A stretch of 64,000 nt of DNA from Herminiimonas contaminans (lineage in GTDB: Bacteria > Pseudomonadota > Gammaproteobacteria > Burkholderiales > Burkholderiaceae_D): positions 1 through 64,000 of the forward strand of contig NZ_JADOEL010000020.1 of assembly GCF_015645465.1 (NCBI RefSeq), in the 5' to 3' direction. A program made the position numbers and the translations under genes. Each line of letters opens with the position of its first letter. The stretch's first letter is position 1. The notes below the pieces were generated by a model. That model did no database searches and was not told where the DNA came from. It saw only the letters and a list, made by a program, of their open reading frames with translations. Positions 1 through 64,000 of this stretch are shown here, piece by piece.

Positions 1-330
1 TCCATTAAACGCCCACACTTATCGGCTGTTAATTTTTAAAGAACCTGTTCTGCTTCGCTATCAACTTGCGTCGTTTGCGTCGCTGCGAATCGTTTTGTTC
101 GTCAGCAGCAGAGAAGCGAGATTATGTCGCATGTTTCAGTTTTCGTCAACATCTTTTTGATTTTATTTTTAAAAGATTTTTTAACTAACTCTTCTAAAAA
201 CCACTTCAAAAAGACTCGCTTCCAAACCACCGAAACGACCTTCGAAAACCACCACTTCTACTCCCCCATCACACTCACATTTCAGCTCGCTTACTGCGCG
301 TTTCGCTGCGTGTTCTGCGACGGGAGCCGA
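1..330 (-). other. rRNA operon leader (16S rRNA presumably just left of the window)
   Basis: Read on the minus strand, this stretch looks like the untranslated leader of an rRNA operon that continues beyond position 1. A boxA-like antitermination site (GGTTCTTTA) lies at 37-45 and is followed by AACAGCCGATAAGTGTGGG, a sequence I associate with rRNA operon leaders of Burkholderiales. A strong promoter lies about 290 bases upstream, which suits a 16S leader better than the 16S-23S spacer. No protein gene is supported here; the open frame at 124-351 has no recognisable product. The rRNA gene itself is not visible, so the identity is inferred. Confidence 0.72.
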
Positions 331-360
331 ACTATAGCAAAGCTTCTTTGAACTTGGCAA
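331..360 (-). promoter_or_regulatory. rRNA operon promoter (sigma-70 type)
   Basis: On the minus strand there is a -35 box TTGCCA (355-360), an 18-base spacer and a -10 box TATAGT (331-336). A GC-rich discriminator (TCGGCTCCCG) follows, typical of stringently controlled stable-RNA promoters. The upstream 40 bases are AT-rich, like an UP element, and contain two copies of AAGCGCTTTT on the plus strand (359-368 and 395-404). Transcription would start near 324 and run left out of the window. Confidence 0.75.
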
Positions 361-435
361 GCGCTTTTGAGAAATTACTTTAAATCTTTTTTAAAAGCGC
401 TTTTTCCGGGGGATCTTCTCTATATATAGGGAAGC

Positions 436-1440
436 TTATTTTGCCTTGTGATAACTGGTGACCAGCTCTACTTCATTCTTCGATCCGAGGAAGACCGGTA
501 CACGCTGGTGCAGCTTTTCCGGCTGGATGTCGAGGATGCGTTGCTGGCCATCCGTCGCTGCACCGCCCGCCTGCTCGACGATGAAAGCCATAGGGTTGGC
601 TTCATACATCAGGCGCAGCTTGCCTGGCTTGTCCGGTTCACGCGCATCTGCCGGGTACATAAAGATACCGCCACGGTTCAGGATGCGATGTACATCTGCC
701 ACCATGGAAGCAATCCAGCGCATATTGAAGTCTTTGGCACGCGGACCGGTGCTGCCAGCCAGCATTTCATCAACGTAGCGCTTGACCGGCGGGTGCCAGT
801 GACGTGCATTCGATGCATTAATAGCAAATTCCTTGGTATCCGCCGGAATTTGCATATTGCGCTGGGTCATGACCCACGAGCCCATTTCGCGATCCAGCGT
901 AAAACATTGCACGCCATTACCGGTAGTCAGCACCAATACTGTTTGCGGACCATAAACCGCATAGCCAGCCACAACTTGCTTGCTGCCAGGTTGCAAGAAA
1001 TCCGCTTCGCTCGGCGATTCCATACCGTCCGCTGCTTTCAGCACCGAGAAAATGGTACCGATCGATACATTGACGTCGATATTGCTGGAACCATCGAGTG
1101 GATCGAACAACAACAGGTATTCACCCATCGGGTAGCGATTAGGGATCGGGTGGATGGTTTCCATCTCTTCCGATGCCATAGCCGCCAGGTGACCACCCCA
1201 CTCATTCGCTTCCAGCAGGATGTCGTTGGAGATGATGTCCAGTTTCTTTTGCACTTCGCCCTGGACGTTTTCGCTTTGCGCGGTACCCAGCACTTCGCCG
1301 AGGGCGCCTTTGCCGACCGCATGGCTGATCGTTTTACAGGCGCGGGCAACGACCTCGAGCAGCAAACGCAATTCTGCCGGGATGTTGTTGTGCAGACGCT
1401 GCTCTTCAATCAGGTATTGCGTGAGACTGATACGTTTCAT
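436..1440 (-). CDS. fbp: Fructose-1,6-bisphosphatase class 1
   Basis: The enzyme hydrolyses fructose-1,6-bisphosphate to fructose-6-phosphate in gluconeogenesis, in the cytoplasm. The 334-residue protein has the usual length of class I FBPases. It shows the metal-binding DPLDGSSN motif at residues 113-120 and the preceding acidic pair E91-E92. The start is an ATG preceded by AAGGA at good spacing. The gene stands alone, reads toward the outgoing rRNA promoter and lies downstream of pepN in the same direction with a 90-bp gap. No strong terminator is visible after it; an AT-rich AAAAGCGCTTTT dyad lies at about 393-404. Confidence 0.97.
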
Positions 1441-1531
1441 GTGGTCCTTTTAATCTTTGGTTAGTTCTGTAATCGCCGGTTTTGTCGCCCAAACCCGGCA
1501 TAGCTGTATCTATATAGGTATCTATTATCGG

Positions 1532-4186
1532 TCAGTTGGCGGCCAAAGACTTGGTTACCACTTCGCGCGTGTCTTTCGACAGCTTGGCCGTATCCGCAAC
1601 CTGCTGCAGGGCAGTGCGCATTTTTGCCTGCAAGGCAGGCGCATATTTACGCCAACGATCAAGGCTGCGGGCCAGGCGTGCCGCCACTTGCGGGTTGATG
1701 GCATCGAGTGCGATCACTTGTTCCGCCCAGAATGCGTAACCACTGCCGTCCGCCGCATGGAAGCGCGAAGGATTGCCATTGCAGAAGCTGAATATCAAAC
1801 TGCGCGCCCGATTCGGGTTCTTGATCGAGAAGGCAGGATGCTTCATCAACGTACGTACCGCCGCTACATCGGTGGTGCGCGCCATGGCTTGCAGGCTGAA
1901 CCATTTATCGATGACTAATGGTTCCAGCTCGAAATCACTGTAAAACTTGGCCAAGGCAGCCGCCTTGCCCGGTGCCTGGCTATTTGCCAGTGCCGCCAAG
2001 GATGCCATTCTATCCGTCATATTGTTCGCTGCATCGTATTGCGCTTGTGCCAGAGTATGCGCATCTGCATCGTCGAGCTCCGCCAGATAAGAGAGCGCCA
2101 GGTTTTTCAGCGCGCGCTTGCCGGACGAAGCAGCATCCGGGCTATACGCACCGTCGGTCTGGTTTGCCTTATATATAGCGCTGAAATCCTTGCGCAGGTC
2201 TTGCGCCAACGACAGACGCAGGAAACGACGCGCAGTGTGGATGGCTTGCGGATCGATTACTTCCATTTGTTCGGCAATGACTGTTTCTGCCGGCAGGGTC
2301 AACACGGTTTCGCGGAAAGCCGGGTCCAGGGACTGGTCATTCAGGCTGGCACGCAGGCTGTCGCTCAGTGCCACATCAACGCTCAGGGTGCTGCCAGCTT
2401 GTTGTGCCGTCTCTGTCAACGCCAGCAAACGACGTGTCGCCAGACGCTGGCCCGCTTCCCAACGATTGAAGGCATCACTGTCATGCGCCATCAGGAAAGC
2501 CAGGTCTTCATCACTGTAGTCATACTCCAGCACCACAGGTGCAGAGAAGTTGCGCAGCAGGGATGGCACCGGTTTTTCGGCGACATTGGTGAAACGGAAA
2601 GTTTGTTGGGTCGCAGTCAGTTCCAGCACCAGTGTTTCAGGCTGGCCACTATGACCATTCAAGGACAAAGGCATATCTTTGCCCTGACCATCCAGCAAAC
2701 CGACGGCTACCGGAATATGGAATGGCAGCTTCTTGGCCTGGCCCGGGGTCGGCGGGCAGGATTGCGCCAGCGTGATGTCGTAAGTTTTTTGCGCGGCATC
2801 GTAAGACGTCGTCACTTTCACGCGCGGCGTACCAGCCTGGCTATACCAGCGCTCGAATTGGGTCAGGTCGCGGCCGTTCGCATCCATCATCGCGGCACGG
2901 AAGTCGTCGCACTCCACCGCACGGCCATCATGACGCTCAAAATAGAGATCCATGCCTTTGCGGAAACCATCACGGCCCAGCAAGGTTTGATACATGCGCA
3001 CGACTTCTGCGCCCTTCTCATAAATGGTAACGGTGTAGAAGTTGCTGATTTCAACGAAAGAATCCGGACGCACAGGATGCGCCATCGGGCCTGCATCTTC
3101 CGGGAACTGCGCCTGGCGCAGCACGCGCACGTCATCGATACGTTTGACCGCACGACCGCTGTCGGTGCCTATCATGTCAGCGGAAAATTCCTGATCGCGG
3201 AATACGGTCAAGCCTTCTTTCAGTGATAACTGGAACCAGTCGCGGCAGGTGACGCGGTTACCGGTCCAGTTATGGAAGTATTCATGACCGACCACCGCTT
3301 CAATATTGGCGTAATCAGTATCGGTAGCGATGCGCGGATTGGCCAGTACAAACTTGGTATTGAAGATATTCAAACCCTTGTTTTCCATCGCGCCCATATT
3401 GAAGTCGCCTACCGCGACGATCATGAAGCGATCCAGATCCAGTTCCAGCCCATAACGCTCTTCATCCCAGTGGATGCTGTTGACCAGCGAATCCATCGCA
3501 TGCTGCGTTTTGTCCAGATTGCCTTCTTCCACCCAGACCTGCAGCAATGCTTTGCGACCGGATTTGAGTCTTTCGGTCCGTTCCTGGCACACCAGTTGAC
3601 CGGCTACCAGTGCAAAAAGGTAGGACGGTTTCTTGAATGGGTCTTCCCACAAGGCATAGTGACGGCCGTCACCAAGGTCGCCTTGCTCGATCAGATTGCC
3701 GTTCGACAGCAAGACCGGATATTTCTTTTTATCGCCGCGCAGCATGACGGTGTATTGCGCCATGACGTCCGGACGATCCGGGAAATAGGTGATTTTGCGG
3801 AAACCTTCGGCTTCGCACTGCGTGAAGAAGTTACCGTTGGAGACGTACAAACCCATCAGCGAGGTGTTTTTATCCGGGCGGATCAGGGTTTCGATTTCCA
3901 GCGTGATGTCTTCCGCCTTGGTCGGGATGCGCAAGATGCCATCAGCCAGTTTGTAATCGCGCTTGCTCAGGTTTGTACCATTCAAGCGGATTTGCACCAA
4001 TTCCAGCTCTTCGCCATGCAATACCACTGCCTGCTCCGAACTCGCCGGATTGCGTGCCAGTGTCATGCGGGTCGCGACGCGGGTAGCCGACGGATCGAGG
4101 TCAAAGCCCATCTCGACGGTACGAACCCAGTAGCTCGGTGGTGTGTAGTCTTTACGATAAATCGTCGGAGTAGTGTCGGTGCGCAT
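1532..4186 (-). CDS. pepN: Aminopeptidase N (M1 family zinc metallopeptidase)
   Basis: This cytoplasmic exopeptidase removes N-terminal residues from peptides. The 884-residue product shows the exopeptidase signature GAMEN and, about 40 residues later near residue 297, the zinc motif HEYFH, with the third ligand in the following KEGLTVF segment (HExxH-x18-E). Long C-terminal helical domains follow, as in E. coli PepN. The chosen start is the ATG giving MRTDTTPTIY, which matches how PepN proteins begin; an in-frame TTG 24 bases upstream would only add an unlikely leader. It is divergent from the lipoprotein gene at 4423, with about 236 bp of shared upstream DNA. Confidence 0.96.
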   Translation of the reverse strand: MRTDTTPTIYRKDYTPPSYWVRTVEMGFDLDPSATRVATRMTLARNPASSEQAVVLHGEELELVQIRLNGTNLSKRDYKLADGILRIPTKAEDITLEIETLIRPDKNTSLMGLYVSNGNFFTQCEAEGFRKITYFPDRPDVMAQYTVMLRGDKKKYPVLLSNGNLIEQGDLGDGRHYALWEDPFKKPSYLFALVAGQLVCQERTERLKSGRKALLQVWVEEGNLDKTQHAMDSLVNSIHWDEERYGLELDLDRFMIVAVGDFNMGAMENKGLNIFNTKFVLANPRIATDTDYANIEAVVGHEYFHNWTGNRVTCRDWFQLSLKEGLTVFRDQEFSADMIGTDSGRAVKRIDDVRVLRQAQFPEDAGPMAHPVRPDSFVEISNFYTVTIYEKGAEVVRMYQTLLGRDGFRKGMDLYFERHDGRAVECDDFRAAMMDANGRDLTQFERWYSQAGTPRVKVTTSYDAAQKTYDITLAQSCPPTPGQAKKLPFHIPVAVGLLDGQGKDMPLSLNGHSGQPETLVLELTATQQTFRFTNVAEKPVPSLLRNFSAPVVLEYDYSDEDLAFLMAHDSDAFNRWEAGQRLATRRLLALTETAQQAGSTLSVDVALSDSLRASLNDQSLDPAFRETVLTLPAETVIAEQMEVIDPQAIHTARRFLRLSLAQDLRKDFSAIYKANQTDGAYSPDAASSGKRALKNLALSYLAELDDADAHTLAQAQYDAANNMTDRMASLAALANSQAPGKAAALAKFYSDFELEPLVIDKWFSLQAMARTTDVAAVRTLMKHPAFSIKNPNRARSLIFSFCNGNPSRFHAADGSGYAFWAEQVIALDAINPQVAARLARSLDRWRKYAPALQAKMRTALQQVADTAKLSKDTREVVTKSLAAN

Positions 4187-4305
4187 AGGAGTCTGTGTAG
4201 GTGGGTGCAAAGCAAAGAATCATTTTACCAATCATGGGATTGAAAATGGAATCTGCTTGTCTGAGCAGAACAGGGGAAAAAAGTGCAGTTGTACGCGGAT
4301 TGCAA

Positions 4306-4325
4306 ATATGGATAACAATCCATAT
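4306..4325. promoter_or_regulatory. Perfect inverted repeat in the pepN / lipoprotein divergent region
   Basis: ATATGGAT-AACA-ATCCATAT is a perfect 8-bp dyad with a 4-base spacer, lying between the divergently transcribed pepN and DUF4136 lipoprotein genes. Its place and symmetry suggest a protein-binding site. No regulator can be named. Confidence 0.4.
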
Positions 4326-4353
4326 CTGTATTGCGTATAAGCAGTATTGCCCA

Positions 4354-4400
4354 GTTACAAAATGTAACGGCTGATTTACCCAGTACCGCTATGCTATACG
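4354..4400 (+). promoter_or_regulatory. Dyad plus extended -10 promoter of the DUF4136 lipoprotein gene
   Basis: GTTACA-AAA-TGTAAC (4354-4368) is a perfect 6-bp dyad. It lies just upstream of an extended -10 element, TGC-TATACG (4392-4400), and of a good Shine-Dalgarno AAGGAG at 4410-4415. There is no good -35 box, so an activator bound at the dyad would be a natural arrangement; this is inference. Confidence 0.45.
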
Positions 4401-4422
4401 TATCTGCTTAAGGAGACGAAAA

Positions 4423-5040
4423 ATGAAACGCTGGTTATTGTTGGGCATCGCATTGTCGAGCCTGCTATTGAGTGGCTGTGCATCAGTCATCAGGACGGAT
4501 GTGCTTGCTTTCCACGAATGGCCAGCAGACTTGCAGAATAAATCCTATGTCTTCGAGCGAAAAGCTGGTCAGGACAACAACCTGGAAGAGAAGAGTTACG
4601 AAAACCTGGTCCGCACTGAGCTGACCCGCCTCGGCTTTACCGAAGCGACAACGCCTGCAGCAGCCAATCTCAAGGTTGCGCTGAACTACAGCATAGACAG
4701 CCGCGACGTCCGCACCGTACAACCTTACGTGGTTGATCCTTACTGGTACGGTCCTTACTACGGTCCTGGCTGGCGCTATGGCCGCTACTACGATCCGTTC
4801 TGGTATCCAGGCCCTGTCACCCAGTATCGTGAAGTGCAGTACCAACTGTTCCAACGTCAGTTGAATATACTGATTACGAACATCAAGAGCGGCAAGAAAC
4901 TCTATGATGTAACCGTACATAGCAGCGGCGGCAATGGTTCACTCGCGTTTGCAATGCCTTATATGGTGCGCAGTGCCTTCAGCGACTTCCCGGGCAAGAA
5001 TGGCGTTCCTCGACGCATAGACCTGGAAATCAAGGAATAA
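4423..5040 (+). CDS. DUF4136-like outer-membrane lipoprotein
   Basis: This is a predicted lipoprotein of 205 residues. It has a signal peptide with a clear lipobox, LLSGC, and the lipidated cysteine would be C19. The mature part resembles the DUF4136 family of small envelope lipoproteins of unknown function. A strikingly Tyr/Gly/Pro-rich stretch runs from about residue 103 to 128 (YGPYYGPGWRYGRYYDPFWY). The start is well supported by AAGGAG eight bases upstream. It is monocistronic, with its own promoter and a strong terminator after it. The function is not known; the family assignment is from sequence memory. Confidence 0.8.
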   Translation: MKRWLLLGIALSSLLLSGCASVIRTDVLAFHEWPADLQNKSYVFERKAGQDNNLEEKSYENLVRTELTRLGFTEATTPAAANLKVALNYSIDSRDVRTVQPYVVDPYWYGPYYGPGWRYGRYYDPFWYPGPVTQYREVQYQLFQRQLNILITNIKSGKKLYDVTVHSSGGNGSLAFAMPYMVRSAFSDFPGKNGVPRRIDLEIKE

Positions 5041-5055
5041 ACGCAACTCCTTATG

Positions 5056-5087
5056 AAAATGGCGACTTAAATAAGTCGCCATTTTTT
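5056..5087. terminator. Terminator between convergent genes
   Basis: A 13-bp stem (AAATGGCGACTTA / TAAGTCGCCATTT) is followed by a T-run on the plus strand and preceded by an A-run. It should stop the lipoprotein transcript and probably also transcription arriving on the minus strand. Confidence 0.85.
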
Positions 5088-5121
5088 ATGGGTGCAAAAT
5101 TATTTGTGCAAATACAGGGAC

Positions 5122-5280
5122 TTAGGACGTGTAATACGCCAACGAACCGAAGGTCAGGCCCACTACTATCAGCACGCCACACGCCAGCACTATCAGCAAA
5201 CGACCGAATTTGGGATTGCCATCGGCACCGGTCGCCTGTTCTTCCGGATGCTGCATCGGATTTTTGTCTGATTCTTGCAT
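5122..5280 (-). CDS. Small single-span membrane protein (52 aa)
   Basis: The 52-residue product has a short hydrophilic N-terminus followed by one hydrophobic segment at about residues 28-49 (LLIVLACGVLIVVGLTFGSL), so it is probably a single-span inner-membrane protein with a cytoplasmic N-terminus. The start is the ATG with AAGGA seven bases upstream; a longer open frame exists but overlaps the preceding gene. It begins 10 bp after the stop of the quinone oxidoreductase gene and so probably shares its transcript. No family is recognised. Confidence 0.6.
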   Translation of the reverse strand: MQESDKNPMQHPEEQATGADGNPKFGRLLIVLACGVLIVVGLTFGSLAYYTS

Positions 5281-5290
5281 TACACCATCC

Positions 5291-6265
5291 TTAAGGAAGC
5301 AAAATGGTGGAGCCCGTCGTTTTACGGGATTCCAGATCGCGATGCGCTTGCGCCACATCTTTCAGCGCATAACGCTGGTTGATGTCTATCTTGATCTTGC
5401 CGCTTTCCACCATGCCAAACAATTCAGCCGCCATCATTTCCAGGTCATCGCGCTTGGCAATATAGTTAAACAGCGATGGCCGCGTTACGAATAGTGAACC
5501 ACGCGACGCCAGTTCATTCAGGCTGAACGGCGGCACCGGGCCGGAAGCACCGCCAAAGCTGACCATCATGCCCAGCGGTGACAGGCAATCGAGGGAGCCG
5601 GTGAATGTATCCTTGCCGATCGAATCATAAACCACAGGCACACCTTTGCCTTCCGTGATTTCCTTGACGCGCTCGACGAAGTTTTCCTTGTTGTAGTTAA
5701 TCGTATGTACGCAGCCGTGTGCTTTCGCCAGCGCCGCTTTTTCATCCGAGCCTACCGTACCTATCATGGTCACACCCAATGCACGCGCCCATTGGCACGC
5801 GATCAGGCCGACACCACCCGCCGCGGCGTGGAACAAAATAGTTTCCCCGCCCTGCAAGCGGAAGGTGCGACGGAACAAATACTGCACTGTCAAACCCTGC
5901 AACATCATCGCTGCTGCAGTTTCAAAGCTGATCGCGCCTGGCAGCTTGACCAAGACATCTGCCGGTAGCACGCGCGCTTCCGCATAGGCACCCGGTGGAC
6001 GTCCGGCATAAGCTACCCGGTCGCCCGGCTTGATATGCGTCACGCCCTCGCCCACTGCTTCCACTACACCCGCACCTTCCATGCCCAATCCGGCTGGCAG
6101 TTGCTGCGGGTAAGTACCCATGCGGAAATACACATCGATGTAATTCAAGCCGCAGGCATGCTGGCGTATCAGGGCTTCGCCGCGCCCCGGTGCGGGCAGA
6201 TCAACTTCGACGTACTCCATTACTTCGGGACCACCGACAGCAGAAATTCTGATCGCTTTTGTCAT
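5291..6265 (-). CDS. Quinone oxidoreductase, zeta-crystallin type (NADPH)
   Basis: This cytoplasmic medium-chain dehydrogenase/reductase of 324 residues probably reduces quinones with NADPH. It has the GroES-like N-terminal domain with the LNYIDVYFR motif typical of the QOR/zeta-crystallin group, and a Rossmann domain containing HAAAGGVGLIACQWA for the nucleotide. Zinc-binding cysteines of alcohol dehydrogenases are absent, as expected for this group. The ATG giving MTKAIRISA is preferred over a TTG two codons upstream. The gene lies 34 bp downstream of an SDR gene in a minus-strand operon. Confidence 0.9.
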   Translation of the reverse strand: MTKAIRISAVGGPEVMEYVEVDLPAPGRGEALIRQHACGLNYIDVYFRMGTYPQQLPAGLGMEGAGVVEAVGEGVTHIKPGDRVAYAGRPPGAYAEARVLPADVLVKLPGAISFETAAAMMLQGLTVQYLFRRTFRLQGGETILFHAAAGGVGLIACQWARALGVTMIGTVGSDEKAALAKAHGCVHTINYNKENFVERVKEITEGKGVPVVYDSIGKDTFTGSLDCLSPLGMMVSFGGASGPVPPFSLNELASRGSLFVTRPSLFNYIAKRDDLEMMAAELFGMVESGKIKIDINQRYALKDVAQAHRDLESRKTTGSTILLP

Positions 6266-6299
6266 GCGCAACTCTCTTTAATATGGAAGTGGAGATGAA

Positions 6300-7079
6300 T
6301 CAAAACGTGCCGGGATAGCCGCCACCGTCGAGCAGGATGTTTTGACCGTTAATATAACCTGCATGCTGGCTGCATAGAAATGCGCAGGTCGCGCCAAACT
6401 CTTGTCGCGTACCAAAGCGTTTGGCCGGATTCGCCGCGCGTCGTGCCGCGCTGACTTCGTCTACCGTGCGTCCGCTGGATTCAGCCGCCGCCGAGAATAT
6501 TGCCGCCAGCCGGTCGGTTTCAAACGGGCCGGGCAAGAGATTATTGATCGTCACATTACGCGCCACCGTCTTGCGCGCCAGGCCAGCGACAAAACCAGTG
6601 AGACCGGAACGTGCGCCATTCGACAAACCCAGGCTGTCTATCGGCGCCTTGACAGCACTCGAGGTGATATTGATGATGCGACCAAAGCCACGCGCCATCA
6701 TGCCATCCACCGTTGCCTTGATCAGTTCGATGGGCGTCAACATATTCGCATCCAATGCAGCAATCCAGTCATCCCGGCTCCAGTCGCGAAAATCGCCAGT
6801 CGGCGGGCCCGCGGCATTCGTGACCAGGATATCCGGCTGCGGACAGACTGACAGCGCCTGCGCACGTCCTTCCTCAGTCGTAATGTCGCACGCCACGATG
6901 GTAATCATGCTGTCCGATACGGCGCGAATTTCACTGGCACTGGCTTGCAGGACCTCCAGGTTGCGTGCCACCAACGTGACATTCACACCTTCCGCCGCCA
7001 GCGCTTCGGCGCATCCGCGTCCGAGGCCGCGACTCGCGCCGCAGACCAATGCCGATTTTCCTCGTATGCCTAAATCCAT
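6300..7079 (-). CDS. SDR family oxidoreductase
   Basis: This is a short-chain dehydrogenase/reductase of 259 residues. The N-terminal nucleotide-binding motif is GASRGLGRG. An NAAG motif lies near residue 90 and the C-terminal half ends with the LLDGGGYPGTF segment common in 3-oxoacyl-ACP reductase-like enzymes. The usual catalytic Tyr-x-x-x-Lys is not obvious: at the expected place the sequence reads LGLSNGARSGLTGFVAG, with Asn-Gly instead of Tyr. This places it in the atypical SDR subgroup seen for some FabG-like proteins. The substrate is unknown. It starts 9 bp after the EamA transporter gene, indicating translational coupling. Confidence 0.85.
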   Translation of the reverse strand: MDLGIRGKSALVCGASRGLGRGCAEALAAEGVNVTLVARNLEVLQASASEIRAVSDSMITIVACDITTEEGRAQALSVCPQPDILVTNAAGPPTGDFRDWSRDDWIAALDANMLTPIELIKATVDGMMARGFGRIINITSSAVKAPIDSLGLSNGARSGLTGFVAGLARKTVARNVTINNLLPGPFETDRLAAIFSAAAESSGRTVDEVSAARRAANPAKRFGTRQEFGATCAFLCSQHAGYINGQNILLDGGGYPGTF

Positions 7080-7088
7080 CTAGCCGTC

Positions 7089-7994
7089 CTACACACGTTT
7101 TTTAGATAAGAGATAAATACCGCACAATACCAGCGCGGTGCCCGCCAACTGTATGCCGGTGATAGGTTCGTCGAGTATCAGCGCAGCCAGGAAAAGAATG
7201 GACACCGGACCTATCATGCCCGCTTGCGAAGCCGTCGCAGCACCGATGCGATCAACCGCAATCATGGTCAGGAACACCGGCATCACTGTACAGAAGAATC
7301 CATTAATCATGGATAAACCATACACCGCCATCGGCTGTATCAGCGTAGAAGCCGGTCGCAGCACAAAGAATTGCACGATGCAGGCAACACTGGAAACACA
7401 CATCGCGTATGCCACCAGGCGCAAGGCACCGACCCGTTTCACCAGCTCACCGGAACCGAGCAAATAAATCGCGTAGGAAATAGCGCTACCCAATACCAGC
7501 AAGCTGCCGAGTGCGACATTGGAACCACCGATGCGCGCATCATGCACAAACACCAGCACCGTACCGAGATAAGAAATACCGAGCGCAGCCCATTCCAGCA
7601 TGGTGATTTTCCGCTTCATGACAAAGATGGAAATCAGCAACACGAAGGAAGGCGTCAGGAACAAGATCAGGCGTTCCAGCCCGACTGAAATATATTGCAG
7701 GCCGAGGAAATCAAGAAAACTGGAGAGGTAGTAGCCGAGCAAACCCAGGATGACGATTTGCCCTTTTTCCGCGCGGGTCAGCGGAACTGCGGTACGTGCC
7801 TTCCATGCGCCGATGGCGATGAAAAAAGGCAGCGAAAACATCATGCGAAAAGCAATCAGCGTGACAGCATCCACCCCGTAGCGATAGATGAGTTTGGCCA
7901 CGATTGCTTTGGTAGAAAACAAAATCGCGCCCAGCAGCGCGATCGTCAGACCTATAAGGAATTGTTTGCGTTCGGAGGAAGTGGAATCGGCCAT
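7089..7994 (-). CDS. EamA/DMT superfamily transporter
   Basis: The 301-residue membrane protein has about ten hydrophobic segments arranged as two EamA repeats, as in drug/metabolite transporters of the RhaT/YdcZ-like group. The substrate cannot be told from the sequence. It lies between ribA and the SDR/quinone reductase genes on the same strand, and is most likely transcribed with the latter since only 9 bp separate it from the SDR gene. The ATG start is the first Met of the hydrophilic N-terminus. Confidence 0.88.
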   Translation of the reverse strand: MADSTSSERKQFLIGLTIALLGAILFSTKAIVAKLIYRYGVDAVTLIAFRMMFSLPFFIAIGAWKARTAVPLTRAEKGQIVILGLLGYYLSSFLDFLGLQYISVGLERLILFLTPSFVLLISIFVMKRKITMLEWAALGISYLGTVLVFVHDARIGGSNVALGSLLVLGSAISYAIYLLGSGELVKRVGALRLVAYAMCVSSVACIVQFFVLRPASTLIQPMAVYGLSMINGFFCTVMPVFLTMIAVDRIGAATASQAGMIGPVSILFLAALILDEPITGIQLAGTALVLCGIYLLSKKRV

Positions 7995-8065
7995 CCCGTC
8001 ATTTTAAAGGTTAAGCGATTTTCACGTCGCCACCCGCCCAAATGACCTTTTCCACCCTGCCCGAC

Positions 8066-8704
8066 TTAGAACAGGTGGCCGAGTTTGGCCGCCTTGGTAG
8101 TCAGGTAACGCTCGTTAAACGGATTGCGTGTGATCACCAGCGGTACGCGCTCCACCACTTTGACGCCGAGTTGCTCCATCGCCTTGATTTTGCGCGGATT
8201 GTTCGTCATCAGACGCAGTGTCGAAATTTTCAAGTGGCGCAGCATAGGCTGGCACAGCTTGTAATTGCGTTGATCCGGTTTGAAGCCCAGCGCTTCGTTG
8301 GCCTCAACGGTATCGGCACCAGCATCCTGCAATTGATAGGCACGGATTTTATTGACGAGGCCAATGCCGCGTCCTTCCTGTCGCAAATAAAACAAGGCGC
8401 CCCTCCCCTCTTCGGCGATACGCTTCAACGCGGCTTCCAGTTGCGGGCCGCAATCACAACGCAGGCTGAACAAGCCGTCACCGGTCAGGCATTCGGAATG
8501 GATGCGTGACAATACCGGCTCGCCGTCAGTGACATCGCCCAGGGTAATGGCGACGTGCTCCTTGCCGGTACCAGGTTCGACGAAAGCATGCAGGCGAAAG
8601 GTTGCCCACGGCGTCGGCAGTTCGCACGACGCAGCGTAATCGAGTTCAACTTCAGAGGAGACTGCCGCTTCCACTGCGGCATTCGGGGTAAGACTTGTAT
8701 TCAT
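8066..8704 (-). CDS. ribA: GTP cyclohydrolase II
   Basis: RibA opens GTP to 2,5-diamino-6-ribosylamino-4-pyrimidinone phosphate, the first step of riboflavin synthesis. The 212-residue protein shows the zinc site [14 protein letters not shown] (C-x10-C-x-C) and the conserved EGRGIGL segment. It is a stand-alone RibA, not fused to RibB. The ATG for MNTSLTPN is chosen over an upstream TTG; the N-terminal 25 residues are less conserved. It is downstream of azoR, an FMN-dependent enzyme, with a strong hairpin in the gap. Confidence 0.95.
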
Positions 8705-8730
8705 GAGTAAACGCTTCAATCAACCAGCAA

Positions 8731-8765
8731 ATGCGGTAAATACCGACCATCGGCATTTACCGCAT
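8731..8765. terminator. Strong hairpin between azoR and ribA
   Basis: ATGCGGTAAATACCGA (8731-8746) pairs with 8750-8765 over 16 positions with one mismatch and a CCA loop. It lies after azoR and before ribA on the minus strand. Only a short T-stretch follows it, so it may be a weak terminator, a processing site or part of the ribA leader. It does not resemble the large FMN riboswitch. Confidence 0.55.
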
Positions 8766-8788
8766 TGTTGCTCAGAAGACGAAGGATA

Positions 8789-9403
8789 TCAGGCTGCGAG
8801 CAATTCGTTTATTGCGTCGCTGGTTTTGGCTTGCGCTTTTTGCACGCCTTCCGCACCCATTGCGATACCTTCGCTCTGAATAAATGTCACATCAGTCAGG
8901 CCGATAAAGCCCAGAACAGCACGCAAATAGGTGCTGGTGAAGTCCATGGCTTGCGCCGGACCTTCGCTGTAGACGCCACCGCTGGCAGTAAATATATAGA
9001 CTTTTTTACCAGTCAGCAGGCCAACCGGGCCCTTCTCGGTATATTTAAAGGTCACGCCGGCACGGGCAACGTGGTCTATCCAGGCTTTCAGACCCGATGT
9101 AATGGAGAAATTGTACATGGGAGCGCCGATTACGATCACGTCCGCGTCAAAAAGCTCTTGCACCAGGGTTTCCGACAGCTTGGCGATTTGCGCCTGTTCT
9201 GCTGTGCGGTTTTCCGCTGGCGTGAAGAATGCGCCCAGAGTCTGTCCATCTATGTGTGGCAAAGGCTGGGCTGCGACGTCACGCTCGACGACGACTGCGT
9301 TAGGCTCTTTGGCTTTCCATTTGCTGATGAATTCAGCGGTTGCTTTGCGGGAGATGGAGTCGCCGTTACGTACGCTGCTGTTGATATTGAGGATCTTGGT
9401 CAT
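8789..9403 (-). CDS. azoR: FMN-dependent NADH-azoreductase / quinone reductase
   Basis: AzoR is a flavodoxin-fold enzyme that uses FMN and NADH to reduce quinones and azo compounds. The 204-residue product begins with KILNINSSVRNGDSISRK, the phosphate-binding start of the fold. It contains PMYNFSITSGLKAWIDHVAR, the family's FMN-binding loop, and ends at the usual family length. It is divergent from a LysR-type regulator at 9573 with 169 bp between them, so that regulator is the natural candidate controller. Confidence 0.93.
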   Translation of the reverse strand: MTKILNINSSVRNGDSISRKATAEFISKWKAKEPNAVVVERDVAAQPLPHIDGQTLGAFFTPAENRTAEQAQIAKLSETLVQELFDADVIVIGAPMYNFSITSGLKAWIDHVARAGVTFKYTEKGPVGLLTGKKVYIFTASGGVYSEGPAQAMDFTSTYLRAVLGFIGLTDVTFIQSEGIAMGAEGVQKAQAKTSDAINELLAA

Positions 9404-9557
9404 AATAAAACTCGCTTTCTGGTCGGGTTATGTCTTGAGCGTCCTAGCCAGGCTGCTGTTCGACGTGTTTTTTGCCAAATCAGTGATGACTGATTTCTTG
9501 CAACCATCGTAGAACAGGATTAGCATCAAGAAAACCCACATTGTTTAACTTGTTAGC

Positions 9558-9572
9558 ATCGATAATTTCGAT
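9558..9572. promoter_or_regulatory. LysR-type T-N11-A dyad abutting the regulator's start codon
   Basis: ATCGA-TAATT-TCGAT is a perfect 5-bp dyad matching the T-N11-A form of LysR operators. It touches the ATG of the LysR gene at 9573 and is 155 bp from azoR. It is a good candidate for autorepression and for control of azoR. Confidence 0.5.
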
Positions 9573-10481
9573 ATGAGAGAACCCGGCCTCCCCACCCTCG
9601 ACCAATTGCGCGTCTTCGTTGCGGTCATCGATTGCGGCAGTTTTTCACGTGCCGCGCGTGAGCTGCACCGCACCCAGTCGGTCATCAGCTATACCATCGC
9701 CAATCTGGAAGCTCAGTTGAATGTAGAGCTTTTCGACCGTAGTAAGCGCAAACCAACCTTGACCGAAGCGGGCAAGGCTTTGCTGGCCGATGCCCGTACC
9801 GTGGGCATGAAAGTAGATGCCATGCGAGCGCGGGCGAAAACCCTGGCACAGGGGCTGGAAGCGGAAGTGTCACTGGTGGTGGACGTGATGTTTCCGAACT
9901 GCCGACTGGTGCGCGCACTGGAAGCCTTCCAGCGCGAATTCCCGACCGTCGCGCTGCGATTGCGTATAGAAGCACTGGGTGCAGTCATGCATCTGGTCAG
10001 TGAACGCATATGTCAGATCGGCATTACCGGGCCCATGCTGGAGTTTTCCGACGCCTTCCAGCATCAGCAATTGGGACATATCAAGATGATCCCGGTCGCC
10101 TCACCCGATCACCCGCTCGGCAAGATGACAGGTGTCATCCCGACCGAAGTCGCACGCGACCATATACAACTGGTACTGACGGATCGCAGCCAGCTGACTT
10201 CCGGACAGAATTTTGGTGTGATCGCACTGCGCGACTGGCGTCTCGGCGATCTCGGCGCCAAACACATGCTGCTGCTGAATGGATTGGGCTGGGGCTCGAT
10301 GCCGAAAGAGATGGTCCAGGCTGACCTGCAAAATGGTCGCCTGATACATCTGCAACTGGCGCACATGATTAGTGGCCAGTATTCGCTGCATATGATTAAC
10401 CGGGTCGATGAAGCGCCGGGTGTGGCCGGACGCTGGCTGATGCAGTACTTCGTCGATCATCCACCCGACGAAGAACAATAG
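9573..10481 (+). CDS. LysR family transcriptional regulator (divergent from azoR)
   Basis: The 302-residue protein has an N-terminal winged helix-turn-helix (about residues 8-67, with FSRAARELHRTQSVISYTIA as the recognition region) and a C-terminal substrate-binding-like effector domain. No Shine-Dalgarno is obvious; translation starts at the ATG right after the T-N11-A dyad. Its divergent neighbour azoR suggests a role in quinone or electrophile stress, but the effector is unknown. Confidence 0.9.
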   Translation: MREPGLPTLDQLRVFVAVIDCGSFSRAARELHRTQSVISYTIANLEAQLNVELFDRSKRKPTLTEAGKALLADARTVGMKVDAMRARAKTLAQGLEAEVSLVVDVMFPNCRLVRALEAFQREFPTVALRLRIEALGAVMHLVSERICQIGITGPMLEFSDAFQHQQLGHIKMIPVASPDHPLGKMTGVIPTEVARDHIQLVLTDRSQLTSGQNFGVIALRDWRLGDLGAKHMLLLNGLGWGSMPKEMVQADLQNGRLIHLQLAHMISGQYSLHMINRVDEAPGVAGRWLMQYFVDHPPDEEQ

Positions 10482-10497
10482 AGAGGTAGAAATACCG

Positions 10498-10525
10498 CGT
10501 CATTGCAGCATCTGCTGCAATGACG
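10498..10525. terminator. Perfect 13-bp inverted repeat between convergent genes
   Basis: CGTCATTGCAGCA-TC-TGCTGCAATGACG lies between the stops of the LysR gene and the HerA-like ATPase gene. There is no T-run on either side, so it may act as a 3'-end stabiliser or a poor bidirectional terminator. Confidence 0.55.
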
Positions 10526-10540
10526 ACAGCTGCAAACGTC

Positions 10541-12046
10541 TTACTTTTTCTTCAGCAGTGAGCCGAGCACACCGCGGATGATTTCACGACCTGCGGTCGA
10601 ACCCATGGTGCGTACTGCGGATTTCAGCATCGCTTCCACTACCGTGTCGCTGCGACGTGCGCTGCCTTTTTTACCGCTGCCATTCGAGCTGCCGCCGAAT
10701 ATGCCACCCAGCATACCGCCCAGACCGCCTTCTTCTTCCTCTTCCTTGGCCGCTGCTTCCTTGCCCTGTGTTGCTCTTGCCTTGAGCTTTTCATAGGCGG
10801 ATTCACGGTCTACCGCTTTCTCGTAGACACCTGCAACCACTGAAGAATTAATCAGCGCAGTACGCTCTGCATCCGTGATCGGACCGATTTGCGATGCCGG
10901 CGGCAAGACGAAACCACGTTCGACTATGGTTGGGCGACCCTTTTCATCGAGGAAGGACACCAGCGCTTCGCCCACACCCAATTCGGTAATGACTTGCACC
11001 ACATCCAGCGCCGGATTCGGACGGAAAGTCTGGGCCGCCGCCTGTACCGCCTTCTGGTCACGCGGTGTGTAGGCGCGCAGCGCATGCTGCACGCGATTGC
11101 CGAGCTGGCCAAGTACGGTATCCGGTATGTCCAGCGGGTTTTGCGTGACGAAGTAGACGCCTACGCCTTTGGAACGGATCAGGCGCACTACTTGTTCTAT
11201 CTTTTGCAACAATGGCTTCGGTGCTTCGCTGAACAGCAAATGCGCTTCATCGAAGAAGAAAGCCAGCTTAGGCTTATCCATATCGCCAACCTCAGGCAAA
11301 TGCTCAAACAGTTCGGACAGCATCCACAGCAGGAAAGTCGAGTACAGCAGCGGCGAGTTCATTAATTTGTCCGCTGCCAGGATGTTGACCACACCTTTGC
11401 CCTTGGCATCGGTTTGCATCAAATCCTCGATGTTCAGCATGGGTTCGCCAAAGAATTTGTCGCCCCCCTGCTCATCCACACTAATCAGGCCACGCTGGAT
11501 TGCACCTATGCTGGCACTGGAAATATTGCCGTATTCAGTCTGAAACGTCGCCGCGTTATCGCCGACGTATTGCAGCATCGCACGCAAATCCTTGGTATCC
11601 AGCAGCAATAAGCCGTTATCGTCGGCGATCTTGAATACCAGCTGCAGTACGCCTTGCTGCGTATCGTTGAGATTGAGCATGCGCGCCAGCAGCAAAGGGC
11701 CGAGGTCGGAAATCGTGGCACGTACCGGATGACCTTTTTCGCCATACACATCCCAGAAAGTGACCGGCACCCCAGCCCAGACCGGATGCTCCAGCCCCAG
11801 CATGTCAAAGCGTTCCTTGACCTTGCCGCTGGCCGTACCCGCCTTGGCGATACCCGACAAATCGCCCTTCACGTCCGCCATGAAAACCGGCACACCTATA
11901 TCCGACAGGGCCTGCGCCAGCGTCTGCAGGGTGACCGTCTTGCCGGTACCGGTTGCACCCGTGATGCAACCATGCCGGTTGGCAAGCTCAGGCAGCAGCG
12001 TTAATTCATGTTCTTTGTTTTTAGCAATCAGCAGAGGATTTGGCAT
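10541..12046 (-). CDS. HerA-like ATPase, DUF853 (YjgR) family
   Basis: The 501-residue protein resembles the DUF853/YjgR family of HerA/FtsK-type P-loop ATPases, whose role is not established. Walker A is GATGTGKT near residue 30 and Walker B is [12 protein letters not shown] in the middle of the protein. A low-complexity C-terminal segment has a run of Glu followed by Gly-rich [13 protein letters not shown], then a Lys/Arg-rich part. The ATG giving [10 protein letters not shown] is preferred; an in-frame TTG lies four codons upstream. The gene is divergent from yebC with a 90-bp gap. Confidence 0.88.
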
Positions 12047-12136
12047 GTTCTGGTCCAAAGGTGGGTCGGTTTGCAGCGGGGGCGATATGGTAAAATCCGC
12101 GCTTCATTATAGCTAACTCATCGGGAAAGATTCGTC

Positions 12137-12862
12137 ATGGCAGGACATAGTAAATGGGCCAATATTCAGCATCGTAAGGGCCGTCAGGACGAAAGACGAG
12201 GCAAAATCTGGACCCGCCTGATCAAGGAGATCACGGTGGCAGCACGTATGGGCGGCGGCGATGTCGCGTCCAACCCGCGTTTGCGCCTGGCTGTCGACAA
12301 GGCGGCAGATGCAAATATGCCGAAAGATAACGTCACACGCGCCATCCAGCGCGGCAGCGGCGGTCTGGAAGGCGTCAATTACGAAGAGATCCGTTACGAA
12401 GGTTACGGCATCAACGGCGCAGCCGTGCTGGTGGACTGCATGACTGACAACCGCGTACGTACCGTTGCTGAAGTGCGCCATGCGTTCGCCAAATTTGGCG
12501 GCAATATGGGTACCGAAGGTTCAGTCGCTTTCATGTTCAAGCATTGCGGCCAGTTTTTCTTTGCCCCGGGCACCGATGAAGACAAATTGATGGAAGCAGC
12601 ACTGGAAGCAGGCGCCGACGATGTCACCACCGATGAAGAAGGCGGCATCGAAGTAATTTGCCCACCGCATGATTTTTCTGCGGTCAAGGATGCACTGGCA
12701 GCGGCTGGCTTCAAGGCCGACCTGGCTGAAGTCGTGATGAAACCGGCTACCGAAACCGTGTTCCAGGGCGATGACGCGATCAAGATGCAAAAATTGCTGG
12801 ATGCGCTGGAAAATCTCGACGACGTACAAGAGATCTATACCAATGCGGTCATCGAAGGCTAA
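12137..12862 (+). CDS. yebC: YebC/PmpR family regulatory / translation protein
   Basis: The 241-residue protein matches the YebC family across its length, beginning [20 protein letters not shown], the strongly conserved start. Family members have been described as DNA-binding regulators and more recently as factors helping ribosomes through polyproline stretches. It is a single-gene unit followed by a strong terminator. Confidence 0.96.
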
Positions 12863-12874
12863 GCCACATTCATT

Positions 12875-12900
12875 AAAAGCGGACCCACTCCGCTTTTTTT
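12875..12900 (+). terminator. Rho-independent terminator after yebC
   Basis: AAAAGCGGA-CCCAC-TCCGCTTTT has a 9-bp stem and is followed by a run of T. Outer bases (CATT/AATG) extend the pairing. Confidence 0.88.
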
Positions 12901-12995
12901 AATGACGCGAAATATTCATACGCAGTACAGAAGAATCAGCAAAGTAACCAGCGGCAGCGCAACACAGCGGTGCCGCAATTTTGAAAAGTAATCAC

Positions 12996-14267
12996 ATGAA
13001 AATTCTGGTAGTCGGCTCAGGCGGCCGCGAACACGCACTGGCTTGGAAGTTGGCCCAATCCGAACGCATCCAAACCGTTTATGTTGCACCTGGCAACGGC
13101 GGCACCGCGCTGGACGACAGATTGAAGAATATTGCGATCACCGATCCGCAGGAACTCGCGCAATTCGCGCAGCAAGAGCACATCGCGCTGACCGTAGTCG
13201 GCCCGGAAACTCCGCTGGCTGCCGGTATCGTGAATATCTTCCGCAATCTCGGCCTGAAAATTTTTGGCCCGACCAAAGAAGCCGCGCAACTCGAAAGCTC
13301 GAAAGATTTCGCAAAATCTTTCATGCAACGTCACGCGATTCCGACCGCGGAATACCAGACTTTCTCTGAAGTAAACGCCGCGCACGATTACATCAATCAA
13401 AAAGGCGCACCTATCGTCATCAAGGCCGACGGCCTGGCTGCCGGTAAAGGCGTGGTGGTTGCGATGTCGCTGGACGAAGCGCATCAGGCAGTCGACATGA
13501 TGCTATCCGATAACAAGCTCGGCGATGCTGGTGCACGTGTCGTGATTGAAGAATTCCTCGCTGGTGAAGAAGCCAGCTTCATCGTCATGGTCGATGGCAA
13601 AAACATCTTGCCGCTGGCTACCAGCCAGGATCACAAACGCCTGCAAGACAATGATGAAGGTCCGAACACTGGCGGCATGGGCGCTTACTCGCCGGCACCT
13701 ATCGTGACCCCGGCACTGCATGCACGCGTGATGCGCGAAATCATCCAGCCGACGGTACAAGGCATGGCCAAGGACGGCATTCCATTCTCCGGCTTCCTCT
13801 ATGCGGGCCTGATGATAGATGACAAGGGCAATCCAAAAACCCTGGAATTCAACTGCCGCATGGGCGATCCGGAAACCCAACCTATCATGGCGCGCCTGAA
13901 AACCGACCTGGTCACCGTGATGGAGCACGCCGTCAACGGCACGCTGGATACGATAGAACTGGAATGGGATCGTCGTACTGCACTCGGCGTCGTGATGGCT
14001 GCTGCCGGTTATCCGGATGCACCACGCAAAGGCGACGTCATCAATGGCATCCCGGCAGAAAACGCAGACAGCGTTACCTTCCACGCTGGTACCGCGCTGA
14101 ACAACGACCAGCTGACCACGACCGGTGGTCGCGTGCTGTGCGTAGTCGGCCTCGGTGACAGCGTCAAGGTTGCGCAGAAGCAGGCGTATCAGGTTCTCGA
14201 CCAGATCCATTTCGACGGCGCGCAATTCCGCCGCGACATCGGCTGGCGCGCACTGAAGCGTTCCTGA
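12996..14267 (+). CDS. purD: Phosphoribosylamine-glycine ligase (GAR synthetase)
   Basis: PurD joins glycine to phosphoribosylamine with ATP, step two of purine synthesis. The 423-residue protein shows the N-terminal KILVVGSGGREHAL motif and the ATP-grasp fold, with the segment PIVIKADGLAAGKGVVVA and the conserved CRMGDPETQ near the metal site. The ATG is used rather than a TTG five codons upstream. It stands between yebC and hemF, with its own gap of 134 bp from yebC. Confidence 0.97.
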   Translation: MKILVVGSGGREHALAWKLAQSERIQTVYVAPGNGGTALDDRLKNIAITDPQELAQFAQQEHIALTVVGPETPLAAGIVNIFRNLGLKIFGPTKEAAQLESSKDFAKSFMQRHAIPTAEYQTFSEVNAAHDYINQKGAPIVIKADGLAAGKGVVVAMSLDEAHQAVDMMLSDNKLGDAGARVVIEEFLAGEEASFIVMVDGKNILPLATSQDHKRLQDNDEGPNTGGMGAYSPAPIVTPALHARVMREIIQPTVQGMAKDGIPFSGFLYAGLMIDDKGNPKTLEFNCRMGDPETQPIMARLKTDLVTVMEHAVNGTLDTIELEWDRRTALGVVMAAAGYPDAPRKGDVINGIPAENADSVTFHAGTALNNDQLTTTGGRVLCVVGLGDSVKVAQKQAYQVLDQIHFDGAQFRRDIGWRALKRS

Positions 14268-14285
14268 GCATAAAGCAGTTCCGAC

Positions 14286-14317
14286 AAGGTCATTCCGGCG
14301 CAGGCGGGAATGACCTT
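14286..14317. repeat. GTCATTCC-type inverted repeat after purD
   Basis: AAGGTCATTCC (14286-14296) and GGAATGACCTT (14307-14317) form a perfect 11-bp dyad around GGCGCAGGCG. GTCATTCC...GCAGGCGGGAATGAC elements are, from memory, dispersed in many beta- and gammaproteobacterial genomes. Here it also serves as the 3' hairpin of purD. Its presence argues against the longest possible start of the next gene. Confidence 0.65.
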
Positions 14318-14396
14318 GCTGCATTCAGGGCGCCGTATTCCGGCAAGTACCATGCACAAGGTACAATCCGCCCTAAACCTTTTTAGCCTTTATATA

Positions 14397-15308
14397 GTGA
14401 CCCCTTCCCTCCCTACACCCGCTGCTGTCAAAGAATATCTGCTGGGCCTGCAAGCGCGCATCGTCGCTGCGCTGGAGGCTGTCGACGGCCAGGCTTTTGG
14501 CACTGATAGCTGGCAACGGCCAGAAGGTGGTGGTGGTATTTCGCGCATTATCGAAAACGGCAATGTGTTCGAGCGCGGCGGTGTCGGCTTTTCACATGTG
14601 ATGGGCAAGAATTTGCCACCATCTGCAGCAGCGAATCGCCCGGAACTGGCCGGACGCAATTGGGAAGCGATGGGTGTGTCGCTGGTCCTGCATCCGCGCA
14701 ATCCGTACGCACCTACCGTGCACATGAATGTGCGCTTCTTTACCGCGACGGCAGAAGGCCAGGCCCCCATTTGGTGGTTTGGCGGCGGCATGGATCTGAC
14801 ACCGTATTACGGCTTTGAAGAAGATGCGCAGCACTTCCATCAAACCTGCCGCGATGCGCTGCAGCCTTTTGGTGATGATGTGCATCCGCGCTACAAGAAA
14901 TGGTGTGACGATTATTTTTACCTGAAGCACCGCCAGGAACCACGCGGCGTCGGCGGTATTTTCTTCGATGATTTGAATACGCCTGATTTCGCGCAATGCT
15001 TCGCCTTGCAGCAAAGCGTCGGTGACCGCTTCATCGACGCTTACCTGCCCATCCTGCAAAAACGCAAGGATATGGCGTACGGCGAGCGCGAACGCGACTT
15101 CCAGACCTATAGACGCGGGCGCTATGTGGAATTCAACCTGGTGTTCGATCGCGGCACTTTATTTGGCCTGCAATCGGGTGGTCGCACCGAATCTATCCTG
15201 ATGTCGATGCCACCAGTGGTAACATGGCGCTACAATTGGCAGCCGGAAGCCGGTAGCGCGGAAGCCCGCCTGTATTCCGACTTCCTGATACATCGCGATT
15301 GGGTCTGA
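14397..15308 (+). CDS. hemF: Oxygen-dependent coproporphyrinogen-III oxidase
   Basis: HemF decarboxylates coproporphyrinogen III to protoporphyrinogen IX with O2 in haem synthesis. The 303-residue protein is the usual length and contains [13 protein letters not shown] and the C-terminal [11 protein letters not shown] motif. The start is uncertain: the GTG at 14397 gives a length close to E. coli HemF (about 299), while an upstream ATG at 14352 lies in what looks like promoter sequence (TACAAT) and adds 15 residues without family support. No clear Shine-Dalgarno precedes either. It is the first gene of a compact plus-strand run to rng. Confidence 0.93.
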
Positions 15309-15309
15309 A

Positions 15310-15981
15310 TTGAAGACCACAGCCCTAGCCGCTACGCGCTGCGTAGCCATACTCGGCGGCAGCTTTGACCCGGTGCACAATGGCCATGTTGCCCTGGCGA
15401 ATTATTTCGTAGACTTGCTGAAACCGGATGAATTACGCGTCATTCCAGCCGGAAATCCATGGCAAAAACATGGTTTGCAGGCCACCGGTGCGGACCGTGT
15501 AGCGATGGTGCGCAGTGCATTCAACGAGCAAAAGACCGCTGTTTGTATCGATCAGCAAGAAATCCGGCGTGACAGCGCAACCTATACGATAGACACCCTG
15601 CGTGCGGTCCGCGAGGAACTGGGGCCGCAGGTTTCCATCATTTTCCTGATGGGTGCCGACCAATTGCAACACCTGAATACATGGCAGGAATGGCAACACA
15701 TGTTTGACTATGCGCATATATGTGCTGCTTCGCGTCCGGGTTTCGCGATGGATGCAGCGCATGTACCGGCCGAGGTGAACCTGGAATTCACCCGACGCGC
15801 AGGCACGCCGGAACAAATACGCAGTACCCCGCAAGGCCTGGCCTATCTTGCACCCAATCTGGCAGTCGATATTTCTGCCACTGGAATCCGCGCAGCCCTG
15901 CAACGCGGAGAACGACCGATTTCGCTGGTGCCTCCCGGGGTGCTAGACTATATTGAACAACATCACCTATATAAAAGCTAA
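15310..15981 (+). CDS. nadD: Nicotinate-nucleotide adenylyltransferase
   Basis: NadD adenylates nicotinate mononucleotide in NAD synthesis. The protein has the nucleotidyltransferase motif GGSFDPVHNGH and the late motif SATGIR. Translation apparently starts at a TTG one base after the hemF stop; no ATG precedes the motif in this frame. That suggests coupling to hemF. The stop overlaps the rsfS start (TAATG). It is 223 residues with TTG. Confidence 0.94.
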   Translation: MKTTALAATRCVAILGGSFDPVHNGHVALANYFVDLLKPDELRVIPAGNPWQKHGLQATGADRVAMVRSAFNEQKTAVCIDQQEIRRDSATYTIDTLRAVREELGPQVSIIFLMGADQLQHLNTWQEWQHMFDYAHICAASRPGFAMDAAHVPAEVNLEFTRRAGTPEQIRSTPQGLAYLAPNLAVDISATGIRAALQRGERPISLVPPGVLDYIEQHHLYKS

Positions 15982-16643
15982 TGGACATCAAAAAACTGCA
16001 AGCCCTGGTAGTCGACGCACTCGAAGACGTCAAAGCACAGGATATCAAGGTGTTCGATACCGTACATCTGACCAGCCTGTTTGACCGTATCGCAGTCGCC
16101 TCCGGCACCTCCAACCGCCAAACCAAGGCGCTGGCAGCATCCGTGCGCGACAAAGTCAAATCGAATGGCGGTGAAATCGTCAGCATCGAAGGCGAAGACA
16201 CCGGCGAATGGGTACTGGTCGATCTGGGCGACATGATCGTCCACATCATGCAACCCGCGATCCGCGCTTACTACCGCCTGGAAGAAATCTGGGGCGAAAA
16301 GGAAGTGAAATTCGGCGCTGCCAAACGTACTTCGAAACGCATCACGGCTGAGTCAGACGAAACACCGAAGAAAGCAGTAGGCCGTCACCTCGCCGCAAGC
16401 CAGACCACACTGGACGACGACGAACCGAAGAAACCGGCGCGCAAAACTGCTGCTGCGAAAACACCAGCGAAAAAAGCACCGGCCAAAAAGGCAGTCGGCA
16501 AAACCATCAAGGTAGCGGCTACCAAAACTGCAGAAGCCTATAAAAAGGCAGCACCAAAGAAAGCACCGGCCAAAAAGGTAGCGAGCAAGGCAGCCGCCAA
16601 AACGCGCGCACCGGCCAAGCCTAAAGCCAAAACTGCAGAGTAA
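15981..16643 (+). CDS. rsfS: Ribosomal silencing factor RsfS with Lys/Ala-rich C-terminal tail
   Basis: RsfS binds ribosomal protein uL14 and blocks subunit joining when nutrients run low. Residues 1 to about 112 make up the whole usual domain, including [14 protein letters not shown]. Residues from about 118 to 220 form an extra tail of Lys, Ala and Pro with repeated KKAPAKK-like units, resembling histone H1-like or AlgP-type tails. Typical RsfS is 105-120 residues, so this one is nearly doubled. The reading frame is intact and no frameshift is needed. It overlaps nadD by one base and is followed by rlmH 11 bp later. Confidence 0.93.
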
Positions 16644-16654
16644 GCGGACCGCCT

Positions 16655-17125
16655 ATGCAGCTCGTCATCGCTGCCGTCGGGCACAAGATGCCCGCCTGGA
16701 TAGAAAGCGGCTTCGGCGAGTATGTGAAACGCATGCCGTCCGACTGCCGCATTCATCTGAAAGAAATCAAACCGGTTGAACGCTCCGGCAGTAAAACCGC
16801 TGAGACTGCGATGGCACTCGAACGTGCCAAGATCGAAGCGGTGCTGCCGAAAGGCGCACGCATCATTGCGCTGGACGAACACGGCAAAGACCTGACTTCG
16901 GTACAACTGGCGCAACAGCTGACACAATGGCAGCAGGATGGTCGCGATGTCGCCTTCATCATAGGCGGCGCCGACGGCCTGGATGCCGAATTCAAAAAGA
17001 ACGCTGATATGCTGATCCGTATCTCCAGCATGACGCTACCGCACGGCATGGTGCGCGTGATGCTGGCAGAGCAGTTGTATCGCGCCTGGTCCATCACGCA
17101 GAACCATCCTTATCATCGGGTGTAA
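16655..17125 (+). CDS. rlmH: 23S rRNA (pseudouridine1915-N3)-methyltransferase
   Basis: RlmH is a SPOUT-class methyltransferase that modifies pseudouridine 1915 of 23S rRNA, using SAM. The 156-residue protein shows the family core [11 protein letters not shown] and the C-terminal [14 protein letters not shown]...HPYHR segment forming the knotted SAM site. The rsfS-rlmH pair is a conserved bacterial gene order, both acting on the large ribosomal subunit. Confidence 0.96.
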
Positions 17126-17132
17126 CGGCCGC

Positions 17133-17753
17133 ATGAAACCTCTGCCTAAGAAAATCTACCTGGCCTCCAAAAGCCCGCGCCGCCGCGAATTGCTGCGGCA
17201 GATGGGCATAGAATTCGAATTACTCCTGCTACGCGACCAGACCCCGCGCGGACCTGAAGTCAGTGAAATCGTGCTACCAGATGAACGCGCGGAAGACTAC
17301 GTCGCACGCGTTACTTTGGAAAAAGCAGAGTTCGCACAAAAGACTATGTGGTGGCGCAAGCTGCCGGTGCGCCCGATACTGGCGGCAGATACCACCGTCG
17401 TACTCGATGGTCGCATCCTCGGCAAACCGGCGAACGAAGCCGAAGCAATCGACATGCTGCATTCGCTGTCCGGACGCACACACCAGGTGTTGACGCATGT
17501 CGCGATCCTGCACAATGACAAGACTTTCCAACTAACCCAGCGCTCCGACGTTGCGTTTGCTGCCATCCCGGATCAGGTCATACGCACCTATTGCGCGACC
17601 TCTGAACCGTATGACAAGGCAGGCGGCTATGGCATCCAGGGCCAGGCCGCACTCTTCATTCAAGACATAGCCGGCAGTTATTCAGGCATTATGGGTCTGC
17701 CCATCTTTGAAACCGGAAAATTATTGGAACAGGCAGGGATCCACATTCTATGA
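17133..17753 (+). CDS. Maf-like nucleoside triphosphate pyrophosphatase (YhdE type)
   Basis: Maf proteins hydrolyse non-canonical or excess nucleoside triphosphates. The 206-residue protein begins with LASKSPRRRELL, the family motif, and has ILAADTTVVLDG with the catalytic Asp and GGYGIQGQAALF. The YhdE subgroup (dTTP/UTP) is inferred from its position just before rng, as in E. coli. The stop overlaps the rng start (ATGA). Confidence 0.93.
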   Translation: MKPLPKKIYLASKSPRRRELLRQMGIEFELLLLRDQTPRGPEVSEIVLPDERAEDYVARVTLEKAEFAQKTMWWRKLPVRPILAADTTVVLDGRILGKPANEAEAIDMLHSLSGRTHQVLTHVAILHNDKTFQLTQRSDVAFAAIPDQVIRTYCATSEPYDKAGGYGIQGQAALFIQDIAGSYSGIMGLPIFETGKLLEQAGIHIL

Positions 17754-19213
17754 GTGAAGATATTCTCGTCAACGTGACGCCGCAGGAAACCCGCGTCGCC
17801 CTGGTCTTGCAAGGGGCTGTGCAGGAGCTGCACGTCGAACGTACCTTGTCACGCGGCATGGCCGGCAATATTTATCTCGGCAAAGTCGTGCGCGTACTGC
17901 CAGGCATGCAATCCGCCTTCGTCGACATCGGGCTCGAACGTGCAGCCTTCCTGCATGTTGCCGATATCTGGGACGCCCGTTCGAATGAGACGCCACCCAG
18001 TTCACCGACACCGATCGAGCGCATGCTGTACGACGGCCAGTCTGTCACCGTACAAGTCATCAAGGATCCGATAGGTACCAAGGGTGCACGTCTGTCCACG
18101 CAAATTTCTATCGCTGGCCGCATGCTGGTGTACCTGCCGCAGGAATCGCACATCGGCATTTCGCAGCGCATAGAAAACGAAGTAGAACGCGAAATCCTGC
18201 GCGAGAAAGTACAGAAGCTGATCCTGCCGGAAGAAAAAGGTGGCTTCATCATCCGCACCATGGCGGAAGACGCCTCCGATGCCGACCTGCAGTCCGACGT
18301 CGAATACCTGCGCAAGACCTGGGCGAATATCCTGCAACAAGCGAAAACCAAACCTGCGCCTGCCCTGCTGTACCAGGATCTGGATCTCGCCCAACGTGTG
18401 ATGCGCGACTTCGTCAATGATGAAACCGCCAGCATCCAGGTCGACTCGCGTGAGAACTACCTGAAGCTGCAACAATTCGCCGAACTGTATACGCCATCGT
18501 TGTTACCCAAGCTGGCGCACTATCCGGGTGAACGACCATTGTTCGATCTGTATGGCGTGGAAGAAGAAATCCAGCGTGCGCTGGGCCGTCGCGTCGACCT
18601 GAAATCCGGCGGCTACCTGATCGTCGACCAGACCGAAGCCATGACCACTATCGACGTGAATACCGGCAGCTTCGTCAACGGACGTAACTTCGACGACACC
18701 ATATTCAAAACCAATCTGGAAGCGTCGCATGCGATCGCACGCCAGCTGCGCCTGCGTAACCTGGGCGGCATCATGATCCTCGATTTCATCGATATGGAAA
18801 ATGCCGAACACAGGAGCGCGGTGCTGAGTGAATTGAACCGTGCGCTCTCACGCGATCGTACCAAGGTATCGGTCTCCGGCTTTTCCGCACTGGGCCTGGT
18901 CGAGATGACACGCAAGCGTACCCGTGAATCACTGGCGCATATCCTGTGCGAACCCTGCCCCGCATGCGGCGGCAAGGGTCAAGTCAAAACGGCACGCACC
19001 ATTTGCTATGAAATCCTGCGTGAACTGACACGCGAAGCCAAGCAGTTCAATCCACGCGAATTCCGTATCCTCGCGTCGCAAGTCGTGATCGACATGTTCC
19101 TCGAAGAAGAATCACAACATCTGGCGATGCTGGGTGCCTTCCTCGGCAAACCGATTTCATTGCAGGTCGAAACGGTTTATCACCAGGAACAGTACGACGT
19201 CATCCTGATGTAA
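17750..19213 (+). CDS. rng: Ribonuclease G
   Basis: RNase G is an RNase E-family endonuclease that matures the 5' end of 16S rRNA and cleaves some mRNAs. The 487-residue protein has the S1-like domain in the N-terminal 100 residues, the catalytic DVNTGSFV with its metal-binding Asp, a second Asp in MILDFIDM, and the zinc-link cysteines in CEPCPACGGKG. The long scaffold tail of RNase E is lacking. It is the last gene of the hemF-rng run, ending at a strong terminator. Confidence 0.97.
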   Translation: MSEDILVNVTPQETRVALVLQGAVQELHVERTLSRGMAGNIYLGKVVRVLPGMQSAFVDIGLERAAFLHVADIWDARSNETPPSSPTPIERMLYDGQSVTVQVIKDPIGTKGARLSTQISIAGRMLVYLPQESHIGISQRIENEVEREILREKVQKLILPEEKGGFIIRTMAEDASDADLQSDVEYLRKTWANILQQAKTKPAPALLYQDLDLAQRVMRDFVNDETASIQVDSRENYLKLQQFAELYTPSLLPKLAHYPGERPLFDLYGVEEEIQRALGRRVDLKSGGYLIVDQTEAMTTIDVNTGSFVNGRNFDDTIFKTNLEASHAIARQLRLRNLGGIMILDFIDMENAEHRSAVLSELNRALSRDRTKVSVSGFSALGLVEMTRKRTRESLAHILCEPCPACGGKGQVKTARTICYEILRELTREAKQFNPREFRILASQVVIDMFLEEESQHLAMLGAFLGKPISLQVETVYHQEQYDVILM

Positions 19214-19230
19214 GTCACAAAACTTGCTGC

Positions 19231-19271
19231 AATAAAAAAACGGAGCCATATACAAGGCTCCGTTTTTTATT
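19231..19271. terminator. Bidirectional terminator between rng and a glycosyltransferase gene
   Basis: AATAAAAAAACGGAGCC pairs with GGCTCCGTTTTTTATT across an 8-base loop. A-rich and T-rich flanks on the two sides make it work for both convergent genes. Confidence 0.92.
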
Positions 19272-19287
19272 GTGTTGCTGATCGCGT

Positions 19288-20052
19288 TTATTCTTTCCAG
19301 TAATCAGCGATCCACGGCGCTTTGCGCACGAAACGCAGGGCACGGTTGCGTCGCCCCTCCAGCGCATCTGGTGGATTTACTTCACCGTGGAAGATCACAA
19401 TCTTGGTGCCTTCAGGCACGAAAGGTTCACGCCAGTAATTGGTCGGCCAGGTCGGGATGCAGTGGTATTTATAGCTGCAGCACCACGACGCCGGCCAGTA
19501 ACTCAGCTTGCCCTGCTTGTGCAGCACATCCGACAGGAAAGCCTGCTCATTACGGAAAGCGCTGCGTGCATCGGCCTGCGTAGTGCGAAATTGCTGCAAC
19601 ACGTCAGCATGCGCACCCAGCTTGAAGCGATAAACGGACGAGTTACCCGTCACGCGCCACGGACGCTTCCAGTCGTGAATGATCAGGAACTCGCCCGGAT
19701 ATTCAAAGAAGGCATCGATCTTGTCGGTAATCACGACGTCTACGTCGAGGAACAAGGCGGTGCCGGTCAGACCGTGCAGGTCCGCTTCGAACGTCGTCAG
19801 CTTCTTCCAGCCGCGCTCCGGCAAACCATCCGGCAACTTCAGGTCAGGAATAGGGAAACACTCGACTTCGGAACGTATGCCGGTACCGTCATCGGTCAGG
19901 CAGACAAAGCGGAAATCGCCGGTCAGGTTACGACGTACCATCGCGTACAGGCGATTGACGTATTCCGGGCCGTACTTCGTGCCCCATTTCATGCACAGGA
20001 TAACGCGCTCATTACCGACTGCTACATGTTCCATATTGGCCTTCTCTGTCAT
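19288..20052 (-). CDS. Putative glycosyltransferase with DxD motif
   Basis: The 254-residue protein looks like a GT-A-fold glycosyltransferase. Its N-terminal part has a CMKWGTKYGPEYVNRLYAMV segment, seen in a family of uncharacterised putative glycosyltransferases, and FLDVDVVI in the middle supplies a DxD-type metal site. There is no membrane span. The ATG with GGAG eight bases upstream is chosen. It follows msbA by 69 bp on the same strand, which suggests a role in modifying LPS or another surface glycan; that is inference from context only. Confidence 0.75.
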   Translation of the reverse strand: MTEKANMEHVAVGNERVILCMKWGTKYGPEYVNRLYAMVRRNLTGDFRFVCLTDDGTGIRSEVECFPIPDLKLPDGLPERGWKKLTTFEADLHGLTGTALFLDVDVVITDKIDAFFEYPGEFLIIHDWKRPWRVTGNSSVYRFKLGAHADVLQQFRTTQADARSAFRNEQAFLSDVLHKQGKLSYWPASWCCSYKYHCIPTWPTNYWREPFVPEGTKIVIFHGEVNPPDALEGRRNRALRFVRKAPWIADYWKE

Positions 20053-20121
20053 ACATTTTCTCCAGCACACCAGGCTTGATAAAAATCTTTACTCAAAATA
20101 CACAACACCTGCTGCGCCATT

Positions 20122-21858
20122 TCAAAATGCATCTTTGGCAAATTGCAGGTGATACAAATTCGCGTACACGCCGTTCCTGGCCAGCAATTCCTGATGCGAA
20201 CCAAGTTCAACGATATGGCCTTCGGCCAATACTGCAATACGGTCTGCGCGCTCGATGGTTGACAGGCGGTGCGCAATCACCAGCGTGGTACGACCTTTCA
20301 TCAATTCATCGAGGGCAGCTTGTACTGCGCGCTCGGATTCCGAGTCCAGTGCCGAAGTTGCTTCATCCAGGATCAGGATAGGCGCGTCCTTGTAGATCGC
20401 ACGTGCAATCGCCAGGCGTTGACGCTGTCCACCGGACAGACGCGAGCCATTATCGCCTATCATTGTTTCCAGGCCTTCCGGCAAACCAGCGATCACTTCA
20501 TCCAGATGCGCTGCATGCGCGGCAGCCAGGATGCGTGCCTGATCCGGATTGGCATCGCCATAAGCGATATTCGCCGCAATCGTGTCATCAAACAAGACCA
20601 CATGCTGGCTCACCATCGCGATGTGCTTGCGCAAGCTGCTCAGTGAAATTTCTTCTATCGACACACCATCCAGCTGGATCTCACCAGCAGTTGCTGAATA
20701 AAAGCCGGGCACCAAATTTACCAACGTCGACTTACCGCCACCTGACATGCCAACGAACGCGATGGTCTCGCCCGGTTGCACGCTCAGATTAATATCCTGC
20801 AAGGCCATGGTTTGCTGACCAGGATAAGTAAAGCCGAGCTGGACAAAATCGAGGCGACCCGCTGCGCGTGCAGTCAGTTCCTTGCCGGAGGTACGCTCAG
20901 GTTCAGCATCTATCAGTTTGAACACCGCTTCCGCCGCAGTCAGGCCGCGTTGCAAGGGGCCATTCACCTCGGCGATATTTTTCAAAGGCGTCAGCAACAT
21001 CAGCATTGCGGTAATAAAGGATACGAAACCGCCTACCGTCGTCTGGTTTTGTCCTGACTGGATCAAGGCAATCACGATCACAATTGCCACCGCGGTAGAT
21101 GCCATGACCTGGGTCACCGGAGTCGTTGCTGCCATTGCGGTAGCCATGCGCATCGTGTAACCGCGCAATTTATCGGCACGCACCTCGAATCGCTCTTCTT
21201 CATACCGATGGCCGCCAAAAATCTTGATGACCTGATTGGCCCGTGTGGTTTCTTCTATGACTTGCGTCATCTCGCCATTGACCGTCTGATACTCACGCGT
21301 CAATCTGCGCAGGCGGCGGCCGGTTGCCCGTACGACGATGGCAATCAGCGGCAACAATACCAGTGCTACCAGGGTTAAACGCCAGTTCAGCCAAAACAGG
21401 AAAGACAAGAGGACGACAACCGTCAACGAATCGCGAATGATGGAGGTGTAAACCTTGGTGATCATTTCAATGATTTGCTGTACTTCAAACATCATCGAAT
21501 TAATAACCCGACCCACTGAATGCGTCGCATAAAATCCGAGTGGCACATCCAGCATGCGCTCGAACATCTGCTTGCGTAAAGTAGTGAGCAGACGTGACGA
21601 GACCCAGGTCATCATGTAAGTCGTGGTAAATGTGGATATACCACGCAAGACAAAAATACCGACGATGGCGACCGGCACCAGCCACAAGGAAAATGACGGC
21701 TTGCCGCCAAAGCCTTTATCCAGCAACACCCGCATCACGGCAGGGAACATTGGCTCGGTCAAAGCCGTCATGATCATGCCAAGGAGGGCCACGGCCAGGC
21801 GCTTCTTGTATGGTGCCAGCATGCCGAACAGGCGCTTCAAATGTGGAGAAACTATCAT
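20122..21858 (-). CDS. msbA: Lipid A export ABC transporter (permease/ATPase) MsbA
   Basis: MsbA flips lipid A-core across the inner membrane. The 578-residue half-transporter has an N-terminal six-helix domain and a C-terminal ATPase with Walker A GMSGGGKSTL, signature LSGGQRQRLAIARA and Walker B LILDEATSALD. The length is that of E. coli MsbA (582). The ATG is preceded by GGAGA. It begins 42 bp after dnaE and probably belongs to a dnaE-msbA-glycosyltransferase transcript. Confidence 0.94.
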   Translation of the reverse strand: MIVSPHLKRLFGMLAPYKKRLAVALLGMIMTALTEPMFPAVMRVLLDKGFGGKPSFSLWLVPVAIVGIFVLRGISTFTTTYMMTWVSSRLLTTLRKQMFERMLDVPLGFYATHSVGRVINSMMFEVQQIIEMITKVYTSIIRDSLTVVVLLSFLFWLNWRLTLVALVLLPLIAIVVRATGRRLRRLTREYQTVNGEMTQVIEETTRANQVIKIFGGHRYEEERFEVRADKLRGYTMRMATAMAATTPVTQVMASTAVAIVIVIALIQSGQNQTTVGGFVSFITAMLMLLTPLKNIAEVNGPLQRGLTAAEAVFKLIDAEPERTSGKELTARAAGRLDFVQLGFTYPGQQTMALQDINLSVQPGETIAFVGMSGGGKSTLVNLVPGFYSATAGEIQLDGVSIEEISLSSLRKHIAMVSQHVVLFDDTIAANIAYGDANPDQARILAAAHAAHLDEVIAGLPEGLETMIGDNGSRLSGGQRQRLAIARAIYKDAPILILDEATSALDSESERAVQAALDELMKGRTTLVIAHRLSTIERADRIAVLAEGHIVELGSHQELLARNGVYANLYHLQFAKDAF

Positions 21859-21900
21859 TGCGCCATATCTCCGTCAGTTGAAGTCAGCAGTTTGAAACGA

Positions 21901-24900
21901 TCAGTCATAGGCGATCTGTACATTTTTGTCCGAATATAAATCGATTAGTTTTTGTTTTATGTTGTCGTCCGGATTGATACGCCATTGCTCTGAAAAGCAC
22001 AATTCCGATACACCCTTGGGATTCTGGTACTGGATCACGACCCGGCTGCCATCCGTGCGCGCCGCTGGTTGCAACGCCGCCTTCAGCACATTGATATCCG
22101 TCGAGGCCGGCAAGCACAGACGCACGCAGCTTGCATACTGGATGCGCACTCCTGCTATATCCATGACTTTCTCGGCACTGATGCGTAAACCACCAGAGAA
22201 GCGATCTTCCGACACCTTGCCGGTCACCGCGAGGAATTCGTCTTCCTTGAACATATGGCGGTTGGCATCATACAACTCGTTATAGACCGTGACGTCTACC
22301 GTCGCACTGCCATCATCCAGCGTGACAATAGTGATACGGCCACGTTGTGTCATTTGCGTACGCAAACCCGAGATCACACCGGCGATGGTGCGTGGATCGC
22401 GCGATGGTTCGATCTTGCTCAGTTTGGTACGGGCAAAGCGACTCGCTTCTTCGGCATAGGCATTGAACAGGTGACCGGACAGATAAAAGCCGAGCGCACC
22501 TTTTTCTTCCGTCAGTCTTTGCTTGTCGCTCCATGGCGATACCTTGACGTATTCCGGCGGCGTTTCCAGATCGCTGTCATCACCACCAAACAGGCTGACC
22601 TGGTTCGCCGCCGCCTCGGCCTGCTCCGCGCACTCCATCGCAAAGGCAACTGATGCCAGCAAGATGGCGCGATCTACATTAAAGCAATCGAAGGCACCGG
22701 CGCGGATCAGCGAATCTATCGTACGACGATTGATCTGGCGCTTATCGACGCGCTTGGCAAAGTCGAATAAATCAGTGAACGGACGTTCCTTGCGTGCTTC
22801 GATGACTGCATCGATAGCGCCCTTACCCGAACCTTTGACCGCACCCAGGCCGTAACGTATTTGCGTCGCTTTCTTGCCCGGCACACCGACTGGCGTGAAG
22901 CGATAATCGGACTGGTTGATATCCGGCGGCAACAAGGTCAGTCCGCAGATATCGATCGCATCTTCGACCAGGATCTTGATCTTGTCGGTGTCATCCATCG
23001 CCAGCGACAAGTTGGCTGCCATGAACGCGGCGGGATGATGTGCCTTCAGGTAGGCGGTGTGGTACGACAGTAAAGCGTAGGCAGCAGCATGTGATTTATT
23101 AAAACCATAGCCTGCGAATTTTTCCATCAAGTCGAAGATCTCATCCGCTTTTTCTGCGGACAAATCATTCTTCGCTGCACCCGCACGGAACAACTCGCGA
23201 TGCTGCGCCATCTCTTCGGCTTTTTTCTTACCCATCGCACGACGCAGCAAGTCAGCACCACCCAGCGAGTAGCCACCGATGACCTGCGCCATCTGCATAA
23301 CCTGTTCCTGATAAACCATGATGCCGTAGGTTTCAGACAGGATGGACTCGGTACGCGGATCAGGATATTCAAAACGTTCGCCGTGTTTGCGTCGGCAGAA
23401 ATCCGGGATCAGATCCATAGGACCCGGACGATACAGCGCTACCAGCGCAATAATGTCTTCAAAGCGATCCGGCCGCGCATCCTTCAGCATGCCTTGCATG
23501 CCGCGGCTTTCCAGCTGGAATACAGCGACGGTTTTCGCCTTGGTCAATAGTTCATACGATGGCCGGTCATTCAGCGGCAACTTCTCCAGCGCGAACTCCG
23601 ACATCGCGGGATCCAGATCCTTGATGTAGCGCACCGCACGGTCTAGGATAGTCAGCGTGGTCAGACCCAAAAAGTCGAACTTCACGAGGCCGACCGCCTC
23701 CACGTCATCCTTATCGTATTGCGAGACCACACCGGCATCGCCGCCCTGTGTATAGAGCGGGCAGAAATCAGTCAGCTTGCCCGGTGCGATCAACACGCCA
23801 CCGGCGTGCATACCGATGTTACGGGCAATACCTTCAACCTGTTGCGCCAGGTCCAGCAACTGCTTGACCTCTTCTTCATTCTCCAGGCGCTCGGCCAGCA
23901 GCGGCTCTTCCTTGATCGCATCCGAAATCGTGACCAGCTTGCCCGGCTTGAACGGGATCAGCTTGGAAATGCCATCACAGAAGTTGTAGCCGAAATCCAG
24001 TACGCGACCCACGTCACGCACCGCACCCTTGGCCGCCATGGTACCGAAGGTCGCAATCTGCGATACCGCTTCCTTGCCGTATTGATCCTTCACGTACTGA
24101 ATGACGCGATCACGCCCCTCCTGACAGAAATCAATATCAAAGTCGGGCATGGATACCCGCTCAGGATTCAGGAAGCGTTCGAACAGCAAGTTGTATTGCA
24201 GCGGATCCAGATCGGTAATCAAGAGCGAATACGCAACCAGCGAACCCGCACCCGAACCCCGGCCCGGTCCGACCGGTACGCCATTGTTCTTGGCCCACTT
24301 GATAAAGTCAGCCACGATCAGGAAGTAGCCCGGGAAACCCATTTTGATAATGGTGTCGGTCTCGAACTTCAGGCGCGCCTGATAACGCTCGCGGTGTTTT
24401 TCACGTACTGCAGGATCCGGATACAAATGCTCCATGCGCTGGTCCAGGCCGCGCTGCGCTTCCTTGACCAGGAACTCGTCGATGGACGAGCCGTCCGGCG
24501 TCGGGAAATTAGGCAGCTTGGGCTTGCCCAGTTCCAGCACCAGGTTGCAGCGCTTGGCGATCTCGACCGAGTTTTGCAAGGCGTTCGGCATATCGGCGAA
24601 CAATTCCGCCATCTCAGCCTGCGATTTGAAGCGTTGCTGCTCGTTAAAGCGTTTGATGCGGCGTGGATTGGCGAGGATTTCGCCTTCGGAAATACAGGTA
24701 CGCGCTTCATGCGCGGTAAATTCTTCCGGCCCGAGGAACTGCACCGGATGGGTCGCCACCAGTGGCAGGTTCAGCTTGGCGGCCAGCACCGAAGCCTGCC
24801 GCACATGACCATCCATATTCGGCTGGTCGGCACGCTGCACTTCGATGTAAAAATGTCCGGGGAACATATCGGCCCAGCGCTGCGCACAACGTTCCGCGCC

Positions 24901-25359
24901 AGCCAGGTTGCCGTTATCAATCGCCATCCCGACGTCGCCAAAATGCGCACCGGACAGCACGATCAAACCTTGCTTGCCTTCGGCCGCTATCTCTTCCAGC
25001 CACTCAGGACGGATTTCGGCACGGCCCCGGTGCAAATTAGTCAGCCAGGCGCGGGACAGCAAATCACACAATTGCAGATAGCCATCCTTGTTCTTAACCA
25101 GCAGCAACAGGCGCGACGGCTTGTCGCGGTCATTGTCATTGCTGATCCAGACATCGCAGCCAACGATGGGCTTGATGCCGTTGGAGCGGGCTTCTTTATA
25201 GAATTTGACCATGCCAAACAGGTTGGCCAGGTCGGTAATTGCGAGCGCCGGCTGCATATCGGCAGCGGCGGCCTGGATCACATCATCGATGCGTATCAGG
25301 CCGTCAACGATCGAATATTCGGAATGGAGACGGAGATGAATAAATTGCGGAGAAATCAT
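21901..25359 (-). CDS. dnaE: DNA polymerase III alpha subunit
   Basis: This is the replicative polymerase. The 1152-residue protein has the N-terminal PHP domain (FIHLRLHSEYSIVDGLI), the catalytic Asp pair in PDFDIDFCQEGRD near residue 400, a helix-hairpin-helix region, and an OB-fold near the C-terminus (GVISGLRTQMTQRGRITIVT). The length agrees with DnaE1. Long open frames on the other strand through this gene are codon-bias shadows. It is divergent from trhO with 224 bp between. Confidence 0.98.
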   Translation of the reverse strand: MISPQFIHLRLHSEYSIVDGLIRIDDVIQAAAADMQPALAITDLANLFGMVKFYKEARSNGIKPIVGCDVWISNDNDRDKPSRLLLLVKNKDGYLQLCDLLSRAWLTNLHRGRAEIRPEWLEEIAAEGKQGLIVLSGAHFGDVGMAIDNGNLAGAERCAQRWADMFPGHFYIEVQRADQPNMDGHVRQASVLAAKLNLPLVATHPVQFLGPEEFTAHEARTCISEGEILANPRRIKRFNEQQRFKSQAEMAELFADMPNALQNSVEIAKRCNLVLELGKPKLPNFPTPDGSSIDEFLVKEAQRGLDQRMEHLYPDPAVREKHRERYQARLKFETDTIIKMGFPGYFLIVADFIKWAKNNGVPVGPGRGSGAGSLVAYSLLITDLDPLQYNLLFERFLNPERVSMPDFDIDFCQEGRDRVIQYVKDQYGKEAVSQIATFGTMAAKGAVRDVGRVLDFGYNFCDGISKLIPFKPGKLVTISDAIKEEPLLAERLENEEEVKQLLDLAQQVEGIARNIGMHAGGVLIAPGKLTDFCPLYTQGGDAGVVSQYDKDDVEAVGLVKFDFLGLTTLTILDRAVRYIKDLDPAMSEFALEKLPLNDRPSYELLTKAKTVAVFQLESRGMQGMLKDARPDRFEDIIALVALYRPGPMDLIPDFCRRKHGERFEYPDPRTESILSETYGIMVYQEQVMQMAQVIGGYSLGGADLLRRAMGKKKAEEMAQHRELFRAGAAKNDLSAEKADEIFDLMEKFAGYGFNKSHAAAYALLSYHTAYLKAHHPAAFMAANLSLAMDDTDKIKILVEDAIDICGLTLLPPDINQSDYRFTPVGVPGKKATQIRYGLGAVKGSGKGAIDAVIEARKERPFTDLFDFAKRVDKRQINRRTIDSLIRAGAFDCFNVDRAILLASVAFAMECAEQAEAAANQVSLFGGDDSDLETPPEYVKVSPWSDKQRLTEEKGALGFYLSGHLFNAYAEEASRFARTKLSKIEPSRDPRTIAGVISGLRTQMTQRGRITIVTLDDGSATVDVTVYNELYDANRHMFKEDEFLAVTGKVSEDRFSGGLRISAEKVMDIAGVRIQYASCVRLCLPASTDINVLKAALQPAARTDGSRVVIQYQNPKGVSELCFSEQWRINPDDNIKQKLIDLYSDKNVQIAYD

Positions 25360-25421
25360 GGCCGTATTCTACCGCGACCACCCCCTTGATCAGACATTTC
25401 ATCATTCCTAAAGCGGAAGTT

Positions 25422-25583
25422 TATAATGTCGGCTTGTTCCAGCCTGACCGCAGTTGCCCGCTCCCGATGTCTTAGCCATTAGTCATCGCCAGACCTGGTG
25501 CTGCATACAGGCCAGCAGCCAGAATAATCGCCCGAATTATTGTTCTTCTCACAAGAACAAGCACAGTAAAGAAATACATCAGC
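25422..25583 (+). promoter_or_regulatory. dnaE-trhO divergent region with a possible trhO promoter and leader
   Basis: TATAAT at 25422-25427 is a good -10 for trhO but has only a weak -35 (TTCATC at 25398-25403). It would give a leader of about 150 nt. The leader ends in an 8-bp dyad, TTGTTCTT-CTCAC-AAGAACAA (25540-25560), 23 bp before the start codon. A regulatory role is possible but not shown. Confidence 0.4.
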
Positions 25584-26423
25584 ATGCAAGCTACCGCCAC
25601 CTTCGTTAACATCGCCGCCTACAAATTCATCACTTTTGACGATACGGCAGAGAAACGCCCGGAATTTCTCGCCAAATGCAATGAATTGTCACTAAAAGGC
25701 ACGATCCTGCTAACCCCGGAAGGCATCAACATGTTTTTGGCCGGTACCCGCGCCAACATCGATAGCTTCCTGACCTGGGTGCGCGCGGATGCACGCTTTG
25801 CCGATCTGGAAGTAAAGGAAAGCTTCTCCGACGACCAGCCGTTCAAATACATGCTGGTCAAGCTCAAGCGCGAAATCATTACGATGAAGCACCCGCTGAT
25901 CAAGCCGGAAGAAGGCCGCGCCCCTGCCGTCACCCCGGCTACCCTCAAGCGCTGGCTGGACCAGGGTCATGATGACGAGGGCAAACCTGTCGTCATGATG
26001 GAAACCCGGAATGCCTTCGAAGTCGATGTCGGCACCTTCGACAACACTCTTGATTACCGCATTGAAAAATTCAGCGACTTCCCTGCAGTGGTGGCCCAGC
26101 ACAAGGACGAACTGGCGGATAAAACCGTGGTCACCTTCTGCACCGGCGGCATACGCTGTGAAAAAGCGGCGATCCACATGAAAAACGTCGGCTACGACAG
26201 CGTCTACCAGCTCGACGGCGGCATCCTCAAATACTTCGAAGAAGTCGGCGGCGCGCACTACACCGGCGACTGCTTCGTATTCGACCACCGCACCGCGCTG
26301 AATCCGCGCCTCGAACCTAGCCTGGCAACAACCTGCCCCAGCTGCAACGCAACCGTCACACCGCGCGAGCAACTGGCACCCGAATTTGTCGAAGGCAGCG
26401 CTTGCCCGCACTGCGCGAAATAA
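25584..26423 (+). CDS. trhO: tRNA uridine(34) hydroxylase (rhodanese-like, YceA family)
   Basis: TrhO is a rhodanese-fold enzyme that oxidises U34 of some tRNAs to 5-hydroxyuridine using O2. The 279-residue protein carries an N-terminal acylphosphatase-like part, then the rhodanese domain with the active cysteine in [14 protein letters not shown] (about residue 186). The C-terminal tail has CPSCNAT and CPHCAK, a possible zinc-binding knuckle. It is 67 bp upstream of kdsA in the same direction. Confidence 0.92.
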
Positions 26424-26433
26424 TCACCTATAG

Positions 26434-27336
<903 letters not shown>

Positions 27337-27348
27337 GAGTTTTGTACA

Positions 27349-27393
27349 AATAAAAAAGCGCAGTCTCCATAAAGGAGCTGCGCTTTTTTTATT
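27349..27393. terminator. Bidirectional terminator between kdsA and the pirin gene
   Basis: AATAAAAAAGCGCAG pairs with CTGCGCTTTTTTTATT, with an inner CTCC/GGAG extension. It serves both convergent genes. Confidence 0.92.
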
Positions 27394-27402
27394 GCCATTG
27401 GC

Positions 27403-28101
27403 TTACACCAAGTCGAACACCAATACTTCAGCCTGCTGGCCGTCACTGATTTTCAGGCTTTGCTCATCAGTCACTTTCAATGCATCACCAGTTTTCAGCG
27501 CGACGCCATTGACCGTAACCGAACCGCGGGCCACATGAATCAAGGCACGACGTCCTTTGGCCAACGTCAGCTCTGCCGTTTCAGCAGCGTCAAACAAACC
27601 GACATACAGCTTCGCATCCTGATGAATCAGCACTGAGCCATCAGCACCATCTTCACTTGCTATCAGGCGCAAACGACCGCGTTTTTCTTCTGCAGAGAAA
27701 TGCTTCTCTTCATAGCTAGGCGGGATGCCATTCACATTCGGCTGGATCCAGATTTGCAGGAAGTGCGTAGTCTGGTCTTTGGAATGGTTGAATTCCGAAT
27801 GGCGTACGCCGCTGCCTGCGCTCATGCGTTGCACGTCACCGGGACGAATGACACTGCCGGTGCCCATGCTGTCTTTGTGCGCCAGCTCGCCTTCCAGCAC
27901 GTAGCTGATAATTTCCATGTCGCGATGACCATGCGTACCGAAGCCCTGTCCTGCATGCACGCGGTCTTCATTGATCACGCGCAGCGGGCCAAAACCCATA
28001 TGTTTTTCGTCATAGTAATCAGCGAAGGAAAAGGTATGGTGCGAATCCAGCCAACCGTGATTTGCATGGCCCCGGTCTTCACTTTTACGAATTTCAAGCA
28101 T
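27403..28101 (-). CDS. Pirin family protein (quercetinase-like bicupin)
   Basis: The 232-residue bicupin belongs to the pirin family; E. coli YhhW of this type has quercetinase activity in vitro. The metal-binding His motif is seen in GFGTHGHRDMEIISYVLEGE, and RMSAGSGVRHSEFNH is the family's second conserved stretch. The start is the ATG for MLEIRKSEDRG; the in-frame upstream extension runs into promoter DNA. It is divergent from a LysR regulator, its likely controller. Confidence 0.92.
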   Translation of the reverse strand: MLEIRKSEDRGHANHGWLDSHHTFSFADYYDEKHMGFGPLRVINEDRVHAGQGFGTHGHRDMEIISYVLEGELAHKDSMGTGSVIRPGDVQRMSAGSGVRHSEFNHSKDQTTHFLQIWIQPNVNGIPPSYEEKHFSAEEKRGRLRLIASEDGADGSVLIHQDAKLYVGLFDAAETAELTLAKGRRALIHVARGSVTVNGVALKTGDALKVTDEQSLKISDGQQAEVLVFDLV

Positions 28102-28209
28102 GATTATTTCCTTTCGGTGAGTTTTATTGTACGACTTAATTTTTAACCTATGAGTGACACTATAGACGTTCAAAACCGATTAAATAAGGGCATAATTCAG
28201 GACAAGTTG

Positions 28210-28224
28210 TTCAATTTTTTTGAA
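28210..28224. promoter_or_regulatory. LysR-type operator between pirin and its divergent regulator
   Basis: TTCAA-TTTTT-TTGAA is a perfect 5-bp dyad with T-N11-A spacing, 14 bp before the LysR start codon and 109 bp upstream of the pirin start. This is a textbook place for a LysR protein to control itself and the divergent gene. Confidence 0.55.
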
Positions 28225-28238
28225 TAAAAGAAAATCTG

Positions 28239-29156
28239 ATGAATTTGACACTGGAAGCCATACGCATACTCGACGCCATAGACCGCAAGGGCAGCTTCGC
28301 CGCCGCCGCAGTAGCGCTGGATCGCGTGCCGTCGGCGCTGACCTATAGCGTGCGCAAGCTGGAAGAAGACCTGGACGTGCTGCTATTCGACCGGCGTGGC
28401 CATCGCGCCAAGCTGACCGCAGCCGGACAGGAGCTACTGACCGAGGGACGCCACCTGCTGCGCGCCGCCGATGAACTGGAGCAAAGGGTGAAGCGCACCG
28501 CCAGCGGCTGGGAAGTCGAGCTGCGTATCGTGCTCGACAGCATCATTCCGTTTGAAAAAATGTTGCCGCTAATACGTGAATTCGATGCTGAAGGCTCAGG
28601 CACACAGCTGCGCTTCTCCACTGAAGTCCTGTCCGGTGTGTGGGAAACCCTGACCAGCGGTGCGGCAGACCTCGCCATCGGCGTTTCTTCAGACGGCCCA
28701 GACGTCGTGCGCGGCAGCGGCGACTTCCGCGTGCGCCCCTTGGGAGAAGTCGACTGGGTCTTTGCCGTAGCCCCTGGACATCCGCTGGCAACGGCAGAAG
28801 ATCCCTTATCACCACAACTGGTACAACAACATCGCACGGTGGTAGCCGCCGACAGCGGCCGCTTCCTGCCCAGCGTCAGCGTCGGCTTGCTGACCGGTCA
28901 AGCAACGCTGACCGTTCCTGATCTGCAGGAAAAACTAAAAGCACAGCTAGCCGGACTGGGTTGTGGCCACTTGCCACGCAAATGGGCAGCGCCCTATCTT
29001 GCATCAGGCGAGTTGATAGAAAAAACCACGATAGAAACCAAACCCACAGGACTACCGCAATACGCATGGCGCAACTCCTCGCGCGGCAAATGCCTGAAAT
29101 GGTTCCTCAACAAACTGGCAGATCCCGATGTGCAACGCGCATTGCTGGCGGAGTAA
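28239..29156 (+). CDS. LysR family transcriptional regulator (divergent from pirin)
   Basis: The 305-residue protein has an N-terminal helix-turn-helix ([20 protein letters not shown]) and a LysR effector domain, resembling E. coli DhcR/YhaJ-like members. It most likely regulates the divergent pirin gene. It ends two bases before gluQ, so gluQ may depend on read-through from this promoter. Confidence 0.9.
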
Positions 29157-29158
29157 GC

Positions 29159-30046
29159 ATGACGAATAAGAAGATGGAATACATAGGACGTTTCGCGCCG
29201 TCACCCAGCGGTCCCTTGCACGCGGGTTCGCTGGTCGCGGCGATGGCCAGCTATCTGGATGCGAAAGCGCATCAGGGCCAGTGGCTGGTGCGCATAGAAG
29301 ACATAGACGAAACCCGCACAGTCGCCGATGCCACAGCCGCCATCATGGAAGCACTGACCGTATTCGGCATGCAGCACGATGGTGAAGTAGTGGTGCAAAG
29401 TGAGCGCAAGGATTTGTATCAGGCGGCATTCACACGTCTCAACGGACTGGTCTATCCATGCGGTTGCACCCGCCGCGAAATTGCAGATTCCCGACTGGGC
29501 GTGGCGGCTGATGGCGCAGCGATTTATCCGGGCACTTGCCGCCACGGCGTCGCGACAGGTAAAACTGCGCGCACCTGGCGCGTACGCGTGCCGGATGCGA
29601 ATGAAGCCAACGAAACCATAGACTTCAACGATCGCTGGCTGGGGCCACTCACGCAACACCTGTCGACCGAAGTCGGTGACTTTGTTTTAAAACGTGCAGA
29701 TGGTTTCTGGGCTTACCAGCTAGCAGTTGTTGTTGACGATGCAGAACAAGGCGTGACACACATCGTGCGCGGCACCGACTTGCTGGAATCGACAGGCAGA
29801 CAAATCTATCTGCAGCGCATGCTGGACTATCCGACGCCCGAGTACATGCACGTACCTGTCGTATTAAATGACGTCGGCGAGAAGTTGTCGAAGCAGACTG
29901 GTGCACTTGCACTTGATCTTGCGCATCCAATGAATGAACTGATCAAAGCAGCGCGCTTTCTTGAGTTATCGCTACCGCCTGCGCAATCAATAGCCGAATT
30001 TTGGCAGGCCGCCACGGCTGCGTGGGCACAACGTTTTTGCACCTGA
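29159..30046 (+). CDS. gluQ: Glutamyl-Q tRNA(Asp) synthetase
   Basis: GluQ-RS attaches glutamate to queuosine in the anticodon of tRNA(Asp). The 295-residue protein is a truncated GluRS without an anticodon-binding domain. It shows the HIGH-like [14 protein letters not shown], a zinc site with cysteines in YPCGCTRRE and YPGTCR, and the KMSKS-like EKLSKQTGA. The start is the ATG two bases after the LysR stop, giving [12 protein letters not shown]. Confidence 0.94.
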
Positions 30047-30093
30047 ACAACGTAAGCAATAAAGGCTGTGGTTGTGAGTCCACTGTGACGATG

Positions 30094-30187
30094 CCGTTTG
30101 TGCGGGACAGAAAATGGAAAAAGAAGTGGGCGTTGTCTGAGCGTAGCGAGTTTCGCGCACTTCCCATTTTTTGTCCTGCACAAACGG
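30094..30187. repeat. Large stem-loop module with 24-bp inverted arms
   Basis: Positions 30094-30117 and 30164-30187 are inverted repeats matching at 22 of 24 positions. Inside them AAGTGGGCG and CGCGCACTT extend the pairing (8 of 9), leaving a loop that contains TGAGCGTAGCGAG. The structure is about 94 bases and lies just after gluQ. It is likely a dispersed element. Confidence 0.7.
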
Positions 30188-30210
30188 GAACCCCGCAGGG
30201 GCAGCGGCGC

Positions 30211-30290
30211 CGTGGTCGCCTTTCTTTGCTTACTTTCTTTGGCGAAGCAAAGAAAGTGAGTGGCCGCCGGGCCACACCCGGCAACGCACT
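30211..30290. repeat. Dispersed palindromic repeat, copy 1
   Basis: The core hairpin is ACTTTCTTTG-GCGAAG-CAAAGAAAGT (30232-30257), followed by CCGGGCCACACCCGG, a second small hairpin. A related element occurs at 56184-56245. On the minus strand it reads LPGVARRPLTFFASPKKVSK, a peptide I recall from many short hypothetical proteins of Burkholderiales and Xanthomonadales, which fits a dispersed repeat. Confidence 0.65.
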
Positions 30291-30345
30291 TCTCCTCGAA
30301 GAAAGTACAACATCAATTAAAGAGAAACGAAATCAACCCACCAAT

Positions 30346-30375
30346 AAAAAAGGACGCAAACTCGCGTCCTTTTTT
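30346..30375 (-). terminator. Terminator of rhlE
   Basis: AAAAAAGGACGC-AAACTC-GCGTCCTTTTTT is a perfect 12-bp stem lying 15 bp after the rhlE stop on the minus strand, ending in a T-run in either direction. Confidence 0.9.
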
Positions 30376-30389
30376 AAAAACAGATCTAA

Positions 30390-31895
30390 CTACCTCTTAG
30401 GCGCCCCACCCAACAAAGCCGCCATCTTATGCTTAGGCGCCTTAGCCGGAGCCTGCTCCACAGGCTTAGCCTCACTAACAGTAGACGGCGCAGGTTCATA
30501 AGGCTTGGTAAAGAACGGATCTATCTTCTCCTTACGCGGAGCAGCATACGCACTACGGCTAGAAGTATCACGACCACCGGACGAATCACGCGCCGACGAT
30601 TCACGACGCTCCGCACCACGCCCACGCGATTCACCCTCATCCCGACGCGGACCACGTTCCTTACGCTCACTGACACGATGAGCAGCAGGCACAAAACCAG
30701 CCAGATGCGCAGGTATGAACTTGTGCTTGATCAGTTTTTCAATATCAACCAGCAAACGCGCATCCTTATCCGAGTACAGCGAGATCGCATCACCCGAAGC
30801 ACCAGCACGGCCAGTACGACCGATACGATGGACGTAATCTTCAGCGTTGTATGGCAAATCGTAATTGATCACGCACGGCAGTTCAGCGATGTCCAAACCA
30901 CGTGCTGCAACGTCGGTTGCCACCAGTACTTCTATCGTGCCGTTTTTGAATGCATCCAGCGCCGTCATACGTTCGGCTTGCGATTTGTCACCGTGGATGG
31001 CCGACGCTTTCACGCCTTCATTTTCCAGCTGCCGCGCCAGGCGCGAGGCACCGATTTTGGTGTTGGAGAACACGATCACTTGTTTCAGGCCGCGTTCACG
31101 AATGATGTAAGACACTGCATCACCCTTGTCGCCCTCTTCCATCTTGTAGACGATTTGCGTCACGTTCTCGGCGGTGGCATTGCTGCGCGCCACTTCGATG
31201 GTGACCGGATCTTTCAGGAAGGTCGCTGCGAGTTTTTTGATTTCCGGCGAGAAGGTCGCGGAGAACATCAGGTTCTGGCGCTGCTTAGGCAAGAGATTGA
31301 TAATGCGCTGCAAGTCAGGCAGGAAACCCATGTCCAGCATGCGATCCGCTTCATCCATCACCAGGATTTGTGTCTGCGACAGGTTCAGCGTTTTTTGCTG
31401 AATGTGGTCGAGCAAACGACCCGGTGTAGCGATCACGATTTCGACGCCGGAGCGCAGGGCTGCGCTTTGCGGTGCCATGTCGACACCACCGAAGACCACT
31501 ACTGAACGCAGCGGTGTGTGACGCGAATATGCTTTGACGTTATCGGCAACCTGATCGGCCAACTCACGCGTCGGTGTCAGCACCAGTGCACGCACCGGAT
31601 GGCGCGCAGGCGATGCGCTGCTGTTGGCATGTGCCATCAGCAATTGAATAATTGGCAGCGAGAAACCAGCCGTCTTACCGGTACCGGTTTGCGCCGCACC
31701 CATGACGTCCACACCTTGCAGGACGACCGGGATCGCTTCGGCCTGGATAGGCGTCGGGTGCACATAGCCCTGTTCACCCAGGGCACGCAGGATTTCCGGC
31801 GCCAGGCCGAAGTCTTCAAAACGGACGGCAGGGTGAGCATCGGCCGCGGCGGCTGACGGAGTGGTCGTTGGGATTACAGGCTGACTATCAGACAT
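30390..31895 (-). CDS. rhlE: DEAD-box ATP-dependent RNA helicase, RhlE type
   Basis: The 501-residue RNA helicase has motif I AQTGTGKT, motif II DEAD (VMDEADRMLDMGF), motif III SAT and motif VI HRIGRTGRAG, giving the two RecA-like domains in residues 30-390. The C-terminal tail is rich in Arg, Glu, Ser and Gly, ending PKHKMAALLGGAPKR, as in RhlE proteins acting in ribosome assembly or RNA decay. The ATG giving MSDSQPVIP is preferred; an upstream start would extend it into leader DNA. Confidence 0.93.
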   Translation of the reverse strand: MSDSQPVIPTTTPSAAAADAHPAVRFEDFGLAPEILRALGEQGYVHPTPIQAEAIPVVLQGVDVMGAAQTGTGKTAGFSLPIIQLLMAHANSSASPARHPVRALVLTPTRELADQVADNVKAYSRHTPLRSVVVFGGVDMAPQSAALRSGVEIVIATPGRLLDHIQQKTLNLSQTQILVMDEADRMLDMGFLPDLQRIINLLPKQRQNLMFSATFSPEIKKLAATFLKDPVTIEVARSNATAENVTQIVYKMEEGDKGDAVSYIIRERGLKQVIVFSNTKIGASRLARQLENEGVKASAIHGDKSQAERMTALDAFKNGTIEVLVATDVAARGLDIAELPCVINYDLPYNAEDYVHRIGRTGRAGASGDAISLYSDKDARLLVDIEKLIKHKFIPAHLAGFVPAAHRVSERKERGPRRDEGESRGRGAERRESSARDSSGGRDTSSRSAYAAPRKEKIDPFFTKPYEPAPSTVSEAKPVEQAPAKAPKHKMAALLGGAPKR

Positions 31896-32225
31896 GATGT
31901 TTAGCAGGTCTTGCCCTTGCGAGGCGACATGATCGATGCCGATAATAAAACCGCACAAGCAATCCGAAAAAGACCCGGCTCTTTCGATAAATTTGAATTA
32001 TTTCTGTGGTGATGAAACGAGGTGCATGTGCGGGCGCAGGCCGCTCTAGAAAACCGGGACCAGCTCAACCGCCACCACTACCCTCGACAGGACAGTCAGC
32101 ATTATACGCTGGACGGCAATTTCCCGTGATTTATCGGTATGTAGCCGCTAAAAAGGGGGAAATCTGGCACAAACCGCAGTTGACGCACTGCGGCATGGCA
32201 TACGATGGGGAGTCGGAAGACAAAA
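31896..32225 (-). promoter_or_regulatory. rhlE upstream region with a long leader; no gene
   Basis: No gene is seen here. On the minus strand TATAAT (32101-32106, within GCGTATAATGC) is a likely -10 for rhlE with only a poor -35. Initiation there would give a leader of about 200 nt, comparable to leaders of cold-induced helicase genes, but no specific structure is recognised. Confidence 0.4.
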
Positions 32226-32259
32226 GGGGCTGGAGTTGCCAACAAGCAAATCCAGCCCC
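32226..32259 (-). terminator. Terminator of the Aer-like chemoreceptor gene
   Basis: GGGGCTGGA and TCCAGCCCC form a 9-bp GC-rich stem around a 16-base loop, followed by TTTTG on the minus strand. It lies 21 bp after the receptor stop. Confidence 0.75.
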
Positions 32260-32280
32260 GATTATTTGAGCCTGAGCTGA

Positions 32281-33951
32281 TCAGGCAGTCAGGCGCAAAG
32301 CCTCGTTGTTGGCCGGCAAACGTTGCGACGATCCGTGCTGCGCATGTTTGTTGCCGGCATGTGCGGCATGCGGACTGACACTACGGCCGGTACGGAATAC
32401 CGCGATCGATTGCGTCAGGTGGAAGGTTTGTTCTTCCAGGCTGGCGGCCGCTGCAGCAGCTTGCTCGACCAGGGCCGCATTCTGCTGGGTCACCTCATCC
32501 ATCTGCGACACTGCCAGGTTGACCTGGTCTATGCCATTGCTTTGTTCACGGCTGGCAACCGTGATTTCATTCATGATACCGGTCACGCGCTGCACCGAGC
32601 TCACTATGTCATCCATGGTGGTCATTGCATCGCTGACCAGGCGGTTACCGGCGTCGACTTTTTCTACCGAATCGTCGATCAGGCCTTTGATTTCTTTTGC
32701 TGCGCTGGCCGAACGTTGCGCCAGGCTGCGCACTTCCGCCGCCACCACCGCAAAGCCTTTGCCCTGCTCACCGGCGCGCGCCGCTTCTACTGCTGCATTC
32801 AGCGCGAGGATGTTGGTCTGGAATGCGATGCCGTCGATCAGGCTGATGATGTCGACGATCTTCTTAGCGGAAGCACTGATTTCATCCATGGTCGCACCGA
32901 CTTTTTCAACCACCGCACCACCTTTGCCAGCGACTTCGGAAGCCGATTGCACCAGCTCATTGGCCTGGCTGGCGCTGTCTGCATTCTGTTTCACCGTCGA
33001 CGCAAACTGCTCCATGCTGGATGCCGTTTCTTCGAGGCTGGAAGCCTGCGATTCGGTACGACCGGAAAGATCCATATTGCCAGCGGCGATTTCACGCGTG
33101 GCGATGGTGATGGAATCCACATTGGTACGGATATCACCCATGACCGAGCGCAAGTTGACATTCATTTGTTGCAGCGCTTGCTGCAATTGACCCATGTCGT
33201 CATGACGGTCAATTTCGAAATCCACCGTCAGGTCACCACCTGCAATGACGCGGGTTTCCGCGATCAGCTTGCGCAAAGGACGCACGATAGACGCGTGCAA
33301 ACTAGCCCACAACAACAAGGAAATACAAACACCTGCGACCGTCGCACCTGCGTACCAGCCCATATTCGCTGCGTTCTCTGCTGCTGTCGTCGCGACAAAA
33401 CCCAGCGCCGCAATCAATGCAGTCAACGTCAGCATGCCCAGACCCAGTTTGACGCCGAGGCCGATGTCACGCAATGCGGCCAGTTTGCCGAAGATACCAG
33501 TGCGTACTACCGCACCGCGTTTGATGGCCAGGCCTTTGGCCTGGTCCGCCTTGAAGCGTGCATAGATAGCGCCTGCACCTTCGACCTGCTCACGGCTGGG
33601 CTTGCTGCGCACCGACATGAAGGCGACGATTTCATTGTTTTCACGTACCGGCGTGACGTTAGCGTTCACCCAGTAGAAGTCACCATTCTTGCGACGGTTC
33701 TTGACCAGGCCGGTCCATGGCAAACCTTGCTTCAACGTTTGCCACATGTCACCGAATGCTTGTTCCGGCATGTCGGGATGACGGATCAGGTTATGCGGCT
33801 TGCCGATCAATTCTTCTTCATGGAAACCACTGGCTTCCATGAAAGCAGGGTTCACATAAGTGATCCGGCCCTTGGTATCTGTTTTCGAGACCAGCGACAT
33901 TCCGTCCTGGAGGAAATATTCGTTACTCGTAACAGGCAAATTGGTGCGCAT
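32281..33951 (-). CDS. Aer-like methyl-accepting chemotaxis protein with PAS domain
   Basis: The 556-residue receptor starts with a PAS domain (about residues 15-120) containing NLIRHPDMP, a signature of Aer-type redox/oxygen sensors that bind FAD. Two close membrane spans follow (about 170-215), then HAMP, and a signalling domain with the conserved hairpin tip [20 protein letters not shown]. There is no periplasmic domain, so it senses an internal signal. The ATG has GGAG upstream. It has its own terminator and is followed by rhlE. Confidence 0.93.
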   Translation of the reverse strand: MRTNLPVTSNEYFLQDGMSLVSKTDTKGRITYVNPAFMEASGFHEEELIGKPHNLIRHPDMPEQAFGDMWQTLKQGLPWTGLVKNRRKNGDFYWVNANVTPVRENNEIVAFMSVRSKPSREQVEGAGAIYARFKADQAKGLAIKRGAVVRTGIFGKLAALRDIGLGVKLGLGMLTLTALIAALGFVATTAAENAANMGWYAGATVAGVCISLLLWASLHASIVRPLRKLIAETRVIAGGDLTVDFEIDRHDDMGQLQQALQQMNVNLRSVMGDIRTNVDSITIATREIAAGNMDLSGRTESQASSLEETASSMEQFASTVKQNADSASQANELVQSASEVAGKGGAVVEKVGATMDEISASAKKIVDIISLIDGIAFQTNILALNAAVEAARAGEQGKGFAVVAAEVRSLAQRSASAAKEIKGLIDDSVEKVDAGNRLVSDAMTTMDDIVSSVQRVTGIMNEITVASREQSNGIDQVNLAVSQMDEVTQQNAALVEQAAAAAASLEEQTFHLTQSIAVFRTGRSVSPHAAHAGNKHAQHGSSQRLPANNEALRLTA

Positions 33952-34113
33952 AAGTACATCTCCGGCTGGGAATGGGTAGAACGTAGCAATGACTGGAACC
34001 GCAAAAAACCAGTCACAAGATCGACTGCAAGAATAATACTTCGTAGCAACTATATTCCCGTAGGGAATATTTTTCTTGCGTTAGATCAAAATTTGCATCA
34101 TTTCCGTGCAAAA

Positions 34114-34977
34114 TCAGGGCACGAAATCCCAGTGTCCGGACCAGTCTGCTTCCTCCTTCACCACGCTACGGAGCATATCAAACGCCTTTTGCATCACTTC
34201 TGTCTCCTTCTCCCGCGTATAGACCAGATAAACCGGATATGAGAACTCAGGCGCGCTTTTTACCAGTTGCAGAAAATTTTCTGCCAGCGCGCGCCGCACT
34301 ACCCGCGTACGGAAGTAACCGGTACCGCCACATTGCAGCAGGTATTGCAAAGCCAGCGGCCCAAGGTTGAAGGACAGCACATTCTTCGCCTTGTCCGGCA
34401 AGGCCGCGTCGTGCTGCTTGCGGAAGTCCGGTCCCCAGTCGACATACACGTATGGCTCGGAATTTTTAGTCGAAGACACCTGCACCAGCTTTTCCTCCAG
34501 CAATTGCTCTACCTGCATGCCGGTCCAGTATTCGGGGCGATAAACCAGTGCCGCATCCAGCAAACCCCGCTCCAGCTTGGATTGCAGGCTGGCGCCGTCA
34601 CCAACTTCGACCCGTATCGCATGCGACGGCAACTCACGCCGCAATTGCAAAGTCCATTGCAGCATCAGCGGATTACACAGGCTGACCTCACTCCCCAGCG
34701 CCAGCGAATCACCGTAACCATCCGGCAAAGGCAAATCACGGCGCGCCGCGTCCCAGGTTTGCACCAGTTGACTGGCATAACCGACGAAGCGCTCACCATC
34801 GTCGGTCAGGCGCGCCCCGGCGCGATTGCGGACGAATAAGGAACAACCCAGTTGCGACTCCAGGTTTTGCACCCTGGCAGTGACCGTGGTCTGCGTCACA
34901 TGCAGGCGCGTGGCGGCGGCGATGAAGCTGCCGGAGCGGACGATGTAGAGGAAGGTGCGGGCAAGTTCTATGTCCAT
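34114..34977 (-). CDS. LysR family transcriptional regulator (divergent from cfa)
   Basis: The 287-residue regulator has the N-terminal helix-turn-helix (GSFIAAATRLHVTQTTVTARVQ) and a LysR effector domain. It is divergent from cfa across a 155-bp AT-rich gap with a near-perfect 23-bp palindrome. Control of cfa is inferred from arrangement only. Confidence 0.9.
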   Translation of the reverse strand: MDIELARTFLYIVRSGSFIAAATRLHVTQTTVTARVQNLESQLGCSLFVRNRAGARLTDDGERFVGYASQLVQTWDAARRDLPLPDGYGDSLALGSEVSLCNPLMLQWTLQLRRELPSHAIRVEVGDGASLQSKLERGLLDAALVYRPEYWTGMQVEQLLEEKLVQVSSTKNSEPYVYVDWGPDFRKQHDAALPDKAKNVLSFNLGPLALQYLLQCGGTGYFRTRVVRRALAENFLQLVKSAPEFSYPVYLVYTREKETEVMQKAFDMLRSVVKEEADWSGHWDFVP

Positions 34978-35044
34978 GGCCAGCTTTCAGTGCAATTTTC
35001 TTGATAATAAATCGCATTAAATTTCATTTTTAATACCCAGTTTA

Positions 35045-35067
35045 AATATGCATAATTTATACATATT
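35045..35067. promoter_or_regulatory. 23-bp imperfect palindrome between LysR gene and cfa
   Basis: AATATGCATAA-T-TTATACATATT pairs at 10 of 11 arm positions around a central T. It lies 88 bp upstream of the cfa start and 68 bp from the LysR start, as expected of a shared LysR operator. Confidence 0.5.
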
Positions 35068-35132
35068 TTAACGCCAAGCAATCGAAACTTAAAACTTCGT
35101 GCGCTTGCCCATGCCGGAAAGGAGCCATGTAC

Positions 35133-36296
35133 ATGTCGTCCCAAATGTTTTCCCAGGATGCCGCCCCCTTCATTCCCGACCACACACGTCTGCACCGCGC
35201 GACTGCCGATTTGCTGGGCAAGGCCGCGATCAAGATCAACGGACCACACCCCTGGGATATGCAACTGAAAGCACCGGGCGTGCCGGAACGTGCTTTTTCG
35301 CAAGGCAACCTCGGTTTGGGCGAAGCGTATATGGATGGCGCATGGGAAGCGGAAGAACTGGACGAATTCTTCGCCCGCCTCCTCAGCACACGTATGACCG
35401 ACCAGATCAAGCCGCTGCGCCTGCTCGGCCATGTACTGGCCGCCAAGCTACTGAACCGGCAGGATATGAAACGCGCCCGGCAAGTGGGCGAAGTCCATTA
35501 CGACCTTGGCAATGACTTCTACGCGGCGATGCTGGATAGCCGTCTGACTTATACCTGCGGCTACTGGGAACACGCCAGCAACCTCGAAGAAGCGCAAACC
35601 GCGAAGCTGGACATGATCTGCCGCAAATTGCAGCTCAAACCCGGCATGCATGTACTCGACATCGGTTGTGGCTGGGGCAGCTTCATGTCGTATGCGGCCG
35701 AACACTATGGTGTGCATTGCGTAGGCGTCAGCATTTCGAAAGAGCAAGTCAGTTGGGCACAGCAACGCTACGCGCATCTGCCACTGGAATTCCGCCTGCA
35801 GGATTACCGGGAATTGAACGAGCCCTTCGATGCGATCGCCAGCGTCGGCATGTTTGAACATGTAGGCCGCAAGAATTACCGCACGTATATGGAAATCGCA
35901 CATCGCTGCCTGAAGAAAGATGGTTTGTTCCTGCTGCACACCATAGGCAAGAACATGCGCAAATCCGCCCCCGATCCATGGATAGATAAATACATCTTTC
36001 CGAATGGCGACCTGCCATCGATAGGGCAAGTCGGTGATGCAGCAGACAATTTATTCGTGGTCGAAGACTTGCACAACTTCGGGGCTGATTACGACAAGAC
36101 CCTGATGGCCTGGTATCGCAATTTCAGCTATGCGTGGCCGCGTTTTGAAAAGGATCTGGGCAATCGTTTTTACCGTATGTGGCGCTATTACCTGCTGTCT
36201 TGCGCTGGCGCATTCCGCGCACGCGACATACAGCTGTGGCAATGGGTGCTATCGAAAGAAGGCGTGCGTGATGGTTATCGCCGTACACGCGTGTAA
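35133..36296 (+). CDS. cfa: Cyclopropane-fatty-acyl-phospholipid synthase
   Basis: Cfa methylenates double bonds of membrane phospholipid acyl chains, using SAM. The 387-residue protein has the SAM motif VLDIGCGWGSF and the family motif ASVGMFEHVGRKNY, with the catalytic domain in the second half. The ATG at 35133 is chosen since AGGAG lies eight bases upstream; the ATG at 35127 is too close to it. Confidence 0.95.
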   Translation: MSSQMFSQDAAPFIPDHTRLHRATADLLGKAAIKINGPHPWDMQLKAPGVPERAFSQGNLGLGEAYMDGAWEAEELDEFFARLLSTRMTDQIKPLRLLGHVLAAKLLNRQDMKRARQVGEVHYDLGNDFYAAMLDSRLTYTCGYWEHASNLEEAQTAKLDMICRKLQLKPGMHVLDIGCGWGSFMSYAAEHYGVHCVGVSISKEQVSWAQQRYAHLPLEFRLQDYRELNEPFDAIASVGMFEHVGRKNYRTYMEIAHRCLKKDGLFLLHTIGKNMRKSAPDPWIDKYIFPNGDLPSIGQVGDAADNLFVVEDLHNFGADYDKTLMAWYRNFSYAWPRFEKDLGNRFYRMWRYYLLSCAGAFRARDIQLWQWVLSKEGVRDGYRRTRV

Positions 36297-36454
36297 TGCC
36301 GGACGCTTACCAACACATCGGCAGTTTTTGCAGATAAACACATACGGATTTTTTTGCAGTATCGACCAGTTGCAATGCTGGTCAGGGTTGGGCGCGAGGA
36401 GCTGTTTCCCTCGTCAGCCTTTCAAGTAGCTTTACTCAAACAGGAGGTTTTATC

Positions 36455-36673
36455 ATGGTAGTCAAAGAGGAATTCAAGGTTAAAAATGCATCCGGTCATA
36501 CCGTTATCCTGCAAAACCTCACCACCGGCATCAGCTATCTGGATTTCGGCATGACGCATTTGCCACGCGACTTCCAGGGATATCGCGTCAAGTACACGGA
36601 TCGCATTGCACAACCGCAAAGCGACGGCACATTTAAACTGAGCGATAGCGATAGCATCTATAGCCGCATATAA
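36455..36673 (+). CDS. Small conserved-looking orphan protein (72 aa)
   Basis: The 72-residue soluble protein (MVVKEEFKVKNASG...) has no signal peptide, membrane span or recognised family. An ideal Shine-Dalgarno, AGGAGG, lies eight bases upstream and a strong stem-loop follows, so it looks like a genuine, well translated gene. Alternating charged and hydrophobic residues suggest a small beta-rich fold. It lies between cfa and the autotransporter genes, as a separate unit. Confidence 0.7.
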   Translation: MVVKEEFKVKNASGHTVILQNLTTGISYLDFGMTHLPRDFQGYRVKYTDRIAQPQSDGTFKLSDSDSIYSRI

Positions 36674-36711
36674 ATCGCGATCATAGGATCGGGCATATAG
36701 CCTGACCATAT

Positions 36712-36753
36712 GAACAAGGGCGCATGCGTTTAACTACGCACGCGCCCTTGTTC
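36712..36753. terminator. Long stem-loop between convergent genes
   Basis: GAACAAGGGCGC and GCGCCCTTGTTC form a perfect 12-bp stem, with an inner GCGT/ACGC pairing. It lies between the orphan protein gene and the end of the autotransporter pair. It lacks a U-tract but is likely a shared 3' structure. Confidence 0.7.
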
Positions 36754-36802
36754 CGTCTGGAAGTCCTGATACAGATGAGAGTCTGCCCTGCATCACCCAC
36801 CG

Positions 36803-39568
36803 TTAAAAACGCCAGCGTGCCAACAGGCTGCCGGTTTGCGCAGTATAGCCACCGCCTTTTTCCAGCGTATAAGCGGCAGACAACGTGAGCTGGTCGCTAC
36901 GCAGCAAGGTCGCAGCCAAGGACAACACGCCTGTATCTTTAAGCGGGGTCGGCCCCAGGGTCACGAAGCTCGTGGTACCGGATATATCTGCAGCGAAGTT
37001 GGCGACCGATTGCAAACGCGTGTCACTGTACTCGTGCCGCCACAACAATTGCAGCGTAGGTTTGAACACGCCATAGGCCGTCTGATAGCCGCGCTCCAGC
37101 TTGAAGCCAAGATCGCTTTTGATCGAATGGGTATCGCTCGCGGCCACATTCAATGCCGCACCGTTGCCGCCAGTTTCCTGGTAGCCATCGAGACGCAGGC
37201 TACTGTATGTCATGCCTGCCAGCGGCGTGACTATCATTTCGTTCACGTTGATGGGGTAGCCGATACGAGCGGCAGCGGTGTACTGCATACCGTTGTAACT
37301 GCTATTCGCGGCACTCGAAAAGCCAGTGAAGTCCAGCACACGATGTGCATCGATATTGCTGCGCATCGCGGATGCTGACATATTCAGATACCAGGGTTCA
37401 CCCTGATACCCGGCGTAAGCGGTCAAGCCATATGTATTAACACGGGCATAGCTGCCCGCATTGTTACCATCGTTGGAAACCGAAGTGCTGGCGTAGTTAA
37501 ACAAGCCACCGACGCGCCAGCGTTCATTCAATGCAGCATCGGCTCCCAGCAGCAATCCGTTGTAACTGGCGCGATAACCGGAGACGCCATCACGCTCATC
37601 TGCGGAAGCACGTCCGCCGAATAACTGCCCCCAGGCGGCCTTATCACTCATGCCGTCACCGCCGGACAAACCGCTGCCAGCAGAAGTAGCATTCGGCGTA
37701 TTGGAGTCCAGTCGACTGAATACCATCCCATTCACATGCTTGCCGATAGCGTCGGTGGCACCGACTATGCCGAAGGTACTGGAAGACGGACTCAGTTGTG
37801 AACCTGCGCGATTTGCATCCGCTGGAGTCGCCAGTGCAGCAGCGGCATTGAACAGATTCATGAGCGCCGCATCGGTACCCGTGTATTTGTACAAGCCATC
37901 CAGCGTGTTACGCGCATTCACCTCGCTCGCCGGATTGACGATTTCGCCATCCAGCGTCAATAGCAATCCCAGATTGCTGCCATCGAGTATGGTGCTGCCG
38001 GTGATGTCGCCACGATAGCCATCGGCCAGGTAACGCAGCGTCGCTTCGTTGTAATTGCTGCCCGCGCTGGCCGCCTGCATCACCAGATAGCGCTGGCCAT
38101 TGGCGAAGCGATAGCTGCCATTCTTTTTCAGTGCCACACTGGAACCGGCATCGATCACGGCGCTGCCCGAAACGATGAGACGCCCGTAACCGCTATCGCT
38201 GCTGCCGCCGTCCGCAATCGCACCACTGGCAACACCTATATTCAGGGTTGCAGCCGCGCTTTGCTGGTAGTTTCCCGTTACGCTGATTTGATTATTGAGT
38301 TGCAGCGCGCCCGCAGAATTGATGACACTGTTGCTGCCGACATCGATATTGCTGTTGAGTAGCTGGTTGCCACCACCGAATATCCAGTTGGAACGCGTAT
38401 TCGCAATCAGGCCTATGCTGCCGTTTTGTCCGGTCAGGGTACCGAACACCGTGCCCGTGCCACCAAGTATGGTTTGCGCCCGGGTTGAATTATTCAAGAT
38501 GTTGCCAGAGATGGTTCCCGAGTTGGTCAAGGTGCTAATCGTTGCACTTGATTCGATCATGATCGCGTTGATGCCCGAGATCAGGCCGCTGTTGTTCAGG
38601 TTGCCTATGGTTCCGGCTACCGCATGGAGCGCTGTAATACCATCGCTTGCAAACCCGCCGTTAATACTGGTCACGACCGTACTGGTGTCTATGATGGTGC
38701 CAGCATTGTTGAGAACGTTAATCGTGGCGCTATTGATCAGACCACCGTTGATGGTGCCACCGCTCAAATTATTCAACGTCGCAATCCGGCCGCGGTCATC
38801 GTTATATATCCCGGCTACCGTGCCAGTGATGAAGCCACTATTGTTCAGTTCGGTAATCAGCGAAGTACCGGAACCACTGTAGTTGTAAACGCCACTATAT
38901 GCGCCATAGATGGTGGCGCCGTTGTTGTTGTTGAGCGTACCTATCGTGCTGCGGTTGCTGTTATCGATACCATGGCTATAGCTGCCCAGACTGCTGTCGC
39001 CACCGCGTATCGTGCCGCTGTTGTCCAGCACACTGATCTGCCCGCGCGAATTCTGTATCCCCGCATTCATCTCGCCACCGGCAATCACAGCGCTGCTGCC
39101 ATTGCTGAGATTGGTGATCGTTCCCTGGTTGCTGATACCGTTAAAACCATTCGTCGCTGCCTGTATCGCTCCAAGATTGACGATACTGCCTATCCGGCTA
39201 CCGCTACCGTTGTAGAGTCCGTAGTCACCGCCTCTGATAGATGCACCGCTAGCATTATTGATCGCGCTTAAAGTCTTGTCGTTCTCGATAGCTGCAAATG
39301 CGCCGCTGATGTAACCACTATTGCTGAGTGTGCCGAGAGTACTGCCATCGGTGTAGACACCTGAGCTGCCGCCACTCAAATGACCACTTCCTTCTACCGT
39401 CAGGTCGCCGTTGTTCCAGTTATAGTCACCAGACACTGCTCCTGAAATCGGCGCATCTGCATGCGCCGAAGTGGCCGCCATCAACGCCCAAGCTGCGGAT
39501 AGCGCAAGACTCAAGGCACTGCGCCTCGAGCTGACAGTTGTCACCGTTTCTGATTTGACCAAACGCAT
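36803..39568 (-). CDS. Autotransporter (type Va), second of a tandem pair
   Basis: The 921-residue outer-membrane protein has a signal peptide ending near AHA-DA (about residues 1-38), a passenger of Asn/Ser/Gly-rich repeats (variations on LNNSGTISG) predicted to form a beta-helix, and a C-terminal beta-barrel of about 270 residues ending in WRF as autotransporters do. The start is the ATG with AGGAA upstream; a longer frame would overlap the previous gene. It begins 25 bp after its larger paralogue, so the two form an operon. The function is unknown; adhesion or aggregation are usual for the class. Confidence 0.88.
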   Translation of the reverse strand: MRLVKSETVTTVSSRRSALSLALSAAWALMAATSAHADAPISGAVSGDYNWNNGDLTVEGSGHLSGGSSGVYTDGSTLGTLSNSGYISGAFAAIENDKTLSAINNASGASIRGGDYGLYNGSGSRIGSIVNLGAIQAATNGFNGISNQGTITNLSNGSSAVIAGGEMNAGIQNSRGQISVLDNSGTIRGGDSSLGSYSHGIDNSNRSTIGTLNNNNGATIYGAYSGVYNYSGSGTSLITELNNSGFITGTVAGIYNDDRGRIATLNNLSGGTINGGLINSATINVLNNAGTIIDTSTVVTSINGGFASDGITALHAVAGTIGNLNNSGLISGINAIMIESSATISTLTNSGTISGNILNNSTRAQTILGGTGTVFGTLTGQNGSIGLIANTRSNWIFGGGNQLLNSNIDVGSNSVINSAGALQLNNQISVTGNYQQSAAATLNIGVASGAIADGGSSDSGYGRLIVSGSAVIDAGSSVALKKNGSYRFANGQRYLVMQAASAGSNYNEATLRYLADGYRGDITGSTILDGSNLGLLLTLDGEIVNPASEVNARNTLDGLYKYTGTDAALMNLFNAAAALATPADANRAGSQLSPSSSTFGIVGATDAIGKHVNGMVFSRLDSNTPNATSAGSGLSGGDGMSDKAAWGQLFGGRASADERDGVSGYRASYNGLLLGADAALNERWRVGGLFNYASTSVSNDGNNAGSYARVNTYGLTAYAGYQGEPWYLNMSASAMRSNIDAHRVLDFTGFSSAANSSYNGMQYTAAARIGYPINVNEMIVTPLAGMTYSSLRLDGYQETGGNGAALNVAASDTHSIKSDLGFKLERGYQTAYGVFKPTLQLLWRHEYSDTRLQSVANFAADISGTTSFVTLGPTPLKDTGVLSLAATLLRSDQLTLSAAYTLEKGGGYTAQTGSLLARWRF

Positions 39569-39593
39569 GGTATTTCCTGTCTGCATGGGTGAC

Positions 39594-42500
39594 TCAGAAA
39601 CGCCAGCGTGCCAACAAGCTGCCGGTTTGCGAGCTATAGCCACCGCCCTGTTCCAGCGTGTAGTTGGCCGAGAGTGTGAGCGTATCGCTGCGCAGCAAGG
39701 TCGCCCCCAGCGACAGGACGCCAGTATCTTTTACCGGTTTGGCTCCCTGCGTCGTGAACGTGGTTGCTCCGGTAGTATCTGCCGCGAAGTTAGCTATCGA
39801 TTGCAAACGCGTGTCGCTGTACTCATGACGCCACAACAATTGCACCGATGGTTTCAACAAACCGTATGTTGTCTTGTACGCGCGCTCCAGCTTGAAGCCG
39901 AGATCGCTTTTTACTGAGTGCGTGCTGGACTTGCCCACTTGCAAAGCTGCACCATTACCGCCGGTTTCGGTGTAACCATCCTGCTGCAAGCTGCTATAGA
40001 CCAGACCTGCCAATGGTGTCAGCACCACGCCCGGCAAGACCTGATCGATCTTGATCGGGTAACCAAGTTGCGCCGCTGCGATGTACTGCATGCCCTTATA
40101 GCTGCTGTCGGCGATGCCACGGAAACCGGTGAAATCGACCAGACGATGTGCTTGCACATCACTGCGCATTGCACCGACAGATACATTCAGATACCACGGC
40201 TCGCCGGTGTAGCCGGCATAGGCACTCAGGCCATAAGAATTTACGCGCGAGTAGCTACCGGCATTGTCGTCATCGTTGGAAACAGAAGTGCTTGCATAGT
40301 TAAACAAGCCACCGACGCGCCACTGATCGTTCCACGCAGTATCCGCACCCAGCAACAAGCCTGCATAGCTGGCGTGATAACCGGATACACCATCGCGCGC
40401 ATCAGCCGAAGCCTTACCGCCGAAAGCCTGGCCCCACGCTGCGCGGTCACGCATGCCGTCACCAGCAGACAAGCCGTTGCTGCCCAGACTGGCAACAGGC
40501 GAGCTATTGTTTAAACGCTCAAACGCTATGCCCTGCACTTGTGTGGAGATAGCCGTACTGGCACCTGCCACACCAGCCTGACCAGCGGCCGGATTCAACT
40601 GCCCTCCGGCACGATTGCCTTCTTCACTGGAGCCAGCTGCTGCAGCGGCATTGAACAAGTTCATCAAGCCAGCATCGGTGCCACTGTAGTTGAACAGGCC
40701 GTTCAAGGTATTTTGTGCATTGCCATTCGTGGCCTGGTTCTCGGTTCCGCCATCCAGCGTCAGTACCAGTGACAGGTTGGCGCCATCGGCAACGGCACTG
40801 CCGGTGATCGTGCCGTTAAAACCGCTTGCACCGTAATTCAATGCTGTTTGGTTATAGTTGGTGCCTACGCTATTGGCCTGCACCACCAGGTAACGCTGAC
40901 CATTGGCAAAGCGGTAGCTACCCGTGTTTTTGAGCATGATGCTGGATCCGCTCATGATATCGGCACTGCCGGAAACGATCAGGCGACCATAACCAAGATC
41001 ACCACTTACACCATTGGCTACCGCATTGCTCGCCACGCCGACATTCAATGTTGCGGCGGCGAGCTGCGAATAATTGCCGGTGATATTGATGTGATTATTG
41101 ACTTGCAATACACCGGCAGCATTGATGACCGAGTAACCATTCGTACCGACATTGATATGGTCGTTCAATAACTGATTGCCAGAGTTGAACACGAACTGTG
41201 CGCCCGGATTATCTATCAGGCCTATGTCCGCCGCGCCTATGCCACCGCTGGAACCAGTCAGCACACCGAATATCGTGCCAGTGCCGCCATGAAGGACAAG
41301 TGGCTCACCGGAGTAATTCCTGAAGCTACCCGCTATCTTGCCGCTATTGATAAAACTGCCGATGTTGCTGCCTGCATCGAGGTAAACCGCGTCGACTGGC
41401 GAGGTCAACAAGCCACTGTTATTCAACTCACCTATATAACCTTCGTTATACAAGGCGTACGACGAATTATTGCTACTGGAACCGGCTATTGCTCCTTTGT
41501 TATTCAGTGTATCGATGATGCCACTAGCGTTATTGGAAAGACCATTTTCTATGCGACCGCCGAGCTTGTTGTTCAGGGTGGAGATGGTGCCGCTGTTGCT
41601 AATACCTGCCTCATCGTCGCTGCTGATAGTGCCGGTGTTATTCAACTCGGTGATGATAGCGCCAGAGGAATTATCGATGCCCCTGCTCCAGCCATAAATA
41701 CGATGCGTATTGTTCAGCGTACCGATAGCACCTCGGTTCAGTATGCCTGACTGATTGTCGCCTTCTATCGCGCCGTTGTTGGTCAGTGTGACTACCTCAC
41801 CACCATCGTTGAAAATACCGATATCCGTACCTTTGATCAGGCCGTTATTCGACAAGGTGGTAATCATCCCACCCGTCAGGTTAGCGATACCGGCATAGCC
41901 ATCCGAAATAATACCGCTCTGATTATTGACCAGCGAGGTGATGAGGCCATTATTGAATACACCTGCGCTGTACATCACAGGCGGTGTTCCGGATGCAGAA
42001 ATCTTTCCGCTATTGATCAGTTCGGTGAGAGTGCCTGAATTCGCGATACCAATCGCGCCCGTGATCGTTCCCAGCGTGCCATTGTCCAGTTTATCGATGG
42101 TGCCAACGTTAAAAATAGCGATCATGTCGCTGCTGATGCTGCCGCTATTACTCAACAAGCCTATGGTGCTGAGGCTGCTCGCATTCAGGATGGCGATGGC
42201 ATCGTTGGAGCTGCTGCTACTCCTGATCGTGCCGGTATTGACCAGGGTGCCTATCGCGCCGCTGTAACCCACCGGGGAGCCGCCCACGTCGATCACTCCG
42301 CCATTGCTGATCGCGGTATAGCCATTGATGTCGCCATGATTGGTCAGGTCTGTGATCTGGCCACCATTGAAGATGCCGGTAGCCAAACCGCCGATGATAC
42401 CGTCTGTCGTATTGGTCAGTGCAGTGATCTCGCTGCCGCTATTATTAAAAATCGCGTCAGTCACGTCGCTGGAAATGGTGCCGCTGTTTTTCAGGATGCT

Positions 42501-43328
42501 GATGGTACCGGCGTAGTTGGCAATACCGGCATCACCGGTGCCTTTAATGCTGCCGCTATTGTTCAGCTCACCTATACTGCCGCTGCCACTCAGCATCCCG
42601 ACGCCGAAATAGACGTCGCCGCCGTTGATCAGCCCAAACAAGCCAGTCAGCGTACCTTCATTATTTAAAGTGACGATCGAACCGCTGTTGTACAGACTTT
42701 GTATCGAAGCACCGGTTTTGTTTTCCAGCAAAGTAAGCGTGCCGGTATTAGCCAGGCCGATGCCCCAAGGACTGGAGCTCCTTATGCTGCCACTGTTTTC
42801 CAGCTTGGTGATCGTGCCCTCATTCAACAGATCGGTAATGATCGCACCAGTGGAATTCTCCAGCCCGTAGATGACACCCGTCTGCTGATTGGCGAAATTA
42901 TCGATCCGACCTGCATTCATTAAGCCTGCGGGGCTGCCACTGATAGACCCGCTGTTGCGGAACTCATTGATCCGCGCGCCCAGGAAATTGGCTATCCCGT
43001 AGTAAGTTACCCCCGACACTGAACCATTATTGTGTAGCTGGTTGATGTAACCGCTGATTGCAACCCCGCCATCCGCGCCGCTAATGGTGCCGTTGTTAAT
43101 CAGACTCCCCAGGGTGCCGCCGCTATCCGCATAAACCGCGTGCTCACCCGCATCCGAGTTCAGCGTGACCCCGCTATTGACCATGAAATCGTCGTTGCTC
43201 CAACGCTGAGTCGCGTTGGTATCAACCGAAATGACGGTTTGAGCAAACGCCGTGGTCGGCCCCGTTGCGCTTAGCGCGGTTGCGATGGCGAGACTGATGA
43301 CCGTGCGTTGCGGCCTGGTGGTTTTCAT
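39594..43328 (-). CDS. Autotransporter (type Va), first of a tandem pair
   Basis: The 1244-residue protein has a signal peptide (cleaved near AFA-QT), then about 800 residues of imperfect repeats of the form LNNSGTI.., LINSGKISG.., ITELNNTGTIS.., predicted as a beta-helix, and a C-terminal barrel ending LLARWRF. The barrel is a close match of that in the gene downstream, while the passengers differ in length and order. It is first in the pair and has the promoter with the 20-bp dyad upstream. The passenger has no recognised catalytic domain. Confidence 0.88.
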   Translation of the reverse strand: MKTTRPQRTVISLAIATALSATGPTTAFAQTVISVDTNATQRWSNDDFMVNSGVTLNSDAGEHAVYADSGGTLGSLINNGTISGADGGVAISGYINQLHNNGSVSGVTYYGIANFLGARINEFRNSGSISGSPAGLMNAGRIDNFANQQTGVIYGLENSTGAIITDLLNEGTITKLENSGSIRSSSPWGIGLANTGTLTLLENKTGASIQSLYNSGSIVTLNNEGTLTGLFGLINGGDVYFGVGMLSGSGSIGELNNSGSIKGTGDAGIANYAGTISILKNSGTISSDVTDAIFNNSGSEITALTNTTDGIIGGLATGIFNGGQITDLTNHGDINGYTAISNGGVIDVGGSPVGYSGAIGTLVNTGTIRSSSSSNDAIAILNASSLSTIGLLSNSGSISSDMIAIFNVGTIDKLDNGTLGTITGAIGIANSGTLTELINSGKISASGTPPVMYSAGVFNNGLITSLVNNQSGIISDGYAGIANLTGGMITTLSNNGLIKGTDIGIFNDGGEVVTLTNNGAIEGDNQSGILNRGAIGTLNNTHRIYGWSRGIDNSSGAIITELNNTGTISSDDEAGISNSGTISTLNNKLGGRIENGLSNNASGIIDTLNNKGAIAGSSSNNSSYALYNEGYIGELNNSGLLTSPVDAVYLDAGSNIGSFINSGKIAGSFRNYSGEPLVLHGGTGTIFGVLTGSSGGIGAADIGLIDNPGAQFVFNSGNQLLNDHINVGTNGYSVINAAGVLQVNNHINITGNYSQLAAATLNVGVASNAVANGVSGDLGYGRLIVSGSADIMSGSSIMLKNTGSYRFANGQRYLVVQANSVGTNYNQTALNYGASGFNGTITGSAVADGANLSLVLTLDGGTENQATNGNAQNTLNGLFNYSGTDAGLMNLFNAAAAAGSSEEGNRAGGQLNPAAGQAGVAGASTAISTQVQGIAFERLNNSSPVASLGSNGLSAGDGMRDRAAWGQAFGGKASADARDGVSGYHASYAGLLLGADTAWNDQWRVGGLFNYASTSVSNDDDNAGSYSRVNSYGLSAYAGYTGEPWYLNVSVGAMRSDVQAHRLVDFTGFRGIADSSYKGMQYIAAAQLGYPIKIDQVLPGVVLTPLAGLVYSSLQQDGYTETGGNGAALQVGKSSTHSVKSDLGFKLERAYKTTYGLLKPSVQLLWRHEYSDTRLQSIANFAADTTGATTFTTQGAKPVKDTGVLSLGATLLRSDTLTLSANYTLEQGGGYSSQTGSLLARWRF

Positions 43329-43674
43329 TCTTGTTTTCCCTGTTGGTAGGCGACGGTCAGGCGGGTACTCGCGGCAAAACCAGATGCCTTGAAACAGCCC
43401 AAATGCGCTAAAAGTATTGTAAAAACGGGAAAACTATAGGTAGTCTGGCTTGCCTTGTATGTAGAACAAATGTTCTACAAGCAATATTTGCGACCAGGCG
43501 TAGAATGGGCGCCGCCCATTTATGCGAATGACTGACAGCAGCTGCGCTAAACCCTGGCAGTGCGTCTGGCACGGGTGAGCATGCCAGTTGGATCTCCGGC
43601 CAGACGGCACGAAGTCTGCAGTATGAAAAACGAGCGGCGGGCGGCAGACGCCCGCACTCTACTCGGTACTGTGC
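43329..43674. promoter_or_regulatory. Autotransporter promoter region with 20-bp perfect dyad; no gene
   Basis: No gene is seen between uraH and the autotransporters. TGTAGAACAAATGTTCTACA at 43460-43479 is a perfect dyad with 9-bp arms. On the minus strand a -10 TATAGT lies at 43433-43438, with no clear -35, so the dyad falls about where the -35 or an activator would sit. Two further hairpins are present: AATGGGC-GCC-GCCCATT (43504-43520) and GCGGGCG-GCAGA-CGCCCGC (43637-43655), the latter probably the 3' end of uraH. Confidence 0.55.
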
Positions 43675-44031
43675 TCAGCTACCGCGATAAGTCGAATAAG
43701 CCCACGGCGACACCACCAGCGGCACATGGTAATTCTGCGCGGCATCAGCAATCCCGAAAGCCAGCACCACTTCATCAACAAAGCGTGGCGACGATACAAC
43801 GGCACCCTGCTCCGCAAAGTAATCCCCGGCGGCAAATACCAATGCGTATTTGCCGACCTTCATCTCTGCTCCTTCCAGCAAAGGCGCATCGCAACGCCCA
43901 TCCTGATTGGTGACAGCTGCTTTAAGCAAAGTCCTATTACCCGCATCGTTGACTGCATACAGCGCCACTCTCACGCCTACGCCAGGTTTCCCCTTCGTAA
44001 TATCCAGCACGTGTGTACTCAGCTTGCCCAT
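43675..44031 (-). CDS. uraH: 5-hydroxyisourate hydrolase
   Basis: UraH (transthyretin-like) hydrolyses 5-hydroxyisourate to OHCU in urate breakdown. The 118-residue protein has the N-terminal KLSTHVLDITKG motif with the catalytic His and the C-terminal tetrapeptide YRGS, the hallmark that separates HIUases from transthyretins. No signal peptide is present, so it is cytoplasmic. It is divergent from puuE, with 173 bp between. Confidence 0.96.
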   Translation of the reverse strand: MGKLSTHVLDITKGKPGVGVRVALYAVNDAGNRTLLKAAVTNQDGRCDAPLLEGAEMKVGKYALVFAAGDYFAEQGAVVSSPRFVDEVVLAFGIADAAQNYHVPLVVSPWAYSTYRGS

Positions 44032-44204
44032 GGTTTTCCCTTTTTTGTTCGTTAAAAATTGGCTGCATCTCCGGCTCAGATCATATACCGCCAGCCTTTA
44101 ATCCATATACGCCTCGGCTTATATCAGCCATACATTCAGCAGACATAATTCAGTCGACACAGTTAAAGCCAAATTAGAAATCATTATTAAAAAAGGCTGA
44201 ATAT

Positions 44205-45155
44205 ATGAGCAAGCCAAACTACCCTCGCAATATGACCGGTTACGGTCGCACGCCACCGCACGCGCAATGGCCGGGGCAAGCTCGCATCGCGGTGCAATTT
44301 GTCCTGAATTACGAAGAAGGTGCGGAGAACTGCGTGCTGGACGGCGACGCCGGTTCCGAAACCTTCCTCTCCGAAATCATAGGTGCGCAAAGCTTCCCGG
44401 CGCGTCATATGAGCATGGAATCCATCTACGAATACGGCTCACGCGCCGGGCTGTGGCGTTTGCTGCGCATGTTTGAAGAGCGCAAATTGCCGCTGACTGT
44501 CTTCGGCGTGGCGCGTGCCTTGCAGCGCAATCCTGATGCAGTGGCCGCCTTCCGTGAGCTGGGTCATGAAATCGCCTGCCACGGCTTGCGCTGGATCAGC
44601 TATCAAAACATGGATGAAGCAACCGAGCGCAAACACATGGCAGAAGCAGTTTCCATCATCCGTGAACTGACCGGCAGCGCCCCGCTCGGCTGGTACACCG
44701 GACGTGATTCACCGAATACGCGCAGGCTGGTGATGGAACACGGCGGCTTCGCCTACGATGCCGACAGCTATGCCGACGACTTGCCGTACTGGGAACAGGT
44801 TGCCCACCGTGATGCAAACGGCAAGCAGGTAACGGCACCGCAACTGATCGTGCCCTATACGCTCGATAGCAATGACATGCGCTTCGCCGCATTGCAAGGC
44901 TTCAATTCCGGCACGCAATTTTTCGATTACCTGAAAGATGCTTTCGATGTCCTGTACCGCGAAGGTGACCCGCAAGGATTGAACCAGCCGAAGATGCTGT
45001 CAGTCGGCTTGCATTGCCGCCTCATCGGTCGTCCTGGCCGCGCGGCCGCCCTGGCGCGCTTCCTCGATTATGTACAAAACCATGAACAGGTCTGGATCAC
45101 CCGTCGCATAGACATCGCCAATCACTGGCGCGCCAGGCATCCATTCTCAAACTGA
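44205..45155 (+). CDS. puuE: Allantoinase PuuE (polysaccharide deacetylase-like)
   Basis: PuuE opens allantoin to allantoate. It belongs to the metal-independent deacetylase-fold allantoinases, unlike the AllB amidohydrolases. The 316-residue protein begins with NMTGYGRTPPHAQWPG and FVLNYEEGAENC, the family signature, and has the W-x-G-Y-x-T-GRDSPNTR segment. The Shine-Dalgarno is weak (AAAAGG). The porin gene follows 125 bp later on the same strand. Confidence 0.94.
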   Translation: MSKPNYPRNMTGYGRTPPHAQWPGQARIAVQFVLNYEEGAENCVLDGDAGSETFLSEIIGAQSFPARHMSMESIYEYGSRAGLWRLLRMFEERKLPLTVFGVARALQRNPDAVAAFRELGHEIACHGLRWISYQNMDEATERKHMAEAVSIIRELTGSAPLGWYTGRDSPNTRRLVMEHGGFAYDADSYADDLPYWEQVAHRDANGKQVTAPQLIVPYTLDSNDMRFAALQGFNSGTQFFDYLKDAFDVLYREGDPQGLNQPKMLSVGLHCRLIGRPGRAAALARFLDYVQNHEQVWITRRIDIANHWRARHPFSN

Positions 45156-45280
45156 ATTCACAGGCATTACCGGCCGTGGCGGTTCCACGGAAAACCGTTA
45201 AGACGCGGAGCCGTGTCTTGTCGGATGAAAGGAGTAGGCAGTTCGTTTTTCTCATACATATAAAAAATCGGGAGACAAAG

Positions 45281-46375
45281 ATGCACAAAATAAAACTAAA
45301 AAAGCTACAACTCGCTATGGCATTAGGTTCGGCATTCGCACTGCCGGCCATGGCACAGACTTCGGTTCAGGTCACAGGTGTGGTCGATACTTACCTCGGT
45401 TCGATGAAACAAAGCGGTGATGCAGGCCGCACCAGTTCCGTCAACGGCGGTGGCATGACCACTTCATGGTTTGGTTTCAAAGGAACGGAAGACCTCGGCG
45501 GCGGCTTGAAGGCTACCTTCAACCTGACTTCATATATCCGTAGCGATATCGGTGCGATAGGCCGATTCAACGGCAATGAAACCTTCTTTTCGCGTGATGC
45601 GAATGTAGGATTGCGCGGCAAGTTTGGCGCAATCTCGCTGGGTCGTGATTTGTCACCGAACTTCCTGCCATCAGTCATTTCCAATCCATTCGGTGATTCC
45701 TTCCAATTCTCGCCTTTGATCCTGCACAAGGATGTCCCCTTGTTCAATGCCTCGGGATGGACCAACTCGGTAGCGGGCGATACGGGTTGGAGTAATGAAA
45801 TCATGTATACCACGCCGGATATCGGCGGCCTGAAGGCGAGCATCAATTACCAGTTTGGCGAAGTTGCGGGTAAATCTGGCAAAAACAATGTCGGTGGTAA
45901 CCTGATCTATTTCAACGGTCCGCTGGCATTAACTGCTTATTACCAAAAAGTGCAAGTCAACAACCCAATGGATTTGTCGCCCAACAATGTGCAGCCGGCG
46001 ACCAATATTCCATTCGCCAGCGGCATGACGGCGGCGCGCCAGACAGCCTGGTTTGTCGGCGGCGCCTATGACTTTGCCGTCGCCAAACTGTTTGCCAGCT
46101 ATAACCAGTCGACACACGATATTGACCTGAAGGACAAGACCTTCCAGCTCGGTACCAGCATCCCGCTGGGACAAGGTGCCATCCTGGCATCCTGGGCCAA
46201 TACCAAACGCGACGGTGTAGCAGTCGGCATGGACTTGAAGCGCAATACCGCATCGTTTGGCTATGACTACAATCTGTCCAAGCGTACCGATATCTACTCG
46301 ATCTATATGTACGACAAGATCACCCAGCAATCGGCCGGCAACAGTTTTGCGGTCGGTATCCGCCATCGCTTCTGA
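45281..46375 (+). CDS. Burkholderiales-type outer-membrane porin (porin_4/OmpC-like)
   Basis: The 364-residue protein has a signal peptide ending ALPAMA-QT and a 16-strand porin pattern ending in the outer-membrane signature YDK...VGIRHRF with a terminal Phe. The start is the ATG with GGAG upstream. It lies inside the purine island between puuE and the lyase gene, so it could admit purines or allantoin; this is context only. A strong bidirectional terminator follows. Confidence 0.92.
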   Translation: MHKIKLKKLQLAMALGSAFALPAMAQTSVQVTGVVDTYLGSMKQSGDAGRTSSVNGGGMTTSWFGFKGTEDLGGGLKATFNLTSYIRSDIGAIGRFNGNETFFSRDANVGLRGKFGAISLGRDLSPNFLPSVISNPFGDSFQFSPLILHKDVPLFNASGWTNSVAGDTGWSNEIMYTTPDIGGLKASINYQFGEVAGKSGKNNVGGNLIYFNGPLALTAYYQKVQVNNPMDLSPNNVQPATNIPFASGMTAARQTAWFVGGAYDFAVAKLFASYNQSTHDIDLKDKTFQLGTSIPLGQGAILASWANTKRDGVAVGMDLKRNTASFGYDYNLSKRTDIYSIYMYDKITQQSAGNSFAVGIRHRF

Positions 46376-46401
46376 TGCCTGGCTAGCTTGCTAGCGTAAG
46401 T

Positions 46402-46437
46402 AAAAAAGGGAGTCACGTTACCGTGACTCCCTTTTTT
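46402..46437. terminator. Bidirectional terminator between porin and lyase genes
   Basis: AAAAAAGGGAGTCACG and CGTGACTCCCTTTTTT form a perfect 16-bp stem around TTAC. It serves both convergent genes. Confidence 0.94.
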
Positions 46438-46481
46438 ATGACAGGACAGCGCAGGATGCTGTCCCTCTCCCTGATTTGTCC

Positions 46482-48107
46482 TTAAACGAAATCACCTATT
46501 TTCCTGGCAACTGCGTCTCGCACAGAGCCACTGACCACAAACGATTGCGCTACCGCGATATCGTTGTGGAACCAGCGATCACCATCGAGGCAGGCTGGAA
46601 TTTGTTTGCGGATTTCAGTATAGGCAGCCTGCGTCCCCTGACCCAGCACCACACCCGGTAACAAGTCTTCGGTCATCGTCAGTGCTTGTGCTGCCAGCAG
46701 CATTTCGACACCGATGATGTACTGCGTATTCGCCACCACGGTTGCCGCCTTGCGCGCGCACCAGGTTGAATTGGAGACGTGATCTTCGCTATTACCCTTG
46801 GCCGGAATGCTGTCGACACTGCCCGGCATGCACAAGGTGCGGTTTTCCATCACCAGTGAGCTGAGCGAGCATTGCACCACCGGATAGCCGGTGTTGACAC
46901 CGCGGATACCGCTCATGAGGTTGCGTGGCAAACCCCAGGACAGGGTTGGATCGATCAGGCGGGCGACACGACGTTCGCAAATGCTGCCGAGGTCAGTGAT
47001 CGCCATCGCCAGCAAGTCCATCGCTTGCGCCAGGTACTGGCCGTGGAAGTTACCACCCGAGATGATTTCAAAGCCACCGCCCTGCTTACCAAAGATGAGC
47101 GGGTTGTCAGTCGCCGAGTTGATTTCCTTGTCGACGATGTTGTCGATGTAGTCCAGTGCATCAAAGACCGGGCCATAGACTTGCGGCGAGCAACGCAGCG
47201 AGTAGACGTCCTGGATGCGTGCGGTGTACGGGATGTCGGTACGGCGCAGTTCTTCCGGGAATTGCACTGAGCGTGCTTCATGCGTGGTACGGGTCGAACC
47301 GGACAGCAGATTGCGGATGATGGCTGCTGTTTTGATCTGGCCGGCGTGTGGACGAGCTTGCTGGATGCGGTCATCGAAGGCTGCCATTTCTGCGCGCATG
47401 GCTTCCAGCGTCAGGCCGAGTGACAGGCAGGCATCAGTCAGCAAGTTGCGTGCATCGTTAGCGACCAGTACAGCAACGGCCAGCGATGCAGTACAGCCGT
47501 TGATCAGGGCAGAAGCATCTTTGGCCTTGAGGTCAAATTTGACCGGGCCGATGTTGGCTTTGGTAATCGCTTGCGGTGCCGACATGCGCTGGCCTTGGTA
47601 CATGACTTCAGCTTCATCGAAACCTGCGATCGCAGCTGCCAGGTAAGACAGTGGTGCCAGATCACCGGAAGCACCAACCGAACCCTTTTGCGGCATGATC
47701 GGATGGATACCGGCATTGAGGAAGGCGATTAAACGATCAACTACCTCTACGCGTGGTGCCGAGTAATTGCTGGCGAAAGCATTCGCACGCAGCAGCATGG
47801 TGGCGCGGCTGACTTCTTCCGAGAACGGTTCACCCATACCGGCGCAGTGCGCCTTGATCATTTGGGTCTGGAACAGTTCAATGTTCTCGACCTTGATGCG
47901 TGTGTCTTTGAGCAAACCGACACCGGTGTTGAAGCTGTACATCATCGGTGCTTCATCATGCATCCAGGTAGCTTCGATGTAGTCGCGGCTTTCCTTCAGC
48001 GCAGCGCGCGAAGAGTCTGCCAGCGCGACCGGCAGGTGCGGTGCGCGCGCTACCGCCAGGACTTGCTCCGCTGTCAGCGTGAAACCATCGATCGTGATCT
48101 TATTCAT
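46482..48107 (-). CDS. Histidine ammonia-lyase family enzyme (MIO-type aromatic amino-acid lyase)
   Basis: The 541-residue protein is a full-length MIO lyase. The cofactor-forming Ala-Ser-Gly is A146-S147-G148 in KGSVGASGDLAPL. Residues matching the Pseudomonas putida HAL active site are present: Y57, H87, N203, Q299, Y302, R305, F354 and E441. Having both the His and the Glu points to histidine rather than Phe or Tyr as substrate. It is about 30 residues longer than typical HutH. No hutU, hutI or hutC lies nearby; it starts 47 bp after puuD on the same strand with a good AGAGGAAAC site. Its role in a purine operon is not explained. The name hutH would fit the family but the function is not certain. 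Confidence 0.86.
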   Translation of the reverse strand: MNKITIDGFTLTAEQVLAVARAPHLPVALADSSRAALKESRDYIEATWMHDEAPMMYSFNTGVGLLKDTRIKVENIELFQTQMIKAHCAGMGEPFSEEVSRATMLLRANAFASNYSAPRVEVVDRLIAFLNAGIHPIMPQKGSVGASGDLAPLSYLAAAIAGFDEAEVMYQGQRMSAPQAITKANIGPVKFDLKAKDASALINGCTASLAVAVLVANDARNLLTDACLSLGLTLEAMRAEMAAFDDRIQQARPHAGQIKTAAIIRNLLSGSTRTTHEARSVQFPEELRRTDIPYTARIQDVYSLRCSPQVYGPVFDALDYIDNIVDKEINSATDNPLIFGKQGGGFEIISGGNFHGQYLAQAMDLLAMAITDLGSICERRVARLIDPTLSWGLPRNLMSGIRGVNTGYPVVQCSLSSLVMENRTLCMPGSVDSIPAKGNSEDHVSNSTWCARKAATVVANTQYIIGVEMLLAAQALTMTEDLLPGVVLGQGTQAAYTEIRKQIPACLDGDRWFHNDIAVAQSFVVSGSVRDAVARKIGDFV

Positions 48108-48154
48108 TGCGTTTCCTCTTTATATTCTTATTTAATATCTGGCTAAGATACAGC

Positions 48155-49384
48155 TTATTTAGCACCCGCCTCAAACCAGGCACCGACCAATTTACGCTCG
48201 TCATCAGTCATATGAGTCAGGTTACCCAGCGGCATGTCCTTGGTTTGCACGGTACGCTGATAAACCCGTGCTGCGTGCTGACGTATCAATTCAGGTGTCT
48301 GCAACATCATGCCTGCAGGCGCGGTAGCAAAACCTTCAAACGTCGGCTTCGCAGAGTGGCAGTTGACGCAGCGTTGCGTAATGACTTCTTGCACCTTGGC
48401 AAAGTCAGCCGCAGCAATCGCCGCTGTGTCAGCACCCGGTACCGCAGCGACCTTGGGAGCCGGACGTGGCGCAATTGCAACGGCGACCGCCAGCAGCAAG
48501 GCAACACCAGCGATCGGATACGCAATCGATACCCGGCCCGCATGCCGCAGGTTGAAGAAGTGACGGATCAGTACACCGGCAGCCATGATCGCCGCCAAGA
48601 CCAACCAGCTGTATTTATGCGTATATGTCATCGCATAGTGATTGCTGATCATGATGAACAGCACTGGCAATGTGAAATAGTTGTTGTGCACGCTGCGCTG
48701 TTTCGCACGCTTGCCGTAGACCGGATCGGGTGACTTGCCGACTTTCATTGCTTCCACCAGCTTGCGCTGACCCGGGATAATCACCATCAGCACATTGCCG
48801 ACCATCATGGTACCTATCATCGCGCCGACGTGGATATACGCTGCACGACCGCTAAGCAAATGTGTCAGTGCGAATGATGCGGCAACGATAAATACAAACA
48901 TGACGATGCCAAGCAAGCCTTCGCGTTTGCCCAGCGGCGAACGGCACAGCAAGTCATAGACAATCCAGCCAACGACCAACGTGCCGAGACCGACACCTAT
49001 CGCCTGCGTCGAGGACAAATCGGCGACCGATTTATCTATCATCATCGCTGACGCATTGAAGTAGTAGACGATAAACAACATGGCAAAACCACTCAGCCAG
49101 GTCGCGTACGCTTCCCATTTAAACCAGTGCAATTCGGGTGGCAGCTCGGCCGGAGCGACCAGGTATTTTTGCGGATTGTAGAAACCGCCGCCGTGTACCG
49201 CCCACAACTCACCGGACACGCCTTTTTTGGCCAGTTCACTATCAGGCTTGGGTGGCCGGATCGAGTTATCGAGCCAGACGAAATAGAAGGATGCGCCTAT
49301 CCACGCGATCCCGGTGATCAGGTGCAGCCAGCGCACCAACAGGTTGAGCCATTCAACGCCGTACGATACAAATAATGCTTCCAT
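48155..49384 (-). CDS. puuD: Urate hydroxylase PuuD, membrane type with cytochrome c domain
   Basis: PuuD oxidises urate to 5-hydroxyisourate in place of soluble uricase. The 409-residue protein has about eight membrane spans of the urate oxidase N-terminal (DUF989-like) domain, then a periplasmic c-type haem domain with CVNCH near residue 340 and a likely Met ligand in KDMPLGN. Electrons would pass to the respiratory chain, avoiding peroxide. The ATG for MEALFVSYG has GGGGAAG upstream. It is first of a two-gene unit with the lyase gene. Confidence 0.95.
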   Translation of the reverse strand: MEALFVSYGVEWLNLLVRWLHLITGIAWIGASFYFVWLDNSIRPPKPDSELAKKGVSGELWAVHGGGFYNPQKYLVAPAELPPELHWFKWEAYATWLSGFAMLFIVYYFNASAMMIDKSVADLSSTQAIGVGLGTLVVGWIVYDLLCRSPLGKREGLLGIVMFVFIVAASFALTHLLSGRAAYIHVGAMIGTMMVGNVLMVIIPGQRKLVEAMKVGKSPDPVYGKRAKQRSVHNNYFTLPVLFIMISNHYAMTYTHKYSWLVLAAIMAAGVLIRHFFNLRHAGRVSIAYPIAGVALLLAVAVAIAPRPAPKVAAVPGADTAAIAAADFAKVQEVITQRCVNCHSAKPTFEGFATAPAGMMLQTPELIRQHAARVYQRTVQTKDMPLGNLTHMTDDERKLVGAWFEAGAK

Positions 49385-49804
49385 GTCTTCCCCACATTTG
49401 ACTCTCATCCGCCACGGCGCGCTCTGCAGATGAGCGGGACTATACGTCCCGACTGGCCGTATCTGCCGGTAATAATGAATATACGCAAGGAATCATGCTT
49501 GCCCTCCTCGCGCTACCGGTCATGCCGCTGCGACCTAATGCTCTCCATTCCGTACGCCCACGCAATTAAATAGCAACAGTTTGACTACCAGTTTCACTGC
49601 TACTTTTGCTTCTAGTTGCGTACAGAATGCTGGAACGATAAACGCCTACGTCGCGTAAAACATTGCACTAGCCTTATATTTGACATATCAAATTTGATAT
49701 ACAACAATGAACTCGTTATATGAGACATTCGATAAAAATTATTACTAGATCCGAATGCCTGCCTGCGCAGCAGTATTAACGGTGACAAAAACGGAGACAA
49801 AAAT
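49385..49804. promoter_or_regulatory. puuD-LysR divergent region; 16-bp palindrome within a promoter
   Basis: No gene is present. ATATCAAATTTGATAT at 49685-49700 is a perfect 16-bp palindrome. On the plus strand it fills the spacer between TTGACA (49680-49685) and AACAAT (49703-49708), a typical repressor site for the LysR gene at 49805. Near puuD a small perfect hairpin CGGGAC-TATAC-GTCCCG lies at 49435-49451. The puuD transcript start is not clear. Confidence 0.55.
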
Positions 49805-50740
49805 ATGTCCAGGCTGCCCGATCACCTCGATATACACCTGATACGTATTCTTTATTTACTGCTGTGCGAGAAAAATGTTTCGCGCGTGGCACTGAAACTG
49901 AATCGTCCACAGCCATCGATATCCGCGTCCCTGCGCAAACTGCGTGAGCTGACCGGCGATCCGCTATTGGTGCGTGGCGCGCGCGGCATGGTACCGACCC
50001 AGCACGGCGAAAGCCTGATGAAATCGGCCAAACGCATACTCGATGAGGCCGAGCATCTGTTCATACCAAAGACGGCCTTTGTCCCGCAGGAAGAAGCGCG
50101 CACCTTCCATATCGCGGCGCCGGATTATATGAATACGCAATTCTTCACTGAAGTGATAGCACGCTTGCGCCGTGAGTCGCCGAAGAGTCATATCGTGATC
50201 CATGCACTGGGACCAGAGACCGACTATGTACGCCTGTTATCAGATGGCGAACTGGATCTGGTGATTGCGAACTGGGATGAAATGCCGGAACACCTGCATA
50301 TGTCCAAACTGTTCGACGATCCTATCGTCTGCCTGATGCGTTCCGACTGCGCGTACGCCAAGCGCACCGCCAAGGATGCGATGACGATAGAGGATTACCT
50401 CAGCCTGCCGCATGCTGCGCCGTCACAAATCCTGCCCGGCTATCACGGCACTATCGATACCTATCTCGAAAAACAAAACCTGCAACGCAACATCGTGGTC
50501 GAGTCGGCGCACTTCCGCATGCTGCCTTACATGGTGGAAAAAACTGACCTGGTACTCACCGCCGGACAGCAGTTCACCAGCTTCTACGAAAAGACCCTGT
50601 CACTGAAAAGTTACAGCGTCCCCATCAAATTCCCGCCCCTGCGTTTCTATCAGTTATGGCATGAACGCGTGCATCAGGCGACTGAACACAAGTGGTTGCG
50701 CGCACAGGTAAGTGCCGCGGCGAAAGTACTTGCGGATTAA
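49805..50740 (+). CDS. LysR family regulator of the purine island (predicted)
   Basis: The 311-residue regulator has a NodD-like helix-turn-helix (NVSRVALKLNRPQPSISASLRK) and a LysR effector domain. It is divergent from puuD and directly precedes the urate/xanthine permease gene, making it the probable regulator of the island. The effector is unknown; a purine or ureide is likely by context. The site GGAGACAAAAAT precedes the start. Confidence 0.9.
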   Translation: MSRLPDHLDIHLIRILYLLLCEKNVSRVALKLNRPQPSISASLRKLRELTGDPLLVRGARGMVPTQHGESLMKSAKRILDEAEHLFIPKTAFVPQEEARTFHIAAPDYMNTQFFTEVIARLRRESPKSHIVIHALGPETDYVRLLSDGELDLVIANWDEMPEHLHMSKLFDDPIVCLMRSDCAYAKRTAKDAMTIEDYLSLPHAAPSQILPGYHGTIDTYLEKQNLQRNIVVESAHFRMLPYMVEKTDLVLTAGQQFTSFYEKTLSLKSYSVPIKFPPLRFYQLWHERVHQATEHKWLRAQVSAAAKVLAD

Positions 50741-50770
50741 TGACGGATATACACATTTAAGTCATCGCAC

Positions 50771-50799
50771 CTATATCCGCACCCAAAGATCGGGTATAG
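50771..50799 (+). promoter_or_regulatory. Hairpin in the permease leader region
   Basis: CTATATCCG and CGGGTATAG form a 9-bp stem (one G-U) around an 11-base loop, just after the LysR stop and 187 bp before the permease start. It may be the end of the LysR transcript or part of an RNA element of the permease leader. Confidence 0.4.
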
Positions 50800-50903
50800 C
50801 CTGGCTCATATATTGGACTGGTTTAATTACTTTAGTATCGGCTCTCGAGCCTGTACGAAAGATGATGCTGAACATCGGCCCCTTCCGCACAAGGACTCAC
50901 TCA

Positions 50904-50963
50904 GAGGCTGTTGCAAAATGGAGCTGACGGGAAGATTCGCCAGATTCATCTTGCAGCAGCCTC
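50904..50963 (+). promoter_or_regulatory. Leader hairpin with competing pairing before the permease
   Basis: GAGGCTGTTGCAA (50904-50916) and TTGCAGCAGCCTC (50951-50963) pair at 12 of 13 positions; the stem ends 22 bp before the permease ATG. A competing pairing is ATGGAG (50918-50923) with CTCCAT (50961-50966), which would break the outer stem. The layout suits control of translation of the permease. Confidence 0.45.
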
Positions 50964-50985
50964 CATATAAAAAACGGAGACAGCC

Positions 50986-52380
50986 ATGACAACCAGCAGC
51001 CATCCGGTAGATGAAATACTACCGATCCCTAAGCTCGCCGCACTTGGTATACAGCATGTTCTTGTAATGTATGCGGGTGCAATCGCAGTCCCACTCATCG
51101 TCGGTGGTGCATTAAATCTTCCCAAATCTGACATCGCTTTCCTCATCAGCGCCGACCTGTTTTGCTGCGGCCTGATTACCATTATTCAAAGTCTCGGCAT
51201 CTGGAATTTCGGCATCCGCATGCCGGTAATGATGGGCGTGACCTTCGCTGCGGTAGGACCCATGGTGGCGATGGCAGGCAATCCTTCACTGACCATCCTG
51301 CACATCTACGGGGCGGTGATCGCGTCAGGGATATTTTGTATCTTTGCCGCGTCCTATATGTGCAAACTCATGCGCTACTTCCCGCCCGTGGTAACCGGTA
51401 CTGTAATTACCATTATCGGTATCTCGCTGATGGGCGTCGGTATCAACTGGGCAGCAGGTGGACAGCCTGTGATCCACGCGATGGTTGATGGCGCGATGGT
51501 CACCATGCCGAATCCTGACTATGGCTCGCCGCTCAACCTGACCGTCGCCGCCATCGTGCTGGCCTCTATCCTGCTGATTACCAAATACGTCAAAGGCTTC
51601 ATCGCTAATATCTCGGTATTAATGGGCATGATCATCGGCTTCGTGATTGCACTGTCGCTCGGCAAAGTCAGCTTCGATGGCCTGGGCAGCACCGACTGGT
51701 TCGCGATGATCACGCCTTTCCACTACGGCTGGCCAAAGTTCGACATAGGCTCCATCATCAGCATGTGCCTGGTCATGATCGTCACCATGATTGAATCGAC
51801 TGGCATGTTCATCGCACTCGGCGACATCATCGACAAGAAAGTCGATGACAAGACCCTGGGGCGCGGCTTGCGTGTGGATGGCCTGGGTACACTCATAGGC
51901 GGTATCTTCAACACCTTCCCTTACACCTCGTTCTCGCAAAACGTCGGTCTGGTTGGGGTTACCGGCATCCGCAGCCGCTATGTCTGCGTCGCCGCCGGTC
52001 TGATCCTGGTTGCGTTCGGCCTGTTTCCGAAAATGGCGCACGTCGCCGCTTCGATTCCGCAATTCGTATTGGGCGGCGCTGGCATCGTGATGTTCGGCAT
52101 CGTTGCTGCGACCGGTGTCAAAATCCTCGGCAAAGTGGATTTCAACGGTAACCGTCATAACGTCTTCATCGTCGCGGTCAGCATAGGTGCAGGCATGATT
52201 CCTACTGTCGCGCCGTCTTTCTTCAACCAATTGCCAGACTTCCTGTCGACCATCTTCCATAGCGGCATCCTGCTGGCAACAACAACTGCAGTAGTACTGA
52301 ACCTGTACTTCAATGGTCGTGGCACGGAAGAAGATATTTCGGCATTCGCGATGGCGGCAGCACAGAGTTCGGAACACTGA
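50986..52380 (+). CDS. NCS2 family urate/xanthine permease
   Basis: The 464-residue inner-membrane symporter belongs to the NCS2 (nucleobase-ascorbate) family. GIQHVLVMYAG in the first span and the signature QNVGLVGVTGIRSR in the middle match the xanthine/urate subgroup (XanQ, UacT, PucJ) more than uracil UraA. About 12-14 spans are expected. It lies between the LysR regulator and uraD-allC, consistent with urate or xanthine uptake. Exact substrate is inferred from context. Confidence 0.9.
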   Translation: MTTSSHPVDEILPIPKLAALGIQHVLVMYAGAIAVPLIVGGALNLPKSDIAFLISADLFCCGLITIIQSLGIWNFGIRMPVMMGVTFAAVGPMVAMAGNPSLTILHIYGAVIASGIFCIFAASYMCKLMRYFPPVVTGTVITIIGISLMGVGINWAAGGQPVIHAMVDGAMVTMPNPDYGSPLNLTVAAIVLASILLITKYVKGFIANISVLMGMIIGFVIALSLGKVSFDGLGSTDWFAMITPFHYGWPKFDIGSIISMCLVMIVTMIESTGMFIALGDIIDKKVDDKTLGRGLRVDGLGTLIGGIFNTFPYTSFSQNVGLVGVTGIRSRYVCVAAGLILVAFGLFPKMAHVAASIPQFVLGGAGIVMFGIVAATGVKILGKVDFNGNRHNVFIVAVSIGAGMIPTVAPSFFNQLPDFLSTIFHSGILLATTTAVVLNLYFNGRGTEEDISAFAMAAAQSSEH

Positions 52381-52399
52381 AACAAATGATGCATAGCGC

Positions 52400-52454
52400 G
52401 TCCCACGCGCAGGGGAATAATGCGAACCGGAAGGTGGGACCTCCGGTCGGTTTT
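52400..52454 (+). promoter_or_regulatory. Attenuator-like RNA element before uraD-allC
   Basis: ACCGGAAGGT (52426-52435) pairs with ACCTCCGGT (52439-52447), followed by CGGTTTTA, a terminator-like hairpin. An upstream GTCCCAC (52400-52406) can instead pair with GTGGGAC (52434-52440), which uses both arms of the first hairpin. Two mutually exclusive structures between permease and catabolic gene suggest attenuation; alternatively it is only the 3' terminator of the permease gene. Confidence 0.5.
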
Positions 52455-52489
52455 ACTCTTATGAGCAACTGCAGGAAATAGGTATCAAG

Positions 52490-54256
52490 ATGAGCACACT
52501 AGAACAATTGAACCGTCTGGCTGCAAGTGACGTACCGGCTTTTGTCGACGTTCTGCATGGCATTTACGAGCACTCGCCATGGATCCCTGAACGCGCGGCG
52601 AAGCTCGCACCGTTTGGCAATATCACGGCGCTCAAGCAAGCCATGCAGGGTGTCGTATCCAGTGCCACGCGCGCCGAGCAACTGCAACTCATCCGTGCCC
52701 ACCCGGAGTTAGCTGGGAAGGCAGCCATTGCGGGTACGTTGACGGCTGAATCCACCGGTGAGCAGGCCAAGGCCGGACTCAATCTGTGCTCGCCGGAAGA
52801 ATTCGCCACGCTGCAACAGCTCAATAGCGACTACAACAGCAAATTCGGTTTCCCCTTCATCCTCGCGGTCAAGGGAGCAACCGGCAAGGGCCTGACGCGT
52901 CAGCAAATCATCGCGACCTTCACCCGCCGCCTGCGCAACCAGCCGGAAGATGAATTACGCGAAGCGCTGCGACAAATCGGTCGTATCGCTGAAATGCGCA
53001 TTAATGACTTGCTCGGTTACGCGCCTGCCATCGGTGCCACCGTGATGGATTGGGCGGAAGACATCGCCGCCTGGACTGAAGACGAAGGTGCGCTGACCTG
53101 TACCTACATGAGCGATGCGCATAGACGCACCGCCAATCAAATCGCGGACTGGATGCGCGCAGCTGGCATGCATGCGCACATCGATCCGGTCGGCAATGTG
53201 GTCGGACGCTATCTGTCCACCGATCCTCGCGCCAAGACCTTAATCACCGGTTCGCATTACGACACCGTTCGCAATGGCGGCAAATACGATGGCCGCGAAG
53301 GCATCCTGCTGGCGATAGCCGTGGTCAAGCATTTGCATGAACGCGGCGAAACCCTGCCCTTCCATTTCGAAGTCATTGCGTTCGCGGAAGAAGAAGGTGT
53401 GCGCTTCAAAAGCACCTTCCTCGGCAGCAATGCAGTCATCGGTCAGTTCAATATGGAATTGCTCGACATTACCGATAAAGATGGCATCACCATGCGTGAA
53501 GCCATCACGCAGGCAGGTCATGACGTGAACGCGATTCCGCAAATCGCCCGTAATCCGGCCGACGTGCTCGGTTATGTCGAGGTACATATCGAACAGGGTC
53601 CGGTCCTGTTGCAACACGACCTGCCGGTCGGCATTGTCACTTCGATTGCAGGCAGCTCGCGTTACCAGGTTGAACTGCGCGGTGTCGCCAGCCATTCCGG
53701 TACCACGCCTATGTCGATGCGCAAGGATGCTGCGGCGGCTGCCGCTGAAATCATCCTCTACGTGGAACAGCGCTGTGCACTGGATCAGCAGGCGTCGCTG
53801 GTTGGCACTGTCGGTCAGCTGCAGGTACCGAATGGCTCTACCAACGTCATCCCGGGTCGCTGCGTATTCTCTCTGGATATACGCGCTGCGGTGGACTCGG
53901 TACGCGATGCAGCGGCCGCCGACATCCTGCAACACATAGACAGTGTTTGCGCACGTCGCAACATCGAGTACAAGGCTGAGCAAACCGTCGCCGCACCGGC
54001 CGCACCATGCGCACCGTGGCTGATGAAGCAACTGTCGGCAGCGACCGAACGCGCCGGGGTACGGCCATTTGAGCTGGCATCGGGTGCAGGTCATGATGCA
54101 ATGACCATCGCCAAGATGACCGACGTCGCCATGCTCTTCACTCGCTGCGGCAATGGCGGCATCAGCCACAATCCATTGGAAACGATGACAGCCGATGACA
54201 CCGAAGTATCAGCGCAAATCCTGTTGGATTTCCTGCGCAATTTCAAAGAAAAATAA
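52490..54256 (+). CDS. Fusion of OHCU decarboxylase (UraD) and allantoate amidohydrolase (AllC)
   Basis: The 588-residue protein combines two enzymes of the same pathway. Residues 1-165 match UraD, with YEHSPWIPERAA and HPELAGKAAI, which turns OHCU into S-allantoin. Residues from about 175 match the M20-family AllC amidohydrolase that hydrolyses allantoate: metal ligands appear in GSHYDTV, GKYDGREG, FAEEEGVRF, VHIEQGP and GGISHNPLE. The reading frame is continuous without a stop or shift, so the fusion is real in this sequence. In between in the pathway lies PuuE, encoded 8 kb away. The start follows AGGAAATAGG. Confidence 0.93.
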   Translation: MSTLEQLNRLAASDVPAFVDVLHGIYEHSPWIPERAAKLAPFGNITALKQAMQGVVSSATRAEQLQLIRAHPELAGKAAIAGTLTAESTGEQAKAGLNLCSPEEFATLQQLNSDYNSKFGFPFILAVKGATGKGLTRQQIIATFTRRLRNQPEDELREALRQIGRIAEMRINDLLGYAPAIGATVMDWAEDIAAWTEDEGALTCTYMSDAHRRTANQIADWMRAAGMHAHIDPVGNVVGRYLSTDPRAKTLITGSHYDTVRNGGKYDGREGILLAIAVVKHLHERGETLPFHFEVIAFAEEEGVRFKSTFLGSNAVIGQFNMELLDITDKDGITMREAITQAGHDVNAIPQIARNPADVLGYVEVHIEQGPVLLQHDLPVGIVTSIAGSSRYQVELRGVASHSGTTPMSMRKDAAAAAAEIILYVEQRCALDQQASLVGTVGQLQVPNGSTNVIPGRCVFSLDIRAAVDSVRDAAAADILQHIDSVCARRNIEYKAEQTVAAPAAPCAPWLMKQLSAATERAGVRPFELASGAGHDAMTIAKMTDVAMLFTRCGNGGISHNPLETMTADDTEVSAQILLDFLRNFKEK

Positions 54257-54283
54257 CTAAAACAGTAAGTCTGAATAGCCTGG

Positions 54284-54316
54284 GCGGATCAAATATTTTT
54301 TGATCCGCTTTCTTTT
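54284..54316 (+). terminator. Terminator after uraD-allC
   Basis: GCGGATCAAA and TTTGATCCGC form a 10-bp stem with a 5-base loop, followed by TTTCTTTT. It separates the fusion gene from the chemoreceptor. Confidence 0.88.
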
Positions 54317-54348
54317 GTCGACTGCGCGCCCTTCCTGAAGGTACAGCC

Positions 54349-56010
54349 ATGAAAATGATAGCCAACCTCAAAATCAGACAGAAACTGACACTCAGCTTCG
54401 GCATTGTATTTGCCTTGCTGGTCGCCATTACTGTACTCAGCAACATCAAGCTGAACCAGCTGAACGACAGCATCAACCTCATCAGCAAAGACCGCTACCC
54501 GAAAACAATACTGGCAAACGCGGTACAGATAGAAGTCAACAAGATCGCACTCAACCTGCGTGACATGATGCTCGGCAGTGATCCTGACAAGATTAAAAAC
54601 CTGGCGGCCGATACCCTAGCTTCCGACAAGAAAATGAAGCAAGGCCTGGAGCAGCTCAAGTCCATTGCGCAGACCGAAGAAGACCAACGCTACGTCAACG
54701 CTGCCATCGCCGCACGCGACCAGTACGTACCGGCACGCGATGCTTTGCTGCAACTGGCGCTAGACGGTAAAACCAACGAAGCCAAAACTTATCTTGATCA
54801 GGTATTTATGCCGGTGCAGGTCAAATACTTCATCGCGCTGGACGCCATGTTCGACTATCAGGGCAGCCTGATGAGTCAGGCAGGCGACGATGCCAGCACC
54901 AATTCCGCACAAGCGCGCTGGATCATCAACATCCTCGCTGGGTTTACCTTGCTGATGGCGCTCGCCGTCGGCTGGTGGGTAACGCGTAGCATCACCCGTC
55001 CGCTGAATACCGCTATTAGCGTCGCGCGTCGGGTGGCACAGGGTGACCTGGGCGGTCCTATCTACGTCAAAACGACCAATGAAGTCGGGCAACTGATGGC
55101 CGCACTGAAAGCCATGAATGACAATCTGCACCATATCGTCAGCCAGGTACGCAATGGCACCGATACCATCGCCAGCGCTTCAGGTGAAATCGCACGCGGC
55201 AATATGGATCTCTCGTCACGCACGGAACAGCAAGCCAGTTCGCTCGAAGAAACTGCATCGGCGATGGAAGAACTGACCTCGACCGTGAAGGAAAATGCCG
55301 GCCATGCGCAAGAAGCCAATCAGCTGGCAGCGTCTGCCTCGGATATAGCGCGGCAAGGCGGTAGCGTGGTACATGAAGTGATCGATACGATGACAGCCAT
55401 CAATACCTCATCAAAGAAGATCATGGACATCACAGGCGTGATCGACAGCATCGCCTTCCAGACCAATATCCTGGCACTCAATGCAGCGGTCGAAGCAGCG
55501 CGTGCCGGCGAACAGGGGCGCGGCTTTGCCGTCGTCGCATCCGAAGTGCGCAACCTGGCGCAGCGCAGTGCCACGGCGGCAAAGGAAATCAAGGCGCTGA
55601 TCGATGATTCGGTAGCGAAAGTTGATAAGGGCAGCAAACTGGTACAGCAGGCTGGCCTGACCATGGATGAAGTCGTCACTAGCGTGGCGCGCGTCAGCAG
55701 CATCATCGCCGCCATCGATAATGCCAGCCAGGAACAAAGTGCAGGCATAGAACAGGTCGGGCAAGCGGTCGTACTGATAGATGAAGGGACGCAGCAGAAC
55801 GCCGCATTGGTAGAGCAGTCTGCCGCTGCCGCCCAATCGCTGCGGGACCAGGCTGATCAGCTGATGCAACTGGTCAGCATCTTCAAACTGGAACGCAACC
55901 ATGCGGCCACCGCCCCGACCGCACCGGAAAAGCTGCGCCTGGTAGCCACATCGACAGCCCTGTTAGCACCCAAACAAGACGGCAGGATCGCCAGCCTGAT
56001 GTCGAATTGA
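54349..56010 (+). CDS. Methyl-accepting chemotaxis protein with periplasmic four-helix-bundle domain
   Basis: The 553-residue receptor has a first span at about residues 12-31, a periplasmic helical domain of about 150 residues (4HB_MCP type), a second span near 193-212, HAMP, and a signalling domain with the tip [20 protein letters not shown]. It lacks the C-terminal NWETF pentapeptide. It is placed among purine genes between uraD-allC and the deaminase, so a purine, urate or allantoin ligand is suggested by context; the known purine receptor McpH of P. putida has a different sensor domain. AAGG precedes the ATG. Confidence 0.9.
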
Positions 56011-56183
56011 AACAAAAAACGATCATCAGATATTTGATAAAAATCGTTGAAAAAACCAGCTGACATGCCTTAATCTATACATGCATGTTTTTCGATGCGG
56101 CGACGACGTGAATTGCAATTCGCCCACCACCGTATCGACGCTGCCGCCAGCAGCGCGTTGCACCTGTCTTAAACCCTTTTTGG

Positions 56184-56245
56184 GTTACCTTTTTTTGGCG
56201 ACACAAAAAAGGTAACTGGCAACCGGTCCACCACCGGCAATGTCG
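56184..56245. repeat. Dispersed palindromic repeat, copy 2
   Basis: GTTACCTTTTTTTG-GCGACA-CAAAAAAGGTAAC (56184-56216) forms a 13-bp stem with one bulged base, followed by CCGGTCCACCACCGG. This matches the plan and 3' sequence of copy 1 at 30211-30290. On the minus strand it reads LPVTFFVSPKK against PLTFFASPKK in copy 1. It lies in the 294-bp gap before the deaminase gene. Confidence 0.6.
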
Positions 56246-56304
56246 GCGGGGCTGTCTGATGATGGCCATCGTCCAAATAGAGTCTTAAACAGACAGGTAC
56301 CATC

Positions 56305-57666
56305 ATGTCAAAAACACTGCTCATCAAGAATGCCCGCGTACTCGTCACCATGAACGAGCAACGCGAAGAAATCAGCAACGGCGCAGTATTTATTCGCGAC
56401 AACGTAATCGAACAAGTCGGTCCCAGCGCTACGCTGCCACAGACTGCCGATGAAGTCATAGACGCCAGCCATCACGTCGTACTGCCCGGCCTGATCAATA
56501 CCCATCACCACATGTATCAAAGCCTGACGCGGGCGGTTCCTGCTGCGCAGAACGGTGAATTGTTCAACTGGCTGACCAATCTGTATCCGATCTGGGCCAA
56601 CCTGACGCCGGAAATGATCCAGGTGTCGACGCAGACTGCGATGGCGGAACTGATGCTGTCCGGCTGCACCACCAGCAGCGATCACCTCTACATCTATCCC
56701 AACGGCTGCCGCCTCGACGACAGCCTGGAAGCAGCGCAAGAGATAGGCATGCGCTTCCATGCGGCGCGCGGTGCTATGAGCGTGGGCCAGTCCAAAGGCG
56801 GTTTGCCACCGGATCGTGTGGTGGAACAGGAAGCCGACATCCTGCGCGATACGCAGCGCCTGATCGAGACTTATCACGATGCCGGACGTCATGCGATGCA
56901 GCGCATCGTGGTTGCACCGTGCTCGCCTTTTTCGGTATCACGCGACCTGATGCGCGAGTCTGCCAGCATGGCACGCAGCTTCAATGTATCGCTGCATACC
57001 CATCTGGCGGAAAACGTCAACGACATTGCTTACAGCCGTGAAAAATTCAATATGACACCAGCCGAATACGCAGAAGACTGCGGCTGGGTCGGGCACGATG
57101 TCTGGCATGCACACTGCGTGCAGCTGGACGACGCAGGTATCAATTTATTTGCTCACACCCATACCGGTATCGCGCACTGCCCTTGCTCGAACATGCGACT
57201 GGCATCCGGTATCGCACCGATACGCAAGATGCTGGATGCGGGCGTGTCTGTCGGCCTGGGCGTCGATGGCTGCGCCTCCAACGATTCCGGTCACATGATG
57301 GCCGAAGTCAGACAGGCGATGCTATTGCAACGGGTCGGCTTCGGGCCGGATGCGATGACCGCCAGGCAGGCGCTGGAAGTCGCCACGCTGGGTGGTGCCA
57401 AAGTCTTGAATCGCGACGATATCGGTGCGCTCAAACCCGGCATGTCGGCCGATATTGTCATGTTCGATGTGCGGCAAATCGGCTTCGCCGGTGCCTTGCA
57501 CGATCCGGTCGCGGCAATGGTGTTTTGCACCCCGCCAAATGTTGCCTGCAGCATCATTAATGGCCGCGTCGTCATCCGCGATGGCCAGATTACAACAATA
57601 GACCTCGGACATGTCATTGAACGCCACAATGCACTGGCATTTACGCTGGCAGAGGCGGCGCGCTAA
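56305..57666 (+). CDS. 8-oxoguanine deaminase family amidohydrolase
   Basis: The 453-residue amidohydrolase belongs to the TrzA/AtzB-like group whose Pseudomonas member Pa0142 deaminates 8-oxoguanine to urate. It shows NTHHHMYQSLTRA (metal His pair near residue 68), LHTHLAEN with the third His, and LGVDGCASNDSGHM with the catalytic Asp. FNWLTNLYPIW is typical for the 8-oxoguanine deaminase clade. Guanine deamination is an alternative. The product urate would feed PuuD directly. Confidence 0.88.
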   Translation: MSKTLLIKNARVLVTMNEQREEISNGAVFIRDNVIEQVGPSATLPQTADEVIDASHHVVLPGLINTHHHMYQSLTRAVPAAQNGELFNWLTNLYPIWANLTPEMIQVSTQTAMAELMLSGCTTSSDHLYIYPNGCRLDDSLEAAQEIGMRFHAARGAMSVGQSKGGLPPDRVVEQEADILRDTQRLIETYHDAGRHAMQRIVVAPCSPFSVSRDLMRESASMARSFNVSLHTHLAENVNDIAYSREKFNMTPAEYAEDCGWVGHDVWHAHCVQLDDAGINLFAHTHTGIAHCPCSNMRLASGIAPIRKMLDAGVSVGLGVDGCASNDSGHMMAEVRQAMLLQRVGFGPDAMTARQALEVATLGGAKVLNRDDIGALKPGMSADIVMFDVRQIGFAGALHDPVAAMVFCTPPNVACSIINGRVVIRDGQITTIDLGHVIERHNALAFTLAEAAR

Positions 57667-57818
57667 CAGGGGGATCATATAGCTACAGTCTTATAACTGA
57701 TATTCCATCTGCATTACATTAGGCAGGCAAAATTAGACGACATTAGATGCGCTGAACGACACCACGTTAGATGGTAAGCGTTGAAGCAAAAAAACATAAA
57801 AAACTCGGAGACAAGCAG

Positions 57819-59114
57819 ATGACTTTTTTGGAAAAGTTTTTCAAGCTCAGCGACCACGGTACTACCGTGCGCACGGAGCTCGTGGCAGGGCTGACCACCT
57901 TCCTCACCATGGCCTACATCATCTTCGTCAACCCAGCCATTCTGGGTGACGCGGGGATGCCCAAGGATTCCGTATTCGTCGCCACTTGCGTGGCCGCCGC
58001 CATCGGTACCCTGATCATGGGCCTGTATGCAAACTACCCTATCGGGCTCGCTCCCGGCATGGGCCTGAATGCCTACTTCTCGTATGCAGTTGTGATTGGT
58101 ATGGGCTATCCATGGCAAGCCGCCCTGGGTGCCGTATTCATCTCCGGCTGTCTGTTCATGGTAGTGAGTCTGTTCAAGATCCGCGAGCTGATTATCAACA
58201 GCATTCCGGTGTCGTTACGAACGGCGATTCCCGCGGGTATCGGCCTCTTCCTTGGACTGATCGCGCTGAAAAATGCCGGTATCGTCGTCGGCAATCCTAA
58301 TACGCTGGTCACACTCGGTAACTTGCACAGCCCCCCAACAGTACTGGCCATCATCGGTTTTGTCGTGATCGTCGCACTGGATAGACTGAAAGTCCGTGGC
58401 GCGATGCTGATCGGCATCCTGGCCGTGACCGTACTGAGCTTCTTCTTTGCGGGTAACAAATTCGCCGGTGTGTTTTCGGCGCCACCGTCAGTCTCACCTA
58501 CCCTGTTCCAGCTGGATATCCCTGGCGCACTGGGCATGGGCCTGATCAACGTCGTGCTGGTCTTTTTCCTGGTTGAATTATTCGATGCCACCGGCACCCT
58601 GATGGGTGTGGCGCAACGTGCGGGTCTGGTCAAAAACGGCAAGATCGAACGCCTGAACAAAGCCCTGCTGGCAGATAGCGGCGCCATCATAGCCGGTTCC
58701 ATGCTTGGCACTTCGAGTACCACCGCCTATATTGAAAGTGCCGCTGGTGTACAGGCAGGTGGTCGCACCGGCCTGACTGCCGTCACCATCGCTGTCCTGT
58801 TCCTGCTGGCCCTGTTTATTGCACCACTGGCTGGCGTGGTTCCGGCATACGCAACAGCTCCGGCTTTGTTCTTTGTGGCTTGCCTGATGTTGCGTGAACT
58901 GCGTGACATCGATTGGGAAGACACCACCGAATGCGTACCGGCAGTGATTACCACCATCATCATGCCTTTCACTTATTCGGTAGCAAACGGTATGGCACTC
59001 GGCTTCATCACCTATGCCGCACTGAAGTTGCTGACCGGTCGTGCCAAGGAAGTGTCGTTCATGATCTGGATTATTGCAGGCTTGTTTACCGTCAAGTTGG
59101 TCTTGTTGGGCTAA
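57819..59114 (+). CDS. AzgA-type adenine/guanine/hypoxanthine permease
   Basis: The 431-residue membrane symporter belongs to the AzgA/GhxP/PbuG group of NCS2-fold transporters, with GLNAYFSYAVV and LFDATGTLMGVA as family marks. It would import guanine and hypoxanthine, substrates of the neighbouring deaminase and xanthine dehydrogenase. The ATG for MTFLEKFFKL with GGAG upstream is chosen over a longer frame. A hairpin follows. Confidence 0.92.
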   Translation: MTFLEKFFKLSDHGTTVRTELVAGLTTFLTMAYIIFVNPAILGDAGMPKDSVFVATCVAAAIGTLIMGLYANYPIGLAPGMGLNAYFSYAVVIGMGYPWQAALGAVFISGCLFMVVSLFKIRELIINSIPVSLRTAIPAGIGLFLGLIALKNAGIVVGNPNTLVTLGNLHSPPTVLAIIGFVVIVALDRLKVRGAMLIGILAVTVLSFFFAGNKFAGVFSAPPSVSPTLFQLDIPGALGMGLINVVLVFFLVELFDATGTLMGVAQRAGLVKNGKIERLNKALLADSGAIIAGSMLGTSSTTAYIESAAGVQAGGRTGLTAVTIAVLFLLALFIAPLAGVVPAYATAPALFFVACLMLRELRDIDWEDTTECVPAVITTIIMPFTYSVANGMALGFITYAALKLLTGRAKEVSFMIWIIAGLFTVKLVLLG

Positions 59115-59128
59115 GCAAATAAGCACAA

Positions 59129-59160
59129 ACAGGTGTTGTGCAGAAACGCGCAACACCTGT
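59129..59160. terminator. Hairpin after the AzgA-type permease gene
   Basis: ACAGGTGTTG and CAACACCTGT form a 10-bp stem with a further GC/GC pair inside. No T-run follows, so it is a weak terminator or RNA 3' structure. Confidence 0.6.
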
Positions 59161-59183
59161 CAGCAAACATGAATTTGATTTCG

Positions 59184-59212
59184 TAAGTAGTTGCATCCGA
59201 CCGCGCTACTTA
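59184..59212 (+). promoter_or_regulatory. Small hairpin upstream of xdhA
   Basis: TAAGTAG (59184-59190) and CTACTTA (59206-59212) pair across a 15-base loop, 22 bp before the xdhA ATG. A role in xdhA control is possible but not supported further. Confidence 0.3.
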
Positions 59213-59234
59213 GTCTTACTACAGAGTACACATC

Positions 59235-60719
59235 ATGTCAGAACCGATACGCTTTTACTTCCGCGGCACCACACACGAAGTGAGTGGTCTTTCCAATACG
59301 CGTACCGTCTTGCAGCACCTGCGCGAAGACCTGCATTGCACCGGCACCAAAGAAGGTTGTGCCGAAGGTGACTGCGGTGCGTGCACCGTGGTAGTCGGCG
59401 AACTGCGCGGCGATCATCTCGAACTCAATACCGTCAACTCCTGCATACAGTTTTTACCAACGCTGGACGGCAAGGCACTCTTCACAGTCGAAGACCTGAA
59501 GCAAAACGATGGCTGCCTGCATCCGGTGCAACAGGCGATGGTCGAATGCCACGGCTCACAATGCGGCTTCTGCACACCAGGCTTCATCATGTCCTTGTGG
59601 AATCTGTATCTGCACAATGATGATGGCAGCACCGCACCAAGTACACGACAAGTAGACGATGCACTGTCCGGAAATCTGTGCCGCTGCACCGGCTACCGTC
59701 CCATCATCGAAGCGGCGCACCGCATGGGTGAATTGCCAGCCGTCCATTTCGACCGCACACAAGTGGCAGATGCGCTGCGCGAATTGCAACGACATGAGCC
59801 ACTCAGCATCAGCTACGCTGGTCAAACCTTCCACGCACCGCGCACCATAGAACAACTGGCAGCACTGCGCGCCGAATTGCCTAAGGCACGCATACTGGCA
59901 GGCTCTACCGACGTCGGCCTATGGGTCACCAAACACATGCGCGACCTCGGGGACATCATTTACCTCGGCCAGGTCGATGCACTGAAAAGCGTCAAGGAAG
60001 AAAACGGCTGGCTGGAAATCGGCGCAGGCGTCACACTGGAAAATGCGTATGCAGCAGCCGCCCAGCACTACCCGCAAGAGCTATCAGAGCTGTGGCAACG
60101 CTTCGCCTCGCTGCCAGTACGCAATGCCGGTACGCTGGGTGGCAATGTCGCCAACGGTTCACCTATCGGCGACTCCATGCCATGGCTGATTGCGCTCGGC
60201 ACACACATCGTCTTGCGCAGCGTCGCAGGTGTACGCAGCATGCCGCTGGAAGATTTTTATCTGGCTTACCAAAAATCGGCCATGCAGCCAGATGAATTCG
60301 TGCAGGCAGTACGCATACCATTGCCACGTCCTGACGTCGCATTCCGCGTCTACAAACTATCGAAACGTTTCGACCAGGATATCTCGGCGGTTTGTGCCTC
60401 CTTCGCGTTTGAACTGGTCGATGGCCAGGTAAGGGATGCGCGCATCGCCTACGGCGGCATGGCGGCCACGCCTAAGCGCGCAGCGCAAGCCGAAGCGGCA
60501 CTCAATGGAAAGGCATGGAGCGAAGCCAATGTACGCGCGGCGATAGCGCTGCTGGCACAGGACTATGCACCACTCTCCGATATGCGCGCCTCATCCGCTT
60601 ATCGCATGAAGACGGCACAGAATCTTTTATATCGCTACTGGCTGGAAACACGTGCAGATGCGCCGGTACCGGCGAGCTCTTTGCGCGCCTTTGCAGCAGC
60701 AACAGCTGAGACTGCCTGA
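59235..60719 (+). CDS. xdhA: Xanthine dehydrogenase small subunit (2Fe-2S and FAD)
   Basis: XdhA carries the two 2Fe-2S clusters and FAD of the molybdenum enzyme. The 494-residue protein has cluster ligands C42, C47, C50 and C70, then C110, C113, C149 and C151 (CGFCTPGF and [10 protein letters not shown]). The FAD domain follows from about residue 190, with the nucleotide motif near [14 protein letters not shown] and [18 protein letters not shown]. It is first of xdhABC. Confidence 0.96.
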
Positions 60720-60735
60720 GGAAATCAGGAGGAAT

Positions 60736-63108
60736 ATGATGAACAAGCAAACCGAATTATTCATGACTGATACATTACCTGGCAGCGGTACACCCGGCGG
60801 CAAGGCAGTCGGCACCTCTTATGCGCATGAGTCCGCTTACCTGCACGTCACCGGCGAAGCGACCTACACTGATGACATCCCCGAGCTGCAAGGCACCTTG
60901 CACGCGGCACTGGGCCTGTCGCAAAAGGCCCATGCCAAGATAGTTTCCATCGACCTTAGCAAAGTCCAGGCCGTACCTGGCGTAGTCGCCGTGCTGACAG
61001 CGGCCGACATCCCCGGTGAAAACCAGTGCGGCGCGATCATACGCGACGATCCGGTGCTGGCCGAAGACCTGGTGCAATACATAGGACAACCTATTTTCGT
61101 CGTCATCGCCAACAGCCACGACACGGCACGCCGTGCTGCACGCCTCGGTGTCATCGAGTATGAAGAACTGCCACCGATACTGACGCCACGTGCGGCCCAT
61201 GCTGCGCAATCCTATGTGCTGCCACCTATGCATTTGCAACGCGGCGATGCGGCGACTGCGTTTGCAGCTGCACCGAATAAGCTGCAAGGAAAATTCGACG
61301 TCGGCGGACAAGAGCAGTTCTATCTGGAAGGCCAGATCTCCTACGCCATTCCAAAAGAAGGCAGCGGCATGCACGTACATTGCTCGACGCAACACCCGAG
61401 CGAAATGCAGCATCACATTGCCCACGTCCTGCATGTGTCTTCGCACGACGTACTGGTGGAATGCCGCCGCATGGGCGGTGGCTTCGGCGGCAAGGAATCG
61501 CAATCGGCACTGTGGGCCTGCGTCGCCGCATTCAGTGCAGCCCGTTTGCGTCGTCCAGTCAAACTGCGCGCCGATCGCGACGACGACATGATAGTCACCG
61601 GCAAGCGCCATTGCTTCGCCTATGACTATGAAATCGGCTATGACAATAACGGCCTGATCCTGGGTGCACGCATAGACATGATCTCGCGTGCAGGTTTCTC
61701 TGCCGACCTGTCCGGTCCGGTGGCAACCCGCGCGGTCTGTCACTTCGACAATGCCTACTATCTGTCGGATGTTGAAATTCACGCCATGTGCGGCAAAACC
61801 AATACCCAGTCGAATACCGCCTTCCGCGGTTTTGGTGGCCCGCAAGGTGCGATTGCGATCGAATACATCATCGATGAGATTGCGCGCAATCTCGGCAAGG
61901 ATGCACTCGAAGTACGACGCATCAACTTCTACGGCAGCAGCGATGGCGACGGCCCGGATGCACGCAATGTCACGCACTACGGTCAAAAGGTAGAAGACAA
62001 CATCATCCACGCGCTGGTCGACGAACTGGAAGCCACCAGTGAGTACCAGGCTCGCCGCAATGCGATCAATGCATTCAACGCGTCGAACACCATCCTAAAA
62101 AAAGGCCTGGCACTGACGCCAGTGAAATTCGGTATCTCGTTCAACGTACCGCACCTGAACCAGGCGGGCGCATTGGTACACGTATATACCGATGGTTCGG
62201 TTTTGGTGAACCACGGCGGTACTGAAATGGGCCAGGGCCTCAACACCAAGGTCGCGCAAGTCGTGGCACAGGCATTGGGTCTGCAACTGGATAAGGTGCG
62301 CTGCACCGCTACCGACACCAGCAAGGTCGCCAACACCTCGGCCACGGCAGCCTCAACTGGTACCGACCTCAACGGTAAAGCGGCACAGCACGCAGCACTG
62401 CAAATCCGTGATCGCCTGGCCAGCCTGGCAGCACAGCGCTTTGGCGTCGAGGTCGCGAGCATACGTTTTGCCGACGACAAAGTGAGCTCTGGTGCGCACA
62501 GCATAGACTTCCAGGAACTGGTCATGCTGGCTTATACCGCCCGTATCCAGCTCTGGTCTGACGGCTTCTACTCAACCCCACGCGTGCACTGGAACAGCAA
62601 GACCATGCAAGGTCATCCGTTCTACTACTACGCTTACGGTGCGGCCGTGGCCGAAGTGGTCATCGATACACTGACCGGCGAATGGAAATTGCTGCGCGCG
62701 GATGCGCTCTACGATGCAGGCGAAGCATTGAATCCGGCCATCGATGCAGGCCAGGTGGAAGGTGCTTTCATCCAGGGCATGGGCTGGCTCACGACCGAAG
62801 AATTGTGGTGGAATAAGGACGGCAAACTGATGACGCATGCTCCTTCGACCTACAAGATTCCGGCGATCTCGGACTGCCCGGCTGACTTCCGCGTCAAGCT
62901 CTTCAAGAACAGCAATGTGCAGGACAGCATCCACCGTTCGAAAGCCGTCGGTGAACCGCCGCTGCTGTTACCGTTCTCGGTCTTCTTCGCAATCCGTGAT
63001 GCAGTGGCCGCCGTTGGTAACAATCGCGTCAATCCGCCTTTGCGCGCACCGGCCACCAGCGAAGCTATCCTTGATGCAGTCGACGCCGTGCGCGCCGCCA
63101 TCCAATAG
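60736..63108 (+). CDS. xdhB: Xanthine dehydrogenase large subunit (molybdopterin)
   Basis: XdhB binds the molybdenum cofactor and oxidises hypoxanthine and xanthine to urate. The 790-residue protein has GGGFGGKE at residues 247-254, AFRGFGGPQG at 362-371 with the substrate-binding Arg, EMGQGLNTK, and the catalytic Glu E740 in VGEPPLLLPF. The start is the ATG at 60736 (or 60739) behind AGGAGG; the longer frame overlapping xdhA is a shadow. It starts 16 bp after xdhA. Confidence 0.96.
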   Translation: MMNKQTELFMTDTLPGSGTPGGKAVGTSYAHESAYLHVTGEATYTDDIPELQGTLHAALGLSQKAHAKIVSIDLSKVQAVPGVVAVLTAADIPGENQCGAIIRDDPVLAEDLVQYIGQPIFVVIANSHDTARRAARLGVIEYEELPPILTPRAAHAAQSYVLPPMHLQRGDAATAFAAAPNKLQGKFDVGGQEQFYLEGQISYAIPKEGSGMHVHCSTQHPSEMQHHIAHVLHVSSHDVLVECRRMGGGFGGKESQSALWACVAAFSAARLRRPVKLRADRDDDMIVTGKRHCFAYDYEIGYDNNGLILGARIDMISRAGFSADLSGPVATRAVCHFDNAYYLSDVEIHAMCGKTNTQSNTAFRGFGGPQGAIAIEYIIDEIARNLGKDALEVRRINFYGSSDGDGPDARNVTHYGQKVEDNIIHALVDELEATSEYQARRNAINAFNASNTILKKGLALTPVKFGISFNVPHLNQAGALVHVYTDGSVLVNHGGTEMGQGLNTKVAQVVAQALGLQLDKVRCTATDTSKVANTSATAASTGTDLNGKAAQHAALQIRDRLASLAAQRFGVEVASIRFADDKVSSGAHSIDFQELVMLAYTARIQLWSDGFYSTPRVHWNSKTMQGHPFYYYAYGAAVAEVVIDTLTGEWKLLRADALYDAGEALNPAIDAGQVEGAFIQGMGWLTTEELWWNKDGKLMTHAPSTYKIPAISDCPADFRVKLFKNSNVQDSIHRSKAVGEPPLLLPFSVFFAIRDAVAAVGNNRVNPPLRAPATSEAILDAVDAVRAAIQ

Positions 63109-63122
63109 CAAGGAGTCACGCT

Positions 63123-64000
63123 ATGTCTACATGGTTAGAAGCGTTGCAAACAACTGTACCGGCACAGGAAACTTGCGTGCTGGTGACAGTTGCAGGCATC
63201 CAGGGCTCAACACCACGCGAAGAAGGTGCCCGCATGGTGTACACAGCGACCCGGCAATTCGACACCATAGGCGGCGGTCATCTCGAATGGCGCGCCGCAC
63301 AGATTGCACGTGACATGCTGGCCGACAGCACACCGACCCGCCGTATGAACCACATCGAACGCATCGCGCTGGGCCCCAGCCTGGGTCAATGCTGTGGCGG
63401 TGTGGTCTTCCTTGCCTTTGAAATCATAGAGCAACGTGCCGCCGCCATGCTCAGTGGTCTGGCACGCGGTTGCAAGGAGGGCGTGAACATATGGCGCGCG
63501 GTGCCACTGGAAACGAATGATGCAGCCGTGCTTTACGATCTCAAGGGCAGCACCTGTAATGCAAGTTCGGCGGTTGATGCCTTGACTCCGGATATGTTCC
63601 TGTCCAGGAGCGCGACCCATATCGCACGTGATACCCAAGGTCGCCGCTGGTTGCTGGATCTGTGCCAAGCGCATTTACCGCAAGTCGTCCTGTTTGGCGC
63701 CGGGCATGTAGGTACGGCCATCGTACGCATGCTGAGTACGCTGCCATGTCGCGTCCTGTGGGTAGACGAACGGGAAGACATGTTCCCTGCTGATTTACCT
63801 ATGCAGGTCACGATAGATGCGACCGATGTACCGAATGCCGTCGTTGCAAAAGCTGAGCCTGGTGCCTACTTCCTGGTGATGACGCACAGTCATTCACTGG
63901 ACCAGCAGTTGACCGAGCAAATCCTCAAGCGCGAAGACGTCGCCTGGTTTGGCCTGATCGGCTCCTATACCAAACGCAAGCAATTCGAACATCGCTTGCA
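63123..64000 (+). CDS. xdhC: Xanthine dehydrogenase accessory protein XdhC, cut by window end
   Basis: XdhC binds and sulfurates the molybdenum cofactor and inserts it into XdhB. About 292 codons lie in the window and no stop is reached. The N-terminus (MSTWLEALQT) is followed by VTVAGIQGSTPREEGARMV, a glycine-rich IGGGHLEWRAA and LGQCCGGVVFLAFE with the conserved cysteine pair. A Rossmann-like part follows (VVLFGAGHVGTAIV) and FGLIGSYTKRKQF near the window end. AAGGAG lies seven bases upstream of the ATG, and the gap to xdhB is 14 bp. Confidence 0.94.
   Translation, partial: MSTWLEALQTTVPAQETCVLVTVAGIQGSTPREEGARMVYTATRQFDTIGGGHLEWRAAQIARDMLADSTPTRRMNHIERIALGPSLGQCCGGVVFLAFEIIEQRAAAMLSGLARGCKEGVNIWRAVPLETNDAAVLYDLKGSTCNASSAVDALTPDMFLSRSATHIARDTQGRRWLLDLCQAHLPQVVLFGAGHVGTAIVRMLSTLPCRVLWVDEREDMFPADLPMQVTIDATDVPNAVVAKAEPGAYFLVMTHSHSLDQQLTEQILKREDVAWFGLIGSYTKRKQFEHRL

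Follow-up and report, generated by a model that had tools for sequence, protein, structure and literature searches.

An MIO-type ammonia-lyase behind puuD in Herminiimonas contaminans: a tentative ureidoglycine ammonia-lyase of the purine-ureide pathway

Within a 64,000-nucleotide stretch of the Herminiimonas contaminans genome (the window), a gene resembling histidine ammonia-lyase (HAL) directly follows puuD, which raises the question of what such a lyase does among genes of purine breakdown. Both genes lie on the minus strand: PuuD, a membrane cytochrome-c urate oxidase (PF06181, 474 bits), at 48155..49384, and a 541-aa MIO-type ammonia-lyase (PF00221, 530 bits) at 46482..48107, the latter identified by its Pfam score, its active site, its place in the tree and a score below the cut-off of the HutH model. 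Since puuD ends at 48155, the spacer is 47 bp long (48108..48154), and it carries an AGAGGA ribosome site directly 5' of the lyase ATG. A sequence-only reading had described a full HAL active site in an MIO lyase 47 bp after puuD on the same strand, a description borne out by the open reading frame, PF00221, AGAGGA and alignment to Pseudomonas putida HAL (1gkm). That reading took Met 49384 as the puuD start, and the list of open reading frames gives 49408; in our reading homologue starts agree better with Met 49384, which is probably the start. A scan of 46300-50000 for promoters and terminators returned no more sites than shuffled sequence. The lyase is the only PF00221 match in the whole assembly (4.04 Mb in 56 contigs, 100% complete), and its closest relative among the matches listed, from Herminiimonas sp. 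KBW02, has 98% protein identity.

To see how far the lyase resembles HAL, we aligned it to 1gkm, with which it shares 38% identity. It retains Y53, H83, A142-S143-G144, N195, Q277, Y280, R283, F329 and E414, and differs by an insert that is chiefly 14 residues at 279-292, with small ones elsewhere. The alignment was extended to 80 family rows (the window and 79 loci of >70% identity) and four rows from other families of the phylum; the catalytic residues and the MIO triad are kept in 79-80 of the 80 family rows, counting rows with a letter there, and in 4/4 of the others, the first triad Ala being present in 79/80 family rows. In HAL from Geobacillus, mutants of Y52, H82, N194 and E411 lose all activity (excerpts of PMC11432326), and we take these positions as counterparts of Y53, H83, N195 and E414. 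Because the catalytic residues are kept, the catalytic machine is predicted to work, and HAL activity is possible for the lyase. The residues around them have changed: Ser82 is Ala in the window lyase, in 78/80 family rows and in all four rows of other families; Met419 is Asn in the window lyase, in 79/80 and in 4/4; Gln413 is Ser, with Ser or Ala across the subfamily; and Met382 is Pro, with Pro, Thr or Ala across the subfamily. Four of four HutH references keep Ser82, Met382, Gln413 and Met419. The altered Ser-His pair picked out by the sequence-only reading is thus a mark of the subfamily as a whole. Among solved structures, HALs are nearest both in sequence and in fold, and P. putida HAL gives the best PDB matches of the AlphaFold model; the mean pLDDT of that model is 75, with values below 50 at 142-146, 388-406 and 430-445, and no pocket geometry was taken from it because the active site is poorly modelled.

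The lyase also stands apart from HutH by descent. In a tree of 48 rows, which carries a long-branch warning for the HutH and TAM rows, it falls in a clade of 37 rows (support 100/99) comprising the window, 31 loci of its family or near it, an Acidobacteriota MAG and four genomes of other families. A separate clade (100/99) unites P. putida HAL with six HutH rows, three of them annotated HutH and three picked beside hutU; one Bacillota HutH falls outside both. Sister to the lyase clade are two Agrobacterium/Allorhizobium plasmid proteins of 44-45% identity, as compared with 74-98% among the 80 loci; lyases from other families of the phylum lie at 54-60%. Against TIGR01225, the NCBIfam HutH equivalog model, the lyase scores 493 bits, below the cut-off of 539. 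Of five testable marks of HutH, then, it bears one, the Ala-Ser-Gly triad with the catalytic residues on the same fold (P. putida 1b8f/1gkm), and departs in four: the TIGR01225 score, the pocket residues (Ser82Ala, Met382Pro, Gln413Ser and Met419Asn, beside the 14-residue insert), the link to hutU and the position in a clade of its own. Judged on these comparisons, the lyase belongs to the MIO lyase superfamily but is not an ordinary HutH.

What surrounds it is a block of purine genes. On its distal side lie a transthyretin-like 5-hydroxyisourate hydrolase (43678..44031, minus strand; tblastn, 74% over 118 aa to a homologue read from locus L129) and the allantoinase PuuE (44205..45155, plus strand; TIGR03212, 532.7 bits, above cut-off). 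Beyond puuD, all on the plus strand, follow a xanthine/urate permease of the NCS2 family (50986..52380; TIGR03173, 538 bits, above cut-off), a fused OHCU decarboxylase-allantoate amidohydrolase (AAH), which makes ureidoglycine (52490..54256; TIGR03164 and NF006775 above cut-off), an 8-oxoguanine deaminase (56305..57666; NF006055, 758 bits, above cut-off), a PF00860 permease that we take to be of the adenine/guanine type (57771..59114), and open reading frames that, by our reading of the sequence, are probably xdhA, xdhB and the start of xdhC (59235..63998). A guanine deaminase lies past the window end (TIGR02967, 583 bits; 4254-5564 of L092). With these genes, each step that leads from guanine to (S)-ureidoglycine has a candidate enzyme; among the enzymes of the block, only the lyase is left without a role. 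Neither AllE nor AllA has a match in this genome, and hutU has none in the complete 4.04-Mb assembly. A tblastn search of the 64-kb window for hutI, hutG and hutF gave a single match, at 26%, of the HutF query on the 8-oxoguanine deaminase, in line with the earlier statement that no other hut gene is visible there.

The proximity to purine genes is a property of the subfamily. In the genome collection the lyase lies directly downstream of puuD in 52 of 80 loci and directly downstream of AAH in 19, so that the tie to purine breakdown proposed from the window proves real; of the remainder, six are cut by the contig start and three (L004, L046 and L078) have neither gene. In 71 of the 74 loci whose upstream sequence extends for 1.5 kb or more, the gene immediately upstream is puuD or AAH. 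The hit-to-start gap between puuD and the lyase has a median of 48.5 bp over the 52 loci (range 15-553). In L006 the lyase closes an operon that begins with an NCS1 permease, followed by an Asp/Glu/hydantoin racemase, allantoinase and AAH. Purine neighbours were not detected in L004 or L078 and none was recognised in L102. Four loci (L101-L104) come from other families of the same phylum (f78, f86): L103 and L104 pair the lyase with puuD (lyase 54-55%, PuuD 41% identity), with a hydroxyisourate hydrolase adjoining in L104, and L101 pairs it with AAH (lyase 60% identity). The link to purine genes is therefore seen again in distantly related families of the phylum. At 1e-20, hutU, hutI, hutG and hutF gave 0 matches in 88 lyase stretches, which are 3.0-21.6 kb long, eight of them under 10 kb and some from one genome; hutU was detected in 6/6 control loci, one being the source of the query itself. 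Homologues in complete hut operons, which would have spoken against a special link to puuD, were thus not found in the survey. The sequence-only reading did not foresee the AAH context, the exchange partner described below or the pathway gap at ureidoglycine.

We then asked which genes accompany the lyase over 145 genomes of the family, 42 of which carry it, 95 AAH and 68 hutU. AAH accompanies the lyase in 40 of its 42 genomes and occurs in 55 of the 103 others (p 2.7e-7; this and all following p-values assume that genomes are independent); the two lyase genomes in which AAH is absent have a completeness of 80% and 89%. By contrast with this association, hutU occurs in 19/42 genomes with the lyase and 49/103 without (p 0.86), and among genomes with AAH, those that carry the lyase have hutU less often (19/40 vs 41/55, p 0.0097). 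An ordinary HutH belonging to a scattered hut regulon is rejected on the absence of hutU and on this distribution. AllE reached its cut-off in 0 of 145 genomes, the weak cupin matches in 47 of them all falling below it. AllA is above cut-off in 17/145 and, within AAH genomes, commoner with the lyase (11/40 vs 2/55, p 0.0015), a difference that carries little weight as support, the 11 genomes belonging to three genera.

The AAH genomes that lack the lyase suggest what stands in its place. Twelve AAH-region stretches from such genomes include nine with an ArgE/DapE-type M20 hydrolase, here M20x, which is unrelated to the lyase and lies directly behind puuD in seven and directly behind AAH in two; the other three have no M20x nearby, and two of those genomes have it elsewhere. 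With four more stretches added, the fetched loci amount to nine puuD-M20x and four AAH-M20x arrangements, and no M20x match appeared in the lyase loci examined. A LysR-type regulator (HTH_1, LysR_substrate), divergent from puuD in the window (49805..50740, plus strand), holds the same position in most puuD-lyase and puuD-M20x loci. Counted at E up to 1e-70, M20x occurs in 73 of the 145 genomes, all 73 with AAH, and in 50 of 55 AAH genomes without the lyase vs 23 of 40 with it (p 1.9e-4). One or the other gene is found in 90/95 AAH genomes vs 2/50 others, the five AAH genomes with neither being G010, G025, G051, G071 and G105; by genus, the counts are 15 for the lyase, 29 for AAH and 20 for M20x, with two AAH genera having neither lyase nor M20x. 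Strict genome-wide mutual exclusion does not hold, as 23 genomes have both and the two genes are independent over all 145 (p 0.58); they are exclusive only in their linkage to AAH: in 39 genomes M20x lies no more than 15 kb from AAH, and 0 of these 39 carry the lyase. Nine M20x stretches were taken from genomes with both genes, and eight have no purine-query match among the matches listed; in the ninth genome, G144, M20x sits behind a second puuD. Within Herminiimonas itself, two genomes have AAH and the lyase, three AAH and M20x, and three none of these genes.

The two operon contexts of the lyase appear to exchange copies. Eight genomes carry both a puuD-side and an AAH-side lyase, and within each genome the two are 97.0-99.4% identical (in one pair the AAH-type locus, L004, has lost AAH), as against 85-88% for lyases in the same context in different genera (six comparisons). 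The homologous DNA tract shared by the two copies is about as long as the gene in these eight genomes and in a ninth pair, with DNA identity of 92.7-98.2% within genomes vs 81-83% between genera (five comparisons), and the context changed at least 11 times on the tree, counted over 31 rows without L004. We read this pattern as repeated gene conversion or duplication, which would imply one function common to both operons.

Taken with the neighbourhood and the genome counts, these features indicate that the lyase very probably belongs to the purine-ureide pathway. That puuD or AAH is its direct neighbour in 71/74 loci points to a step after AAH, and we put the chance that ureidoglycine is the substrate at about even. 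In this pathway purines would be converted to urate, by PuuD to 5-hydroxyisourate, then through OHCU, allantoin and allantoate, and by AAH to (S)-ureidoglycine. Alone among the compounds of the route, ureidoglycine is an alpha-amino acid; its ammonia must be removed, and its ureido N-H occupies the place of the histidine beta C-H; from these two properties we propose an ammonia elimination by MIO. In E. coli, AllE carries the annotation ureidoglycine aminohydrolase and AllA that of ureidoglycolate lyase; AllE is a cupin, and AllA then splits ureidoglycolate. Here the lyase would perform the AllE step: the MIO group would capture the alpha-amine of ureidoglycine, ammonia would leave by elimination across C-alpha and the ureido N-H to give a carbamoyl-imine, the imine would hydrate to ureidoglycolate, and this would decay or be split to glyoxylate and urea. 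The gene, its context, its catalytic residues, the co-occurrence, the exchange of slot with M20x and the missing AllE and AllA matches are observed; substrate, chemistry and product are inferred. Spontaneous breakdown of ureidoglycolate to glyoxylate and urea is described in excerpts of two papers (PMC3793230, PMC3527362).

The lyase would thus share with AllE/UGlyAH (TIGR03214) both the proposed reaction and the dependence on AAH, the presence of an AllE/UGlyAH implying AAH in the same genome, as seen in 40/42 lyase genomes. The known enzymes belong to a cupin fold family; in contrast, the lyase has no TIGR03214 match and PF00221 is its only Pfam domain, so it appears to be at most a functional analogue of AllE and not a family member. 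The full proposal, of an (S)-ureidoglycine ammonia-lyase that derives from the HAL lineage, uses MIO to eliminate ammonia across a C-N instead of a C-C bond of a non-aromatic substrate and replaces AllE non-homologously, trading places with an M20 hydrolase of the same intermediate, is put forward tentatively, at somewhat below even chances. We are not aware of any MIO enzyme that acts on a non-aromatic compound. Among the literature matches listed, no title or abstract reported a link of an MIO lyase to PuuD or to the ureides.

Two other roles have to be weighed, each of them unlikely to a similar degree. The lyase could be a true HAL recruited for nitrogen scavenging and co-expressed with the purine genes, its urocanate being excreted or used elsewhere. 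Every HAL catalytic residue is present, H83 and E414 included, which keeps an imidazole substrate plausible, and the closest solved structures are HALs. The genome nonetheless lacks hutU, as do the 88 stretches together with hutI, hutG and hutF; hutU shows no positive association across the 145 genomes and is rarer with the lyase inside AAH genomes; the pocket changes run through the subfamily; and the slot is shared with an M20 hydrolase, which is not an expected replacement of HAL. Because the gene tracks AAH and not hutU, and because its slot is common with an unrelated hydrolase, a different substrate, one of two options in the sequence-only reading, fits better than the other, co-control for nitrogen scavenging.

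We would give no greater chance to a ureide-pathway enzyme or helper acting on some other compound, for instance an off-path isomer or adduct formed by AAH, or a histidine-like by-product that arises when urate is oxidised, with ureidoglycine left to a transaminase or spontaneous decay. The genomic evidence for the pathway applies equally to this role, and the lyase retains imidazole-type residues; to our knowledge, no such by-product pathway has been described, and the direct placement behind puuD or AAH points instead to the step after AAH. The plasmid lyases of Allorhizobium ampelinum and Agrobacterium vitis (L093, L150), the sister clade, also favour this role by their place beside ErtD/ErtE-type hydantoin and carbamoyl-glutamate hydrolases. 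Unlike the window lyase they keep Ser82, Gln413 and Met419, L093 scores 540.5 bits against TIGR01225, and their genes lie behind a ring-opening amidohydrolase and an M20 carbamoyl hydrolase, which in L093 score as hydantoin-5-propionate and N-carbamoyl-Glu hydrolases (ErtD/ErtE type). This position suggests that the parent function may be nearer to histidine or ergothioneine.

An ergothionase, or another enzyme of the ergothioneine pathway, is much less probable still. Ergothionase eliminates the amine from a histidine derivative, the Treponema denticola enzyme (6s7j), which shares the MIO group and the fold, is among the matches, and the Agrobacterium/Allorhizobium plasmid relative lies with ErtD/ErtE-type genes. 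The lyase, however, is distant from it (180 bits, vs 293 to P. putida HAL) and has other partners, allantoinase and PuuD, and of the paired hydrolases two were scanned, both scoring as AAH (529 and 532 bits; cut-off 479) and not as ErtE (352 and 347; cut-off 520). A chance neighbour or annotation artefact can practically be set aside, given conservation of the lyase in 80 loci and in other families, mostly with the same neighbours.

If ureidoglycine is the substrate, the label 'histidine ammonia-lyase' would be wrong for a whole bacterial clade, and MIO chemistry would reach a non-aromatic gem-diamine. The missing last steps of the aerobic purine-ureide pathway in Oxalobacteraceae would gain two candidates, the MIO lyase and M20x. 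Their occurrence as unrelated enzymes in one operon slot, within Herminiimonas and once within the single genome G144, offers an unusually clear natural experiment.

Both positions that the lyase takes in operons, behind puuD and behind the gene for allantoate amidohydrolase (AAH), are also occupied by M20x, an uncharacterised ArgE/DapE-type M20 hydrolase unrelated to the lyase. M20x lies behind puuD at nine loci from other genomes (L121-L125, L127, L129, L136, and L141) and behind the AAH gene at four (L119, L120, L152, and L153); across the 145 genomes of the family, it is confined to those that carry AAH (73/73). One genome (G144) holds the LysR-puuD locus twice (L136 and L151), with M20x behind puuD in one copy and the lyase in the other.

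Where a genome carries the lyase in two operons, the paralogues are near-identical across approximately the length of the gene (L105/L106 and eight other pairs), a pattern as by gene conversion. Adjoining the lyase of a Holophagaceae MAG (74% identical; L078), positions 11875-12225 encode what reads as a putative class V aminotransferase fragment, corresponding to the C-terminal part.

On plasmids of Allorhizobium ampelinum S4 and Agrobacterium vitis (L093 and L150), an MIO lyase that exceeds the HutH cut-off only narrowly is preceded by genes scoring as the ergothioneine-pathway hydrolases ErtD and ErtE (scanned in L093); the neighborhood also includes genes for an ABC transporter and for a member of the PEP mutase family, and no urocanate hydratase is present among the listed features of these loci.

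In the window itself, two large, repetitive autotransporter-like ORFs are adjacent on the minus strand (36803-39643 and 39594-43328), their listed ends overlapping by ~50 bp; the true start of the first ORF probably lies downstream of its listed GTG codon.

In five AAH-carrying genomes (G010, G025, G051, G071, and G105), searches for the lyase and for M20x found neither; these genomes may have a third solution for ureidoglycine, or else their pattern may reflect genome incompleteness.
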